DNA of 64,000 nt from Capniomyces stellatus. Taxonomy: Eukaryota; Kickxellomycota; Harpellomycetes; Harpellales; Legeriomycetaceae. The DNA lies in the NCBI GenBank assembly GCA_001661515.1, contig LUVW01000043.1, forward strand, positions 1-64,000, in the 5' to 3' direction. Position numbers and translations under genes: made by a program. Shown piece after piece: positions 1 to 64,000 of this stretch. The notes below the pieces were generated by a model. It worked only from the letters and a program-made list of their open reading frames with translations. It ran no database searches and was not told the origin of the DNA. Positions within the stretch are counted from its first letter, which is position 1; each line of letters opens with the position of its first letter.

Positions 1-1
1 C

Positions 2-811
2 CCCAACCCCAACCCCAACCCCAACCCCAACCCCAACCCCAACTCCAACTCCAATGCCAACTCAAACGCCAACCTCAGCTCATATGATAATGACCGTGAT
101 ATCAACTCATCAAACCAGCAGTACGGATTTTCTGGTGTTCAACTCCCTGCCTTCTTCAACTCCAACTCCAATTCTACTGCCAATCCCTCCAACAAACAAC
201 CTTCCAGTGCAAACCCTGCCAACTCTGCCTCCAACTCTTCAACTAACCCCAACTCTACTGGTGCTGGTACTGGTACTGGTCCTGTTTCCTCAAACCCAAA
301 TTCTTCAGGTATGACTCAAGCTCAAGCTCAAGCTCAAGCTCAAGCTCAAGCTCAAGCTCAAGGTCAAGGCCAGGCTGTTATTGGCGGAACTACTTTTTAC
401 AGCAACTCCCAACAAGTCTCCTATTCCGCCCAAGTCCCATCTGGGTATCCCCTCAGCTTTACCCAGTCTCAACAGCAAGTCCAGTCCCACTCCCCACAGC
501 AATTCTACTCCTCCTATGCTCATAATCAGCCAAATCCATACCCACAATCCCACTCCCACTCCCACTCTCATCCACATGCTCACTCTCAATCATCTCAGTC
601 ACACCAGTCCTCAAACCCAAACTCTTCATCCAACCCAAACTCACTGGCTACTTCCCAACAACAGCTACACCAATCCCAAGCAAATATCTCTTCCAACTAC
701 AACCAACAACAGGGTCAAGGTCAAGGTCAAGGTCAATCCCAACAACCTGCCTCCTACCATAATGCATACTCTCAATCCCGTGCTAACCAACAATATTGGT
801 CTGGCCAATAG
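2..811 (+). CDS. 3' part of a Q/N-rich low-complexity protein (start lies to the left)
   Basis: The frame is open from base 2 to a stop at 809-811 and has no natural start inside the window, so the N-terminus lies upstream. It encodes about 269 residues of almost pure low complexity. There is a Pro-Asn dipeptide tract from CCCCAA repeats (bases 2-50), then Asn/Ser-rich sequence, a Gln-Ala tract (about 315-360), a Ser-His tract (about 548-590) and a Gln-Gly tract (about 714-736). The C-terminus ends in Tyr-Trp-Ser-Gly-Gln. No folded domain is visible. Q/N-rich tails of this kind are common in fungal RNA-binding proteins and transcriptional regulators, but nothing here identifies the family. 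It converges on the SLX9-like gene on the other strand. Confidence 0.7.
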   Translation, partial: PNPNPNPNPNPNPNSNSNANSNANLSSYDNDRDINSSNQQYGFSGVQLPAFFNSNSNSTANPSNKQPSSANPANSASNSSTNPNSTGAGTGTGPVSSNPNSSGMTQAQAQAQAQAQAQAQGQGQAVIGGTTFYSNSQQVSYSAQVPSGYPLSFTQSQQQVQSHSPQQFYSSYAHNQPNPYPQSHSHSHSHPHAHSQSSQSHQSSNPNSSSNPNSLATSQQQLHQSQANISSNYNQQQGQGQGQGQSQQPASYHNAYSQSRANQQYWSGQ

Positions 812-1192
812 ATTTTTTTTCTATTAATCTTTCTTTTTTTATTTCTGAATTAATATCTCTATTCTTATTCTTATTCTTGTTCTTATTACTATTTGATTTC
901 TTTTTATTTTATTTGTTATTTAGTCGATAAATTCATTATTGTTAAATTTTTGGACCATCTAATTAGATCAAAGTTGTGTTGAACAAGTAGTGTCATTTAT
1001 CACATCAAAATAGCAGTATCCTCAAGTATTGTTTAATATTTGTATGCTTTGTTTTATTAATTCTATTTCCAAATAAACCATATGAATAAAATAAAATATA
1101 ATAAAAATAAAAATAAAAATAAAAATAAAAATAAAAATAAAATATAATATAATATAAAATTTCTTTTTGCGTATACATCTACAACCAAGGTT
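812..1192. other. Convergent intergenic spacer
   Basis: This AT-rich spacer lies between two genes that end toward each other. It must hold both 3' UTRs. Its only notable structure is an AAAAAT repeat at about 1101-1146. No gene is supported. Confidence 0.6.
1101..1146. repeat. AAAAAT hexanucleotide repeat
   Basis: About seven near-perfect copies of AAAAAT followed by degenerate AATAT units. The same hexamer recurs in the other clearly convergent spacer of the window (13357-13445), in the same orientation. Confidence 0.9.
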
Positions 1193-2387
1193 TTACTTCA
1201 TGGTATTCCTTAAATGTAGTTTCATTGCCTCTAGCGGGTTTGATTTGTACATGTCATCCATCAAAACCAGATTGAATCTATTCATTTCCTCCAACCTAAA
1301 AACATCCCACACCACATCCCGCCCAATTTAACATAAACCAAACAAACATATTAATACTATACACCTCCCGCCCCTCCCTCATTGTCAAATACTTTTTGCC
1401 TGACCAAGGTTAATATAATCTTGCAATCTTGTAAACTTACGCTTTTGTGTTGATTTTCTTCTTTATCTTTGGTTTCCTCTGTTTGACAACCTTTTCAACA
1501 GCAACGACCTCACCGCCCCCAACCATGTCACTGTCACCATCTTGGCTAATATTAACCACATTATTGTTGACTCTAGCACTGGCACTGGTACTGGTACTGG
1601 CACCAATAGTCTTGGTCTTGGTCTTGTTCTTTTTGCCTTTTACCTTTTTGCTCGAATTTTCAACTAGTGTGTTTAGTTCGTCATACAAATCATCCATTCC
1701 TCTCAACAATACTGACTTTTCTTTTTTACGCTGTGCCTTTTTTCTGGTTTCTTTCATCTGAACTTGCGAAGCTTGAAGTTCTATTACCATTTTAAAAATT
1801 TTAAACAAAGTATAACTATATAACAAACAAACTAACAAACAAACGAAGCTCGAATTGTATTCGTCCCTTTTATCCCAAGTTCATCAATCCATTTCCAACT
1901 ATACCATGTCTTTCTTTTCTCTTCTTCTTTTACTCTGCCAACATTTATTTCATTTTTCATTTTTCTCTTTATCCTCTCTTCACTTCCAACCACTTTACTT
2001 CCCACCCACCCACTCCCCCCCCCCCTTTTTTTCAAAACTAAAACTAAAACTAAAAAATAAAATTATTTCAAATTCACTTACTCTGCATCCAGTTTTTTCG
2101 TCGCGCATCCTGCTTCGTCCTCTTGCTTGCTATAGTCAAATATTGGTCATTTGGATTCTCCGTGTTCACTCCCGTTTGTTTGTTCTCACTATTTTCAATC
2201 TGCTGCCCAGTCAATACCGATATCGGTGCTGATACTATATCTCTTGGCTTGCTTTCTTTTATTTCCCCCTTCACTACCGAATTTGCTATACTCAATGCCT
2301 CCTTCCATTTGCCAAACTGTGACTCTGTGCCCGTTTCGACTTGGCTTTGCTCAAATTTTTGTGCTTGGAAACTTGAGTAATTCGATT
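1193..2387 (-). CDS. SLX9: SLX9/FAM207-like ribosome biogenesis protein (5' end unresolved)
   Basis: Three exons can be joined: up to about 2387..2082, 1780..1441 and 1295..1193 (stop). Both introns have GTAAGT donors and AG acceptors. The first junction restores the reading ...MQKLQASQV..., and the second the C-terminus ...SNPLEAMKLHLRNTMK. These match two signatures of the SLX9 family: the Leu-x-Ala-Ser-Gln-Val segment followed by a basic helix, and the Asn-Pro-Leu-x-Ala-x-x-x-His-Leu C-terminal motif. Yeast Slx9 is a nucleolar protein associated with 40S precursors and pre-rRNA processing. The first exon is open upstream to about 2387 without an ATG, so a further 5' exon or non-obvious start is expected near 2400-2600. 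The middle is Lys-rich with a Ser/Thr-Ala stretch. The first intron (2081..1781) holds an 11-C run at 2015-2025. Confidence 0.75.
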
Positions 2388-3716
2388 TAAATATTTGATT
2401 TCCAATACCGAACCCAGATTCCTAAATTCCAATTACCCTCAAATTTTACCAACCGTGTCTACTCTCACCCCCCTTTTTTTCAAACATCAAACATCTTCCT
2501 TATCTTTAAACCACAACTATTCATCAATTCAACCGCCCCAGTTCTGACATTCAATTTCGTTTTGTTTTTCATTTGATTTATTTTAAACTCCCAATTACAT
2601 TTGCTTTATCCTGGAAAGTTGCTGATTTTAATGAATACAAAAAAAGTAAAAGGAGATCTTACATTATTTACTGGCTTTTTTATCTCCGATACCTTGGAAT
2701 GGTACTTTGTCCTTTCTTTTTTAACCTTGGGCATTGTGATTTGTATCTAGTTGGTTTTTGATCTCTTTATTACAAGGAAACCTTTACTCATTTTATCACA
2801 AAGAATAAAGTACCATCGTTTTTTTTTTTTCCCAAGTCGATTTTTTTTTTTTGTTGATTTGTAAAAAAAAAAATGTCCTTGATTTAAAATCAACTTGATT
2901 GCGCTGCTAATTGGCTTAAAACTGACAATATTTGACTTTAATAGCTCACTCGTGGTTGGCCTACCAAACACGTTTAAGTATCGCTTTATGTATAAAGTAC
3001 TGCAAATCAGGAAAGACACTATACACAACATCCCTAAACACAACATCCCTAAACACAACATCATTGCCGCTTTTTTTTTCTTTTCCTTTTCACATCCAAG
3101 CAACAGTTGAGTTGAACTCGAGTTTCCAAGGCTAACGTTGCGGGTTGGCCCTATTTATCCAATTAGCAATATGGTTTTTATCCGGTTTATACAAGCACAC
3201 AACATAGTACATACTATCCAGGTGTAATTGATTGCAGTTTACTATAAAGTGTGCTTATTGTGACATTTTTAGTTGTGAATTGTAAGCGGCAACTAGAGAT
3301 TAAAATAAAAATCGAATTTGGTTGCTTCTACTCAATTAAAACCAATTTATTTTAATTTTGTGGAGCATAGTAAAGTTGATATTATTTCTCGTGGCTCTTT
3401 TCCCAGTAAATTAAACCAAATATAAAATTAATATGCTCAGTTTAATACTGTAAAGGTATAAATCCCATATTTTCTGCTTTTGAATGCCAACTTGATTACA
3501 ATACTAAAAGCAGTCAGGCTTGACACTAATCTATTTATGACAAATCTAAGCATATATTTTCTAAATATCCAATGCTAAAATTCCCACAATTCCTTCAATT
3601 ACATCCACATTATTATCATTGCCAGCTTTACATCCTCTTTTAACTCATTTCATCTCGTTATAAAAAACAGTGTGCCAGGCTAAAAATAACTACTTTATCA
3701 CACTGAAAGCACAAAA
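2388..3716. other. Intergenic region
   Basis: AT-rich. It should contain the SLX9-like 5' exon and promoter at its left and the promoter of the secreted protein gene at its right. A TATA-like stretch (TTATAAAAA, about 3658-3666) lies some 50 bases before the ATG at 3717. The open frames on both strands, including a 118-codon one at 2747-3103, are Lys/Phe-rich homopolymer by-products and are not called. Confidence 0.5.
3023..3062. repeat. 15-bp tandem repeat, about 2.7 copies
   Basis: The unit ACACAACATCCCTAA is present twice perfectly, followed by a partial third copy. It lies in intergenic DNA about 650 bases upstream of the secreted protein gene. Confidence 0.9.
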
Positions 3717-4679
3717 ATGAGATTACTAATACTAAGCGCAGTTCTAATCTTTTCAGTACTGCCAGGCTCAATGGCCGCTCTACAAGAAAACGAACCCACG
3801 CCGATGGTTATTGAGCCCGACAGTGTTGCAGGTTTGGGTATGGATCAGGGCTTGGATACGGATCCAGAGCTAAATATGAACCAAGGGCTGGATATAGATC
3901 AGGATCTAGATGCTGAAGTGGACGCTGACGACTCTTGTGTTGACGCTGACGATGTTAATACCAATTTTGATAATCATGAATATGGTTACAGCGGTGACCA
4001 GGAACTGCAAACTTTCATACTCAAAGCAAACACCACAACGGTTGTAAATGCTGAAACAGCTGCAGCAGACTTTATTGCCTACAAACCAAGCTCTATTGGC
4101 CAGTATAGATCCCAGGCAATAGTTATTGACAGGTCCGCTACTGAAAAAAGCCCAGTAACGTACACACATTCACAGCACGAAACTGTGATAAACACCATAA
4201 GAATGGCTGGCCAAGTGAATGAAGATATGGGTGAACACAAATCTCTACTTAAATACGAGATAATCACTACCAGATTAGAAACTATAAAGCCAATCACGGG
4301 CAAAAACCTTAAACCGACAGAGGGTGAACGCTTTTACTCGGACGTAAACGAAATCACAAATTTCGAGTATGAAAATCGACTCAAAAACTTGAGGCAGAAA
4401 CCATTATCCAATGGCAATGCTGAAGCAAGGCCGAAAACTAGCGAAAATATTGAATTAGCTGGCAAAAGAGGCAAGAAGCTGCTTAAATTGGATACATCAA
4501 ACAAAATTAGACACAAAAGTGGCGAGTATAATGGCTCACCCGTAATCCAAAAACGAACCGATAGTTACATTGAATCTAGGCCCAGCATGGATAGAGTCAT
4601 GATTCCTGATATTGGAATTAGCGTTTTTGGTGTCATCAACCCCTACCCTTACGCCAATTTGGACCCACTTTTGGCATAA
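3717..4679 (+). CDS. Predicted secreted acidic-repeat protein, unknown function
   Basis: A single 320-codon exon. It begins with a convincing signal peptide: Met-Arg, a hydrophobic core of Leu/Ile/Val, then Gly-Ser-Met-Ala-Ala, with likely cleavage near residue 20. The mature N-terminus (about residues 40-80) carries imperfect acidic repeats of the form Gly-Leu-Asp-x-Asp-x-x-Leu followed by Asp-Ala-Asp-Asp steps. The rest is hydrophilic with no recognisable domain. Only one Cys is present (in the acidic stretch), so it is not a typical disulfide-rich effector. There is no C-terminal anchor; it ends in a Pro-Tyr-rich tail. It lies alone, with over 500 bases on each side. I do not recognise the family. 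It may be lineage-specific. Confidence 0.65.
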   Translation: MRLLILSAVLIFSVLPGSMAALQENEPTPMVIEPDSVAGLGMDQGLDTDPELNMNQGLDIDQDLDAEVDADDSCVDADDVNTNFDNHEYGYSGDQELQTFILKANTTTVVNAETAAADFIAYKPSSIGQYRSQAIVIDRSATEKSPVTYTHSQHETVINTIRMAGQVNEDMGEHKSLLKYEIITTRLETIKPITGKNLKPTEGERFYSDVNEITNFEYENRLKNLRQKPLSNGNAEARPKTSENIELAGKRGKKLLKLDTSNKIRHKSGEYNGSPVIQKRTDSYIESRPSMDRVMIPDIGISVFGVINPYPYANLDPLLA

Positions 4680-5212
4680 GGAACAGTCATACCTTCCTTC
4701 TAGATCTCTACAGTCATGTGTGATTATGGATTGAAAGTGACTGTAGCTGTAGCTCCTGAAACATGGGTTATAAAACGACTTTGATATTTATTATATATCT
4801 AAACTAGACAAAACAAAAAAAAAAAAGTCATTTTACTTTCTTGAAATCTAGCTACTTTTTTTTGCAATAGCAAAGATAACCTTTATTAGCTACCAATTGC
4901 ATTTATTTTAGTCAATCCTAACCACCAAATGTTATATTTTGTTTATTTTTACATTTCTGGAAAGTCGGAAGAAGAAGAAAAAAAAATCAAATGAATTTTA
5001 GATTGTAGAGTTGATGCTGTCGAGTGTTAAAGCAATATCAATAGTAGTAGTAGTAGTAGTAAACCTTTGGTATTCCTAGTCCTAATTATAGCATCTATAA
5101 TAGAGCAATTTTTGTGGAAAAGAAAGACAAAAGGTTGCAGAATGAATAGTAGAAATGCCGTGAATGTAGAGTAAACCAATAAATACTGCTTTCCAGAGCT
5201 GGTTTAGACTGC
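4680..5212. other. Convergent spacer between the secreted protein and seven-TM gene 1
   Basis: AT-rich, holding the 3' UTRs of the flanking genes. A short (GTA)n microsatellite sits at about 5043-5061. Nothing else is supported. Confidence 0.5.
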
Positions 5213-6866
5213 CTACTTTGCGGAGGAAGGTTGGTAGTAAGAGTTTTTTTTGGAAAGTGCGTCTAGTATATCTCTGCTTTTAGAGCTTTTGCTAGATTTT
5301 CCTGACTTGGACTTTTTCTTAGAAGATCCAATTGAGCTAGAGACAGAGAATCCCTTTGGATCGGGCTTGGGCGGGTTGTTGCTTTCGTTGAGCTTAGCCA
5401 CAGACTCGGGCTCAACGTAGTCTTTATAGTCAGGCATGCCTTCAGACAGGTTAAGGCCCGAAACATGTTCTGGCTCCTTGATTATGAATGGCGAAACTTG
5501 AGTGTTGGCGTGTGGGGTGGCGCCATTATCAATTGAAATATGGGTTGCAAGATTTCTTTCGTTGTGTGGCAAGGTGTCTACGCTGGTGACAACTCCTGTG
5601 CTGTGCATTGGTGCTGGGAAAGGCACGCTGTAGTTGTAGTTGCTTGGGTCGTAGACCTGGCTTATGGGGCTTCCAATCGATCTGCCGTTCTTGGTAAGCT
5701 TGGTGCTTCTGGTGCTTTCCCTTAAACTGCTCTTGCTGTCTCCTGTAACCTTGGCCTCTCCTCTGAAATCATAGTTAGCCAGTTTTCCGGACCTGGTGCT
5801 TCTGTTTGACTTTGTTGGGTACATTGCTGAGGATTCGCTTGCAGACATTTGCTTTCCAATCATGGAAAATGCCCATATGTTGACAATAATTGCCTCAATA
5901 GAGTACATTGCCCCAGTGGTTATTTCCAGATACTGCACGTAGGACACTCGAATGCTTGGCAGAGTAATGAAAATATAAACAATGTTTCTCAAAATGTTCA
6001 AAGCTGCTGGTGCTATAAACAGTCCTTTTGATCCAACCACGTCAAATATCACCGACCCTCTCAATGCAAGAGCCATGTATAACCCGCATACACAGAACGA
6101 AACAATCAAAAAACTTGAACCTGCAATAAGCGAAACTAAATGTGGATGTTCGTTTTGGTTCATAATCAAGTAAACTTCACCTCCTGCTTCCATAGCCCCT
6201 ATAATAAAACACATGACTGTAAAAACAATAGAGTAGACTGTTCTGTTTTTTTTCCAGTCTTCGCCTCTACGAATGAATTCCCTAAGAAGACAAGGAGATA
6301 AAAAAGCAGAAAAACACACACACAGAATAAACAGCGTTTAGTTTTAATGTTTTCCAGCTATGTTTTGTTTTTATTTGATTTGTACCTCCTACTAATGCTA
6401 GCACTGTTATTTCAAGAGTAAAATGATATGCCAAGGGTTATTAATTAGCTTATTTTTGGAGTTAACTTACCATCGGAGCAAGAATAGAATAAAACTGACC
6501 ATCAGCATCCAATACAACAAAAAGTTGAGTTGGGCACCATATTTCACCATAAGTGAGTTTCTGATTATGGCACCTGAGCCCGCCAGCCCAAACGCAACAG
6601 CTCGTACTAACAAAGAAATGATACACATTAGCCATATTAAATCAAAGACGCGAGTTTATCACTATTAATAGTTACACAAACGCAATCTGCTGCTATATAT
6701 GTTTATAAAGCTAGCTAGACTTACCAAAAGTGTACACTGCAGCAAACAAAAGGACATAGCTTTTATATCTGAGTATCTGATATACAAAAAGAAGGAACGG
6801 GATTAAAAACACCACAGCCCCCGCAACGCCTGAGATTTGATAAAAAACGATAAGGTTATTTGCCAT
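5213..6866 (-). CDS. Seven-TM-type membrane protein, paralog 1
   Basis: Three exons, 6866..6725, 6606..6471 and 6281..5213, encode about 448 residues. The ATG at 6866 opens directly into a hydrophobic helix. Joined, the first 270 residues contain about seven hydrophobic segments, with a conserved Arg-Trp-x-x-x-x-Arg-Arg-Gly loop at the exon 2/3 junction. A Leu-Arg-Asn-[Ile/Val]-Val-Tyr segment and a Glu-Ala-Ile-Ile-x-Asn-Ile-Trp segment follow. The remaining C-terminal tail (about 180 residues) is Ser/Lys-rich and cytosolic in character. The exon lengths 142 and 136 and the phases are identical in the paralog at 20187-21486, which supports the splice model. Topology and size recall fungal seven-TM families such as RTA1-like lipid-stress proteins or GPCR-like receptors, but I see no motif that decides. 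Confidence 0.7.
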
Positions 6867-7702
6867 GATGAGCGAATATTTGCTGATGCGGCAAAGACGT
6901 AGTGGAAAAGACTTGAATAATCAAAGTTTAAGCGCCTTTAAAATTCGACAAACTTGATTGTGTTGTTGCCGATGCTTTGGCGTTTATGAAAGAGTGATAT
7001 TGAGTGTGTTACAATATTAAAAAAATATTTATCAAACAGTATAATAATAGTAGAGATACTAAAACATCGAAAAATGTTAAAGAGATGGAAGAAAAAGATT
7101 TCTCTTATAAGATAAAATAAATCCGAAAATTTTCAAGCTGGAATCCAAAAAGTTTCACGACATTGCAAGGATACTTGTAAAAGCTTAAAACTGACGATTA
7201 AATAAAGTATTATTAAGCAAATATCACTTTTGGATTAATGTCGAGACAGCTTTACTTTTTTTTTCTACTTTTTTTTTTGAAGAGCTTGCTAGTATTGTGA
7301 TGTTGAATTTGTCTGTAAAGCCGCTGATTCAACAAAGTTAACACAGAATTGAACAAGTAGTATTGACAAAAATGAACATGAAAATAGAGCGAACAAAGAA
7401 ATAAAAGGAACCTAAGCCATTTTTTTCGTAGTTTAAAAAAAATATTTAAACTACGACTTTGTCGATTGTTCAAAAAACTGAAGAAAAATACGGTCAATCC
7501 CAGTAGAATGATTAGCTTTATTATATTTAAGCTTCAATTGACTTTATGAATTAGATTGTATTGTTCAAATTGCCATGAAAATAGGATGTCTCTAAATCAA
7601 CAATGCCAATGAAGATTACTCTGCAATTAGAACACCGAAATGATACAGCTAGTTTGATTGTTGTTTCGGAATACAAGGAACCACATGTCTTTAAATATCA
7701 AT

Positions 7703-7715
7703 GGGGGGGGGGGGG
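7703..7715. repeat. Poly-G run of 13
   Basis: An uninterrupted G13 in AT-rich intergenic DNA. It is one of several long G or C runs in the window. Confidence 0.9.
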
Positions 7716-8005
7716 AACTAAAGAAACACTGTAACATCGTTATCGAGTCTTGAATTCGTTCAAGAAAGACAGTTGATACTTTAATCTCTGGTTTCCAGCA
7801 TACCTTTGTATACTAAATTGCATCAGCGAGTACAACTAGATTCATTTATTAAGCCACTTCAGCATTCAGGACAAAAAGAAGCCGGGTCAGGATAGGCTAG
7901 TATGTTCTCCACAAACGTGCAAGAGGCTACTGATCTAACCAGACGTACTAAATCACTGAACGGTTTTGGGATGTGAGACCTCAAATCAAGAGTAATACTC
8001 GACCT

Positions 8006-8115
8006 AATCTACTGCCAACCATAAGGTACGTATGCTTTAACCAATTTACTGCCAACGACAAAGTCTGTATGCTTTAACTAATCCACTGCCAAACATAAGG
8101 TGTGTATGCTTAGCA
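8006..8115. repeat. 37-bp tandem repeat, three copies
   Basis: Copies begin at 8006, 8043 and 8080, exactly 37 bases apart. Each reads AAT-[C/T]-[T/C]-ACTGCCAA..., then a variable centre, then TATGCTTTAAC; the last copy ends early at TATGCTTAG. The ends are better conserved than the middle. There is no coding potential, and the direct contiguous arrangement without spacers rules out a CRISPR. Confidence 0.85.
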
Positions 8116-9131
8116 TTGCATGGTATCAAGACGATAAAGTGTCACAGCTAAACACGAGTGTTTGTGTGGATTAACAGATACTGGCCATTAAATTACCATT
8201 TAATTGTGTAGGAAATGGTGTGTAGATACAATACACAGGAAAAACAATAGTTTTAAAAAAAACTAAATCGCCTGACAATGGAACAGAGAAGAAACAGCCA
8301 TATTTCTATTTTTAATTGAAATAAGATACAGCCTTATTATGACATTTTTTTTAATGGCTAATATCGATGATTGTATAAATAAGTGTTACGTAGATCCAAA
8401 AGGTGCTTAAACTTGTTAAATTTTTATCGCTATACACTGAATTTTTTTTGCTGTTACAAGCAGAATCTGTTGGAAAAGCGGAAACAATAAAAGGAACACA
8501 ACCCTTGTTTGTTTTTGTAAATTTGAGAATTGTAAAGGAGCGTGTTTTCTATTGTTTGTTGCTATTAGCCCAAATGCTGTCTACTTGGCACATTTGTAAA
8601 TTTTGATGTTCAACTCAATAGATACGTTCAAGTAGAATAATATGGCTCTAAACAACAACAAATGATCTTGAAATATAAAAGGTAGTCCCAGCCATTCGGG
8701 ATAGTAGTTGCATACAAAGAAAACACATATAAAGTGGTACTGTTAGTTGTATCAACCTCATTACTAGTCGCATAGCCTGTTTCAGTGAAATTTATAATGC
8801 TGTAATTTGAATTTAAAGTTCAAAGCCCAGCTCGACTAACTATGAAGGTTAGAAGAGGAATAATAAGTATACAGTCTGGTAGCTGAATATATACATCCAC
8901 GAGTGTTGGGCCAATATTAGGTGGAGATAATTGCAATTTTGCAAATACTAGGTTAAAGAAATTATATTTATTTAAAGATACGAAGTTTAAGGTGAATAGA
9001 ATTAGCGCCATTGACATGGCAGTAGACAAGCAATATACTTGTCAACCATTGACGTATTAGAGTAAAAATATAAAGTTTTTTTTATTTGATACTGGGTTTG
9101 AATCATCTGCATTGGAAAAAGGGGTGTCAAG

Positions 9132-10078
9132 TTATGATGTCTGGACCTGTCGAATGAGTGTTATATTTTCGCCTTTTAATAAAATACGGCCTGTAAACAA
9201 CCCAAAGTAAAAAATGATATATATATTTTTTAAAGTTAGTTAAATTTCTTGGAATGGATTAATTCAAAAGCAAGGCAAACAAATTAAAAGTATGTGGCGT
9301 GTGCTGGAATGCCAAAACAAAAACTATTTAGTTTTAAAGCATGGGTTACCTATATCAGTCCGGGTTTCTTTTTTCGTGTGAATCTCGACTGAATCATCGA
9401 TTACAAGGTTCATAAACTCGTCAAATCCCTATTTTATAGGCAGTACTTTACAAGTTTAGACATTGCGAAAACATTCAAACAATAAAAATATGTAAAGTCA
9501 AGCACGAACAACGAATTCATACCACTACCAACAAGAAATCCGTCAAACAAAGCATGTAGAAATGGAAATAAAGTATGCTAAAACGTCAAATGATTACCAA
9601 AATCCTTCCTTCTATCCGCAAATCTGATCTGTCAAACAGCCAAATCTCTACGCGTGCTTTCTAAAAATGCAAAACAAAAAGTTGAATAAAACGGATAATT
9701 CAATAAAACAAAAGGTTGAATGAAACAAAAAGTTGAACGTAGTAAAAAGCGGAATCACATGTTTTACAACTTACTTTTTGGAGGAACTGGAAAATAAGAT
9801 TCTAAAAACAATTAAATAGATTGAAATGTAGACAAAAAGTGGTTAATTTTAAGCGAAGTGAGGGCAGAAGGTGTCGCGCTGTATTTCAGTTTATTGGAGA
9901 TGAGGAACAGAACTAGCGACTCGAACATAACAACGATGACAACAATCGCAAACGTAGAAACCAAGAATAAAACGAGCAAGATTGCGGTAAAGAAAATGTA
10001 AATAAATACGGATAAAGGGGGGGGAGACGTGGTACTTACGATGGGCTGGACAAGTACTCTTTGGACTTTGGTAGACAT
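9132..10078 (-). CDS. SME1: Small nuclear ribonucleoprotein E (SmE)
   Basis: Five exons, 10078..10040, 9801..9775, 9660..9598, 9428..9350 and 9190..9132, give an 88-residue protein, the usual SmE length (about 90). The first exon encodes MSTKVQRVLVQPI. The next, a 27-base microexon, encodes NLIFQFLQK. Then come the Sm1 motif ending in RIEGRI and the GFDEFMNLVIDD core. The last exon carries Sm2, GRILLKGENITLI. SmE is one of seven proteins in the ring around the U-rich site of U1, U2, U4 and U5 snRNAs. All introns have GT-AG ends (donors GTAAGT, GTAAGT, GTAATC, GTAACC), and every phase is consistent. Intron 1 holds a G8 run (10017-10024) and intron 2 a 17-bp tandem repeat. Four introns in 89 codons is dense. 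Confidence 0.95.
9672..9739. repeat. 17-bp tandem repeat inside SmE intron 2
   Basis: Four copies start at 9672, 9689, 9706 and 9723. Copies 1, 3 and 4 share AAACAAAA-[A/G]-GTTGAA and copy 2 is diverged. The array fills much of the intron between exons 9775-9801 and 9598-9660. Confidence 0.8.
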
Positions 10079-10812
10079 TTTGCGTATAAGTGTGTTAAAG
10101 ATAGAATCTGGACTAAAGTCGTTTTAGTTGTTTCGTGAAAAAACCTATTTTATCGAATTTTTCGGGATGGAGAATACAGAATCAAAACAGAGTAATAATA
10201 GTAGCGTTTTTTTTCTTTGTTAATGAACTTAATCTCAACTTTTACAATTCGAATATTATTATTACTATTTTTTTTGTGGTTCAATGGTAAATTTGGTTTA
10301 AAATTTTTTTTTTTACTTAATTATTGTCGAGTGTTTTGATTCACAACGAAATGCAATTTAACGTAAAAACTTGGTAATAAAAAGTATATGCGTAAAAGGA
10401 AGCTGAAAGCCAAATTTTAGTTTCAATTTCGGTTTTGTGAGAATATCGCGTAATTTAATGGTTGAGCTAAGAGATTTGGTTGGATGAGTTTGGATCAACA
10501 CAATTTTTAATATGAGAAAACAATAAAGTTAGTTGAAGTTGAAAAAGAAAACTTTCCCAGTTTAACTCAAAATAAAAGCTTAATGTAGATTATTAGCAGT
10601 CAAGAAAGGAATCAAAGGAATAAATACATTCTTGTTGACAGACAGATACCCCAGTTGTTCTAACACGAAATAGCAATTCTCAATTATTCGAATAAAAATA
10701 AAATAAACCAAGGCAGAAAAACGGCAACAACGATATTTAAAAGGTGGCATTTCCTAAAAACAGACTGAATAAAGTACTAAAATTACAATAATAAACCATT
10801 AAACGGCGGGAA
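10079..10812. other. Divergent promoter region between SmE and CWF19
   Basis: The two genes are transcribed away from each other, so both splicing-factor promoters lie in these 734 bases. The sequence is AT-rich with several T8-T10 runs. I recognise no specific element. Confidence 0.45.
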
Positions 10813-13165
10813 ATGGGTAAAGACAGAGATAATAGAGGTAGTTTGGGGAAGAGGGGGGCTGATTCAAGGGAAAGCAGAGGGGAGCAGACTCGGAGTGAAG
10901 GTGGAGGCAAGAACAAACATAAAAGAGACAGCTACATCGATGAGTCAGATACTGAAAGAAGGAAAAGGAAATCAAGCACCAGAGAAGGCGAGAAAAGCTA
11001 CAAGAGTAAAAGCAAGGGTAGAAGCAAGGACAAGTATAGAGGCAAAGAAAGTGATGGGAAAAAAAGAGAAGGGAAACGTAAACATAGGAAGTCAGAGGAG
11101 AGCGAGCAGGAGTCTGATGACTGGGAAGAAAAAGTAGTTGAGGTAAGCTGGATTCGGATATAAATTAACAAGTAAATGGAAGAAAAGATAAATTGGGTTT
11201 GAAGGCTAGAGAGTCTAGGGTGAGATATTTGGTGATATATACGGTAAACTGGAAATGTTGTAGGAGAAAGCAGAGAGCAAGGAGAGGGATTTGATGGATG
11301 TTTACAATGTCAATGACGACAGCAGCGAAAGCGAGGGTGAAGTTGTGTACCAGAGTAGCAAGGATAGAGTGGATGGCATAACCGAGTCGTATCTGGATGA
11401 TGACGAAGACGAAGGGGAAGAAAGCGAGGGTGAGGCGATGAACGAGGTGGACTTGAACAAGTTAAAGGCGCAAGCAATGAGGGCGCGTATAATGGGGATA
11501 GAAAATGCGGAAGAGCTGGAGCAAAAGTTTGACGAAGAGTACAAAAAACAGCAAGTGGCTTTGGAAAAGTCAAAAGGGGGGAAGGGTGGAAAAGGTGGAA
11601 GGGGAGCTGGACCAAGGCGAGGCGAAAGTGTACAAGTAAAGGTAAATAAGGTTGATTGGAATTATAAACATAGATTAAAAAAGCAAACACAGTTAGTTTG
11701 AATGAAGAGGTGGGTAGGGGGAGGGGGAGGCAAAGAGAGGTGATTGTTTGATAATCAGAATACTGTAGGAATAAGATGATTGTACTGATATTATGGGTAT
11801 CTGGTATGTATTTGAATGTAGAAAACGGTGGTATTGCCAGAGATAGGAATTTCAGGGGCACCAAGTATAAGAAAGCTGGTGTATAACAGTGAGCAAGGAG
11901 AAAGGAACGATGGGGGTGATAAAGGGGGTGAGATGTTTGACGAGGAAAAGCTGACAGACATTCAGCTAGCCAAGCTGGAAAAGTATGGGTCAAGGGTATC
12001 GGGAATGGGAGCAAAATCAGCACAGCTGAGAGAAATGGTGAATGAGGAAAAGAATCTGAAGCAGCTGGAGTATGACGATGAGTTTACAACGGGACTTGAG
12101 ACGAGTGGTAGGAATTTGGATGAGGAGAACAACGATGGTGGTGGGAAAGCGAGGAAAGGAAAGAGAGGAGTTGATGAGTTGGAGATGAGGAGGAGAGAAA
12201 AGCTGATGATGATAAACGAGCACAAACAGGTGGAAAGGGTGGAGAAGGACTGTGAATATTGTTTCAGCCATAGAGCGATGATGTCGCAGGGGGGCAGTGG
12301 TAAGATTGTGGAGCAACAAAACGAGGTAGTGGTGATGACGCCAAGAGTGCCGTTGATAGCAACAAGCAACAATGTGTACTTGTCCCTTCCAACAACAGAA
12401 AGCCTGACTGACGGGCACTGCATAATAGCAGCGATTTCGCATTGGCCAGTTGGGTCGGTTTTAGACCTGGACGACGACAGTTGGGTTGAAATAAGAAACT
12501 TCCAAAAGGCTCTAATCAGGATGTTTGACAAAAAGGGGTTTGGAACTTTGTTTGTAGAGTACAGCGGACCTACCCGCAAACACCCCAAAATTGACGTGTT
12601 TCCCCTGCCCTACAAAGACAATCTGTTTTACGACTCCGAACTGTACTTCAAGCAGGCTCTAACCAGCGCTGGCGAAGAGTGGAGTGTACACAGAAAAGTC
12701 ATTGATACCAGGCTCAAATCCGCTTGCCAATCTGCCGCTGCAAACTCAAACAACAAATCCTCCAACTCTTACATGCCAAACAAAAACATCTTTTCCCTCT
12801 CTTCCCCCACCTCTGTAAACTCTGCTATCAACGCTGCTGCAAACACTTCTGCCAACCCTGAACCCATCAGCACCCCATCCGCTGCTTCTTCAATGGTTGT
12901 TGGTGGCTTTCGACGCTCGATGACTTCCAAAGTCCCTTACTTTCATGTTTGGCTAAACATTGATGGCGGATTTGGCCATGTCATCGAAGACGCATCTTCC
13001 TTCCCCCACTACTTTGGCAAAGAAGTTATCGCCAACATGCTAAATCTGCCCCCAAACCTATACAGACACCCCAAAAAAATTGTATACTCTGATAAACAGC
13101 GAAAAGACCGTGTAAACGAGTGGGTGAGCCAGTTTGGTTGGACCGAGTTTGACTGGACCGTTTGA
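10813..13165 (+). CDS. CWF19: CWF19-like pre-mRNA splicing factor (CwfJ domains)
   Basis: Three exons, 10813..11142, 11264..11641 and 11822..13165, encode about 683 residues. Residues 1-110 are a Lys/Arg/Ser/Glu-rich disordered N-terminus and 111-236 are acidic with coiled-coil character. From about residue 380 the CwfJ C-terminal domain 1 begins: a Cys-Glu-Tyr-Cys pair, then a HIT-like segment with Gly-His-Cys-Ile-Ile...Ser-His-Trp and Asp-Asp-Asp-Ser-Trp-x-Glu. The CwfJ domain 2 follows, with Pro-Tyr-Phe-His-Val-Trp-Leu and the closing Trp-Thr-x-Phe-Asp-Trp-Thr. Cwf19/CWF19L2 proteins join the late spliceosome (intron-lariat stage) and resemble the debranching-enzyme partner Drn1. A Ser/Asn/Ala-rich insert (about bases 12730-12890) splits the two C-terminal domains. 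Intron donors are GTAAGC and GTAAAT. The gene is divergent from SmE, another spliceosomal gene. Confidence 0.92.
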
Positions 13166-13540
13166 AAATTACTATGGACTCCTTTAACTTTTTCCACCAA
13201 CTATTATTACTTTTACTTTATTATTATTTTATTAATGTTGATTTTTGATTTTTTATTGTTGGCTTTTGATTTTTGATCTAGTAAACCTAGAACCTGATTA
13301 CATTTGAAAAATCAAACTGGTCGATTTAGTAAAAAATAAATAATAAAACTAGATTGAAAATAAAAATAAAAATAAAAATAAAAATAAAAATAAAAATAAA
13401 AATAAAAATAAAAATAAAAATAAAAATAAAAATAAAAATAAAAATGAAAATGAAAATAAAAATGAAAATGAAAATGAAAATGAAAAGGAAAAGGAAAAGG
13501 AAAAAGAAAATGATGAAAAAGAAGAAAAAAGTTTGTGAAA
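13166..13540. other. Convergent spacer CWF19/muskelin
   Basis: Short AT-rich spacer dominated by the AAAAAT repeat. The Lys/Ile- and Phe/Ile-repeat open frames here come from the repeat and are not genes. Confidence 0.6.
13357..13535. repeat. AAAAAT hexanucleotide repeat grading into AAAATG/AAAAGG
   Basis: About 15 perfect AAAAAT units (to about 13445) continue as degenerate AAAATG and AAAAGG units. It sits between the stop codons of two convergent genes. Confidence 0.92.
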
Positions 13541-16500
13541 CTAAAATTTGGTAAACCCACAAACTGAATCTATCACATCATCCTTTGGCTGACAAGCGCT
13601 TGAAGGGAAAAAGTCTTGCAAGTCGTTAAACAATCCTAGTCTATTTGCTCTAATGGCATCGTTAGTCAGCTGCAGAAAATCACCACTGCCGACACCATTG
13701 CTGCCCATCCCACAAGCCGAACTGTCCAGACTGTTGGTCAGCCCGGCAGTCTCAAAGTTGCTGTTTGGGATAGTGAATAATGAAGACGTCAGGTTTCTAT
13801 ACGATAGGCATTCGGCTGGTGATTCGTGGTCAACTAGAACCGAAACCTGAGTTTGTAAATACTTTAAACAGCTCATAAACTGCTCTTGGATCTGGCTGCT
13901 ATAGCTCGCTGGACCAATCAAATCTGGCACCGCATTTTGGTTTAAAGCTGCACGTGTCCTTTGTCTGGTGCCAGTGCCAGTGCCACTGAAAAGCGACTCG
14001 GTTGCAGATTTTGCAGAGTTCAGGTTGGCACTGCTGCGAGTACTTCGTACGTTTATGGCTGCTGCGCCTGTAGCTTGGCTGGAACCTGATTCCGGACCTG
14101 AATCTCTTGCCAAATGCGACGCCAGTCCAATCGCTTTGGTGTTGGTTTTGACCTTTATTGGGGAAATTCTGCTGGTTGCAGCTAAAGCAGGACTTGAAAA
14201 ATCGCTAGAGTGATCAGTTGCTGTCTGGTAATGCAATTTCTGTTGCTGTTGCTGTTGCTGCTGAGGTGGGGGTGTTGAGGTGGTAGGAACAGTAGGGAAT
14301 GTCGATGTTGAGGCTGCCAAGGTCGATGAGTTTGAAGCCAAAGATGACGCAGATGTGGATGTTGATTTTGAAGGCAGCGTTCTTTTCTTTTTCACATACT
14401 CGTTAGCCTTCCCATTACCACCACCTGTGCCATCAGAGCCGCTGTCATCAACTGGCTTACCCAACAACTCCTGAACCAACCTTGGTTCAGAGAATGGGCC
14501 TTTGGTAGCACTTGGCCCAGCTTCCCTTTTCGAGTTTAGAGCCGTGTAGCTTCGGGTATCCATTCGACCCAACTCAGCCTTGAATCTTTTTTCACTAGCC
14601 TGGCTGTGCTTCAGGGCAATCAGATTGGTTTTGGCTGCTTGGCACATTTCCAAAAACCGCCGTTCTCTGATCATATATAGCGACCTTCTTAAGGCTGTGG
14701 CGGACAGCGGCCTTCTCAGCTTCAAGGCCCACAAGTCGTTCAGCCTGAGATTGGGTCTGTCGTTGAACCCTGGGTTGCCAGCAAACATAAAATGTGTAGA
14801 CAGTTGCTCGCTAAACACAAAAGACTGGGTGTACCGCGAAACTGGCGGCTCGTTGGCCAAACCAGTATTGCCGTTATCACCAGAATTGCCACTATTCATG
14901 GCGCTGTTTAGACCAAACCGTGAGTTGGAGCCTGTATTTGATCCAACATTTGGTATGTAGTTGTTCTTGCTGAAATTTGAGTGGTAGTTTTCTTGCCACT
15001 GCTCATTGGATATCTGATAAGTCAGTACCGCCATTGCCACTGAGCTTTGATGTTTGGGATTGGGATTGGGTTTTGGTTTAGGTCCATCACCTCCAGTCCG
15101 GTTCAAATAATCTCTGAATCCATGAGCTCCTAGATCTGAGCCAGAATTAGCATTGATAATAGCACTAATGTTGGCATTGACATTGCTAATAACGTTTGGA
15201 TTCAAATTCGAGTTTGAGTTTAGAGTTGAGCTCGAGCTAGAGTTGGTGTTTGAGCCGCCTTGCAAGCTGGGCTGTGTGTTGACCAGCCTTGAGGTTAAAA
15301 GCAACGGGTTGTACGACAGACTAGCATTTATCAGCGGCCTGCTGCTTTCGGACAACCGGCCAGCACCCATCCCTGAGACCTGCTTTACCTGGGGCGCAGA
15401 GTCAAAGCAGTGGCCTGTGAGAAAGTGCAGCTCGTTGCGTGTGCTGTCAAACGTCAGTCTTATTGTATACACATTCTGGTGCTGGTGGTGGCTAGCGTGG
15501 GTGTTGGTGCTGACCTTTGACAGGTCTACGCCTGGGTTCCGGCTTCCGCTAGCTATGTAGTACCCATTGCTTGCATACCACCGCTCGTTGGCACTCTCAA
15601 GCTCGCTATCCGTAACACTGCTGTCTTCCCGGTCCACCACCCCGCTGATGTTGAGCATCTTCTGGCTTGCATCCGCACCTGCTACCCAAAATGGCTGCGA
15701 CCTGCAGCTCGAAAGCACATTTGGCGGCGACTTTGACCCCAGATCCTTCGTCTTTTCAAAAAACGTGTCTGTCGCAATGTCATAAACAAACATATCCCCC
15801 AACGTGTCCTTGTCGCGCTGCCCCGACATTATATACAGTCTCTGTGCCCTTGAATCCATTGTCATTGAATGGAAGAACCTGCCGCACAGCTGCAGCTCGT
15901 GGTCGTGAATGTGCGAGTCTGGCCTCAACACCTCCCACTCTTGGCTTATCGTGTCATACTTGTACAGCCCCCCATACAGCGTCCCTGGATCCGCTGCCCC
16001 TGGAAGCAGCACTTTCCCCCCGTATATATATATTTTGTGGTACCGGTTGTCAAACACCATTTGTGCGTCATATAGCAGCTTTGGACCTCCCTCGTTCTCT
16101 GTGTTCGATGACTCCAAGTGCCACTTTCTCTCCGCCACATCGTACATGAACATGTCACTATCCAAACTTGCACTTCCCCGATACTCCTGGTCAAAGTACC
16201 TTCCAATCACATACAGCCTGTTGTTTACACTATCAAAACACATACTGTGCAGCGATCTGCGCCCTGGCCCACTCTGCTTCAATGTGTCCGCACTCAAACA
16301 CGTCCACCTCATCTCTAAAAAATCAAACTCCCACAGATCCCCCAGGTTCTGCAATCCATCCCACCCTCCGTACATGTACATTTTCCCCCTGCTGTCATCT
16401 ATACACATCTGATGCCCTCCCCTTCCCTTTGGAACATTTGCATTGTGGTCTATTTTGTTCAACACTATTTGTCAATTTGATTTTCTTTCTACCGCTTATT

Positions 16501-18393
16501 AACCAAAATACCATAAACACATTCATTACCATTTACACAAACTGGCTCCCATATGCTCTCGTAAGGCAACTCTAAAATCCTTGCATCCAGCATCCCCTCA
16601 CTGTGCGCTGTAATCATCAAATCCTCCGTTGTTTTATAATCTCCCTCCACCACCAACGCCTTAAACATACGCGCCAGAACCGGTGCCTCAAAGTCCACCC
16701 TCGACTGTCTACTCAACGTCTCAAACGACTCGTACAACTGCTGATTTCGCAAAAACCTCAAACTGCTCCGGATCATCATCCCTGTCTTGTACTATATCAT
16801 CACATTTGTTTTTCCAATCCCAATTATTATCGTAATCCCAACTACCACCATTCACTAAACTACCACTGTTTGCTAAATTATCATCTGGCATCCAGAAAAA
16901 TCCACTAGCTGCGTTTTTACCTCTTTGAATCCCTTTATAACTTCGCCCATTATTAATGGCTCGATAGTTCCTCTCAGCTCAACATACCATATACTAAAAT
17001 TAAACTTTTGATCGTATGCTACCAGTGGCTGGATTCGGATATACTGGCTCGGCATACACTATCAGCCACATTTAAATTTTCAAAGACTCAATCCTCTCAT
17101 CCGAGTATACTTCCATTTTTTAACGTTCATTCAACAACTTCAACTTCACACGTGCACTTACCTGCCCATCTATCATCTGCTTTGTTGAAATAGTCTCCTC
17201 CTTGTCGTCATTTCTCAGTCCTATAACCAAACATTTTTTATAACCATTCCACGTTGTTGCTACAGTTACCAAATACCACCGATCTTTAAACACCTGGCTA
17301 ACAACATTGAAGTCAATATTAATCAGACAGACTTACCGCTATGCAGTATTTCAACCATACTGTCTGGCGTCATCCCTGCAAAAACTTTGAACTCTTTCAT
17401 ATTGCATACATGAGCTACAAATAAAATAGAAATCAGTCAACTTAATATCGTCCATTTCAACCTTTTTGTGTATTTTTCTCTTTTATGTACCGCAAAGTCA
17501 ATTCCATTTTACACCTACGCTTGTAAAACTTTCCAAACTTAATGGAACCTATCGCCAGATACAATTAAACAGTACAATGTTAGCCACTAACAACCAAGAA
17601 CCCAAGAACTCAGGAATTATACCTTCACCTATCTTCCTCCTCATAAAATATATGCAGTTTTAGTTACGTATAAACCCTGGCTGTTCCAGTCGAAGAAGCA
17701 AGTACTGTCTATGGTTATTCGCGTTTGTTGACCATCTTGATTCCTGGTCGTTGGGGTTGTTGGCTAGTACATTATGTGGTAAATAGTTGGCCGAATAGCT
17801 AGACCACGAGTATATCTCGTATGGTATAACATCGTCCAGACTTCTCTTTGGCAGATCTTCAGCACTCCTTAGTTCAGAGTTACACTCATCCATAGCCTCA
17901 TCAATATACCTTTCATCATAACTGTTTTGGTCAACCTTCATGTTTTGACTGTCTGCATCCCCCCAGCTGTTATATTTGCTTGACTCTTTGACGCCTATCA
18001 CCATTTTTAATATACATATGTCAGTTTTTCTTTTCTTTTCTTTTCTTTCTTTCCTTTTAAATCAACACAAACTTTTATAATTACACGCGAATACACTGCT
18101 ACAATCATATATTGGCTTATACCTTGGCTTTGCTGAGTCTGTTGCCGACTAGTTTGGCTGCCCATGCCTAGCAATTGGTTCACAGGTCTTCTTGGTGCTT
18201 GCTCCCGCACATATGCACTTTCTAGTGGGTTGCTCGGCCTTAACAGTGCCGGCCCAACCACTCTATAGTTAGCATTCGTTAAAAAGGGCGATCCATATGC
18301 ATTGTTAAGCACCTCATTCAGATACTCCTGGTGTTTGCTTATTCTTTTCCACGGTTGCCATTCCTCGATAATTGAATCTGTGCCATCCATCAT
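13541..18393 (-). CDS. MKLN1: Muskelin (discoidin-like, LisH/CTLH, kelch protein)
   Basis: Eight exons rebuild a protein of about 1368 residues: 18393..18123, 17994..17668, 17548..17519, 17414..17337, 17220..17162, 17058..16921, 16791..16512 and 16464..13541. All junctions are GT-AG with consistent phases. From residue about 150 it follows muskelin order. The N-terminal discoidin-like domain has SWSSYSANYLP, KFGK, HVCNMKEFKVF and QYIRIQPLVAY...FNFSIWYVEL. A LisH/CTLH helical region follows (exon 7, residues 302-394). Kelch repeats follow, with GRGGHQM and YGGWDGLQNLGDLW. Muskelin is the substrate-side kelch subunit of the CTLH/GID ubiquitin ligase in animals. Two features are odd. There is a 90-residue N-terminal extension of unknown role, and a long Ser/Asn-rich region with a Gln tract and no kelch motif in the C-terminal half. 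The 30-base third exon is needed to restore the domain. Confidence 0.9.
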
Positions 18394-20186
18394 TTTTGCT
18401 TTGTTTTTCTAATTCTACTTTTATTCCGCCGGTATTCGGTATTCGGTTTCGGTTTGGGTTTCGGTTAACGTTATTTATTGTTATTGCCCGGTCACTATTC
18501 GTTGTATTTTATGTAGAGGTAGGACACCTCGTCGCGTTTTTAAATAGAAATATGTTTTTGGAAACACGAAATGACTATAAAGTTTTTTTTCTATTTTCTC
18601 TGTTTCCCTCTTTCTTTTAAATCGTGTACCGGGTCTTTATGATTGTACAAAAAGCTATTTACTTTTTGATACTGTCTTTTAACTTCAAACTTGCTACTAA
18701 CTTTAAAAGCTGGTGGTGATAATCACAAATATTTTTCGACTTTACGCCCCTATTCACAGTGGCTGGTTTAAAAATATTTATGATTGCTATTTAGCTGAGG
18801 AGTGTGTATAGAGGCGGAATTAAAGGTTTGGCTATTTGGGAACTAAAGTTGGAATAGACACGACAAAAGGCACTACAGTATAATAAAAAGGTGCAAGTTT
18901 GGATACAATGTTTGGTATATATATAGGTATATTACAGGCATTATGCTGATTTTTGTTGTAGAGATATTGTGGGGGGTGGAAAGAGTTGGATAAATATAGA
19001 ACAAAATTGAATAAAAGTTGAAAATAAAGCTAGAGTAGGATGTGTTATATTCATGTTTGTTTATCCTTATTTTCCAAGTATGAGAAACCGAATGCAGCAA
19101 ATTACAATTAAATTGTTTGATTATTGAGCAAAGAATTCAAGCGAGATAATTCTAAACTATGTAAATATAGCTTTGCAACTATGTACGTTTACCAAATCTC
19201 ATTTGTTCCGCCAAAGTCTTCTAGCTAGAAACCAACCTCCTTGCAGGCAACATGGAATAGGCTGCAATCCATTTTAAAGTGCACCCGCCCCTACTTTATT
19301 AGTATTTTTTTACCTTTTATTATTATTGTTTTTACCTCTTTCTTTTGGTGTTTGGTTTGGGAGTTCTATTTTTCAGTTCCATAAATGACAGTTGGATTTC
19401 CAACGTTAGCAAGTCCCATTTGCATTTTGTTTAACCAAGGACTGTTTGCTCTTGTTTATTAAACGCGCTTAATGATAAACATTTTTGGCATTTATATATG
19501 TTGTGAGAATGTAAAATGTAAGGCAAACAAGTAGGTATTTTCAATTACCCTTATGCCGTCTATTGTTTAAAAAAAGCTAATTATTGAGGAGATATGATTA
19601 TTAATTGCTTTTTGGCTGCACGAGTCACTTTTCAATTTCAAGTATCTAACTTCAAGTATATAGGTCCAATTTTATAGTACCAGCTATGGTTAAAACATAT
19701 CAATAAAAGACTTTCAGCTTTACTACAAGCCTAAACTTAAACTCGCTTGGCATAATATCAACGATAAAACATGCACTCATTTTGGTAGTTAACCTGTAGT
19801 AAACTCGGCCAGAAAGTCTGTCAATTGCCCTAATGCGCTACTAATTGTTGATCACGTTACTGGTTCATGATGCTAGGAAACTTTAGCATACTCGATAATG
19901 TTTAATAGCTTAAACTTTGGTTTAGTACAAATTAAGAATATAGCACACTTTATAAAATGAAAAATACAATAGAAAGTAGAAAAAAGGAACCAAAGAGAGT
20001 TGGCTACAAAACGCCAAAACGTTAAAGCGGTAATACAATAACTGCTGTCTGCAATAGAATGTAATAAGCCGGCAGATTTCGTGTCTTGACGGACTTTGTC
20101 TGGCTCAAATTAAAAAAAAAAACAACGTATGATTGAGAAAGTATTGCCACTTGGGGCCATATATATAACAAAAATGAGATTGTGAC
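18394..20186. other. 1.8-kb intergenic region
   Basis: Contains the muskelin promoter side at its left and the 3' flank of seven-TM gene 2 at its right. I see no ORF of credible composition, RNA gene or repeat. Confidence 0.45.
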
Positions 20187-21486
20187 TCAGTAGCGATTGT
20201 ACGTGTTTTGTGGCATTGATATTCCAACACTATCGTTTCTAGTGTTTCCGGCCTGATTGCGTATATAGTTAGTATGGTCTGGCATATTCACATGTGGGTT
20301 GCTGGAGTATGCCCCTCTGTCGCTATAGACGCCCTGGTTATTGGCAGTTTGGTTGCCGCTGTTGGGCTGAAAAGTGGATATCGAGTTGCCAATTTCGGTT
20401 GAAACTCTGTGTTGGTGGTACTTGGTTTTTGAATCTCTGTCGAATTCAAGGTTTGGTATTGGGTTTTCCACAACAATTCCTGAAAACGACGACTCCATGA
20501 TATTCCTCTCGACGTGTGTAAATGTCCAGATGTTAAGAATTATTGCCTCAAGCATGTACATGGCCAGTGTCTGTGTCATAACATACTGGTTTATACTGGG
20601 GTTAACTGTTGGCAGCGTTATAATCAAGTAGACCACGTTTCTCAGCAGATTGACAAACGATGGGATTATAAATATCGACTTTGACTTTGGTGACTGGTAC
20701 ACTTGAGACTCCTTAAGAACAAAGTATATAGAGGTAAGGCAGATTATGACCGAGATTGACAAAAATGCCACCGCTGTAACCAACGAACTTGCCATATACG
20801 TTCTCTCCTCGGCTTTGAACATAATAGTATCGCTCGTTCCGCCCATAATTCCAAAAATAAGAACAACTGCCGACACTACAAAGGATGCCACTGAATATGA
20901 CCTATTCCAGACATTTCCTCTACGAACAAGCACCCTATTACAATCAAACAATTTCCATTTATATAACTGCGCGTTATCTTGGCCCACTCCAAGGAGAGGT
21001 GAAGTACACCCGAAAAACAGCTCACACTTTATAATTCCATAATTGCTTACCATCGGATTATCGACAAGCAAAAGCTCAACAGCATAATAGAGTACACAAA
21101 ATTGTTTAACGATAACCCCCCAAACACTGTTGTATAACTGCCCGTCAATGCACCCACACCAACCAGTGTAAAACCTAGAACTCTGACTATAAAAGTAACC
21201 CAGATTAAAAAGTTGGTATTAATGAACAAATGGTCAAAAGTAAGTATTGGTAAATTAAATACAAACAAAAAGTCACGCAAAATTTCAATGATAATAAAAA
21301 GACACACTATTATTGACGGCTTTTACAAGTGTAAATTCACTTACAGAATGCATAGGTTGTAGTTATGATCATAAACGAACTCCTCAGTTTAACTGTTTGG
21401 AATGACAAAACAAGAAGCGGAATCGCAAACAAAATCAGTCCAACTATTCCTGATATTTTGAAAAATAAATCCAGTTCGATCGCCAT
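20187..21486 (-). CDS. Seven-TM-type membrane protein, paralog 2
   Basis: Exons 21486..21345, 21186..21051 and 20934..20187 encode about 341 residues. Exon lengths 142 and 136, phases and the Arg-Trp-x-x-x-x-Arg-Arg-Gly junction loop equal those of the gene at 5213-6866, and the proteins align along the whole membrane part. Shared features include Phe-Ile-x-Pro followed by Leu-Arg-Asn-[Ile/Val]-Val-Tyr, and Met-Tyr-x-[Ile/Leu]-Glu-Ala-Ile-Ile-x-Asn-Ile-Trp. The hydrophilic tail is shorter (about 100 residues, Asn/Ser/Gln-rich) and unrelated in composition. Tail divergence with a conserved membrane core suggests the same fold with different cytosolic signalling or localisation. Function is unknown. 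An RTA1-like or GPCR-like role is only a topological analogy. Confidence 0.7.
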
Positions 21487-23506
21487 TATGAACCTATTTC
21501 CCTGTAAGTCTATTATATGCTTTGCTGTACTAAATCGTCTTTTACTATACTATATTATACTACACGATATTATAGTGGATTGCGTTGTGCGTATTGACCG
21601 TGTTCTCTGATATAATATTTTATACTTTTTGTCAAAGTTGAGATAATATCTTTAGGCCGATTAAAGTATATATATTTAAATACTCTTTAAAGTTAGAAAG
21701 TGCTAAGGAAAAAAAAAGAGCAAAGAAAAATAGCGTTTATACAAACATTTCCCCCATACTTTGCTTTTTTTGTTGGCTTTTATATTGTTGTTTTTTGGTT
21801 TAGCTAATTTAGGTAATAAAACTAAACATGAGTTTTCAATAATGATAATAAATTAAACATGAGGTGTGCGTTTTAATTGCCTGTTTTCTAAAACGACGTC
21901 AAAACCAGAATGAAGTGGACTTGGACAAGTTGGTGTAAGTGGTGTTTAAAATCCGGAAAGCGTTTGTAAGTGTTGATGTTTAACACGGAATCGAAATAAA
22001 CAAGCTCCAAGCTTTTATTTTTCATGTTTACTCAATAAGCCGACCTTGGAACAAATACAAGGCATAAATCAACACAACTTTAAAAACAGCTACCAAACAT
22101 ATTCAAGCACTTTGGGCAGTAATTGAACAAACTTTAGGCTTGGCTTGCTCTCGTTACGGCTCGGCCAATTGATATTTTTATCCTCGAATTTTGTTTGTTC
22201 TTGGCGACAATTAGTGTTTTTTTTTCTTTTTCTTTGATTAATTATACTTTAAATTTTAAAGTTGAATAAAATAGCCTCTTTTTTACCTTTAAGGGTTTTT
22301 TAAATGTGCTAGAAAGAAAATGATTCACTTTTCTACTTTTTTTTTCCTATTTTTTTTTTTTGCTTTGTAAATGATTAGTGCGAATGAGATAAGTGATTTA
22401 AAAGTGATAGGATACAAATAGCAGTCCAAAATTAGAGCCAATGAAAAACCAAGTATATTTTTAGCCGACAAATCACCTTATTACTGTTATTTACTCGGAT
22501 CATATCAACTAGTCCAAGACACGAGGCTAAGCTGAATTAGTCATAAAAATATCTGCCAAGCAATATTATTTAGCCAGAATTTGGCTAGGTTTAATTGGAA
22601 ACTACCCCCCCCACAACAAAAATCCGAAACCTTTCTAAGCTACCTCCAATCCCATTATTTTCTTCAAGCTCATACGGGGTTTAAAGTGATGGTGCAGCAA
22701 CAACGGCAAAAAAAAAAAAGAACAAAGATATACAAACCAAGCTTGACAAAGGCAGCAACAGACAATACGAGAATAAACCGACATCAAATCGTTAGCTTAC
22801 AGCACAAATAGAAGGTTTATCAACAACATAATCGAACACTTGGCACTATTTTCTTTTTTATTTCTTTACTTTATCGAATTTGGCGCTCATTTTTTCTTCT
22901 CTTTATCGAATTAGGGTCTCTTTTTCTTTTCCTACTTTGCTGAACCAACAAGCTGATCTTCAAAGAATAATTTTTGCTGACTTTGCGCCTGTTTGATTTT
23001 AAATTAAACCCTAATTTGCTTTTGGTTGATACAGCTTGAACTGAAATACAAACTAACAAGATCGATTTAGAACATAAAAATATTCCTTCATGTCAACTGC
23101 TGGTATCGCTGTTTGATTAGTTGTAAAACACATTATTTCGTTGTTGAAAAAACGCAGTGCATTGTGGTTTAACCGATCTATAATACAGAAACATTTAAGA
23201 TCAATATATTCGGTTTAGATGTATTCAGCAACCGAAAAACATACCAAGAATAAAATAATGTCTTTATAATAAGGTCGAAATAAAAATAAAATAACTCTAA
23301 ACAATAAATTCGAATTAAAAATAAAAAACGTTGGAAAATAAACTCGTTCTGAAATATATCAATGTGATATTATAAATGTCCCCGTTATCAACTCGCACCT
23401 TTCCACCTCTCAGTTATGAGCTCCAAAAAATAAAGACAAAAAAAAGAATTTCAATTTTAAATGTTTAATATTTAGACATCTTGAACAAAACAAAAATATA
23501 TTCAAA
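21487..23506. other. 2-kb intergenic region
   Basis: AT-rich, with promoters for seven-TM gene 2 (left) and the crystallin-like ORF (right). Short open frames (for example about 22581-22811) have no family likeness and poor composition. Nothing else is supported. Confidence 0.45.
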
Positions 23507-23923
23507 ATGCTTAAACTAGTTGCCACTAGCATGGCTGCCGTATCAGTGATAATTGCCGGTGGAACAAGTGCTGGAACGACTAGAAATATTGACATCGGCG
23601 ACCTTAAAAAGGTCGGATCAGCCAAAACAACGCCAACACTTGAAGTCAAGTTTTTTGAACATATTGGTTATCAAGGAAAAGTCATTTCACGTACTTTGGT
23701 GCCAAATAGATGCTTTAGCTTCAATTAATCACTTTGGGTGACTTATGGAGACAACAAGTCGGGGGCGGGAACTATTCTTGCATGTAAACACTCCTATTTT
23801 CGAGGAAGTTGCTACTTGGCAACTCGTCGTACCAAGTTGAGACCAAAATCATTTGCCATAGACCTTGGATCCATTGCAAAATCAGTCATGTGGATAATGA
23901 CTAAAGGTCTCCGTTACAAATAA
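23507..23923 (+). pseudogene. Secreted beta/gamma-crystallin-like small protein with in-frame TAA
   Basis: From the ATG at 23507 one frame of 138 codons runs to 23921-23923 but is broken by TAA at 23726-23728. Before it come a signal peptide (about residues 1-20, ending Gly-Thr-Ser-Ala) and a Greek-key-like strand pattern, Lys-Phe-Phe-Glu-His-Ile-Gly-Tyr-Gln-Gly. After it the pattern resumes in the same frame with a second half, Ile-Leu-Ala-Cys-Lys-His-Ser-Tyr-Phe-Arg-Gly-Ser-Cys, then Ser-Phe-Ala...Ile-Ala-Lys-Ser-Val-x-Trp. Such FxEHxxYxG / SVxW patterns are typical of microbial beta/gamma-crystallin domains. The stop is one base from CAA (Gln). Options are a recent pseudogene, stop readthrough, or a base error. 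No intron of credible length would remove it. The family assignment rests on pattern only. Confidence 0.5.
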
Positions 23924-24787
23924 ACCGACTTTATAGTCATGTTTATGTCTATATATATATGTGAGCGTGTATTTTATTATTTTTATTTAGATATTACCAA
24001 CCATAAATGTAGTTTTTCTTTGTTCAAAGAGAATTTTGCAAGGGTACAACTAATAGTTGCACAAAAAACGTACGACATCCCAACTAGCCATGTGATTGAT
24101 CATAGTCAACATTAAGAAGATTGTTGTGGGATGGTTGTTTATTGGTATAAAGAGATAAAAGTCTGTTTGTTTTGTTTTAGAAAACGAAATGCACTAGCAC
24201 GGCTATTATTAAGCGTAGTTATATAGTTACGATTTACAGGCAATTTTATTTGGGGAGATTTCTTGATTTTAATTTGCCAACAATGTTTATTTTAACAATC
24301 GAGTTGGCAAATAAAGTACAATATAGCCCAGTTATACAAGCAAGAAATAAATAAAAAAAGTGTAATTTGGTAAATATCAAAACATAAAGAAAAAAAAGAA
24401 AAACAAAACAAAGGGATGCAAGTAACAGATTCAGCTTGAGCTTGAAAGCAAATCAATCAAGTATTCGTAAAAAAAAACAATCGAATAAATAAATAAAAAG
24501 CAAATTGAAGGTAATAAAGAGTTGATAAAAACATCAAAACAAAAGAGGGAGTTAAAAAGTAGAAATTGCTAGTGGGTCCTGGACAAATATATGATTGTGC
24601 AGAGCAGCAATTGTGGAATTATACAACCCAACTATTTAGTAATTCTAAAAACAAGCCCAGAAGGAGAAAGAAGAAAGTAAGAAATTATTTACAAGAGAAA
24701 GTGATAGTAAATAAATCACTCAAACGCCAATACAGGTAGACATCAAGAGAGAGAAAAGAAAAAGAAGGAAGAAAAAAGAGAAAGAAA
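23924..24787. other. Intergenic region upstream of SMC2
   Basis: AT-rich, becoming strongly purine-rich (A with AAG/GAA runs) in the last 400 bases before the SMC2 ATG. This is presumably promoter and 5' UTR. No gene is supported. Confidence 0.5.
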
Positions 24788-27700
24788 ATGAAAGTCGAAG
24801 AGTTGATTATTGATGGCTTCAAGTCGTATGCTTCAAGAACTCACATTAAGGGATGGGATGCTGAGTTTAATGCGATCACGGGGCTAAATGGATCGGGAAA
24901 GTCAAATGTATTGGATGCGTTCTGCTTTGTTTTGGGGATAAAAAACTATAAGTTGGTAGGTTTCAAATAAAGCAAAGAAGGATAAATGTAGATGAAGAGT
25001 TGAGCAATTGAGCTTTTGAAGGATATTGAATTAAAAATAAATAAATGAATATAGCTGCGTTCGAGTAATATTATGGATTTGATTTATAAAAGAGGTCAGG
25101 CAGGCATAACAAAAGCATCAGTTACAATCGTGTTTAACAACAATGACAAAAAAAACAGTCCACCTGGATACGATAGCTTTAAAGAGATATCGCTGACCAG
25201 ACAGGTAAGAGACATGAAAATTGTTGAAAAATACTAATGCGAGTTTTTTTTAAAAAAAAGAATAAAAAAGAAAGGGAGAGGGGAGTGGATGAGGAGGTGA
25301 GCAAGGGTTGAGGGGAAAGAAGAAAATAAATAAAGAAAACGGTAAATGGGAATAAATAGATCATGGTGGGCGGCAAGAGCAAATATATGATTAACGGCCA
25401 TAAAGCACAGGAGCAGACAGTGTCGAACATGTTGCAGGCGGTTCAGCTAAATATAAATAATCCGCACTTTTTGATTATGCAGGGAAAGATCACACAGGTG
25501 CTGAATATGCAGCCGATGGAGATTCTTTCGATGATAGAAGAGGCGGCAGGAACGAGAATGTTTGAAGATAGGAAGGATAAGGCGATAAAGACAATGTCAA
25601 AGAAGGACAAGAAGGTAGAAGAGATACAGGTGATATTGAAGGAAGAGATCACGCCGAAATTTGAGCGGCTTAGAACAGAGAAGCAGGCGTACTTGGAGTT
25701 TCAAAAGATGAATATGGAGTTTGATAGGCTGAGTAGGTTGGTGGTGGCATATGAGTATACGAGAAACGAGGAGCGGATGGAGAGCGATGAGCGGTCGCTT
25801 GAGAAGAACAAAGAGAACCAGGGAGAAAGCGAGGAGAAGACTGAGACACTGAAGCGGGAAATAGGCAACATCAACGCGGGAGTGGAAAAGATAATAAAAA
25901 AGAGAAAGAGTGAGATGTCGAATAACGGGGCGATAACAGGAAAGCAGGAGAAAGTGGACGAGCTGTCGAGGAATATAGCAAAGATCAAGGCGAAGCTTGA
26001 CATAGCAGAAAGCTCACTAGCGGAGGAAAAGGAGAGCGGAGAAACGATCAAAGAGACGATAAAAAAAGTGCAGGAGCAGTACAGCAAGGCAAAGGAGGAA
26101 GACGAGGAGGAGCAAGCAAAGTATAGTAGCAAAAAGGAAGAGTTGGGAAGGCAGACTTTGCAGGTAAGAAAGCTGGAGCAGCTGGTTCAGTCGCTGGCAA
26201 CAGGAGTGGCGGCAGACGAAGGAAGAGACGGAGGGTTTATGCAGCAGCTGACGGAAGCAAAGAACGAGGAGGCAGACAGCCGGACAACAATTGAGCAGAG
26301 CGAGGTGAAGAACCGGATGATGAAGCAGGAAGAAAAGGAGCTGAGAGGCAAGCTGTTGGCCGCACAGAGAAACGACGAGGGGTTGAACACGAAGAGAAAA
26401 GAGATTGAAGCACGAATAAATAGCACAAAGGCGGAAATCGAGAAGCTGGGCTACAACCAGCAACGCTACTTTGAAATAAGCAAAAAAAAGGAGGTCGGCC
26501 GAGCAGAAATCGACAGACTTGTGGACGAGGAAAGACGGATCAGCAGCCAAATGGGCGGAATGGAACTGCAGTACTCGGACCCTGAGGCTGGGTTTGACAG
26601 GCGGCGGGTCAAGGGCCCAGTGGCACAGCTGATAAGCATTGATGAAGGGCAGCTTGAGGCGGCCACGGCACTGGAGGTCTGTGCGGGAGGACGGCTATAC
26701 AACATAGTGGTTGACACTGACTCGACTGGAGCAAAGCTGCTGGAAAAGGGAAATCTGAAGAAAAGAGTCACTATTATCCCGCTAAACAAAATCTCGGCAC
26801 GCTCAGCAAGCGAGCAGATTGTGAGCAGGGCAAAGGAGATGACGCGCGGGAGAGCCAGTTTGGCGCTGTCGTTTATAGGATACCCAGACGAGGTCAAGAC
26901 AGCAATGGCCTATGTGTTTGGATCAACGCTGGTTTGTCAAGGTAAGAAGGTCATGATTGGCTTGACATTTGTTACTTTAAACTAAATATAATATCAACTA
27001 AATATAATATAATATCAACTAGATGCCGAGTCGGCCAAAATGGTAACTTTTGACAAGTCAATCAACCTCAAGTCGGTTACTTTGGACGGCGATGTTTACG
27101 ATCCGTCAGGGACGCTGCAGGGAGGGTCAAAGCCATCAAACTCGGGAATTCTGGCCAAGTTTGGCACGCTTGGGCAAGTCAGAAGGCGCTTGGACAAACA
27201 GCGGAGCGAGTACGCGCAGGTTGAGCAGCAGCTGAGGTCGCTTGCAAATATAAAGCAACGGTTTGAAGAGCTGAACAGCCAGTTGGACCTCGACAGCCAT
27301 GCGCTGGAGCTGGTGAAGGGCCAGCTGTCGACGAGTCCGTTTGCGCGAATCAGCAGGCGTCTGGAGGAGTTGGCGAAGGAAATGGCAGAGAATACCAAGG
27401 CTGTGGAGGAGGCTAGGGAAAGGGAAAAAAAGGCCAGGGAGATTGTAGGCAGCATTGAGCGGGAAATGGGAGAGTTTCTGCAGGACAAGGACGGGAAACT
27501 GGAGGAAATGAACGCAAGGCTGGGAAAACTGAGAAAACAGATGCCCAAACTCCAGGCCGAGGCCAAGCAGACGCAGAAAAGAGCGCAGGAGTCTCAGCTG
27601 GGCGTAGACGAGATCAAAGCAGAGCTGGACCAGCTGGACGAGCAGCTGGCAAACAACTCGGCGGCAACCAGCCAGCTCAACAAGGACAAAAACACCAACT

Positions 27701-28868
27701 TGCAGCTGATGGAACAGATGCAGGCACAGTTTGACGAGAGCTCAAAGGATCTGGCAAGTCTGCAAAGAGAGCTGTCGAGCTATAACAAGGAGCTTGGTGA
27801 GCTGGACGTGCTGGTGAAGAGGAAGCAGAACGACCTGGTGAACGAGCAGCTCAGGCACCAGCAGCTAGCCAGAGAGGTTGACCGCCTATCCACGGCATTT
27901 GAAAAGTCAAAGCACTACAACAAGAAAATGGTTGCCGAAAATGCCTGGATTACTGACCAGAAGTCCCAGTTTGGCCAGCCTGACAGTGCCTACGACTTTA
28001 TCAGGCAGGATCCGGTGTCCGCAAAACAGAATCTCGCCATCATAACCGACCGGCTGTCGTCACTGAGGAAAACAACAAACACATCTGTCCTAACCAACAT
28101 TGAAAGCGTTGAGAAACGCGAGTTGTCGCTCAAGCAAATGCTCAAAACTGTTCTCAAGGACAAGCGCAAAATCGACGACACAATATCCAGTCTCGACAAG
28201 TACAAGTCCGAAGCCCTCCACACCACCTGGAAAAAAGTCGACTTGGACTTTGGCGATATTTTTGCCGAACTGCTTCCTGGAAACACTGCCAAACTTGTTC
28301 CCCTTGACGGTATGGCTATCTCAAACGGTCTACAAGTCAAAGTCAACCTTGGCGGTGTTTGGAAAAACTCTTTGTCTGAACTTTCAGGAGGCCAACGGTA
28401 ACCCAATCAATTACCTTCTTGATTGTTTATTAAATTAACCAACTAACCTATTAGCCAATAAATCAACTAACTGATCACTTAATACATCCTATACTTTATT
28501 AGCTCCTTGATCGCTCTTTCTTTAATTCTTGCGTTGCTTCAGTTCAAACCCGCTCCCATGTACATTCTTGACGAAATCGATGCTGCTCTGGATCTTTCGC
28601 ATACCCAGAATATTGGCCGTCTGTTTAAGTCCAGGTTCAAGGGGTCTCAGTTCATTGTTGTGAGTCTTAAGGAGGGAATGTTTGCTAATGCCAATGTTTT
28701 GTTCCGTGTCAGATTCCGAAATGGTGTTTCTGCTGTTGATGTAAGTCTACTTTTGCCCTTACTCCTAAATTTGATTATGATTGTGCACAATTACACACGT
28801 TCTAATTGATAATCACCTCTCTGTATTACTCATAGACTATTGATCAACGAAACAGATCTATTCAATAA
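24788..28868 (+). CDS. SMC2: Condensin ATPase subunit SMC2
   Basis: Six exons, 24788..24955, 25055..25204, 25360..26941, 27023..28397, 28503..28740 and 28836..28868, encode about 1181 residues, the family's normal length. Exon 1 carries the N-terminal ATPase half with Walker [10 protein letters not shown] (residues about 32-40). Exon 2 has the conserved Lys-x-Gly-Gln-Ala-Gly-Ile segment. Exon 3 has the first coiled coil and the hinge (from about residue 520, Gly-Pro-Val-Ala-Gln-Leu). Exon 4 has the second coiled coil and the ABC signature LSGGQR, which is split by intron 4. Exon 5 has Walker B [11 protein letters not shown]. SMC2 pairs with SMC4 in condensin to compact mitotic chromosomes. 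Donors are GTAGGT, GTAAGA, GTAAGA, GTAACC and GTAAGT. The long exons are clearly more GC-rich than the flanks. Confidence 0.96.
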
Positions 28869-29105
28869 TCTCGTTTCACCACCTGGCTCCACCAACTCTT
28901 TTATTCGCTTTTTTTCATAAAAAAAAAAAAAAGACATTTAGTTATTTGTTCATTATTGTTTTTTTTTGTTTTTTTTACATTGCCGATTGCTATACTTTTC
29001 TTTATTTAACTAACTCTTTCTATATCAAATATATATAAGGCTGTTGCGGTGCCAAAATGCAAAACTACAAACATCAAGTTATTTCAGTTTACTGCGCTTC
29101 TTATT

Positions 29106-30362
29106 TTATTTCGCTTTGTAAAACACCATGTCAAGAGTTTTGGGGTCAAAGAACCTTCCCCTCCTATCAAAAATATACCCAAGCCCACCGTTCCTCGATG
29201 TCAAAATCCACTGGTTATTCATCCCGTCCTTCATTCCAAACGGTCCTAGAAAACAATATACACAACAAGATACATTACAGGTTCGTTTTCAGTGTCAGTA
29301 GTGTCAGACCTTTCTATAGTCACAAATATACGTTGCAGCGCGTTACCTTCCCCTGTAAATAAATGTGTCCGGCTATACAAGTCCTTGATTTCCACCTGTC
29401 GAGTCTTATTCTTGAAAAGTCCCTCGGTTCTGAACTGTACTGCTTTACCTCCACCAATAACCTTTGCCCATTTTAGACACCTATCAACAACAACAACAAC
29501 AACAACGGCAAAATAATTACATTCATATTTCGACAGCCTTCTCCCTAGAAATATATCTATCCATCTATTAATACGTACCTTGTTGCATACACCATTATCG
29601 AACTAGTTATACACAACCCAAACACAATAAACCCCGAGCTTATTAACCCTCGCTTCCACGCTGGTAATAGTATTTGCTCTTGCTCTTGTTTCTGAAGCTG
29701 TGCGTCTGCATTACCCGCCAGTTGCTCATCCTCTGAACTATTTGGTTAAAATACAACATCAACAACCAACCAAAACAAATAAACACCGTCGTTTTAACTA
29801 CAAACAAACACACACACAAATGGGCCATTAATCTGTTTAACTTACACTGGCATTTCTACTGTATACCTCCACCCAATATCAGCCAAATTCAACCTGTTGA
29901 TAAACCCCAATATTTAATTGTATTAACTTTTTTTTTTTTTTAAAAAAAAAAAAAGTTGCTTTAAACAACAAAGAATTCACATTAAAATCCGTAATTCCAT
30001 TTTTCCGTATCTCCCAAAGCCTACCATATAACCATTTGCCCAACCGCCAAAGCGACAATCCATTTAAACTTCATCGTCTTATCCGTACTCTCGTAAACAT
30101 AAAAATCCTTTCGACTACCCCAATCCCCAAGCACCTTTCTCCTATCGACCAGCTTACTTTCTCTATTTCCCTCAGTTCCTCTTTTTGTCCCATATTGCCT
30201 TTCCCCAATCAAACTCACGTGATTTCGCTCCAGCATCCCCCATCCCAAGCCCCTCCTCACAAACATACCGTATCCTTGCGTATTTACACTCACACCCCTC
30301 GGTTTGCTACCCAACACACCATTCTTTAAACTCGACAATATTTCCTTTTTACAAATCAACAT
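29106..30362 (-). CDS. TMEM223-like mitochondrial membrane protein
   Basis: Five exons, 30362..30025, 29893..29846, 29737..29579, 29480..29347 and 29245..29106, give about 272 residues in one consistent phase chain. After a basic N-terminus that could be a mitochondrial presequence, a first hydrophobic segment (Trp-Ile-Val-Ala-Leu-Ala-Val-Gly-Gln) follows Tyr-Glu-Ser-Thr. Next come Leu-Pro-Ala-Trp-Lys-Arg-Gly and a second TM segment. A soluble tail ends in Tyr-Ile-Phe-Asp-Arg-Arg-Gly-Arg-Phe-Phe-Asp-Pro. The order two TM, Pro-x-Trp-[Arg/Lys]-Arg-Gly, then a C-terminal Asp-Arg-Arg-Gly-x-[Phe/Leu]-x-Asp-Pro motif matches the TMEM70/TMEM186/TMEM223 family best in its TMEM223 branch. TMEM223 is a mitochondrial inner-membrane protein linked to expression of cytochrome oxidase subunit 1. 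The third exon is used in a different frame from the longest open frame there; the TM segment and junction phases decide. Confidence 0.7.
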
Positions 30363-31877
30363 TTTTATCTTTTCTTTTTTTTCTTTCCGACTTTTTGTTG
30401 TTTGTTTATTTTAAATTCCGCTGGCTCCTCGCTTCTGGCTCCTTAACTCTATTTTTCTTGTGTATCACCCAAATCCACTATCTTTATCAGCGTGTTAAAC
30501 CATAACTGCAGAACATTCTTTTTGAGTCTTAAACTTTTAACGAAACAGTTCACTTTTTTTAAAAGAAAATTTGCATCAACTTTTTCTCAGTTTACTTTGA
30601 TTAAATTTGAGCTAATGATTGGCTAACCCTCAATTATCTTTATCACTTAACTTACACCTTTTATATATATATATTTATATTTTATTTTATTTTTTTGACG
30701 CTTTTTTATTTTTACTGTACGCTTTTAATATTATTACTGTACGCTTTTATTATTATTATTGTTATTTTACTAGATACGACAAAATATTGAAGCCGACTTT
30801 TTTTTATCAAGTTATACTTTGCTCCAACTTCACACCAACACACCCTGCCAAAATCCCTTTGATTTATATTTATGGTTTTATTCTACACTTGGGCACGTAT
30901 TTGATGTTCTCCCGGCATTTTATTGGTACCCGCCAGGAAATGATTCTACATTCTCGGTTCGGTTATAACTCTAATCCAAGCACCTTGCAAACTCAATCTT
31001 CTTAACCACCCCTTTCTTTTATATATACTTGCCCTTCTTCTACTTGTTCAACGCACTTTATATATCCGCCAAATAATAATCGTATACGGGTTTAGTCCGG
31101 GAAACTTTCTAAATCTATGCCACTCACAACATCATTCAGTCTGTATTGACATATATCACTTGCACTTCCCCAGCCTTCCAAGGAACATCAACAACCACAA
31201 AGCTGTATAACTACAAACAGAACTCCATTTTACTTTGACTAGCTCAAATTTAATAATGACGAAAGAGTGTGGTGTAATTACGAATTTGCAATAAATCCGA
31301 TACCACATTATTTCAATTGGCTATTAAATTTCCATTTAACATTATCATTACTAATTATTCCCTTTATCCCATTCCATCTAATTAACTCAGTGTGGATTTG
31401 CCCTTTTTTGTTGCCGCTGGAAAATACGCAATTTCTCGAGTTTATTAGAACAACAAAAGAAAAAAAACATAATTAAAGAGTAATAATAGTTCAAGTTCAA
31501 CTCAACACTGCTCCAGTAAAGCACTATTATATCCATTCACCAAAACTTGCCTTGATAACTTATCCGCTCTTCTTTACTATGCTGGAAACATCACTAGAAG
31601 AAAAGGTGATGGAAATTAGGAGGAGGATAGGGAAGAGTACACACTTTGTCCATTCTGTATTATTATGCTCTGATGTTTCTAGCTACAGCCGTCTAAATGC
31701 TTGAACTATTTAAATACTCTAGCTCGAGCTTAAGCAAAGCGTTATTGTTTAATCGCTTTAGCATTTACAAGCACATTCTGGTTGCTCTTACTCTTAATAC
31801 ATAAATATTTATTTATACTAGCGTAAATAGCTAAAACAGAAAAACAGAGAAAACAAACAAGTAGATATTTATTGATA
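30363..31877. other. 1.5-kb intergenic region with one weak exon candidate
   Basis: Divergent promoter space of the TMEM223-like gene and APS kinase. Apart from the candidate terminal exon at 30774-31005 I see only AT-rich and pyrimidine-rich sequence. Confidence 0.4.
30774..31005 (+). CDS. Possible terminal exon of a small membrane protein
   Basis: After an AG acceptor (TTTTACTAG, ending at 30773) a frame runs to a stop at 31003-31005. It encodes Tyr-Asp-Lys-Ile-Leu-Lys-Pro, a spacer, one TM-like segment (Ile-Pro-Leu-Ile-Tyr-Ile-Tyr-Gly-Phe-Ile-Leu-His-Leu) and a basic tail. A single TM near the C-terminus after a Tyr-rich amphipathic stretch loosely recalls ATP synthase subunit f, but no upstream exon or start can be fixed. 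It may equally be a chance frame. Confidence 0.2.
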
Positions 31878-32706
31878 ATGCCTGCTGTAACAGAAAACAA
31901 GACCAACAATGAAAGAAACATAGTTTGGCACCACACCACTGTCACAAGAGAAGACAGGAATATAATATATGGCGCTAAAGGTGCCACAGTTTGGTTTACT
32001 GGACTATCTGCTTCAGGAAAAAGCACAATAGCTTGCGAGCTCGAAAAAAGGCTTGTAGAGTTGGGCAACATGGCCTATGTACTGGATGGAGACAACATCA
32101 GATTTGGCATAAACAAAGACCTGGGCTTCAGTCCAGAAGATAGAACCGAAAACATCAGAAGAATCTCAGAAGTCAGCAAGCTTTTTGCAGACTCAAATAT
32201 GCTTAGCTTGGCGTGCTTCATCAGCCCAGCAAAAGCTGATAGAGATACCGCACGTAAAATCCATGAAGCTGACGGCCTGAATTTTATTGAGGTGTTTGTA
32301 GACGTTCCTGTGTCTGTTGCTGAAACACGTGACCCCAAAGGCCTCTACAAAAAAGCCAGAGCAGGTTTAATCAAAGGTAAAAATATCCCCTATCTCCAGT
32401 ACATTTAAGCAATATGTTTTGCATTTTAAACCAGGAAACATTTTTTCATTTTCACCTTGGTTTTTTTTTTTCGGTTTTTTATTTCGGGGTTTTATTCTGG
32501 TTTTTATTTCTGGTTTAAGGAATGGTAGTCTAAATATTGGGTTTCTTCTGTATCGCTTAGAGTTTACCGGAATCTCTGCTCCATACGAGCCACCAACCAA
32601 TCCTGACATCCATCTGAAAACAGATCAAGTTGATATCAGCCAGTCCGTTGACATAATTGTAAAATATCTACTAGATAAAGCTATTATTAAGCCATTGTTA
32701 AAATAG
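31878..32706 (+). CDS. MET14: Adenylyl-sulfate (APS) kinase
   Basis: Two exons, 31878..32376 and 32561..32706, encode about 214 residues, the size of fungal stand-alone APS kinases (about 200). I chose the ATG at 31878. The P-loop GLSASGKST is at residues 42-50. Other family blocks are [30 protein letters not shown], the CFISP segment and [12 protein letters not shown]. The spliced continuation is [10 protein letters not shown]. The enzyme phosphorylates APS to PAPS in cytosolic sulfate assimilation. There is no ATP-sulfurylase fusion as in animals, which supports a fungal origin. The donor is GTAAAA, and the 184-base intron is T-rich toward its acceptor. Confidence 0.95.
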
Positions 32707-33575
32707 TTTCGCAGATCCACTTTATTATTTCCATCAATAAAACATACTACCCAGCAGTTTCAAAAGCGTACTGTTCTGGATCATACAAGACAAACTTTTA
32801 AGCAACCAAGTAGTTTTACATTATCAACAAAGGCATAATCACTCAATAACAAAGAGTTGATCTAAATAAAGAGCTGAAATCGCAATATTAGAGTAATTGG
32901 ATTGTAAAAGCGTAAACCCCAACACTTTATTTATCCAAATACTTTAAATCAAGTAGTATAAGACCTCAACCAAGCAAAAACTTGAAACAGAATACTTTGC
33001 TATTCAGCCAAGTTGCAGTTTGTTTTTCTGAACAACATTTTGATTACGTTGATTTAAGATCAAGTTAATCGATATCGCTGACAATAACAGATCCGAGCGG
33101 CCATAAAGTCACAGCAGCCAGCTTCAATCCCTGAATTGTGAATGGAATTCCAAAAAATTCAACATCCTTGTCGCGTTTATTTCTTGAAAACTAGTCAACA
33201 TTGTGTATATTCCCTTTTATGGATTTTTATTGGACTGTAAATATCTAAACTATAATGGAAACAACTATTAAGACATCAAAAATCTTATTAAACTTACTTG
33301 TACTATATTCTTTCTAAGATACATATACAGTAAAATCTGACCAAACTATTTTATGTTATATTATACTCTCTGATACTCCCTCCATTTTGGCCCCTCAGTT
33401 GCCCCTTTTTATAGACAACTTCCACTTGTTTTACTATGCTGATATCTCAATAGTTCTTAACTATATATACGTATTTACGATGAATCGATTAAAAACCATA
33501 GGGGCGAAATCCTCAATTCAAATTTCATTTTTTAAGTGTTTTGATTAATTGATTCTTGGAAAAACAATTTCAGCG
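32707..33575. other. Intergenic region
   Basis: AT-rich 3' flank of APS kinase and 5' flank of tRNA-Tyr. No gene or repeat is seen. Confidence 0.5.
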
Positions 33576-33656
33576 CCGAAAATAGCTCAGCGGTAGAGCG
33601 GGAGACTGTAGTTTAATGTAATCTCTAGGTCCCTGGTTCAAATCCGGGTTTTCGGA
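33576..33656 (+). tRNA. tRNA-Tyr (GTA) with short intron
   Basis: A 7-bp acceptor stem (CCGAAAA with TTTTCGG, discriminator A), D-stem GCTC/GAGC, anticodon stem GGAGA/TCTCT and T-arm CCTGG-TTCAAAT-CCGGG are all present. The anticodon GTA is at 33608-33610. A 9-base insertion just 3' of the anticodon (about 33612-33620) is in the canonical nuclear tRNA intron position, as in other eukaryotic tRNA-Tyr genes. A T6 run at 33661-33666 fits a Pol III terminator. Confidence 0.93.
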
Positions 33657-34823
33657 TATATTTTTTGTTTTCTTTTACTTTGATAAACAAAACGAAACAT
33701 CAAACAAAACACCAACAATACGATAGAAGAGTCAAATCCCAACCTATTAACATCAACCAGGCCACGTTGAACAACACGGCAAGTTCTGATATCGCTTGTT
33801 TTGTCTGTCTTTGTGCCTTTGGCTTTTTTATCAGCGGTGTTTCGGGCATTTTATAGCGATACAATCAGCTGATTGAGGTAAGGATGAAGATTAAGCAAGA
33901 GAGTTGTGAAATTTAAAGCGCACCAACATGTTTGCCCATATTTATACAATTACATGCTCCTGGTGTTGCTGATAAAGGAGCCAATTATCAGTGGTAAATC
34001 TAGTAATGAAAGCAAGGACATTTATGTAATAACCCCCTCCCCCACTCCACCCCAACTTGAGCTTAAAAGATATTCCAAGTCTGGTGAAACAATCTAAAAA
34101 CATGAATCAAGCTGAATGTTTAATTCAAAATAAAAAAAAATCAAACCTCTTCAATAAAAGATCAAATTTCAACTCCTGGACTTTAAAGCACTTTTGTAAC
34201 TTTAGTAAATTTGGACTTGGAAGGCCGTGTTTTGAAGCTAAAAACACAGGTGCAAACCAGTCCTTTTGTTTGAATAAACTGATCCTTCTGTCCCAAGTCT
34301 GATGGTCAGTAAACAGTGTGTATGGAACTGGAGGTGTGCTTTTGAATAGTTCCAACCGTTTGCAAAAATGTTGGGGTCGGTTTTTGGTAAATGAGTAAGT
34401 ATATGCTGTATTTGGAGGGTGGAATACAATAACAAAACAAAAGGATATTTGGGAGGACACCGCCAACAGTAATACTTGTAAAAGTATCACCCGAATTCAA
34501 TAAAAAAAATATAAAAAGCAACCATTGGTACTTTCGAGTACTTGAAGCTTGAGCATTAACGTCACAACAAAATATGGTATGCAGTAGGTTCATAAGCAAG
34601 CGTCGGGGACCACTGTGCCAAAATAGTCTGGCAAAATTAGAATTCCAACTATTTACTATCTACAATATACTATTTATTATATATTATTTACTATGCGGTA
34701 TGTGCTATGAATGTTGAGTTATATTTGATTGTGAAAAACAAAATAGCATCCTTTGTTGGTATGGAAATCAATACATAATAACATTAGAAATGAAACTACA
34801 GTGATGATTTGTACCAAGTGAAA
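33657..34823. other. Intergenic region between tRNA-Tyr and P450
   Basis: AT-rich. Open frames on both strands around 33665-34600 lack any family likeness. Nothing is supported. Confidence 0.45.
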
Positions 34824-36473
34824 TCAAAGCTTGAGTGGTTTCAAGTGAATACCGCTATTTTTGTTAAAACTTGATGATATTATAAAGTGGTCGTATTTTT
34901 TGGACGGGTTTTGACTGTAGATTTCATAATTTCTTATTATAATCGCCATTATCATCTTCAGTATTGCAGCAGCATATTCTCTGGCTAAACACATTCTGGG
35001 ACCAGCACCCCAAACAAGATTTTCAAGAGACACATCTGCAAACTTGGTGTTTCGTTCAATGTGTCTTTTATAGTTAAACTCATTGGAATCCCTTCCAAAT
35101 ATTGATCTGTCTCGGCGTTGCGTAAATGAATTCATAGATACATAGCTTCCTTTGGGTAAGGATACCCCATTAGACAGCACCACATCTTTGACTGTGCACC
35201 TAGGAATGGCTCCTGTTGACCCTGACAATCTATTCGTCTCTTTAATTACAGCATCCAACACTACCATCTTGTCCAAATGGCTAAACTTGATGTTTTTTCC
35301 ATACTTTTTTACCAAGCATTTTTGCTCAAAAAGCACGTCTTTGTAGACATCTGGGCGCAACGCTATTTCCAACAAAAAGTTGTGCAGTCTGTTGGTGCAT
35401 ATCACAAGTCCGGCTTCCATGGATATTTGAATTACGTACGATATCAAATATGCATTGCTTAAATCAAATAAGCTCGGGTTTTCAGCCATAAATTGGACAA
35501 TATCTCGCGGTTTTGTGATCTGAGGGAAGAGTTTTCTCCTTCTAACCTCGATATCCAGATAGTAGGTGATATAGTTTGACCCTACAAGCCCATACTGGTA
35601 AAGCGACCTATTAAATGTATCGCCTACATACAATCCATGCGAGTTGTTGACAGACTTTTTAAGCGCTTCTCTCAACCTATTGTCTCTTATCGAGTCAATT
35701 CCAAAATACCTTATCGATAGCGCCACTGTCATTATTTCCTTAAAAAAGTCGTAAACTTTGTACAGCTCCACACCACCAACAGAGTCCTCCTTCCCGTTTG
35801 AATAAAAAGCCATTTCGATCTGCCTCTCTAGTAAATATTGGCATGACTCTATCGACTCGGCCAAATCCACTGTCGATGTGTAATATGCTATCAACCGCGC
35901 ATACTGCGAGTATTTTCCTATCACACCAACTAAAACTGAGTGAATAAGCGTGCTATGTTCTTTGTGTGATAATGCCTGGTTAAACACCGAGTCTGGAAAC
36001 GATATGTACTCTGTCACAAATGCACCGCCAATAACCACTCTATTGTCATTTTGGGAGTCATGGTATATGGTTCTGTTGAGTATCTGTATATCCCTATCGT
36101 CCTTTGACTTCTCAACGACCTCTTCATTGCTCAATTGGTATGTTTTTACTTTTTTTAATCCGTACGGCACAGCTATCTCTTTAATATATTCTCTTATTCC
36201 TGCTGTTAGTGTTTTGAAGAATGCATACCCAAGAATCGCTACCTTGAGTAGCACCAATGGTGTTCTATATGCTGCTACATACTCTTCTAAGCCCACAAAG
36301 CTGCCGTAAAAGTCGTAGTTCATTAGCAGCGCAATAATAAAGCACAGTATAAACTTGTTGTACTTGTATAAAGTCAACACCCCGATTATCGCAAACTTTG
36401 TAACCTTCAGTGAATGGATTGCCCGTATTGCCGACCTACATAAAATAAGCGCGTATCTTAAAATCAAATGCAT
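34824..36473 (-). CDS. Divergent cytochrome P450
   Basis: A single 549-codon exon from an ATG at 36473. The N-terminus has two hydrophobic membrane segments (about residues 25-50 and 65-90). The C-terminal half holds the P450 signature: an I-helix region, the K-helix E-x-x-R as Glu-Thr-Asn-Arg at about residue 412, and a PERF-like Phe-Asn-Tyr-Lys-Arg segment. The haem-binding loop is Trp-Gly-Ala-Gly-Pro-Arg-Met-Cys-Leu-Ala-Arg, with the axial Cys at about residue 495. The loop has Trp in place of the usual Phe and Leu-Ala-Arg in place of x-Gly-Arg, so it is a divergent member, but the catalytic Cys, Glu and Arg are intact. It would act at the ER as a monooxygenase. The substrate cannot be guessed. 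There is no biosynthetic gene cluster nearby. Confidence 0.88.
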   Translation of the reverse strand: MHLILRYALILCRSAIRAIHSLKVTKFAIIGVLTLYKYNKFILCFIIALLMNYDFYGSFVGLEEYVAAYRTPLVLLKVAILGYAFFKTLTAGIREYIKEIAVPYGLKKVKTYQLSNEEVVEKSKDDRDIQILNRTIYHDSQNDNRVVIGGAFVTEYISFPDSVFNQALSHKEHSTLIHSVLVGVIGKYSQYARLIAYYTSTVDLAESIESCQYLLERQIEMAFYSNGKEDSVGGVELYKVYDFFKEIMTVALSIRYFGIDSIRDNRLREALKKSVNNSHGLYVGDTFNRSLYQYGLVGSNYITYYLDIEVRRRKLFPQITKPRDIVQFMAENPSLFDLSNAYLISYVIQISMEAGLVICTNRLHNFLLEIALRPDVYKDVLFEQKCLVKKYGKNIKFSHLDKMVVLDAVIKETNRLSGSTGAIPRCTVKDVVLSNGVSLPKGSYVSMNSFTQRRDRSIFGRDSNEFNYKRHIERNTKFADVSLENLVWGAGPRMCLAREYAAAILKMIMAIIIRNYEIYSQNPSKKYDHFIISSSFNKNSGIHLKPLKL

Positions 36474-38086
36474 TGCTGATGTTATCTATCTTTTCGAGTA
36501 ACTACACGGCTTTAATTGGTGTCAACAGTCACTGAAACAAGACTGCTCTGGATATTAATATACTTGAGCTGGACAGATACAGAAATAAAGGGTATATAGA
36601 CGTAGTCCTTGAGGCTTATATTACAAAACGCTGACAAACTGGCCAAATTCAGTTAGTGCGAGGTTCCGTTTGCTTGTTTTTTTTTGCTAGGTTATTGCTA
36701 TTCTTGGCTGATATCTTGGGAAATAGCTGGGTTTGTATGTTAGTGGACTGTGGAAACCGAAATATAAACCTTTGTTTGTTTTTAAAATAAAAAAATGTAT
36801 TGAAATTAAATGTAATAAGAAGAGCAATAATGAACTTGTGCTGTTTTTATCAAGTTAAATGCGATTGATTAGCGAAATTAATCTTAAATTTTTTTTTTAC
36901 TAGCTTTTTATTTCGTTTCATATAGCTAGCGATTTTTTTACAAACCTTGCTATTTTCTTGACTTATTAGTAAAGTTGTCAATTTGGTTATTTCGAGTTAA
37001 TTACTACATGCTTTTATTAGCAAAGAAACAATTTTCAGTCAACACTTGGAATTACCCTCATTGTAAAACTAAAACTAGGTTAGTGAACTCTGTTACTCTG
37101 TTGAACAGCAATGATGTTACTGGGAATAGTCTGAATAATTCAAAGGATACTTGTCATTGGACTGAGCTTTGGTTATTGCTATTTCTAAAACCTTTTTAAG
37201 CCATTCTACAGGACTGAACTTAATTTTTGGTGTAGAAAGGAGTCGATATTACGATCTTCATCTAGAATTATAATTCTGATAATGCCGATAGTCAACTTCA
37301 GGAAGACCTCGCCACTTTGGCTATTTTCCCTTGCAACCACCAATTTCACTATGTAGAATAAATAATTGACCAAGTTTTTAATAATTAATGTTTTAAATCC
37401 AACTTTTTTTATTCAAGGGAATGAATTAATATTTTTTATCAACAATCAGAACAAATGAAATATGCCTACAAAACTAAAATATTGTTTGAAAGTTACAAAT
37501 CGCCAGCTAATATATTGATCTAAGGTTTTCAATTGATGCTAAATATTCAAACTACTTTTGTAAATTATTGATCAAAAAGGAAAAAAATGTAGGAAATCAC
37601 GAATAAAATAGCTCAACTCGAACTATTTAGGTGTAATGTAGTTGCCAATTAGCTATTAAACTTTGTTAAATCAACAATAAAATCAAAAAAATAGCTCCTT
37701 TCTACAACTGACTTGATTAATAGCGGTGAACTGTACACTCTTTTTTTAGGCGTAATGTTTTGAATCCCCTTTATAACCGCAGCAATTTACCCGGGTTGCA
37801 TTCAATTAATCTAAATCGAGATCACAGATATTGAATATTTACCTAACCATATATGACTAAATCACCTAAACGAACAGAATCAATTGAGTTGATATGCATA
37901 GCACAGTTTTACTCGTGCGCCAACAACGCTTTGCTGTCTCAAATGACTCACCAAACAGAAGCTACTAATATATCTATTCCTTGCATAAAACCAACTGTAG
38001 CCACATATACAAAAATCGTAACTATATTTCAATTTTATTTTGGCGACGTAATTGATTTGTAAGTATGGATTCTTAAAATTTTATCT
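36474..38086. other. 1.6-kb intergenic region
   Basis: P450 promoter side at the left. The rest is very AT-rich with no supported gene up to the tRNA pair. Confidence 0.45.
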
Positions 38087-38158
38087 TCTCGGATAGTATA
38101 GTGGTGAGTATCCCAGTCTGTCACATTGGAGACCCGGGTTCAATTCCCGGTCCGAGAG
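38087..38158 (+). tRNA. tRNA-Asp (GTC)
   Basis: Acceptor stem TCTCGGA/TCCGAGA, anticodon stem CCAGT/ATTGG with loop CTGTCAC (anticodon GTC at 38120-38122), and T-arm around GGTTCAATTCC. No intron. There is no T-run directly after it; the next tRNA begins 9 bases downstream. Confidence 0.95.
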
Positions 38159-38167
38159 ATCAACTTA

Positions 38168-38239
38168 TCCGATATAGTCCAACGGCTAGGATTCCTCGCT
38201 TTCACCGAGGCGGTCGGGGTTCGACTCCCCGTATCGGAG
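38168..38239 (+). tRNA. tRNA-Glu (TTC)
   Basis: Acceptor stem TCCGATA/TATCGGA, anticodon stem CCTCG/CGAGG with loop CTTTCAC (anticodon TTC at 38201-38203), T-arm GGGGTTCGACTCCCC. No intron. Only 9 bases follow tRNA-Asp before it begins. Confidence 0.95.
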
Positions 38240-38243
38240 TAAC

Positions 38244-38251
38244 TTTTTTTT
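38244..38251 (+). terminator. Pol III terminator after the Asp-Glu tRNA pair
   Basis: A T8 run starts 4 bases after tRNA-Glu. No run of four or more T lies between the two tRNAs, so this is the first terminator for both. Confidence 0.75.
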
Positions 38252-38373
38252 GGTTGGTGGGTTGATCATACTTCTTTTTATTATTGAAACGTTATTTTAT
38301 TGTAGTTAAGTTACTAATCTTTACTTTAGAAAAAAAACAAAATGATGAATTTAAGCTGCAAAGTTGTAATGGT

Positions 38374-39750
38374 TTAATTTGGTTGCTTTCTTAATTCTTC
38401 AGGGCAATCGGGTTGGTTATACCAAGCAGCAGACTGAAACTCGTTGATTTTGTCCAAGGTATCAAATATACGCTTTATAGTAGGATAATCATCCAAGTTG
38501 ACTTGGTATCTATTTTCAAGAATTAGTAGTAAGAAAAAAAGAAAATAGCGAACAACAGGCGATACTATCCGTTAACAGATACGATATACCTTATAAAGAA
38601 TAAAAAAGGATAAAGTCTTGGATAGATAGTTTGGGAATGTAATGGAAAGAATTGGGGAATTACCTTAATGCAGAATGGCAGGCGGGATACAAATATATAT
38701 CAGCCATAGTGACTTCGTTCCCAACACAATAAGTGCCAGATGATTGCACCAATATGTGTTCAAGGCCTAGTTTTGTAGAATGAGATATTGGAATTTAAGT
38801 TTAGTTTACTAAACAGACGACCGTCCTTTGGGAGTAAAGGGAAAATGTTTGTAAATGAATATAACAAAATGACTAGTAAACAGTGGTGGTTAATAATATG
38901 AAGGGGGGGGGATAGAAAACATGGGGGTAGTATAACTCACCTTTAAATCCTTTGTTGATGACAAAGTTGGCTCTGGGTGCACGATCTTCCAAAGGGTATT
39001 GTGCTAGAACAGACGAGTTCTGAAGGGGTTGGATTCCACATGCGATCATACAAACAATTGACCTGACCTATAATTGTCAAGATGTAATCACATATTTAGT
39101 TAGGCGATTAGTTTGTGTTATGAAGGTGAATAAAAATGGTTTGGTAGATAGAGATATGATTGGAATGCATATTAGAGATATACTTGCTTTAGCTTTGAGA
39201 GCAGGACATGTTGGCAAAAGCGGATTGTTTGATCGGGTTTCATCCAAGTAGTGGATGATGGAAATAGACTCGCCAATTCCAACACCATCAATGTACAGAT
39301 AAGGCACATATCCGGTGGGGTTTTTATTGACGTAGTCGCTGGACACCTAATAAGTTTGTTGAGTATAGGATGGCGGGATTAAAATAAAAGTGCAATATGA
39401 TGTGGTTTGAACACTTTGAAATATTAGAAATATGAGATTAAACCATATGAGCTTTTTTGCTTAGTTTCTTGTTTTGTTTTATTATTGAAATTCAGTTTTT
39501 AGTTTTTAGTTCTTTTTGAACACAGTTGTGAATAATAAATATTAGATAGCGTGGTGAAGTTGGTATGAAAAGAAAATAAAGGCTGCAATGAAATAGAAAG
39601 GAAGTTGTGTTTACTTACGTTTTCCTTTTTGAGCAAGTTGACATACTCAGAGTTGTACTCGATGCCTTTTAGGTTAAGAGCAATTCTGACCCATGCAGAG
39701 CAGGTGGATCTGAAATAGTTATAGAGAGTGGGTTTTTCTGAGCTTATCAT
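38374..39750 (-). CDS. Maleylacetoacetate isomerase / zeta-class glutathione S-transferase
   Basis: Five exons, 39750..39619, 39346..39188, 39067..38941, 38766..38664 and 38509..38374, give 218 residues, the family's normal length. The zeta-class catalytic Ser-Ser-Cys motif appears as Ser-Thr-Cys-Ser-Ala-Trp-Val (residues 15-21). Other blocks are Asn-Pro-x-Gly-Tyr-Val-Pro-x-Leu, the Gly-Ile-Gln-Pro-Leu-Gln-Asn segment, Val-Gly-Asn-Glu-Val-Thr-Met-Ala-Asp and the terminal Gln-Pro-Asp-x-Pro. The enzyme isomerises maleylacetoacetate to fumarylacetoacetate in tyrosine/phenylalanine catabolism, using glutathione. Intron 2 (39187..39068) must use a GC donor (AAA|GCAAGT) to keep the frame and the Val-Arg-x-Ile block. 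The other introns use GTAAGT, GTGAGT and GTAATT. A G9 run sits in intron 3 (38903-38911). Confidence 0.93.
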
Positions 39751-40494
39751 AGCAGTACTTGACGAATGGATGGAGTTAATCAAAAGGTAGAACTTATTAA
39801 TACTAGATATACTTGGAATTTGGAATTCAGAGTTGAATATTAAATATAAACTGTGGGAAGGTGGGTTGTGGAGCGGAAAGAGAGGTTGTGTTTGTTTTAT
39901 AGTAGGCTTTTTTAAAAAAAAAAAAAATAAAGAAAAACAAGCGAGTTTAATAAAATAAAAAGTAGAGAAACAAAGTAGAGAAACAAAGCAAAGAAAACAA
40001 ATTGAGAAACAAAATAGAGACATAGCAAAAAAAAAAAGAGCGAAAACGAAAGGATTGTTAATTTAAAAATGGACTCACAAAAAAGGCAAAAGTGTTGGTA
40101 ATTTCCGGATTGAGAACAAAAACAATGGTGAAATAACGATGAAGAGTTATGGGGGGGAGGATGTGGGCAAATAACAATAAATAAAACGATGGACGAGAGA
40201 GAGAGAGCAGGAGAAAGAAGGGGAAGTAATAGGATCATGAAAAATGGGTAATATACGAGTAATAAAATGTGGTAGTTTTGTGATTAGGTTTACCAAAAGT
40301 CGAGTTTTAGGTGCTAGAAGGAGTTTGTGCAAGCTTTATTTTTGTTATTGTTAAAATTTACCACGCCCAAGTAATAACGAGACTTTTTTTAAAAAAGAAA
40401 AGGCAGGAAAGGAGACAAATAAGAAACAAAAATAAAATAAAAGAAAGCTTGTGAAAAGTGTAAAAGTAAAAAAAAGAATGACAAGAAGGAGAAT
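39751..40494. other. Intergenic region between MAAI and PDCD5
   Basis: Promoter of the isomerase gene and 3' flank of PDCD5, both on the minus strand. Purine-rich on the plus strand with a G7 run (40151-40157). Open frames here are Leu/Phe-rich composition artefacts. Confidence 0.5.
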
Positions 40495-41411
40495 TTACAA
40501 GTCGTAATCGTCCTCGTCATCGCTGAATTCAGATTTTCTACGGTTAAACTAAAAGTAGGGACGAAAGCAAAAAAAAAAAACAGAGAAAGAAAGATAAGGA
40601 AACAAATTTCGAATTAAATGGAAAAAGTGCAAATGTTAGAGAAAGAGTATAGGAGATAATAGAAGAAAGTGGGCCTTACGACGACTTTAGTTTGTTGAGA
40701 CTCCGAGTCAGAGATTTTTTCCAGTAACAGTTTGAGGTCAGGTTCATCGACCTTGTTTACGATTTGACCAAGGCGAGCCATTTTAAGAATGAGGTCGCCG
40801 ATTTGACGAGATTTTTCAGGTTTGACAAGAGCAATGCGACCAAGTCGTTCTTTAGCCTCAGGAGTCAAGACTCTTGACAACTAGAAAATCAAGATGAGAT
40901 TAACGACAAGAAATTAGGAATTGAACATTAAAATATATTTACAAGTTTTCAAAGTCACACTTGCCATTTCCTGTCGTACATCCTCTTGTCTATAAATATT
41001 AGAGGGGGGGGGATGAGAGAAAGATAATCAGTATTAGAATTGAAATAATATACTGAATCGGTTTGTTATAAACCCAACAAAACTGTAGAGCTTAAATTTA
41101 TTTTACTTTATCAATCAACAAAAAGTAAATAGATAAATAAATGCATTACTGTTGATTCTTTTCATTTTGAGCTTGTCCTCCTCCACTTCCACCGCCATTT
41201 CTCTACTCGAAACAGAAATATAACAACGCATGAATATAAACTAGAAAACCCAAATTGGAAAACAAAACAAAAAATAATTGAAATCAAAAACCAAAACAAG
41301 AGCACTGGAATATTGTTATTTTGTTTATTGTTATTGATGATATTGCTATATTACAGCTTGTAACTCTGCCAATCTCTGTGCTCGTATAGCTTCTAATTCA
41401 GAACCGTCCAT
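40495..41411 (-). CDS. PDCD5: PDCD5 family DNA-binding/chaperone-linked protein
   Basis: Five exons, 41411..41355, 41202..41150, 40989..40965, 40880..40680 and 40548..40495, encode 129 residues (human 125). It starts Met-Asp-Gly-Ser-Glu-Leu-Glu-Ala-Ile-Arg and continues with a Gly/Gln-rich linker. Then comes the conserved three-helix core with Leu-x-x-Ile-Ala-Leu-Val-Lys-Pro-Glu-Lys and Leu-x-x-Met-Ala-Arg-x-Gly-Gln-Ile. The last exon carries the family ending Phe-Asn-Arg-Arg-Lys plus an acidic Asp/Glu/Tyr tail. PDCD5 proteins are small nuclear/cytosolic factors linked to apoptosis in animals and to the CCT chaperonin. The 25-base exon 3 is followed by a GC donor (ATG|GCAAGT) at 40964..40959. 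Other donors are GTAATA, GTAATG and GTAAGG. Intron 2 has a G9 run (41004-41012). Confidence 0.93.
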
Positions 41412-42327
41412 TTTATTGTTTCTGTTTGTTGTAGTTTGGAGTCTAGTACAGTTTTATACCTTTAAAATCTAGAATAGATGAACAATAGAATTAAATGAGC
41501 AACAGGAATAAGAAGCAATAAAATCAAAAAAAAAGAAAAAAAAGAAAGAATTTTTGATTATTGAATTTTTTTATTACCAATTGTTTATTATACTTTTATT
41601 TTTGTTTGTGTGGTTTATTGGCAGCGGAATCAACACAACAAAACGTACATTATTAAACTATGCTATAAAAATACTATGAAACACCGTGCTATTTTGATAT
41701 GTTAATTGACTCCATTAGCCAACACCCCATCGATTAATTAGATCGTCCGTACCCGCCTTTGTGAGATTATAGTGGGCAAATTTGGTTTTCTTTTTGGTCC
41801 TTTTAGCTTATTTTTATATTGGCTAATGTAGGGCTCCATTTTATCTGCATGTATTGTTGTCCATCTGCTAGAGAGAGAGAGAGTATTACTAATTGACAAT
41901 CCTCTGACACCATCAAGAAAATAAAAGTTCAATTGATCTGTTGAATTCGAAAAGTAGGAAAAAGGATAAATAATGGGATAAAAGGCAGAAATCGAGTTAT
42001 TTGCAAGTCAAGTTTTATTTAGAAGGAAAGTGAACAAACGGGATTATATGAGGGGAAAAGGTCAGGGTATCAGATATAAAAAAGAGAAAACGAACAGAAT
42101 TCAGTGGAAATTAATTTACATAGTCACGTCTAAATACACAATTTTACCAAGGGTCCTTTTACTCTAAATACTTTCCGCACAAGACATCACTTCTTGGACA
42201 CTATCAAGTCAAGTAAAATAAAGTGTCCAAGAAATGATGGTTTGTAGGCAAGCAGTGAAAGGCTAAAGATGAGAAGTAAGGATGAAAAGTGGGGAAGGGA
42301 AGAAGTGGAGAGCTTTGGCGTAAAGAG
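41412..42327. other. Intergenic region upstream of PDCD5
   Basis: AT-rich promoter of PDCD5 and 3' flank of the orphan gene at 42328. It contains one copy of a dispersed 36-bp sequence (41610-41645). No gene is supported. Confidence 0.5.
41610..41645. repeat. Dispersed 36-bp sequence, copy 1
   Basis: Matches 62969-63004 at 31 of 36 positions in the same orientation (GTGGTTTATTGGCA...GAATCAAC...CAAAAC), with weaker likeness in the flanks. It lies about 200 bases upstream of the PDCD5 start. Confidence 0.6.
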
Positions 42328-43824
42328 TTAACACCTGAGCTTTTTGCTGCTCGGGCCGTCAAGACTTGAGAGCCCTGCAGTGGTGTTGCGGGACAGATTT
42401 GGGCACAGATACTCGGAAATGTCGTCGTCGTCAAAGGTGATTAGATCATTGTCATCTAAATCACTGGAGGCGAAATCAGCGAATTTCCGTTTAGAGGTAT
42501 CGGAGCCACCAGAAATGGTTGAATGATGCTCGCAGGGGTTTGGAGCAGGAATAGATAATAAGGACTCGCGCTCTAAAGGACCGGGGTTGGATCTAGAGAC
42601 AAAACCAAAGTCGGCCTGAACCAACGCATTGCCTGAATCCAAACAGCTAGCCTGGCTAGAGTCGTCTGAAATTGAAGCGAGTTCATTGGTTACCTGATCA
42701 AGCAGAGCCAGGATGGCGTGGGCGCTTGGGCTTGTTTTGACAGTAAACTGAAAGTCCCATTGGTCAGGAGTGTCTTTAAGTAGACAGTCGCCTGGGGATA
42801 CTACAGGCGAGTTTCGGTACTTTTCAATTGCCTTGTGGTACTCAAACAGCTTTTTGAGGTTTATGAAGCTGCACTCCTTGTCTGACTCGTGCAACATAAG
42901 TTCCAGGTTGGGAAACTCCAAAGATACCTGCACAGTTTCGTCCAATCCAAACTTGGAGCGCACAAACTCAATAAGCTGTTTGCCACTAGACCTAAAAAGC
43001 CTTGCCTGTTTTGGTCTGCTTAAACCCATTCCAACTTTGTCGCTGCCCAGAATAACCGCCCAGCTATCGTTAAACTTGCACCACGTTTGTGGCACCATTG
43101 ATTGTTTTTCTGACCAGCTGCCGGTTGAGCGAATGCCTCTTTGAACTTTTTTGTCTTTATTCCTGCCTTCTAGCAGAGCCAAGCCAAGATGGTTGGTTTC
43201 TACCAAAAGCGACGATACTATACTATTATTTATAGAATCTGTCGCTTTGAATCCATTGTTGCTCTTTTTGTCTTGTGGGGCTATGGTGTTTTTCATGTCG
43301 CTTTTTGACATCACAAACCCTTTTTTATTACCTGTAGAATTAAATATTTCAACATTCGAAAAGTTAAACCGCTCTTTCTCGCTAATAAAGCTATAATTGA
43401 ATTTGTGTTTAAATAATGTCTTATCGCCCTGTTCATTTTGCTTTGACTCCTCTTCTTCTGTCAACTTTCGCTCCTTTATCAAGCTACCATATATTGTACC
43501 GTCTACATCCACTTCATCCCCCAATTTGATATCTATCAGCGATAACAAATCAGAATCATCTGTCGTTGAATGCCTTACCTCGACAATATCCAAGCTATTT
43601 TCTTTATCACCGTTTACCATCATTACTTTCTCTGACTCCTTTAAGTTGGCTTCCAACCTCTTATTTTCTATTGCTTTTGCTTTTGCTTTTGACTCTCCAT
43701 AATTTGAAAAGCTAAAGCTATTAAATACCTTATCCTCAAACTCTGCAGACACACTGCCAATTGAGCTGTTGTCTATTATAGAGGAGACCGGTTCGTCTCT
43801 CATTTGAATTGTCGATAATGACAT
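42328..43824 (-). CDS. Unknown protein, probably nuclear, 498 residues
   Basis: A single exon from an ATG at 43824 to a stop at 42328. The first 240 residues are Ser/Asn/Lys/Glu-rich and disordered. The middle (about 240-400) has the only ordered composition: Trp-Cys-Lys-Phe-Asn-Asp-Ser-Trp-Ala-Val-Ile-Leu-Gly, a Phe-Val-Arg-Ser-Lys-Phe-Gly-Leu helix and Trp-Asp-Phe-Gln-Phe-Thr-Val. The C-terminus carries a basic Lys-Arg-Lys patch, an acidic Asp-Asp-Asp-Asp stretch and a closing Ser-Lys-Lys-Leu-Arg-Cys. The acidic and basic patches suggest a nuclear regulator, but I recognise no domain. Composition and length make it a credible gene. Confidence 0.7.
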   Translation of the reverse strand: MSLSTIQMRDEPVSSIIDNSSIGSVSAEFEDKVFNSFSFSNYGESKAKAKAIENKRLEANLKESEKVMMVNGDKENSLDIVEVRHSTTDDSDLLSLIDIKLGDEVDVDGTIYGSLIKERKLTEEEESKQNEQGDKTLFKHKFNYSFISEKERFNFSNVEIFNSTGNKKGFVMSKSDMKNTIAPQDKKSNNGFKATDSINNSIVSSLLVETNHLGLALLEGRNKDKKVQRGIRSTGSWSEKQSMVPQTWCKFNDSWAVILGSDKVGMGLSRPKQARLFRSSGKQLIEFVRSKFGLDETVQVSLEFPNLELMLHESDKECSFINLKKLFEYHKAIEKYRNSPVVSPGDCLLKDTPDQWDFQFTVKTSPSAHAILALLDQVTNELASISDDSSQASCLDSGNALVQADFGFVSRSNPGPLERESLLSIPAPNPCEHHSTISGGSDTSKRKFADFASSDLDDNDLITFDDDDISEYLCPNLSRNTTAGLSSLDGPSSKKLRC

Positions 43825-45415
43825 TATTGTTTCTTGCTTCTACTCTGTTCCTCTTTATTTTCTTTTTTTATTCTTCTATTTTACTTTCTTTTCTTTTTTA
43901 TTCTTCCTTTTGTGAAAAAAAAAGGAAAAACTGATGAAATGCGTCCTCTCAAGTTGTAGTTTAGCAATATTAATACTTATAATAGTTGCAACAGTGATAG
44001 TGATATTATAGAACAATCTAAAAGTGCTATTGAAGTTGTATAAAATTCCTTTTAATATGTGAAGAATAATATAATAAAAACTAGTTTATTTATTAGTAAA
44101 TGAATTGGATTTCTTTTATACTTTTTATTTAATTGTTTTTGTTTAATTAAAAGAGAAAGAGGAAAACAATCTTTTTCTACTTGCTCTTTAAACTGCCAAC
44201 ATTCAATTTTTTTCTTTAGATTTTTAACAATTTTTTTTTCACCTCTTGCTTTTTACTTGCGCTATTAAAAGCAAAAAAAAAAAATTCATTGAAGCTTTTT
44301 ATTGGATATTTAATAATAATAAATTTCGACAACTTAACTCAAACAACCAAATTATAAAAAAAAGGGGAGAGGCTGATATCCTGAATGCAAAATTATGGGA
44401 AGATAAAAAAAAAAAAAAACAAACGAAAAATAGTGCTTTTTTATTTTTTTATTCAACCATCCCACCCAACAAATGACTAAGCCGAGTGATATTGATATTG
44501 GTTGTGTTTAAATAAAAATCCGTAGTTCTAGTTGAATTACACTAATAAATAATATTACAAACATCACTAACTGAGCAAATGACAGTTTGACATTTCTGTT
44601 TTATTAAAAAATTTTGAATTTGTTTTTGATGTTGCCAGTCAGAATGTATTTCTGCATGATAATCAAGCATAAACTCAAGTGAGTCTTTCAATATAGTTTT
44701 AATACACCGTTTTGGCCAATGACCTTAAATAGTGTTTAACCTCCTGGCCATCATTACTTTAACTTGCTTTATTAAAACTAAACATGAGCCAATAGACACT
44801 CATTTTTATCTTGGTTTTCCACCAATGATTCCAACAATAAAAATATACAAGTCTGTAATTGGTGGGTAATCGATCTGCCAATACTTTTGCTACGAATATA
44901 AATGAAAAGTCATCTGATGGGCTATGTGGCAAAGCCATTCTAGAAACCGTGTGATACCTTTGGAATTTGCAATATCAAAGATTGAAGTAGTTAGTCGTAG
45001 TAGTCGTAGTAGTCGTAGTCTCTAGTTATAATATATTTGTTTACAATAAAGCTAGTCCACCAAATAATGAAGGTGAGCAGAAGGGCAAAGTGGGGGGGGG
45101 GGGGGGGGGGGGNNNNNNNNNNNNNNNNNNNNNNNNNNNNNNNNNNNNNNGGGGGGGGGTCAAACGGATCGAATTTACCGCTTCATTATTCGTAACCAAT
45201 ATGGATTTTGTGTAAAGAAACAAAATCAATAGACAGACACATTATATTTACAAGTGTTGTCATGGTTATTAGATGTGAAATAAATAGAAACAAACAAAAA
45301 AAAAAAAGTTGGAGTGAAGAAAAGAAAAAAAATATATATTGACAAAGTTAAAATATTGTGTCATGTATTATGACTGGGTGGAAAAATGGAGTAAGGATGT
45401 GGTGGTGGGCAATTT
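43825..45415. other. Intergenic region with an assembly gap
   Basis: AT-rich. It has a period-9 AGTCGTAGT microsatellite at about 44993-45020 and the poly-G/N gap at 45092-45159. No gene is supported. Confidence 0.5.
45092..45159. other. Assembly gap (38 N) inside a poly-G tract
   Basis: G21 (45092-45112), 38 N (45113-45150) and G9 (45151-45159). The true length and content between the G runs are unknown. Confidence 0.98.
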
Positions 45416-46211
45416 CTATGAGATGTTGTACAAGTCCTTGGCGGTCATTGATTCTAGAGAGAAGCCAAGTAGCATTTCAGCACTGGACTCATTGCCTTCA
45501 AGAACAGCGAGCTTATGAGCCTTTGACTTGAGGTTGTTGCGGACCTGGTCAATAGAGGATTCTAGGTGGCTCTGGTCTAATTGGGAGGGGTAGGATTTGA
45601 AACATACATCATTTAGATATCAAACCCGAAAAAAAATAAAAAAATAACAGCACTAACAATGGTAAATATCAAAGACAAAAACAAAAACAATTGGGTTTGG
45701 AAACTGGTCAAAAGATTGAAACGGGTAATAAAATAAGTGTTACTTTTGTTGAGGTATTCGTTGGCTTTTTTGGTGGGCAACTGGATAAACAGGCTTCCGA
45801 TGTTTAAAGTGACTTTTTTTTCAAGGTTTTTGTTGGTTTTGATGCTTCGCAAACCTTCACGGTTCTTGTTGATTTGTCTGCTATAGTCGATAAGCTTAAA
45901 CATTCGAAAAAGGATTTATTGGTTAGTATTCTTGTGCGAGAGAGCCATTTTATATCAAAATCCTGTGCTATATTTATAAAACAGTAGGCATGGGGAAGCT
46001 CGCGGAAAACGCAAAAGTGACTTACAAGCTGTTTATCGGTTAGTATATCCTCGGCAAGCTCTTCGATTATGGCCTGGTCTATTTGTTTGTTTTTCATTCA
46101 TAAACTAGGAATTAAAAGAAAATCGATAATAAAAAAATAAAAACCAAAGAGGAATGGCTATAGCAATACTAGAGCAAATTTTGGTTGTGACTTACTTTTA
46201 ACAATACTCAT
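45416..46211 (-). CDS. PDRG1: PDRG1-like prefoldin-family protein
   Basis: Four exons, 46211..46196, 46078..46026, 45894..45744 and 45576..45416, encode 126 residues (human PDRG1 133). The first exon is only 16 bases (Met-Ser-Ile-Val-Lys). The joined protein has an N-terminal helix with Glu-Asp-Ile-Leu-Thr-Asp-Lys-Gln, then Ile-Asp-x-x-Arg-Gln-Ile-Asn-Lys-Asn-Arg-Glu-Gly-Leu-Arg. The beta-hairpin Val-Thr-Leu-Asn-Ile-Gly-Ser-Leu-Phe-Ile-Gln-Leu-Pro follows, and a second long helix ends the protein. This helix-hairpin-helix order is the beta-prefoldin fold, and the motifs match PDRG1, a prefoldin-like subunit of the R2TP/PAQosome in animals. Donors are GTAAGT, GTAAGT and GTAACA. Confidence 0.85.
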
Positions 46212-46694
46212 TTTGTTAATTATCTTTGCTTTTATCGCTATTTGGTCTTGATTAACTGGTGATTAAAGCTACACAATAGTAGTGGTCGAGATATAAAGAA
46301 GTGGTGTCTAATGTATTCCAAGAGTCTTTTATAATCTTCTTCCTTGATATATATATATTTATTATAAAATCTAACTGTAACTGTAAAAAAGAAAAGTAGA
46401 AGGCAAAGAACAATGAAAAGTTGAAAAAGTCCAAAAGCAAAGTAAATAAAAAAGAGTTTGATCAAAACTAGTAAAAAATTAGCAAAAGAGAAAAAAAAGG
46501 GGCAAAGAAATTAAATGGTCAATAAAAATAAAAAAAAGGACAAAGAAATTAAATGAGGTTTAAATCGAAAATGTAATTATAGTTGAAATAGAGTTAAAAG
46601 AATCTAAAATTGTAAAGCAAGTAAATACCTAGTAAATAAAAGACAGGAAAGCTTTGGTTTTCAAAACAAACTTAAACAAAAAGTGTACTGTTGG
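46212..46694. other. Intergenic region between PDRG1-like and Treslin-like genes
   Basis: AT-rich: promoter of the PDRG1-like gene and 3' flank of the next gene, both on the minus strand. No gene is supported. Confidence 0.5.
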
Positions 46695-49600
46695 CTAGTG
46701 ACCAGAGTTTTCAGTATTGATAATGGGGTCTATATCAAAGCCAAAGTCGTGGCTAAAATTTAGGTTGGATTTCTGAACAACCCGAGTGTACCTACCACCG
46801 ATTCCTGAAAGCCTCCTGTTGCAGCCATTGGTGGTGGTGGTGGTGGTGTTGTTGATGCTGGTGCCAATAGTCAAGCCAGACCTTTGTAACGGAGAGGGAA
46901 TTGGGGCATTAGAGGTGGTGGGTTTGGTTGGAGTAGTTGGGAGTGACTGGACAGCTGTGTGGTTTCCAGTGCTGCTATAAACATTATTCTCATCATTAAC
47001 GAGATCACTAGGCAACTTTGTAGATTGTGTAGTTGATAGAGGCTGATGGTTAGCTGCCAGACTGACTGTTTTTGGCGGTTGGTAGTTTAAGTTCAACATG
47101 GCTGCGTTGGGCAGGTATAAGGAGTCTGAAATAATAGATCTTCGCTTGGTTCGATGGAACACCGGGGTTTTGATGGGTGGTGGGAGTGGTTGCGGAAGCA
47201 GACCAGGAGCTGATGAAAGCCTGGAAACGCGTGATAAACGAGATTTGTTCAAGTCTGCCCCTGCAAAGCCATTTTCACCTTGGTTCGCAAGGCTGCTGTT
47301 CCTAGTATCTCTGCCTGCACCCGAGTGGTTTTGCAAAAACGGATGCAGTTGGCTGGAGGAACTTGGCTGGTTTAAGCCACTCATGCTATTAGTCCGGCTG
47401 GCCAGTTTGGAGCTGGTAGAGCTTGAGTAGCTGTCCCAGTTGGCAGATTTTAGGCTGTTGGAGAGCTGCTTGTCCCTCTGCCGGTTCGCACTGTACTTGG
47501 TGCCGCTCGCACTGGTCAGGATAGGAAGAAGTACTTCGCTTTTGAACTTGTGGATCAAGCCAACAGGCATCCGACTGTTTCTCCTCCGGCCAATTCCTTT
47601 GTTAGGCGACATGTTTGCGTCCAGAATATCATAACTGTTGCTCAGGCTTTTGCGGCCTTTTCCAGCCACCCCAATCCCAGATCCAGACCCAGATCCAGAC
47701 CCAGCACCAGACCCAAATCCAATTACTAAACCCCCTGCTGCCGAGGCATTGTTCAGGTTGGTGGAGAAAGCCTGTTTTCTGTTCAACAAGCCTTCTCTCT
47801 TGCCCAACACTCCCCCATCCAACCCTTTGCTGTTTGTTGTTGGCAAATGACTACCATAAGCCAGTACCTCCCGCTCCTTCAACTGCGGGTTGTACCTGGC
47901 CAGCTTTCTTGGAGCCAACAAAACATAATCTGGACTCGAGCTGGAACCCAGTCCTAATCCCAGTCCCAGCCCTAATCCCAAGTTGAAGTTTGATTTGGCC
48001 TTGGGTTTGGACTTGGAATTGAGACTGTGACTGTTGCTGTGACTGTTGCTGTGATCAAGACTGAGGCTCGAGTCCAGACCCTGCTTGAAAAAAGGGTTTG
48101 TATACCCCAGCTCCTGGGCCGAAAGCCTGGCCTTTACTGATTTGTGGTGTCTGTTTAGGTCTCTGTTTGGCGAAACAAGTAGTTGTGTTGGGTTCATTTC
48201 ATCGTCAATGTCCAGCCTTCTTGGTGTCCGCTTTCTTTTGGCACTTGAAGCTGTTCCCGGCCTTTTGCAATCTCCTATACGATCTCCACTACCATGAGCA
48301 TCGCTATTGACGCCAACATTGCTGCTGTTATCTACAACCCCGTCTGCTGAGCCAGCCCTTGCTTTGGCATTCGCGACCTCGGCTCTATAGTAAGACTCTG
48401 GTGTATTACTGGAGTCTGCATTGCCGCCTTCATCACCCAGCTTGTACCCCTTCGGCATCACCAGCCCATTTCGCTCACAAAACAACTCTATCAGGTCCCC
48501 CAACTTCCCACCAAACCTCAGCACCTCCTTGCTACCTAAAAACATCTCTGTGATGTCATAGTCTTGGCTCTTGACATCTTTACTCAATCCCTGAATCGAT
48601 GAATAGACTATCAACTGGTCAATGTAAAATGAAACATTCTCAAACAGATGGTCGCTGTTTGAAGCCAAGTCAATCCACTCTGCCGTCATTTGCTCGATTT
48701 CAGACCTGCTGTACATCGTTGATATGTACCAAAAATGCACCAATATTTGCATTTTGCACCTACATTCCCAGTACAATCAACGTTGCAGTTAGTCAACCAG
48801 TTGGTTTATATGCTCAAAATCTACAAATAAAGAATATCAAAAAAAAAAATAAAAAAATAAGGGGTTTTAATGTGCCCACAACTTACTCATGAATTGTCAA
48901 ATCATTGACGATGTCTTTTAAAACACTCCCATGTTTCTCGGCACTTTCAGAAACCGTTAGCGTGGCACAATCAAAACTGCTCTGAATCTGGTGCGCTCTT
49001 TTGGACTTGAAATTGCCTTCGTTACCAAGTGCAAGCCCTCGATTTTGGCCCTGTTCAAACAGACCAAGATAAGCCGACTCGAATTCTTCTGATTTGAACA
49101 AAATTTGGGACTTGATCACTTGCTCCATCTCAGCCTTGTTTTTGCTCTCGCTATACAGTCTATCCAGGTGATCCAGTCCAAAATCCTCGCCAACCATCCG
49201 GCTTTGTGTACTTACAAAACCACTAGTAGCAGCCAGTTTTCCAATATAGAACTCGTTGAGCCAGTCGTCAAAATTGTCGATTTCAGGGATCGCCTTACTC
49301 ATCGGAATACTGCCGCAGCAGCTTTTTGGATCAATACTTTGGCCCAGGCTCGGGCTGAATAACTGAATGCTTGTGTCTTTGTCTACCAGCATTTCTGAAC
49401 TTACCGAAATACCATCCAATTCAAACGAATTCTCACAATCGTTTATAACCAAATCGTCATTGTCTATAATCATTTGATTTTCCACATCGTAACCGTCATA
49501 GTCTAAAAAGCTGTCTAAACTGTCACCATCCCCAAATCTATTTTCATAATCAGTGTCGATATCGTACTCATTCCCAATTGTGAATTTGGATTTGGCTCTT

Positions 49601-52600
49601 TCATTTTTTCCCATTACTCCCAACTTCCTTAATTGGAACCTCTCGTTTATCAGCCTCATTCTGTCTTCAATTCCTCCAAAACTATCTTTGCTTTCCACCT
49701 GAGCATCGCTTTTTAGCAGCAAATCCAGCCCAATATTAGCACTGATTTCACCACCCTCTAACAAACCTTGCTCTTTCACCAACAAATAGCCAAACTTTTC
49801 CAAGAATCTATTTTCTACCACAATTCTGGCTTTAGACCCAAAATCTTCATGCCTCAGCTCAAACAAATTTTTGTTTGTAACAACCACTCTGTACAGATGG
49901 TTGCTAATAGGAACTAAAATAACAACTTTTGCTGCCTTTCCCAAACCATCTCGATCCTCTTTAAACGCAAACCCCTCAACTTCAGCAACCAAACTGCACT
50001 TGGCGTCAAGAGTGCCACTTAATCCAGCTAAACTCATTAGATCGTTGCCTAGCCCCAAATCCACCACCCATTCTGTCTCTACATACTCTGTACTCTCTGC
50101 CGCCTCTTCATACAAATTACTCTTGCTGAACCCCTTTAACCAAAGTCTAACCTCCTTGTCTCCAGCCCCTGAATCAAACGCACCGTTATTGACTACCTTC
50201 AACGCTTGCCAGTTTCTGGCCATTGCCAGCTCTTTTGCCTCAAACACCAAATCCTCAACCCTCACCTCTTTGCTACTCAAACACTCGGTAATCCTATTTA
50301 AACATCGCAACCACAAACAAAGTTTCAATATCGCAGCAGTACTAATCCCACCCAACCACCACTCGATCAAATATGCATCCTACCCTTTGCTAAACATCAA
50401 TGCGCGATCTCCAGTCTTCAGCTCCTTGTAATAAACACTGCCCACTGTAGCTCCATTGTATTGGCTTTTAGCCTCGTTTATCTCTGCCATCAGGCTCCAC
50501 ATAAACTCTCCTCTCTTGTCGTTTAAGCCCGAATCAACCTTGGGTTTCACAGCAGCACTGGTATCGCTGAACACGCCTGATTTTCTTGCCTTTGATTTGG
50601 CATTAAACATATTTGCTTGCGCTGCCAAGCTCCCAACCCCCGACCTTGCCATTTCTTTGTACGCACTGTACCCTTCAGAGCCAAGTCCCGCTTTTACCTG
50701 GCCCTTTCTATAAACCAGCTCTGTGAAGCTACTCTGCATGATTTCATTTATCTGCCAAAAACTCCCATTCAGCCTTTTAAAACACATCTTGCCCACTGAA
50801 AAACATATTTCCTTTTCAATCTACACCAAACACCATCCAAAAGCATTCACCACCTACATTACTACTTCTAACCCTCCTAGATATCTATACTTGCCTATTG
50901 ATCATCACAACATATATTTTCAAATCCGTGAGTTTACCTTATCTTTCAGCTCCTTTTGGAGATCCTGTCCATCTGTTTCCCTTGTTTTCAATCCCTCCAG
51001 ATCAATCCAGTTAACCACCGTCTGCCGCTGCCTATAATTCTGGCCAATTCCTCCCCCAACCAGCTCCTCATAAACATTTCCAAGCTGCTCAACCAAATCT
51101 GTACCTATTACTATCTGCTCAATACTGTTCAAACTATCTAGACCCTCTCCGTCCCCACCCACCACAAACCTGCTGTTTTTGCTATTATACGTATAGCCTA
51201 TTTCGTTCTGAATTTCTTTGGCTCTACTCTTTTCTTTTTCTTTTTCATTGTCCTTTTCTTTCTCTTTTTCTTTTTCTTTTGGCTTGGCTCCTACAAACTT
51301 GTTTAGTGCTTTTGTGTTTTTTGGAAACTTTCCTATTATAAAAAGCGCATTTTGGTTTTCTTGGCCATTCAAACTTCCGAATAGACTATTTAAACTGTCC
51401 CCAACTCCAGCACACCCACCACCATTGCTATTGATACTGCCGTTACCACTGCCACCGCCAAAGCTCATGTTCAGGTTCGTGTAGCTACTATTTAGTGAAT
51501 TTATCCTACTACTTGATCCGTTTTGCACATCGTCTCTGCCAAGCACCATTGTCCGCCTCCTGTTTTTTTCGTTTATGCCATCAGGCGTCAATATCTCATT
51601 TCCCACTCCCAGCCTCCTGTTTGCTCCATTTCCAACCAACATTTCTCCTCCTATGCTTGCCCGCGATCGCATCTTGCTTTTCTTGACTACCTCCTCTAGC
51701 TTTTTGTTTCCCTTAAACTCCAGCTTCTCCAGCTGAACCTCCCAATCCACATCAGACTCCAGTCTCATCAACAACGCTTTCAAAACCTTCAGCTTTGCTC
51801 CTCTTGGTGGTCTGTCAACTGATAAGTAGGTTGTCACCCCATTGCCGCCGCTTTTGCTACCCTCAGTACTTTTTTTCTCCCTATCTTCATCTCTTTGCCC
51901 CGCAGTTACCAACTCCCCACTCTCTCTGTCCTTTGGTCTACTTTTTGAACCATGCATTCCGCTATCCACCGTCCTGCTGCTGTTGGCTCCTCTAGTTCTA
52001 CCTCCGCTCTGTTGAACCTCTGTGCTACCAATATCAATATAAACCTTTTCGCCCTCATTTTTGACCTGCTTCCCAACACCCTTCCTTGGGTCAGACGGTA
52101 ACCCAGAGCCCTCCCTCGTCTCCTTTTGGCCACCAGTTTCTGTGCTACAATCTTTTGTCTTGGGTTTGTAAGTCTTCACTTGGTTTCTCAGCTCCTCGAA
52201 AAATATCTCAATGTTTCTTTTGCTAATCGAAATTCGTCTCTTCTCTACCTTTTGCTGTCTATTCCTCAACCCCTTATTCTCTTCACCCCGACTCCGTGTT
52301 CTTTTATCTTGTCCTACCTCCTCCACATTCCCATTTCCATTCTTGTTGCTTGACAAACCATCATCGTCTAGCAAAACCTTTTTTCCAGCTTGCGTGCTGA
52401 AAAAACTGTAATTCCACGTTGCATTCCTGCTAATGTTCTTCTTGTACTCGACCAAAACCTTTGTTACAGCCGCTTTGATTGACAGAATTGTTTTTTCATA
52501 GAGCTTATCGTACTCCTTAACTAGTTTATTGTGGTACTCGAGCTTTTGTATCTGCCGCTTTAGCTGCTGCTGCTTTTGTGCCTCATACCTTTTCAATTTT

Positions 52601-52909
52601 GCTTGATCCTCAGTCTTACTCTTTCCATTTCCGTCCTGTTGTTGGCCAACTGCCTGTGTTAGCTCGTTCTTTTTTCTTGTACTGGTTATCCTTAAATTGT
52701 TCAAAACCGCAAACTCGGAAAAAACTGTTTCAATATCCACTAAAAAGTACAAATGAGGTTGGATCCCGTACACCTCTCCAATCATTTCAACTACCCTCTT
52801 TCCTCTATGTTGAACTATCCGGACCTGATTCTCATTTATTCGCACTTTTCGCTGTTCAATCAAAACCAACCAATCTATACTCTGAACTAGATAGTCTACA
52901 ATTCTACAG
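46695..52909 (-). CDS. Treslin/TICRR-Sld3-like DNA replication initiation factor (5' end unresolved)
   Basis: At least four exons join in phase: about 52909..50938, 50820..50384, 50293..48887 and 48759..46695. They give roughly 1960 residues, close to human TICRR (about 1900). The N-terminal part resembles Treslin's vWA-like domain: a hydrophobic strand, Asp-Trp-Leu-Val-Leu-Ile, then a helix and Ile-Gln-Pro-His-Leu-Tyr-Phe-Leu. Later comes Asn-Ala-Leu-Phe-Ile-Ile-Gly-Lys-Phe-Pro-Lys-Asn. The Sld3-Treslin domain spans about 49280-48440, with Glu-Cys-Lys-Met-Gln-Ile-Leu created exactly at the last splice and closing at Gly-Leu-Val-Met-Pro-Lys-Gly. Ser/Thr-Pro sites follow, including Arg-Thr-Pro-Arg-Arg (48215-48229), in a 500-residue disordered tail. 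Treslin/Sld3 loads Cdc45 onto MCM when CDK-phosphorylated. A Lys-Glu repeat and long Ser/Gly inserts interrupt the vWA-like region. The start exon upstream of 52909 is not found. Assignment is by pattern, not search. Confidence 0.65.
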
Positions 52910-53724
52910 CTGTTCTTTTTTTTAAAAATTAAATAAGTAAACAATTTATTAATTAGCTGTCTAAGCCTCGATTTAAATCAGCTCTTTCAACTTGAATTGC
53001 TAGCTTCTAGAAATGCTGATAAACAGGAACGACTAGTAACTGGTTCTAAAGTCTATTAATCAATATATGTATAGCATTTTACTTGCTAGCAAGAATGTAT
53101 TACCGTACATTTACATTGTATGGTTGTTTCCTCAAATTTTTTCTTTTCTTTCCTTTTCTAACTTTCCATGTTAACTATTTAGTTCCCCAGTTAAAAATAT
53201 TTATGGTTATAGTAAACACGAAAGTTGATCAACTATTGGCTGTTTTGTTTGTTTACTTTAATTTCTATTTAATTATTATTGAAATTGTTTACTTTAATTT
53301 CTGTTTAATTTTTTCAGCTTTAATTTTTTTCGAGTTTGTTTTTACTAGATTCTTTAATTTGAAAAACGAAATCGAATCAGAGTAATAACACATTATTGAA
53401 GAATTCTTTGGAATAGCACACACAAAACTCCAAAACATGGCCAAACTATTCTGGTATTTAACCTGGACCAGCATGAATTATCAAATTCAACATCTATGAT
53501 TCATTTTAATAGCTGCAATGACACTTGGATAATACAACCAATCCATCTAAAAAAAAAAAAAAAACTAATGCACACAACCGTTATTATTTACAACTAATAT
53601 ATTTTGTTTTGCGCCAACATTCAAATATCTTGTCTAGGAGAAGTAAAAAAAAAATTAAAAATAAATAAAAAAAGTTGGCAATAATGCAGAAGGGTGGTTT
53701 TACAAATAAAATAAAATAATAAAA
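52910..53724. other. Intergenic region
   Basis: Should contain the missing first exon and promoter of the Treslin-like gene (left) and the 3' flank of the helical-repeat gene (right). AT-rich. Nothing is individually supported. Confidence 0.45.
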
Positions 53725-56391
53725 TCATCCTAGTCGTTTGTTGATATGTCGTTCGAGATACATTCTTGTGGAAAGACCTCTATGCTCGTTTTCCAACTGG
53801 ATGTTGCTGACATGGTCGTATAGTTCCTGGTGGTTGAGGTCTAGTGACCGCTTGGCCACGTTGCAGAAAAAATGAGGGGTGGGAACAACGCTTAAATCCT
53901 TCATTTGGCCCAGCATCCGCAAAACCCGAGTGTGGAAACCAAAGTTGGATCCGGTGAAGAGCGCATTGCCTGACTCGGTGCCAAATGCAGCACCTACACC
54001 TGCATCAGCACCAAAGCTCGGAGTTGGAGTATGGAAAATAGAATTGGAGAGCTTGGAGACCAGGTCGTCTAGAACAGACCTCTCCTGGATCTCTGACTCT
54101 ATGGAGCTAATGAGCCTGAAATACGAATAAAACATGCCGAGCCTTGTCAGCTCTTTTGTTCTCACTGGAAGGTCCCTGTTAAGACTGGCTAAGTCGTCGC
54201 CAAGTCTGTCCCAAAAATCCATTCCAAACGCGTAATACCTGCTCTCGGTGATTATATCAAGAATAATCGAAACTGTAAAGCTGCTGGGGTAAATTGAGTT
54301 TGACCGGCTCAAGTCCATCAAACCAGCTCTAAAGAACCCATCCCACCAGCTAACAATGTCCTCCACACTAACCGTGCCGCCTCTCCTCCGAGACTGCAGA
54401 TAACTGTTGAGCACAAACACGTTTACATGTGTTTTTCTAGACTCCAGACACGCTGCTGCCCTTGATAAGGATGGCTGCTCCGCGACTTCTCTGAGAGCTG
54501 TTATAACAAATGGTTCCGGTTCCGAGGAGTCGAATCTGTGGATGTGTGGAAGCAAGACCGAAACAATCCTATTGTTAAACACATCTATTTTCCTTTCGAT
54601 GCACAAATCCAGCACACTGGCTACCTGATCCCTCGTTGGTTGGCCAAAAAACTTTCGCTCGCTGGTGCTTTCGGCAAACTGGTGAAGTATCCTGTGTAAG
54701 TAAAATGTTGCCTCTCTGGGAGTCAAGATATCGGTGGTTGCTATTAGGCCAGCTACATCCCCTTCTGCGCCATCTACGCTCCCGTGCCTACTTTCACTTT
54801 CGGATTCACGCTCAACTCCATGGCTGTACTTGTAGTCTTGAGTTGAGTCTGCACTGTACAGCCCAAGATTAAACGCCTTTATTCTGTAAATCTTGTCCAG
54901 CAAGTGACTATCGCTAGAGTATCTAATCTGCCCAACCAACTCGCGCAGATCTTCTTTGGTCCTGCTAAGCATTTCCAAGTGCTCCACAAAAGCCTTCTTG
55001 GACTGCTGCGGGAAGGTGGCCAAAATAAATTCCAACAGCTTTTTTGACTGCGAGTTTTGAAGCAAACTCGACATAGTTGAGCACAGCGCCGACAAAGTAA
55101 ACCCATTCGCTTTAACCCCTTGGCTCATCAAAGCCTCAAACTCCCTTAAGCACATCTTGGCCAACTCCTCCAATCTGTTCTTTCCTGCTCGTCCTGAAAC
55201 AGCTGTTGCAAACGACTCGGTTTTATCCCTAGCATACACATTCTGAATTCCATTGAACAGCCCCTTGCACAACAAGTCGCTTGTCTGGTTATTATTTCTG
55301 CTTTTTGCTTCACCGTAATAGTAAACAACGCTATCCGCGTCTCTTATTTTCCCGTAATATGCCATCAGCCAGTACATGTCTTTATCCCCAAGCCTCGACC
55401 GCTTCCCCTCCGCTGCTTCCAAAACGCTTTCTATGTTTTCTGTGACTGTTTGTACACTGGTTGGCAACTGCGCATAATGCTGCAGCAGTGCCCCTGTCAC
55501 CAAATTAAAGCTTTTTTCAACCCTATTTGAACTCTTCAACACTGCCCTGTATATCACATTCACAAAGTTGTGACAGTTTAACTTGCTCGCTGCCAAAATC
55601 AAACTATGGTAGCTGTGCATCGTTAGCTTTACATCGTGACTCTTCTCCAACACCCCAAAATTATCAACTATTTTGGCCAGATACACCTCATCGTTCCTGT
55701 GCTTACTCGAAACATACTTTTGAATACATTGTGAAATACCGTCAGTGTTATTACTTCCTGTCTTGCTCCGTATTCCCATCAACTTTGAATTCAGATTTAC
55801 AGAGACAACCATAACCAAGCACATAAATATCTCTTCCGACACTTGTTTAGCCTCCAAGTCATACACTTTGGATTTGGCAGGCAAATACTGCGTTTTTACT
55901 TTATTAAGCAGCAGATCTAACCTCTCTCCGCTCATAACCTCCAACATTCTCAGCAGCTCGATATTTCTCTGCTTGTCAAAACTGGCTTTGCCTCTACTCC
56001 CATTTGTCCCCACACTGTTAATACTTTTCTTTCCTGTTTTTTGTAATATCATCGTGTCTTTCCAAGCTCGAAACAACCGCCGCTTGTCTCTATCCCTAAT
56101 TGATTCGTTTATTCCACACAGCCGTTCTTTTGCCTCATAGTAATCGTATATCATTAGCCGCGTTTCGTCATTTCTACTATTTACATATTTAAAACACTCG
56201 CTCGTTATAGATCTTTTGCCTTCTGTTTTCCCGATCAGCACAATCCGTGATTTAGTCACAGCTACCGCCTTTATCGCCTCAACACTTTGTGTCTTTGTGC
56301 TCCAAATACTATTAAAATCCCGCCTGATCCTTAGCATCATGGCTCGACTTGGATTTCTGCCAGACTTTTTAATAGTAAAAGCCAGCACCAT
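53725..56391 (-). CDS. Putative mitochondrial PPR-like helical-repeat protein
   Basis: A single 888-codon exon from the ATG at 56391. The N-terminus (Met-Val-Leu-Ala-Phe-Thr-Ile-Lys-Lys-Ser-Gly-Arg-Asn...) is basic and lacks acids for about 20 residues, as mitochondrial presequences do. The body is alpha-helical, with repeating helix pairs spaced about 35 residues in places. Examples are Met-His-Ser-Tyr-His-Ser-Leu-Ile-Leu-Ala-Ala-Ser-Lys, Met-Tyr-Trp-Leu-Met-Ala-Tyr-Tyr-Gly-Lys and Gly-Phe-Thr-Leu-Ser-Ala-Leu-Cys. These look like degenerate pentatricopeptide repeats, as in fungal mitochondrial RNA-processing and translation factors. An acidic low-complexity spacer (about bases 54750-54830) interrupts the repeats. 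The specific target is unknown. Confidence 0.6.
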   Translation of the reverse strand: MVLAFTIKKSGRNPSRAMMLRIRRDFNSIWSTKTQSVEAIKAVAVTKSRIVLIGKTEGKRSITSECFKYVNSRNDETRLMIYDYYEAKERLCGINESIRDRDKRRLFRAWKDTMILQKTGKKSINSVGTNGSRGKASFDKQRNIELLRMLEVMSGERLDLLLNKVKTQYLPAKSKVYDLEAKQVSEEIFMCLVMVVSVNLNSKLMGIRSKTGSNNTDGISQCIQKYVSSKHRNDEVYLAKIVDNFGVLEKSHDVKLTMHSYHSLILAASKLNCHNFVNVIYRAVLKSSNRVEKSFNLVTGALLQHYAQLPTSVQTVTENIESVLEAAEGKRSRLGDKDMYWLMAYYGKIRDADSVVYYYGEAKSRNNNQTSDLLCKGLFNGIQNVYARDKTESFATAVSGRAGKNRLEELAKMCLREFEALMSQGVKANGFTLSALCSTMSSLLQNSQSKKLLEFILATFPQQSKKAFVEHLEMLSRTKEDLRELVGQIRYSSDSHLLDKIYRIKAFNLGLYSADSTQDYKYSHGVERESESESRHGSVDGAEGDVAGLIATTDILTPREATFYLHRILHQFAESTSERKFFGQPTRDQVASVLDLCIERKIDVFNNRIVSVLLPHIHRFDSSEPEPFVITALREVAEQPSLSRAAACLESRKTHVNVFVLNSYLQSRRRGGTVSVEDIVSWWDGFFRAGLMDLSRSNSIYPSSFTVSIILDIITESRYYAFGMDFWDRLGDDLASLNRDLPVRTKELTRLGMFYSYFRLISSIESEIQERSVLDDLVSKLSNSIFHTPTPSFGADAGVGAAFGTESGNALFTGSNFGFHTRVLRMLGQMKDLSVVPTPHFFCNVAKRSLDLNHQELYDHVSNIQLENEHRGLSTRMYLERHINKRLG

Positions 56392-57036
56392 AGTAGGCTA
56401 TACTTGTTTTTTTCTTTACTTTAGCCCTTCCAATTGTTCTCTCGCTTACTTCAAGTATAGCACCACTTGTTCGATCCCAAAAATGTTTACCTACTGGTTT
56501 TAATACCAAAAACGTGTGTTCTGCCAGTTAATCAAACTAATCAAAATAAACTGTTTCTCGTTTTTTTTTTACCATAATTCATTCTTTTTTTTTATCTTGC
56601 TTTTTTTAATCAATTAAAGCCAATTTTACGCTGGAATTTCGACCAATTTACCACTAATGAAACTTGCTAATCTGCACGAATTTCGTCGCAATTTAATCTA
56701 TTACAATTCAATCAAATTGAGTAGATATAACTCAATCCAGATTCAGCCCTGAAGATTATGTTCAAATTCAATGTTTATGCTTTCTTTCAGCTCTTTTATC
56801 ACAAACTCTTTTCAATTAACATTCAACATGCTTTTTATTTTGTAATTCTGCGTTTTAAATCTTGGTTGTAGTGCTTTTATACAATTATTCATCAAGTAAA
56901 CGTTATCACTAGCGGCATTTATACTGCATTCTGTTTGTTTTTATAAACCAAATTCACCAGATTTACTATTGAGTGATAAACTAGGACTGCCGAGTAAAAT
57001 ATAGCTACCGAGTAAGATTATATAGCCATTACAAGC
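56392..57036. other. Divergent promoter region
   Basis: Lies between the helical-repeat gene and D-amino-acid oxidase 1, transcribed away from each other. AT-rich with several T9-T10 runs. No element recognised. Confidence 0.45.
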
Positions 57037-58260
57037 ATGGAGCAAAACTGCAATCCCAGCAAAAGTAAAAGAAAAATCGTTGTGCTTGGCGCTGGTGTGA
57101 CAGGGCTGACAACAGCGTTGGTACTGCAGCAATCGAATCAATTTGATGTTTTGATTGTTTCAGAGCATATAGTAACCACGCCCAAAAGGTCGGAGAAAAC
57201 AAAGGTTGTGAGCGGGTACGAGTATAACGATCCAGCTACGGTCCCACCTTTGCAAATGGCCTCCCCCTACGCAGGCGCTCACTGGCGCTCACTAGCACAA
57301 TTAGATGACACCTTTATGCAGAGTTGTGAAGCTGCTACGTACAATAAGCTGTTTGCTTTGGCAACGGGATCACCTGAATCTGGTGCTAAAGTGGTTCAAG
57401 GACTCGATCTGTATACCACAGACAAAGTCCACAATGATTGGTACTCTGGCCTGGTTAAAGAGTTTAGAATACTGGATGACAATGAGCTGCCAGAGGGTAT
57501 TAAGCATGGCGCTACTTACAAAACCCTGATCATCAACACGCCAGCATACCTGCTGTGGTTATACAACAGTTTTACAGGTATTGGTGGCGGGTTTGTTAAT
57601 GCCAAGGTTGATAGCTTGCGCGATTTAGAAAAACATGCGGTAGTCCATTTTGCTGCAAAAAGTGCAAAAAGTGAAAGCAATAGTGTAAACAGCAATGGTG
57701 ACAGGTTTTTACAGTTTCAGGATAACGAGCTGACGATTGTTAACTGCTCGGCGCTAGGAAGCGCGAAGCTTTTAGACGTAAAAGACCGCGGTATGTACCC
57801 AATCCGAGGCCAGGTTGTTTTAGTTTGGGCTCCTCAAGTTGAACAAACAATCACCAAAATCGGTGGCAAATACATGAGCTATGTCATTCCACGTGGCAAC
57901 GGCACTGTTATTCTTGGCGGAACCCATCAGGGATATGATACAAACACAGTCCCTGATGACAAAACGACTCGGTATATACTTGAAAATACCATTTTGTTGG
58001 CACCCGAGCTTGTCAAAGACTACAATGGAAACTCGTTTGCTTCAAACATTGAGGAGTTGGAAAAGAAAATACTGGACGTTAAGGTCGGATTCAGACCAGG
58101 AAGGGTAGGCGGTGCCAGAATTGAGGCTGATAAGATATTTGGCGGGGCGGGGAATAGAATCAAAGTTATCCACAACTATGGACATAACGGATTTGGATAC
58201 CAAACTAGCTGGGGCTATGCAAACGAGGTTTACAAGATGTTGCAAGCCAACAAACTGTGA
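57037..58260 (+). CDS. D-amino-acid oxidase family flavoprotein, paralog 1
   Basis: A single exon of 407 codons. FAD-binding Rossmann motif Val-Val-Leu-Gly-Ala-Gly-Val-Thr-Gly-Leu (about residues 14-23). Further blocks are Ala-Ser-Pro-Tyr-Ala-Gly-Ala-His-Trp, the substrate-side Val-Gly-Phe-Arg-Pro-Gly-Arg-x-Gly-Gly-x-Arg-Ile-Glu, and the family signature Ile-His-Asn-Tyr-Gly-His-Asn-Gly-Phe-Gly-Tyr-Gln-x-Ser-Trp-Gly. The enzyme oxidatively deaminates D-amino acids (or D-aspartate) with FAD, releasing the keto acid, ammonia and peroxide. It ends in Asn-Lys-Leu, a weak variant of the peroxisomal PTS1; the two neighbours end in Ser-Lys-Leu. It carries a longer N-terminus and an insert with Ser/Asn repeats near residue 215. 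It converges with paralog 2. Confidence 0.92.
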   Translation: MEQNCNPSKSKRKIVVLGAGVTGLTTALVLQQSNQFDVLIVSEHIVTTPKRSEKTKVVSGYEYNDPATVPPLQMASPYAGAHWRSLAQLDDTFMQSCEAATYNKLFALATGSPESGAKVVQGLDLYTTDKVHNDWYSGLVKEFRILDDNELPEGIKHGATYKTLIINTPAYLLWLYNSFTGIGGGFVNAKVDSLRDLEKHAVVHFAAKSAKSESNSVNSNGDRFLQFQDNELTIVNCSALGSAKLLDVKDRGMYPIRGQVVLVWAPQVEQTITKIGGKYMSYVIPRGNGTVILGGTHQGYDTNTVPDDKTTRYILENTILLAPELVKDYNGNSFASNIEELEKKILDVKVGFRPGRVGGARIEADKIFGGAGNRIKVIHNYGHNGFGYQTSWGYANEVYKMLQANKL

Positions 58261-58540
58261 TTATTTTTTCCACTTCTATCGACCGTTTCGCCAAACATTT
58301 AGTTGTCGCTCTCGATTCAATAAAACAATGCTAAGTCTATTGGCGGTTTATGTTGTTTGTACCGGCTGTTCGTCTAATTTTATTTATATTTTTTGAAGGT
58401 TTTTAGTTGCTTTATTATTCAGTTTGCTGTTTTTAAAAAAAAAATCGGGAATAAAAACCAATAAAAAAGATCGAAAAACAAATTGCCAACACTTATGCCG
58501 ACTGAATTTATTAAAAGCAAACGAGAATAAAATACTTCCA

Positions 58541-60060
58541 TTAAAGCTTGGAAGTACGAGTGTTCAGTTTAACTGCTGCTAAATCAACCAGCTTTTGAGC
58601 CTCAAAGGCATAGCCCCAACTAGTTTGGTACCCAAATCCTGCATGACCATAGTTATGAACAACTGGCAATTCGCTTCTGCTGGAATAGTAATTATCCAAC
58701 CCGCTCCTGGTGCTTTTCTCGTCGGCATTTCTGGGTACTGGAACGCTGGATAGCTCAATTCGAGTTCCTCCCGCTCTAACTGGTCTAAATCCTACATTGA
58801 CCTTCACAATCCTTTTTCTCAACTGCTCTATTCTGTGTCTAATGTTATCTCTGGTGGTTGGTGTGACCTCGTCAACTAGCTGTGGACACATTCTGACGGT
58901 CTCGTACAGTATTCTCTCGGTTGTTTCAGGTCTTGGCGATGTGGACCAATCGCCTTTTTCATACGTGCCGCCAATTATGACTGAGCCGTCGCCTCTTGGA
59001 ATAACATAGTCCCACGAAGACTCGTCAACAATAGTAACGTTAACCTTGGGCGAGTAGACTAGCAATGTTTGTCCTCTGCCTGGGTACATGCTGTTATCCT
59101 TAACATCGCTCAGGTGCAAGCTACCTAGGGCAGTGCAGTTTACAATTATTGGCGTTTGGTTGATTGACTCGGGATGAATTGATGCAAACCCTGCAGCCTC
59201 TGACAATGCGTTTAGCTTGGTCTCATATATGATTCCGCCCAGAGAAACAAATTGATTTGCAACCCACCTCAAGTACTTTGGTGAATCCATAATAGCTAAT
59301 ACACATATAAAAATACATTAATTTTTATCCAACTAGCACCAATAATAGCCTTCACCGCCAATAACCAACACTCCAAGTTTGACTATTATTACTTATTTAT
59401 TTTTGAAGTTGATTACCTGATTCATACTTTACACCAATGTCGGCGCCTAAAGGCAGCTCGTGCTTTGGAATATACTCCACCTACCAACAGATATTCAGCA
59501 TGTTTTGAGTATTACTTACTAACACCACAAGTTACCTTTAAGCATATTTGTCAACAGTTCAAGCACAGTAATATTTTTGAAAGTCGGTTACATTTTTGAC
59601 TCTTTTTATAAACCATGGCTCCAAATAATCCTTTGCCAATCTGTACTCGATCCCTTCAATTCTCTTGACGCCTGACTCTGGGTATTGGTCGGCAATTCTG
59701 TGAAGCTCGGTCAACCCAACCATCTCAATTTCTACAAAAATAACAAACCAGGTTTAAGTTTCTCATCGCCTTCTGCATCCAATTAATTAAATAAAACACA
59801 AGCCAGTGTGTTGCTGTAAAACAGAATATGCGTGTTAAATCACCTTGAGTAAACAAATCGTTCTTGTCAGCAAATCCGTGCCAATTAGCTCCAGCATAGG
59901 GGCTAGCCCAGTTCTGCTTAGTAAAACTCTCTGAAGATAAAGGCACGTTTTCAGCCACGACGCAGACATTGTACCGTTTGCTCTTTAGCAAGACTAAGGC
60001 CGTAGTCAGTCCAACGATTCCCGCACCCACCACTACAACTGAGATCTTATTGTTGCTCAT
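58541..60060 (-). CDS. D-amino-acid oxidase family flavoprotein, paralog 2
   Basis: Four exons, 60060..59844, 59731..59592, 59480..59417 and 59295..58541, give about 391 residues. It shows the FAD motif Val-Val-Val-Gly-Ala-Gly-Ile-Val-Gly-Leu, Ala-Ser-Pro-Tyr-Ala-Gly-Ala-Asn-Trp, Val-Gly-Phe-Arg-Pro-Val-Arg-Ala-Gly-Gly-Thr-Arg-Ile-Glu and Val-His-Asn-Tyr-Gly-His-Ala-Gly-Phe-Gly-Tyr-Gln. The C-terminus is Thr-Ser-Lys-Leu, a canonical PTS1, so it is predicted to be peroxisomal. Donors are GTGATT, GTAACC and GTAATC. It is closest in sequence to paralog 3, with which it shares the phase and position of the first intron. Paralog 1 has none. Confidence 0.92.
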
Positions 60061-60794
60061 TCTGATACAATTTATTTGTTTCCAGCCACTTAGCTAGTTT
60101 GTTGCTGAACTTGTGTTTGGTTGTGATGTATTAAAAGCAAATGCACTAGGCTTGCTTCCCAGTTTGTTTTTTTGTGTGCGAGTTTGTTGACTTTGAAACA
60201 CGAATAATACAACCCTTGGTTTCAACTGAAAAAAATCGATTGCCAATTGTCAATAAAATAAAGAAAAAATCGATGGCCTGATTTAAATACATTTCTCCTA
60301 ACTCCCTGGCAAAGTTTCAGCAGATTAATTAAAACCTAAAAAATTAATAGATAATAAATCCACTTTTAATGGCAGAATTTAAACCAATGGCTGGTCTGGC
60401 GAATTGATGGGAAACTCGACTGATTAGCAAATTAGATTCTAAATTCAACCTGATTTGGGCAACTCAACCATAAAATTAGCCTGAGAACTTAAAGGTTCAA
60501 AATAAGAACGGTATCATGAATTGAATTAACTCGAGTAGAACTAAGATTACTAGCCGAGATTAACCCCTTAAAAAAAACACTAGTAATGTTCCAGTTAACT
60601 ACCCGACATTTAGTAGTTGAGTTTATTAATTATTTTTACTTTATTAGAATGTTTACTTTAATTTACCATTTTTTATCAAACTAAATATAGCAAAAACTAA
60701 AAATAAAATTTCAATAAAAAAAAATAAGGCTAAAAAAAAACAAAAAAATAATACTAAAGCTAAAAAAAAGCTGAAAAAAATATAAAACATAAAA
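60061..60794. other. Spacer between D-amino-acid oxidase paralogs 2 and 3
   Basis: AT-rich: promoter of paralog 2 and 3' flank of paralog 3. A-rich near 60710-60790. No gene is supported. Confidence 0.5.
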
Positions 60795-62115
60795 TTAAAG
60801 CTTTGAGCGGCCAACAATCAAAGCTTGGGATGCAATGTCCGCCAACCTCTGAACTTCAGACGCATAGCCCCAGCTAGACTGGTACCCAAACCCACCATGT
60901 CCGTAGTTGTGGATAACCTGGATTAGGTTCTTGGTGGAGTTTTGAGCACCATCATTGCTACCACTGTTTCCATGGGTCTCCAACGGCGATTTTGGAACAC
61001 TTGTGAGCTCAATTCGCACACCCCCGGTTCTTGCTGGTCTAAACCCAACTTGGACTTTGATGATGTTCGATTTTAGTCTTTTAGCTCTTTCTTCAATGTT
61101 CAGGCTTGTAGTTGGAGTCGTTTCTCCGACCAGTGTTGGCTGAATTCTGACTGTTTCGCGCATAATCTCGTCTGTGGTCTTTTTGCATTCGGCTGTTGAC
61201 CAGTCTCCGATTTGATAGGTTCCCCCAAGAATAACTGTACCATCACCACGCGGGATAATATAAAACCAATCTGATTCATTGCCCATTGTCAGCTTAGCAT
61301 CGGGCGCCTTCGCCAAAGCCACTTGGCCTCGAATAGGATACAGTTTTTCATCTCTTACATCAGCCAAATACAAACTTCCAAGCCCTGTGCAATTCACAAT
61401 TATGGGATTGCCATGGGAGCTGCCGGAGCCCTTTGGCGCATACTGGGCTGCCTCGGACAGCGAGCTTAGTTTGGCCTTTTGAATGGTGCCACCAAGTGAG
61501 AAAAACTGCTTAACTAACCAGTCAAGATAAATTGGGACATTCATAACTGCGGTTTCAAATTTGATGCCAACATCCAAACCATCAGGGATCTCGTTTTTTG
61601 GAATGTAGCTGGTGTTTGGAAGTTTTCTTATATACCACGGCTCTTTGTAATCACTTGCAGTTTTGTACTCAACACTAAAGATTCGCTTGACTCCTGACTC
61701 TGGAGTTTGGTCAGCAAGCTTCTGCAGCTCTGTCAGCGTCATCAACTCCATTTCTATGATTGGCAAAAAGTTAACCTTGGTTATTTATTATTACTTCAGT
61801 TAGCGAGTAATTTGCAGTAGCGTAACTGCTTCGTATAATTAGCTTTGCTTCAAAGCACAAAGTTATGGTTTAGGATAAAATAATAAAGTAATTACGTTGC
61901 ATATAGAGGTCGTCGTCTTTGGAATATGCTTGCCAGCTGGCTCCGGCAAAGGGGGAGGCCCAGGATTGGTCGGCCAAACACTTTTGGTCAAACGTTACGT
62001 TTTCGGCTACTATTGTTACATTGTACTTTCCTGACCTTTGCAACACTAGTGCGCTTGTCAAGCCAGAAACTCCTGCTCCTACGACTACAACGGGTACTTT
62101 GTTGGTGGAACCCAT
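60795..62115 (-). CDS. D-amino-acid oxidase family flavoprotein, paralog 3
   Basis: Two exons, 62115..61896 and 61753..60795, encode about 392 residues. The ATG at 62115 (Met-Gly-Ser-Thr-Asn-Lys-Val) aligns with the start of paralog 2; the frame continues upstream but with no ATG. Motifs: Val-Val-Val-Gly-Ala-Gly-Val-Ser-Gly-Leu, Ala-Ser-Pro-Phe-Ala-Gly-Ala-Ser-Trp, Val-Gly-Phe-Arg-Pro-Ala-Arg-x-Gly-Gly-Val-Arg-Ile-Glu, Ile-His-Asn-Tyr-Gly-His-Gly-Gly-Phe-Gly-Tyr-Gln. It ends Arg-Ser-Lys-Leu, a canonical peroxisomal PTS1. Its single intron (donor GTAATT) matches intron 1 of paralog 2; the positions of paralog 2 introns 2 and 3 are uninterrupted here. Confidence 0.92.
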
Positions 62116-63353
62116 ATTGTCAGCTATTGGTGTTAAGGGGAAAGCCAGTTTAGTGGTTAAAATCACAACTTGGTATTGTTATATTTGGTTTTGATATTAG
62201 AATTGCACGAGTTTAATCAGCAGCAACTTTTTACAAGGAATATTGTGATATCTTCACTATACCTCTTTACTTTGCTTTGTATTGAAATTGGGATTGGAAT
62301 TGGCCAATTTTCTGTTTTAATGATAAAAGTAAAACAAAAAGAGTTTGGACCATATGGATAACTGCTTACTGAATTTATAATCTCTTTTGCATTCATATTT
62401 TTTTTGGAGTGATATCATTTTTTTTTTTAAATCATGATTTTTAAATTCAAAGTTAGTTACTGATTGTTGGTGATGTTCACGTGTATCGTTAAATTAAAAT
62501 GGAACTGACTGCGCATTTATCCGAATAACGTACTAATTTAAAAGTTTGGTGTTTGGAATATAAATAAACAGACGACATCTAAATCCAGAGCAATCACAAT
62601 TAGTCATTTGATGAATATTTACATATTATAATCGATTCGACAGACCAAAGTGTTCACTATTGTCAGATAGTATTAAATCTGAGAGTTGTAACCTTTTAAG
62701 TATCTTTTCAACATTGATACTCTCATTTTTAACAGCAAGCAGATTGAATGGATAGTTGGCGCATATCCTGTAAGTGTTTGGATTGACTGGCAACTCGCAG
62801 CAGAAATATGTAAACTTTGTTTGACTGGTCTAGTCGTTGTGTAGTGGCTATGACACTTTACTTTTTGTGAACCGAAAAATGGGAGTTTACTCCAACAAAA
62901 AAAAAAAATAGAAAAACGCAATTTAAACGTCAGTTGGCTTTATTTTTTAATATACTTTATTTTACTTAGTGGTTTATTGGCAACAGAATCAACGCATCAA
63001 AACACTTTAAAAATATTCTGCTATGATTGGCTAAAAGTGATTTGATTAACCCAAAATTCACAACTTGAAATTGACTGATCCAATTTTGGTTGATCAACGA
63101 CATAAAAAAAAACTACAGGCTATAAATCAGCAAAAATGCAAAATTATTTTTTTAACCACCATTAAGCTAGAAAACAAGAATAAAAACATTTACAGGAGGC
63201 GAAAATCTCATGACTAATCTTTCTTGATAGCGGAATGGATTAAGGAAAACTGATTGGAATACTGAGCTTAAAAGACCACCGTTCTAGAGTGAGATCTTTT
63301 ATACACAGTGTTGGAATATAAAGGATAGATAAGAGTAAGTACCGCTGATCTAG
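62116..63353. other. Intergenic region
   Basis: Promoter side of D-amino-acid oxidase 3 at the left and of the edge gene at the right. It contains the second copy of the dispersed 36-bp sequence (62969-63004). No other gene is supported. Confidence 0.45.
62969..63004. repeat. Dispersed 36-bp sequence, copy 2
   Basis: 31/36 identity to 41610-41645 in the same orientation. Here it lies about 350 bases upstream of the edge gene start. Confidence 0.6.
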
Positions 63354-64000
63354 ATGCATACCTTTAGTGGAGTGACTGGGAATCGAATACGTGCTCAGAT
63401 TCATCAGCTAAAAGGGTTCAGTACGCTTTTAAATGGACAGTGTTTGAATATAGAGAGTATCAGAGGGGGTTGTCTGTATAGCAAAACACGAGATACTTGT
63501 ATTGGTGCAAAAAATATTGGCAAGGGAATCAGAGCAAACAGCCAAATAAGCGGAAAACTGAGAATTGGAAAGCGACAAGGATATGCTACAGTGGATAGTA
63601 GCTTTGTGCACAATGAATATTTGGGTAAAAAAGTATTGACGAAAGAAAACGAAGTCAGGGATAATTCTGCAGCGCTGAGTGGTGGTGAAGCTGGCAAAAC
63701 AATTTATGAGAAAGTGGTAGATGGATTAAAAGATAATGAAGCCAGACAAGAGGATTCAGGAAAAAAAACATCAAAAGCAAATGATGGGGCTGAGGGAAGG
63801 GCAAAGTTGATAAAATTTTACTTGGAGCTTCAAAACTTTTTGAAAGTTGAGAGAGGAGATAGAGTCGAGTTTGGAAAGTTAATTGAGATTTTGCTTTCAA
63901 TCAAAGACTTTGAAAAGGCATTCAAAAGGATTGGGCACAGAAACATGACGAAGCTGATGGAAGAGATTACACGAGTATTGATAAATAGACCCAAAGTGGG
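63354..64000 (+). CDS. 5' part of an unidentified protein, running off the window
   Basis: From the ATG at 63354 (Met-His-Thr-Phe-Ser-Gly-Val-Thr-Gly-Asn-Arg) the frame stays open for 215 codons to the window edge. The N-terminal 90 residues are basic with Gly/Ser/Ile-Arg stretches, compatible with a mitochondrial presequence. From about residue 135 an Asp/Lys-rich linker leads into helices (Phe-Tyr-Leu-Glu-Leu-Gln-Asn-Phe-Leu-Lys, Leu-Ile-Glu-Ile-Leu-Leu-Ser-Ile-Lys-Asp-Phe-Glu-Lys-Ala-Phe). A TAG stands immediately before the ATG. That trinucleotide could also be an acceptor, so an earlier exon is possible. I do not recognise the family. Confidence 0.6.
   Translation, partial: MHTFSGVTGNRIRAQIHQLKGFSTLLNGQCLNIESIRGGCLYSKTRDTCIGAKNIGKGIRANSQISGKLRIGKRQGYATVDSSFVHNEYLGKKVLTKENEVRDNSAALSGGEAGKTIYEKVVDGLKDNEARQEDSGKKTSKANDGAEGRAKLIKFYLELQNFLKVERGDRVEFGKLIEILLSIKDFEKAFKRIGHRNMTKLMEEITRVLINRPKV

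What the first reader, a model, noticed from the sequence alone, without database searches (positions are those of the whole stretch)
46695..52909. A Treslin/Sld3-like replication initiator with animal-type N-terminal region in a fungal genome
Seen: four stretches that look like separate unknown genes join by GT-AG introns in consistent phase. The last junction creates Glu-Cys-Lys-Met-Gln-Ile-Leu, at the place where Treslin's Sld3-Treslin domain has Glu-Cys-x-[Leu/Met]-Gln-[Val/Ile]. Upstream, an Asn-Ala-[Leu/Val]-Phe-[Ile/Leu]-x-x-x-x-Pro block recalls Treslin's vWA-like region. Known: yeast Sld3 is short and largely lacks that region, while animal TICRR has it and is about 1900 residues. Inference: this fungus keeps an ancestral long form, with Ser/Thr-Pro sites after the core and large low-complexity insertions that would hide it from simple searches.
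Basis: partly seen in the sequence, partly recalled or inferred. Interest (0 to 1): 0.75.

Follow-up and report, generated by a model that had tools for sequence, protein, structure and literature searches.

The report
Animal-type Treslin in a gut fungus
A fungus related to insect-gut fungi carries a long gene that looks like the animal DNA-replication starter protein Treslin, including a front domain that has been reported as absent from fungi, so it seems that not all fungi lost that domain.

Summary
Four minus-strand pieces (52785-50938, 50820-50384, 50293-48887, 48759-46695) join by three GT-AG introns into one 1918-residue protein. The genome is fungal; its RPB2 branches beside Furculomyces and Smittium (Harpellales).

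Pfam, BLASTP and profile searches find nothing significant, because low-complexity insertions cut the domains apart. After removing them by a rule blind to Treslin, the N-terminal part matches the human Treslin CIT (vWA-like) domain far above chance: 0 of 1000 shuffles at each of three gap settings (z 5.2 to 6.8), and above all 207 decoys (120 of them RPB2 proteins). MTBP and Ku70 score at background there. The Sld3-Treslin domain is supported weakly (8 of 8 references positive, z 1.3 to 3.3), yet better than the accepted human-yeast pair in the same kind of test. The middle (M) domain is not supported statistically. Two CDK-consensus sites follow the core.

Best reading: a Treslin-type origin-firing factor that keeps the CIT domain reported as absent from fungi (PMC8807876). 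It is a new member of a known kind. Splicing, fold and function are unproven; structure predictions were uninformative.

The parts
50938..52785 (-). exon 1: start codon and most of the CIT (vWA-like) region with low-complexity insertions, Q1-616
   Evidence: open frame, best codon score of six frames; TICRR CIT match 0 of 1000 shuffles at each of three settings; decoy control
52372..52416 (-). CIT block WNYSFFSTQ.. (Q124-138), aligned to human Treslin 45-59 WAFKFFDSQ..
   Evidence: MAFFT pairs W45 with Q124 and F49 with Q128 in 5 of 8 set-ups
52168..52227 (-). CIT block ..FFEELRNQ.. (Q187-206), aligned to human 68-87 ..DFEEELEAR..
   Evidence: 5 of 8 MAFFT set-ups
51739..51819 (-). CIT block ..KLKVLKALLMRLESDVDWE (Q323-349), aligned to human 88-114
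   Evidence: register of this block differs in the profile runs
51286..51354 (-). CIT block QNALFIIGKFPKNTKALNKFVGA (Q478-500), aligned to human 151-173 [23 protein letters not shown]
   Evidence: in 42 and 67 to Q494, where the blind segment ends; 8 of 8 MAFFT set-ups
50998..51027 (-). CIT block RQTVVNWIDL (Q587-596), aligned to human RKITFYWVD(T)
   Evidence: 2 of 8 MAFFT set-ups
50821..50937 (-). intron 1, 117 nt, GT-AG, phase 0
50384..50820 (-). exon 2: end of the CIT region, Q617 to the first two bases of Q762
50294..50383 (-). intron 2, 90 nt, GT-AG, phase 2
48887..50293 (-). exon 3: proposed M region and first part of the STD
49849..50163 (-). proposed M (Ku70-like barrel) region, about Q806-910; VRLWLKG resembles human VRIFLKG, and SLVAEVE human HLVADVD
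   Evidence: motifs and spacing only; not significant by shuffling
48760..48886 (-). intron 3, 127 nt, GT-AG, phase 2; branch-like CTAAC 33 nt before its end; competing acceptor at 48821 would truncate the protein
46695..48759 (-). exon 4: rest of the STD, then a long polar low-complexity tail and the stop codon
48444..48957 (-). STD core Q1208-1336 (interrupted by intron 3), with ECKMQIL at Q1231-1237
48162..48227 (-). two full CDK-consensus sites, TPRR (Q1409) and SPNR (Q1427), in TDIN-like position after the STD
   Evidence: 4 [ST]Px[KR] sites in Q1337-1918 against 0.9 expected, p 0.009 (tested after I had seen the sites)

Best explanation
This is a Treslin/TICRR-type origin-firing factor of a Harpellales-related fungus. 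It is one 1918-residue protein with an N-terminal CIT (vWA-like) domain, a probable M region, the Sld3-Treslin domain, and a polar tail that starts with two CDK sites. By analogy with Treslin and Sld3 (inferred, not shown here), the M region would bind an MTBP/Sld7-like partner. The STD would bring Cdc45 to the MCM double hexamer. CDK phosphorylation of the tail would create binding sites for a TopBP1/Dpb11 BRCT protein, which completes the pre-initiation complex in S phase. The CIT is an inherited ancestral domain of unknown activity, here split by long low-complexity insertions.
For: CIT: Q CIT segments, cut out by a composition rule blind to Treslin, score 58, 62 and 96 at three gap settings against human Treslin 1-262; shuffles reached this in 0 of 1000 each time, and in 0 of 400 at two settings. 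8 of 9 Treslin references (human and eight other vertebrates) gave 0 of 150; P0101 gave 9 of 150. 0 of 207 decoys reached the 61.5 of exon 1; best decoy 51.5; 120 of the 207 are RPB2 proteins, so they are not independent. Uncompacted Q gave 0 of 300 at three settings. MAFFT places human W45 and F49 on Q124 and Q128 in 5 of 8 set-ups, and human 152 and 159 on Q479 and Q486 in 8 of 8. STD: the best local hhalign match of the vertebrate STD profile in Q is the ECKMQIL helix (P 0.063), while the known homologue yeast Sld3 gets P 0.098 at its equivalent; 8 of 8 references have positive z. Q1-1336 segments against Treslin 1-800: 0 to 3 of 80 shuffles over 8 references. CDK sites: 4 against 0.9 expected. 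Coding frames. Fungal: 16 Fungal_trans matches, RPB2 tree 100/99 with Furculomyces and Smittium. CDC45 is present. Exon 1 has no second match in the assembly at E<=0.01.
Against: No Pfam match to any Treslin or Sld3 family at a cut-off of E 10. Plain BLASTP of human Treslin against exon 1 is not significant: best 22.7 bits, E 0.16, in low-complexity sequence; the CIT blocks appear only as pieces of 18.9 and 17.7 bits. Human Treslin against the whole genome gave nothing. A homologue search with the M-STD part found nothing at E<=1 among 7992 scored candidates, although Smittium and Furculomyces proteins are in that database. hmmsearch with vertebrate profiles was not significant, nor hhalign for the CIT (P 0.19). 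Whole-length chaining was weak: 2 to 159 of 200 local shuffles and 13 to 144 of 200 full shuffles reached the real score over five gap settings. The vertebrate-profile version of the CIT test was weak at stiff gap costs (36/500, 8/500) and better at soft ones (1/500, 1/500). Yeast Sld3 against the Q STD was not significant (83/400, 193/400). The M domain is not significant in any test. Single-sequence AlphaFold models have mean pLDDT 32 and 39; the exon 1 model is nearly all helix and coil, not vWA. Splicing is inferred; the acceptor at 48821 could truncate the protein.
Confidence: 0.87

Rival explanations
1. It is the MTBP/Sld7-type partner, which in animals has the same vWA plus Ku-like barrel order (PMC8807876), and not Treslin.
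For: Shared domain order in animals (PMC8807876, passages). MTBP 1-440 against the Q CIT+M segments is weakly positive, 24/400 and 34/400 shuffles.
Against: MTBP 1-262 against the Q CIT is at background, 309/400 and 350/400, where Treslin gives 0/400. The test would not find a remote MTBP: human Treslin against human MTBP is itself at background (192/400, 391/400). But Q is far closer to Treslin than Treslin is to MTBP. The STD-like helix and CDK sites follow. No MTBP_N or MTBP_C match in the genome, though those searches are insensitive.
Confidence: 0.04
2. It is a generic or Ku-type vWA protein, with no special relation to Treslin.
For: vWA domains are common and diverse; Ku70 shares the vWA plus barrel order (PMC8807876).
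Against: Ku70 34-265 is at background on the same segments (37/200, 49/200, 95/200). Pfam finds no vWA or Ku family.
Confidence: 0.03
3. A fast-evolving low-complexity fungal protein with no real relationship; the motif matches are chance.
For: No database tool gives a significant hit.
Against: 0 of 1000 shuffles and 0 of 207 decoys reach the CIT score. The STD motif lies downstream in the right order.
Confidence: 0.06
4. Two or more separate genes: exon 1 is one gene, exons 3-4 another.
For: No RNA data; introns 1 and 2 lack a CTRAY branch site.
Against: All three introns keep the frame, the joined reading has no internal stop, and the order CIT then STD matches Treslin.
Confidence: 0.06

Closest known systems
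Treslin/TICRR of animals (Pfam Treslin_N, Treslin_M, Treslin_STD)
   Same: Order CIT, M region, STD, CDK sites; total length 1918 against 1909; CIT similarity significant
   Different: About 24% identity over the aligned CIT (41 of 172); long low-complexity insertions within the CIT; no Pfam match
Sld3 of yeast (Pfam Sld3_N, Sld3_STD)
   Same: STD helix (SREIKLQILLLLEI against IHECKMQILVHFWY); CDK sites after it; both fungal
   Different: Yeast Sld3 is 668 residues (PDB chain); the CIT is reported as not present in fungi (PMC8807876); no Pfam Sld3 match here
MTBP (animal Sld7)
   Same: vWA plus Ku-like barrel order reported in PMC8807876
   Different: Sequence at background against the CIT
Ku70
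   Same: vWA plus barrel order reported in PMC8807876
   Different: Sequence at background

Membership tests
Treslin/TICRR | N-terminal CIT (vWA-like) domain related to animal Treslin | tested here: met
   0 of 1000 shuffles at each of three gap settings; 8 of 9 references 0/150, one (P0101) 9/150; 0 of 207 decoys; weaker with a vertebrate profile. Sequence only; fold not shown
Treslin/TICRR | M domain, Ku70-like barrel | tested here: inconclusive
   VRLWLKG and SLVAEVE motifs at a spacing of 50 (human 51), but 31 to 193 of 200 shuffles reach the score over 8 references; model pLDDT 32
Treslin/TICRR and Sld3 | Sld3-Treslin domain (STD) | tested here: inconclusive
   8 of 8 vertebrate references positive, z 1.3 to 3.3 with 1 to 19 of 200 shuffles reaching; same register from the yeast and vertebrate hhalign runs but P 0.06 to 0.07; against yeast alone 83/400 and 193/400
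Treslin/TICRR and Sld3 | two CDK sites after the STD that bind TopBP1/Dpb11 (TDIN) | tested here: inconclusive
   TPRR and SPNR 18 residues apart; CDK sites enriched, p 0.009, tested after seeing them; binding not testable
Treslin/TICRR | match to Pfam Treslin_N, Treslin_M or Treslin_STD above cut-off | tested here: not met
   Control: the accepted orthologue yeast Sld3 also gives no match to these models, so this tests closeness to animals rather than membership
Sld3 | match to Pfam Sld3_STD or Sld3_N | tested here: not met
   human Treslin also gives no match to these
MTBP/Sld7 | similarity to the MTBP N-terminal vWA | tested here: not met
   309/400 and 350/400
Ku70/Ku80 | similarity to the Ku70 vWA or barrel | tested here: not met
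   vWA 37/200, 49/200, 95/200; barrel 109/200, 117/200, 86/200
Treslin/TICRR and Sld3 | required for origin firing, binds Cdc45, MTBP/Sld7 and TopBP1/Dpb11 | not testable with these tools
   needs experiments

The most novel reading that the evidence does not exclude
Kickxellomycotina, and perhaps other early-diverging fungi, keep a full animal/plant-type Treslin with its vWA (CIT) domain. The loss inferred from yeast then happened inside Fungi, and a simple fungus could reveal what the CIT does. The domain also tolerates several insertions of roughly 35 to 115 residues.
Probability: 0.7. Interest if true: 0.5.

Novelty: new member of a known kind. Interest (0 to 1): 0.45.

Why it matters
[quoted passage not shown] A fungal Treslin that keeps it would show that the loss was not shared by all fungi, and would bring the unknown role of this domain into a simpler organism. 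It also shows how low-complexity insertions can hide a replication gene from routine annotation.

Tried and rejected
Pfam on the whole protein and on pieces: no Treslin or Sld3 family (one meaningless Atrophin-1 match in exon 1, E 4.3). Pfam families against the whole genome: nothing for Sld3_STD, Treslin_M, Treslin_STD, Treslin_N, MTBP_N, MTBP_C. PDB sequence search of the M-STD part: one irrelevant chain, E 0.25; human Treslin itself has no match in that copy of the PDB at E<=0.001. Homologue search with the M-STD part: nothing. hmmsearch and whole-length chaining with vertebrate profiles: weak or not significant. Full-length vertebrate alignments as input for structure prediction: MAFFT spread the fragments over the whole protein, so A1 and A2 were not used. 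AlphaFold without an alignment: pLDDT 32 and 39, judged meaningless, so no fold search was run. A first decoy set of 60 wrongly contained exon 1 itself, which explains its one z of 8.7 (filter failure found, exon 1 scored apart); one search repeats the control with 207 decoys and the gene's own four pieces set aside. MTBP and Ku70 as rivals: background.

Several gap settings, references and segment choices were tried; I report the weak ones with the strong ones. The CIT result with single BLOSUM62 references is stronger than with my vertebrate profile, so the exact z should not be over-read.

Papers: PMC8807876, passages only; PMC6377148, passages only; the others seen as search listings only. 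No title or abstract start in the listings (open-licence PMC papers only) mentions a CIT in fungi; (TICRR with Kickxellomycotina) returned 0 papers. Sanchez-Pulido 2010 was not read and is known here only through PMC8807876.

An earlier count gave the start codon as 52787; the correct first base is 52785.
Full report
WHAT IS THERE. On the minus strand, four open stretches (685, 146, 498 and 693 codons) join through three GT-AG introns of 117, 90 and 127 nt into one frame. From the ATG at 52785 the protein (called Q) has 1918 residues and ends with the TAG at 46697-46695. In each exon the proposed frame has the best codon score of six, using two RNA-polymerase second-subunit genes of the same genome as the standard. 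The 189 bases upstream of the ATG score as non-coding, and no upstream ATG runs into exon 1 without a stop; a tiny spliced 5' exon cannot be excluded. Exon 1 has no second match in the assembly at E<=0.01.

SPLICING CAVEAT. Intron 3 carries a CTAAC branch-like site 33 nt before its end at 48760, but a more pyrimidine-rich acceptor ends at 48821. Its use would add two residues and a stop just before the STD motif. Introns 1 and 2 have no CTRAY site. RNA data are needed.

THE ORGANISM. The genome has 24.5 Mb in 59 contigs and holds 16 matches to Fungal_trans, best 3.6e-21. Its RPB2 (973 residues held) is 84-85% identical to Furculomyces boomerangus and three Smittium species, the four best hits of 120 listed. 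In a tree of 26 RPB2 rows (25 chosen from the 120 listed, plus this genome) it is sister to Furculomyces plus Smittium with support 100/99, and these join Coemansia with 100/100. Furculomyces is placed in Harpellales, Kickxellomycotina. So the fungal claim holds, and the lineage is Harpellales or close to it.

DIRECT SEARCHES FAIL. Pfam finds no family for the joined protein at a cut-off of E 10, and for the pieces only one meaningless match (Atrophin-1, E 4.3, exon 1). The genome searches with Sld3_STD, Treslin_M, Treslin_STD and Treslin_N are empty; the 14 control genomes, which are prokaryotes, did not ring either. Human Treslin against the genome is empty, with no first-look candidate, and BLASTP against exon 1 is not significant. 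A search of 5.8 billion proteins with the M-STD part gave none at E<=1 among 7992 scored, limited to proteins of about 660-2100 residues. As a control, human Treslin hits only the Treslin models and yeast Sld3 only the Sld3 models, so these models do not connect even the accepted orthologues.

TEST OF THE CIT. Q was reduced to its hydrophobic segments by a rule that does not look at Treslin: seven segments, 318 residues, for Q1-664. Aligned to human Treslin 1-262 with BLOSUM62 the score is 58, 62 or 96 at three gap settings, and 0 of 1000 segment-wise shuffles reach it each time (also 0/400 twice). Of nine Treslin references eight gave 0/150; the shrew record P0101 gave 9/150. Without compaction, 0/300 at three settings. 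Of 207 decoys (other frames of the window and of fetched loci, 120 RPB2 proteins, later parts of Treslin) the best scored 51.5 and the largest z was 4.6, against 61.5 and 6.6 for exon 1; with 120 RPB2 rows they are not independent. The alignment pairs W45-FF49 with W124-FF128, DFEEEL with [17 protein letters not shown] with QNALFIIGKFP, and FYWVD with VNWID; 41 of 172 aligned residues are identical. MAFFT puts human W45 and F49 on Q124 and Q128 in five of eight set-ups, and human 152 and 159 on Q479 and Q486 in all eight.

WEAKER VERSIONS. With my vertebrate profile instead of single sequences the same test gives 36/500, 8/500, 1/500 and 1/500 at four gap settings, and permuting the order of the segments reaches the real score in 34, 41, 6 and 1 of 300. 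A rotated segment order keeps the score of 58 at the stiffest gaps, so there the signal comes from one stretch, and the order of all segments adds evidence only at softer gap costs. Whole-length chaining was weak. Vertebrate-profile hmmsearch was not significant; for the CIT it ranked Q second of 202 sequences, at Q477-527, the expected place; for the M domain Q had no match. hhalign for the CIT gave P 0.19 at the same place.

RIVALS. MTBP shares the vWA plus barrel order with Treslin (PMC8807876). MTBP 1-262 gives 309/400 and 350/400 on the same segments, and Ku70 37/200, 49/200 and 95/200. Human Treslin against human MTBP is at background in the same test (192/400, 391/400), so the test sees only fairly close kin; Q is such kin to Treslin and not to the other two.

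STD, M AND TAIL. The best hhalign match of the vertebrate STD in Q is the stretch with TIHECKMQILVHF (P 0.063); yeast Sld3 gets P 0.098 at SREIKLQILLLLE; yeast Sld3 against Q gives the same register (P 0.069). By shuffling, eight vertebrate references give z 1.3 to 3.3 with 1 to 19 of 200 shuffles reaching, while the accepted human-yeast pair gives 121/400 and 145/400 and yeast against Q 83/400 and 193/400. The M region shows VRLWLKG (human VRIFLKG) and SLVAEVE (human HLVADVD) at a spacing of 50 (human 51), but no shuffle test supports it; I noticed this by eye. After the STD, S/T-P dipeptides are not enriched (8 against 7.5), but full CDK sites are (4 against 0.9, p 0.009, tested after I had seen them), two of them 18 residues apart soon after the core.

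STRUCTURE. Only contiguous window stretches could be folded, without an alignment: mean pLDDT 32 for the M fragment and 39 for exon 1, the latter nearly all helix and coil. These say nothing for the vWA fold.

MECHANISM. From Treslin and Sld3 (PMC8807876 passages): the M domain binds MTBP/Sld7, the STD of Sld3 binds Cdc45, and CDK sites in the TDIN bind TopBP1/Dpb11. I infer the same here. CDC45 is present in the genome, about 190 kb away on the same contig. The activity of the CIT is unknown; [quoted passage not shown]

VERDICT. It is a new member of a known family, in a kingdom where that domain is reported as absent. Open points are splicing, the M domain, the fold, and whether other fungi share it; none of these could be settled with the tools left.

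Noticed in passing
window 48821 (minus strand): A pyrimidine-rich acceptor inside intron 3 competes with the 48760 acceptor; its use would add two residues and a stop just before the STD motif. Possible regulated splicing.
   Followed up: partly
window 53725-56397 (minus): 890-codon single open frame directly upstream of the gene, with no Pfam family above cut-off (weak DUF7124, E 0.059).
   Followed up: no
window 25360-28401 (plus): Two neighbouring open frames; the first holds an SMC hinge domain (E 4e-20), the second has no Pfam match at E 0.001. Probably an SMC gene with a short intron.
   Followed up: no
window 13541-16471 (minus), 11822-13165 (plus), 34824-36485 (minus), 57016-58260 (plus): Ordinary neighbours: kelch-repeat protein, CwfJ-like splicing factor, cytochrome P450, FAD-dependent oxidoreductase.
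   Followed up: no
L004, L005, L006 (contig C23, 781-797 kb): Three Fungal_trans matches with nearly equal scores within 16 kb, in two orientations; two of them are each listed in an open frame of 2110 aa, perhaps the same frame. Looks like a recent local duplication.
   Followed up: no
window 47700-48000 (minus): In-frame simple repeats coding LGLGLGLG and GSGSGSG runs in exon 4.
   Followed up: no
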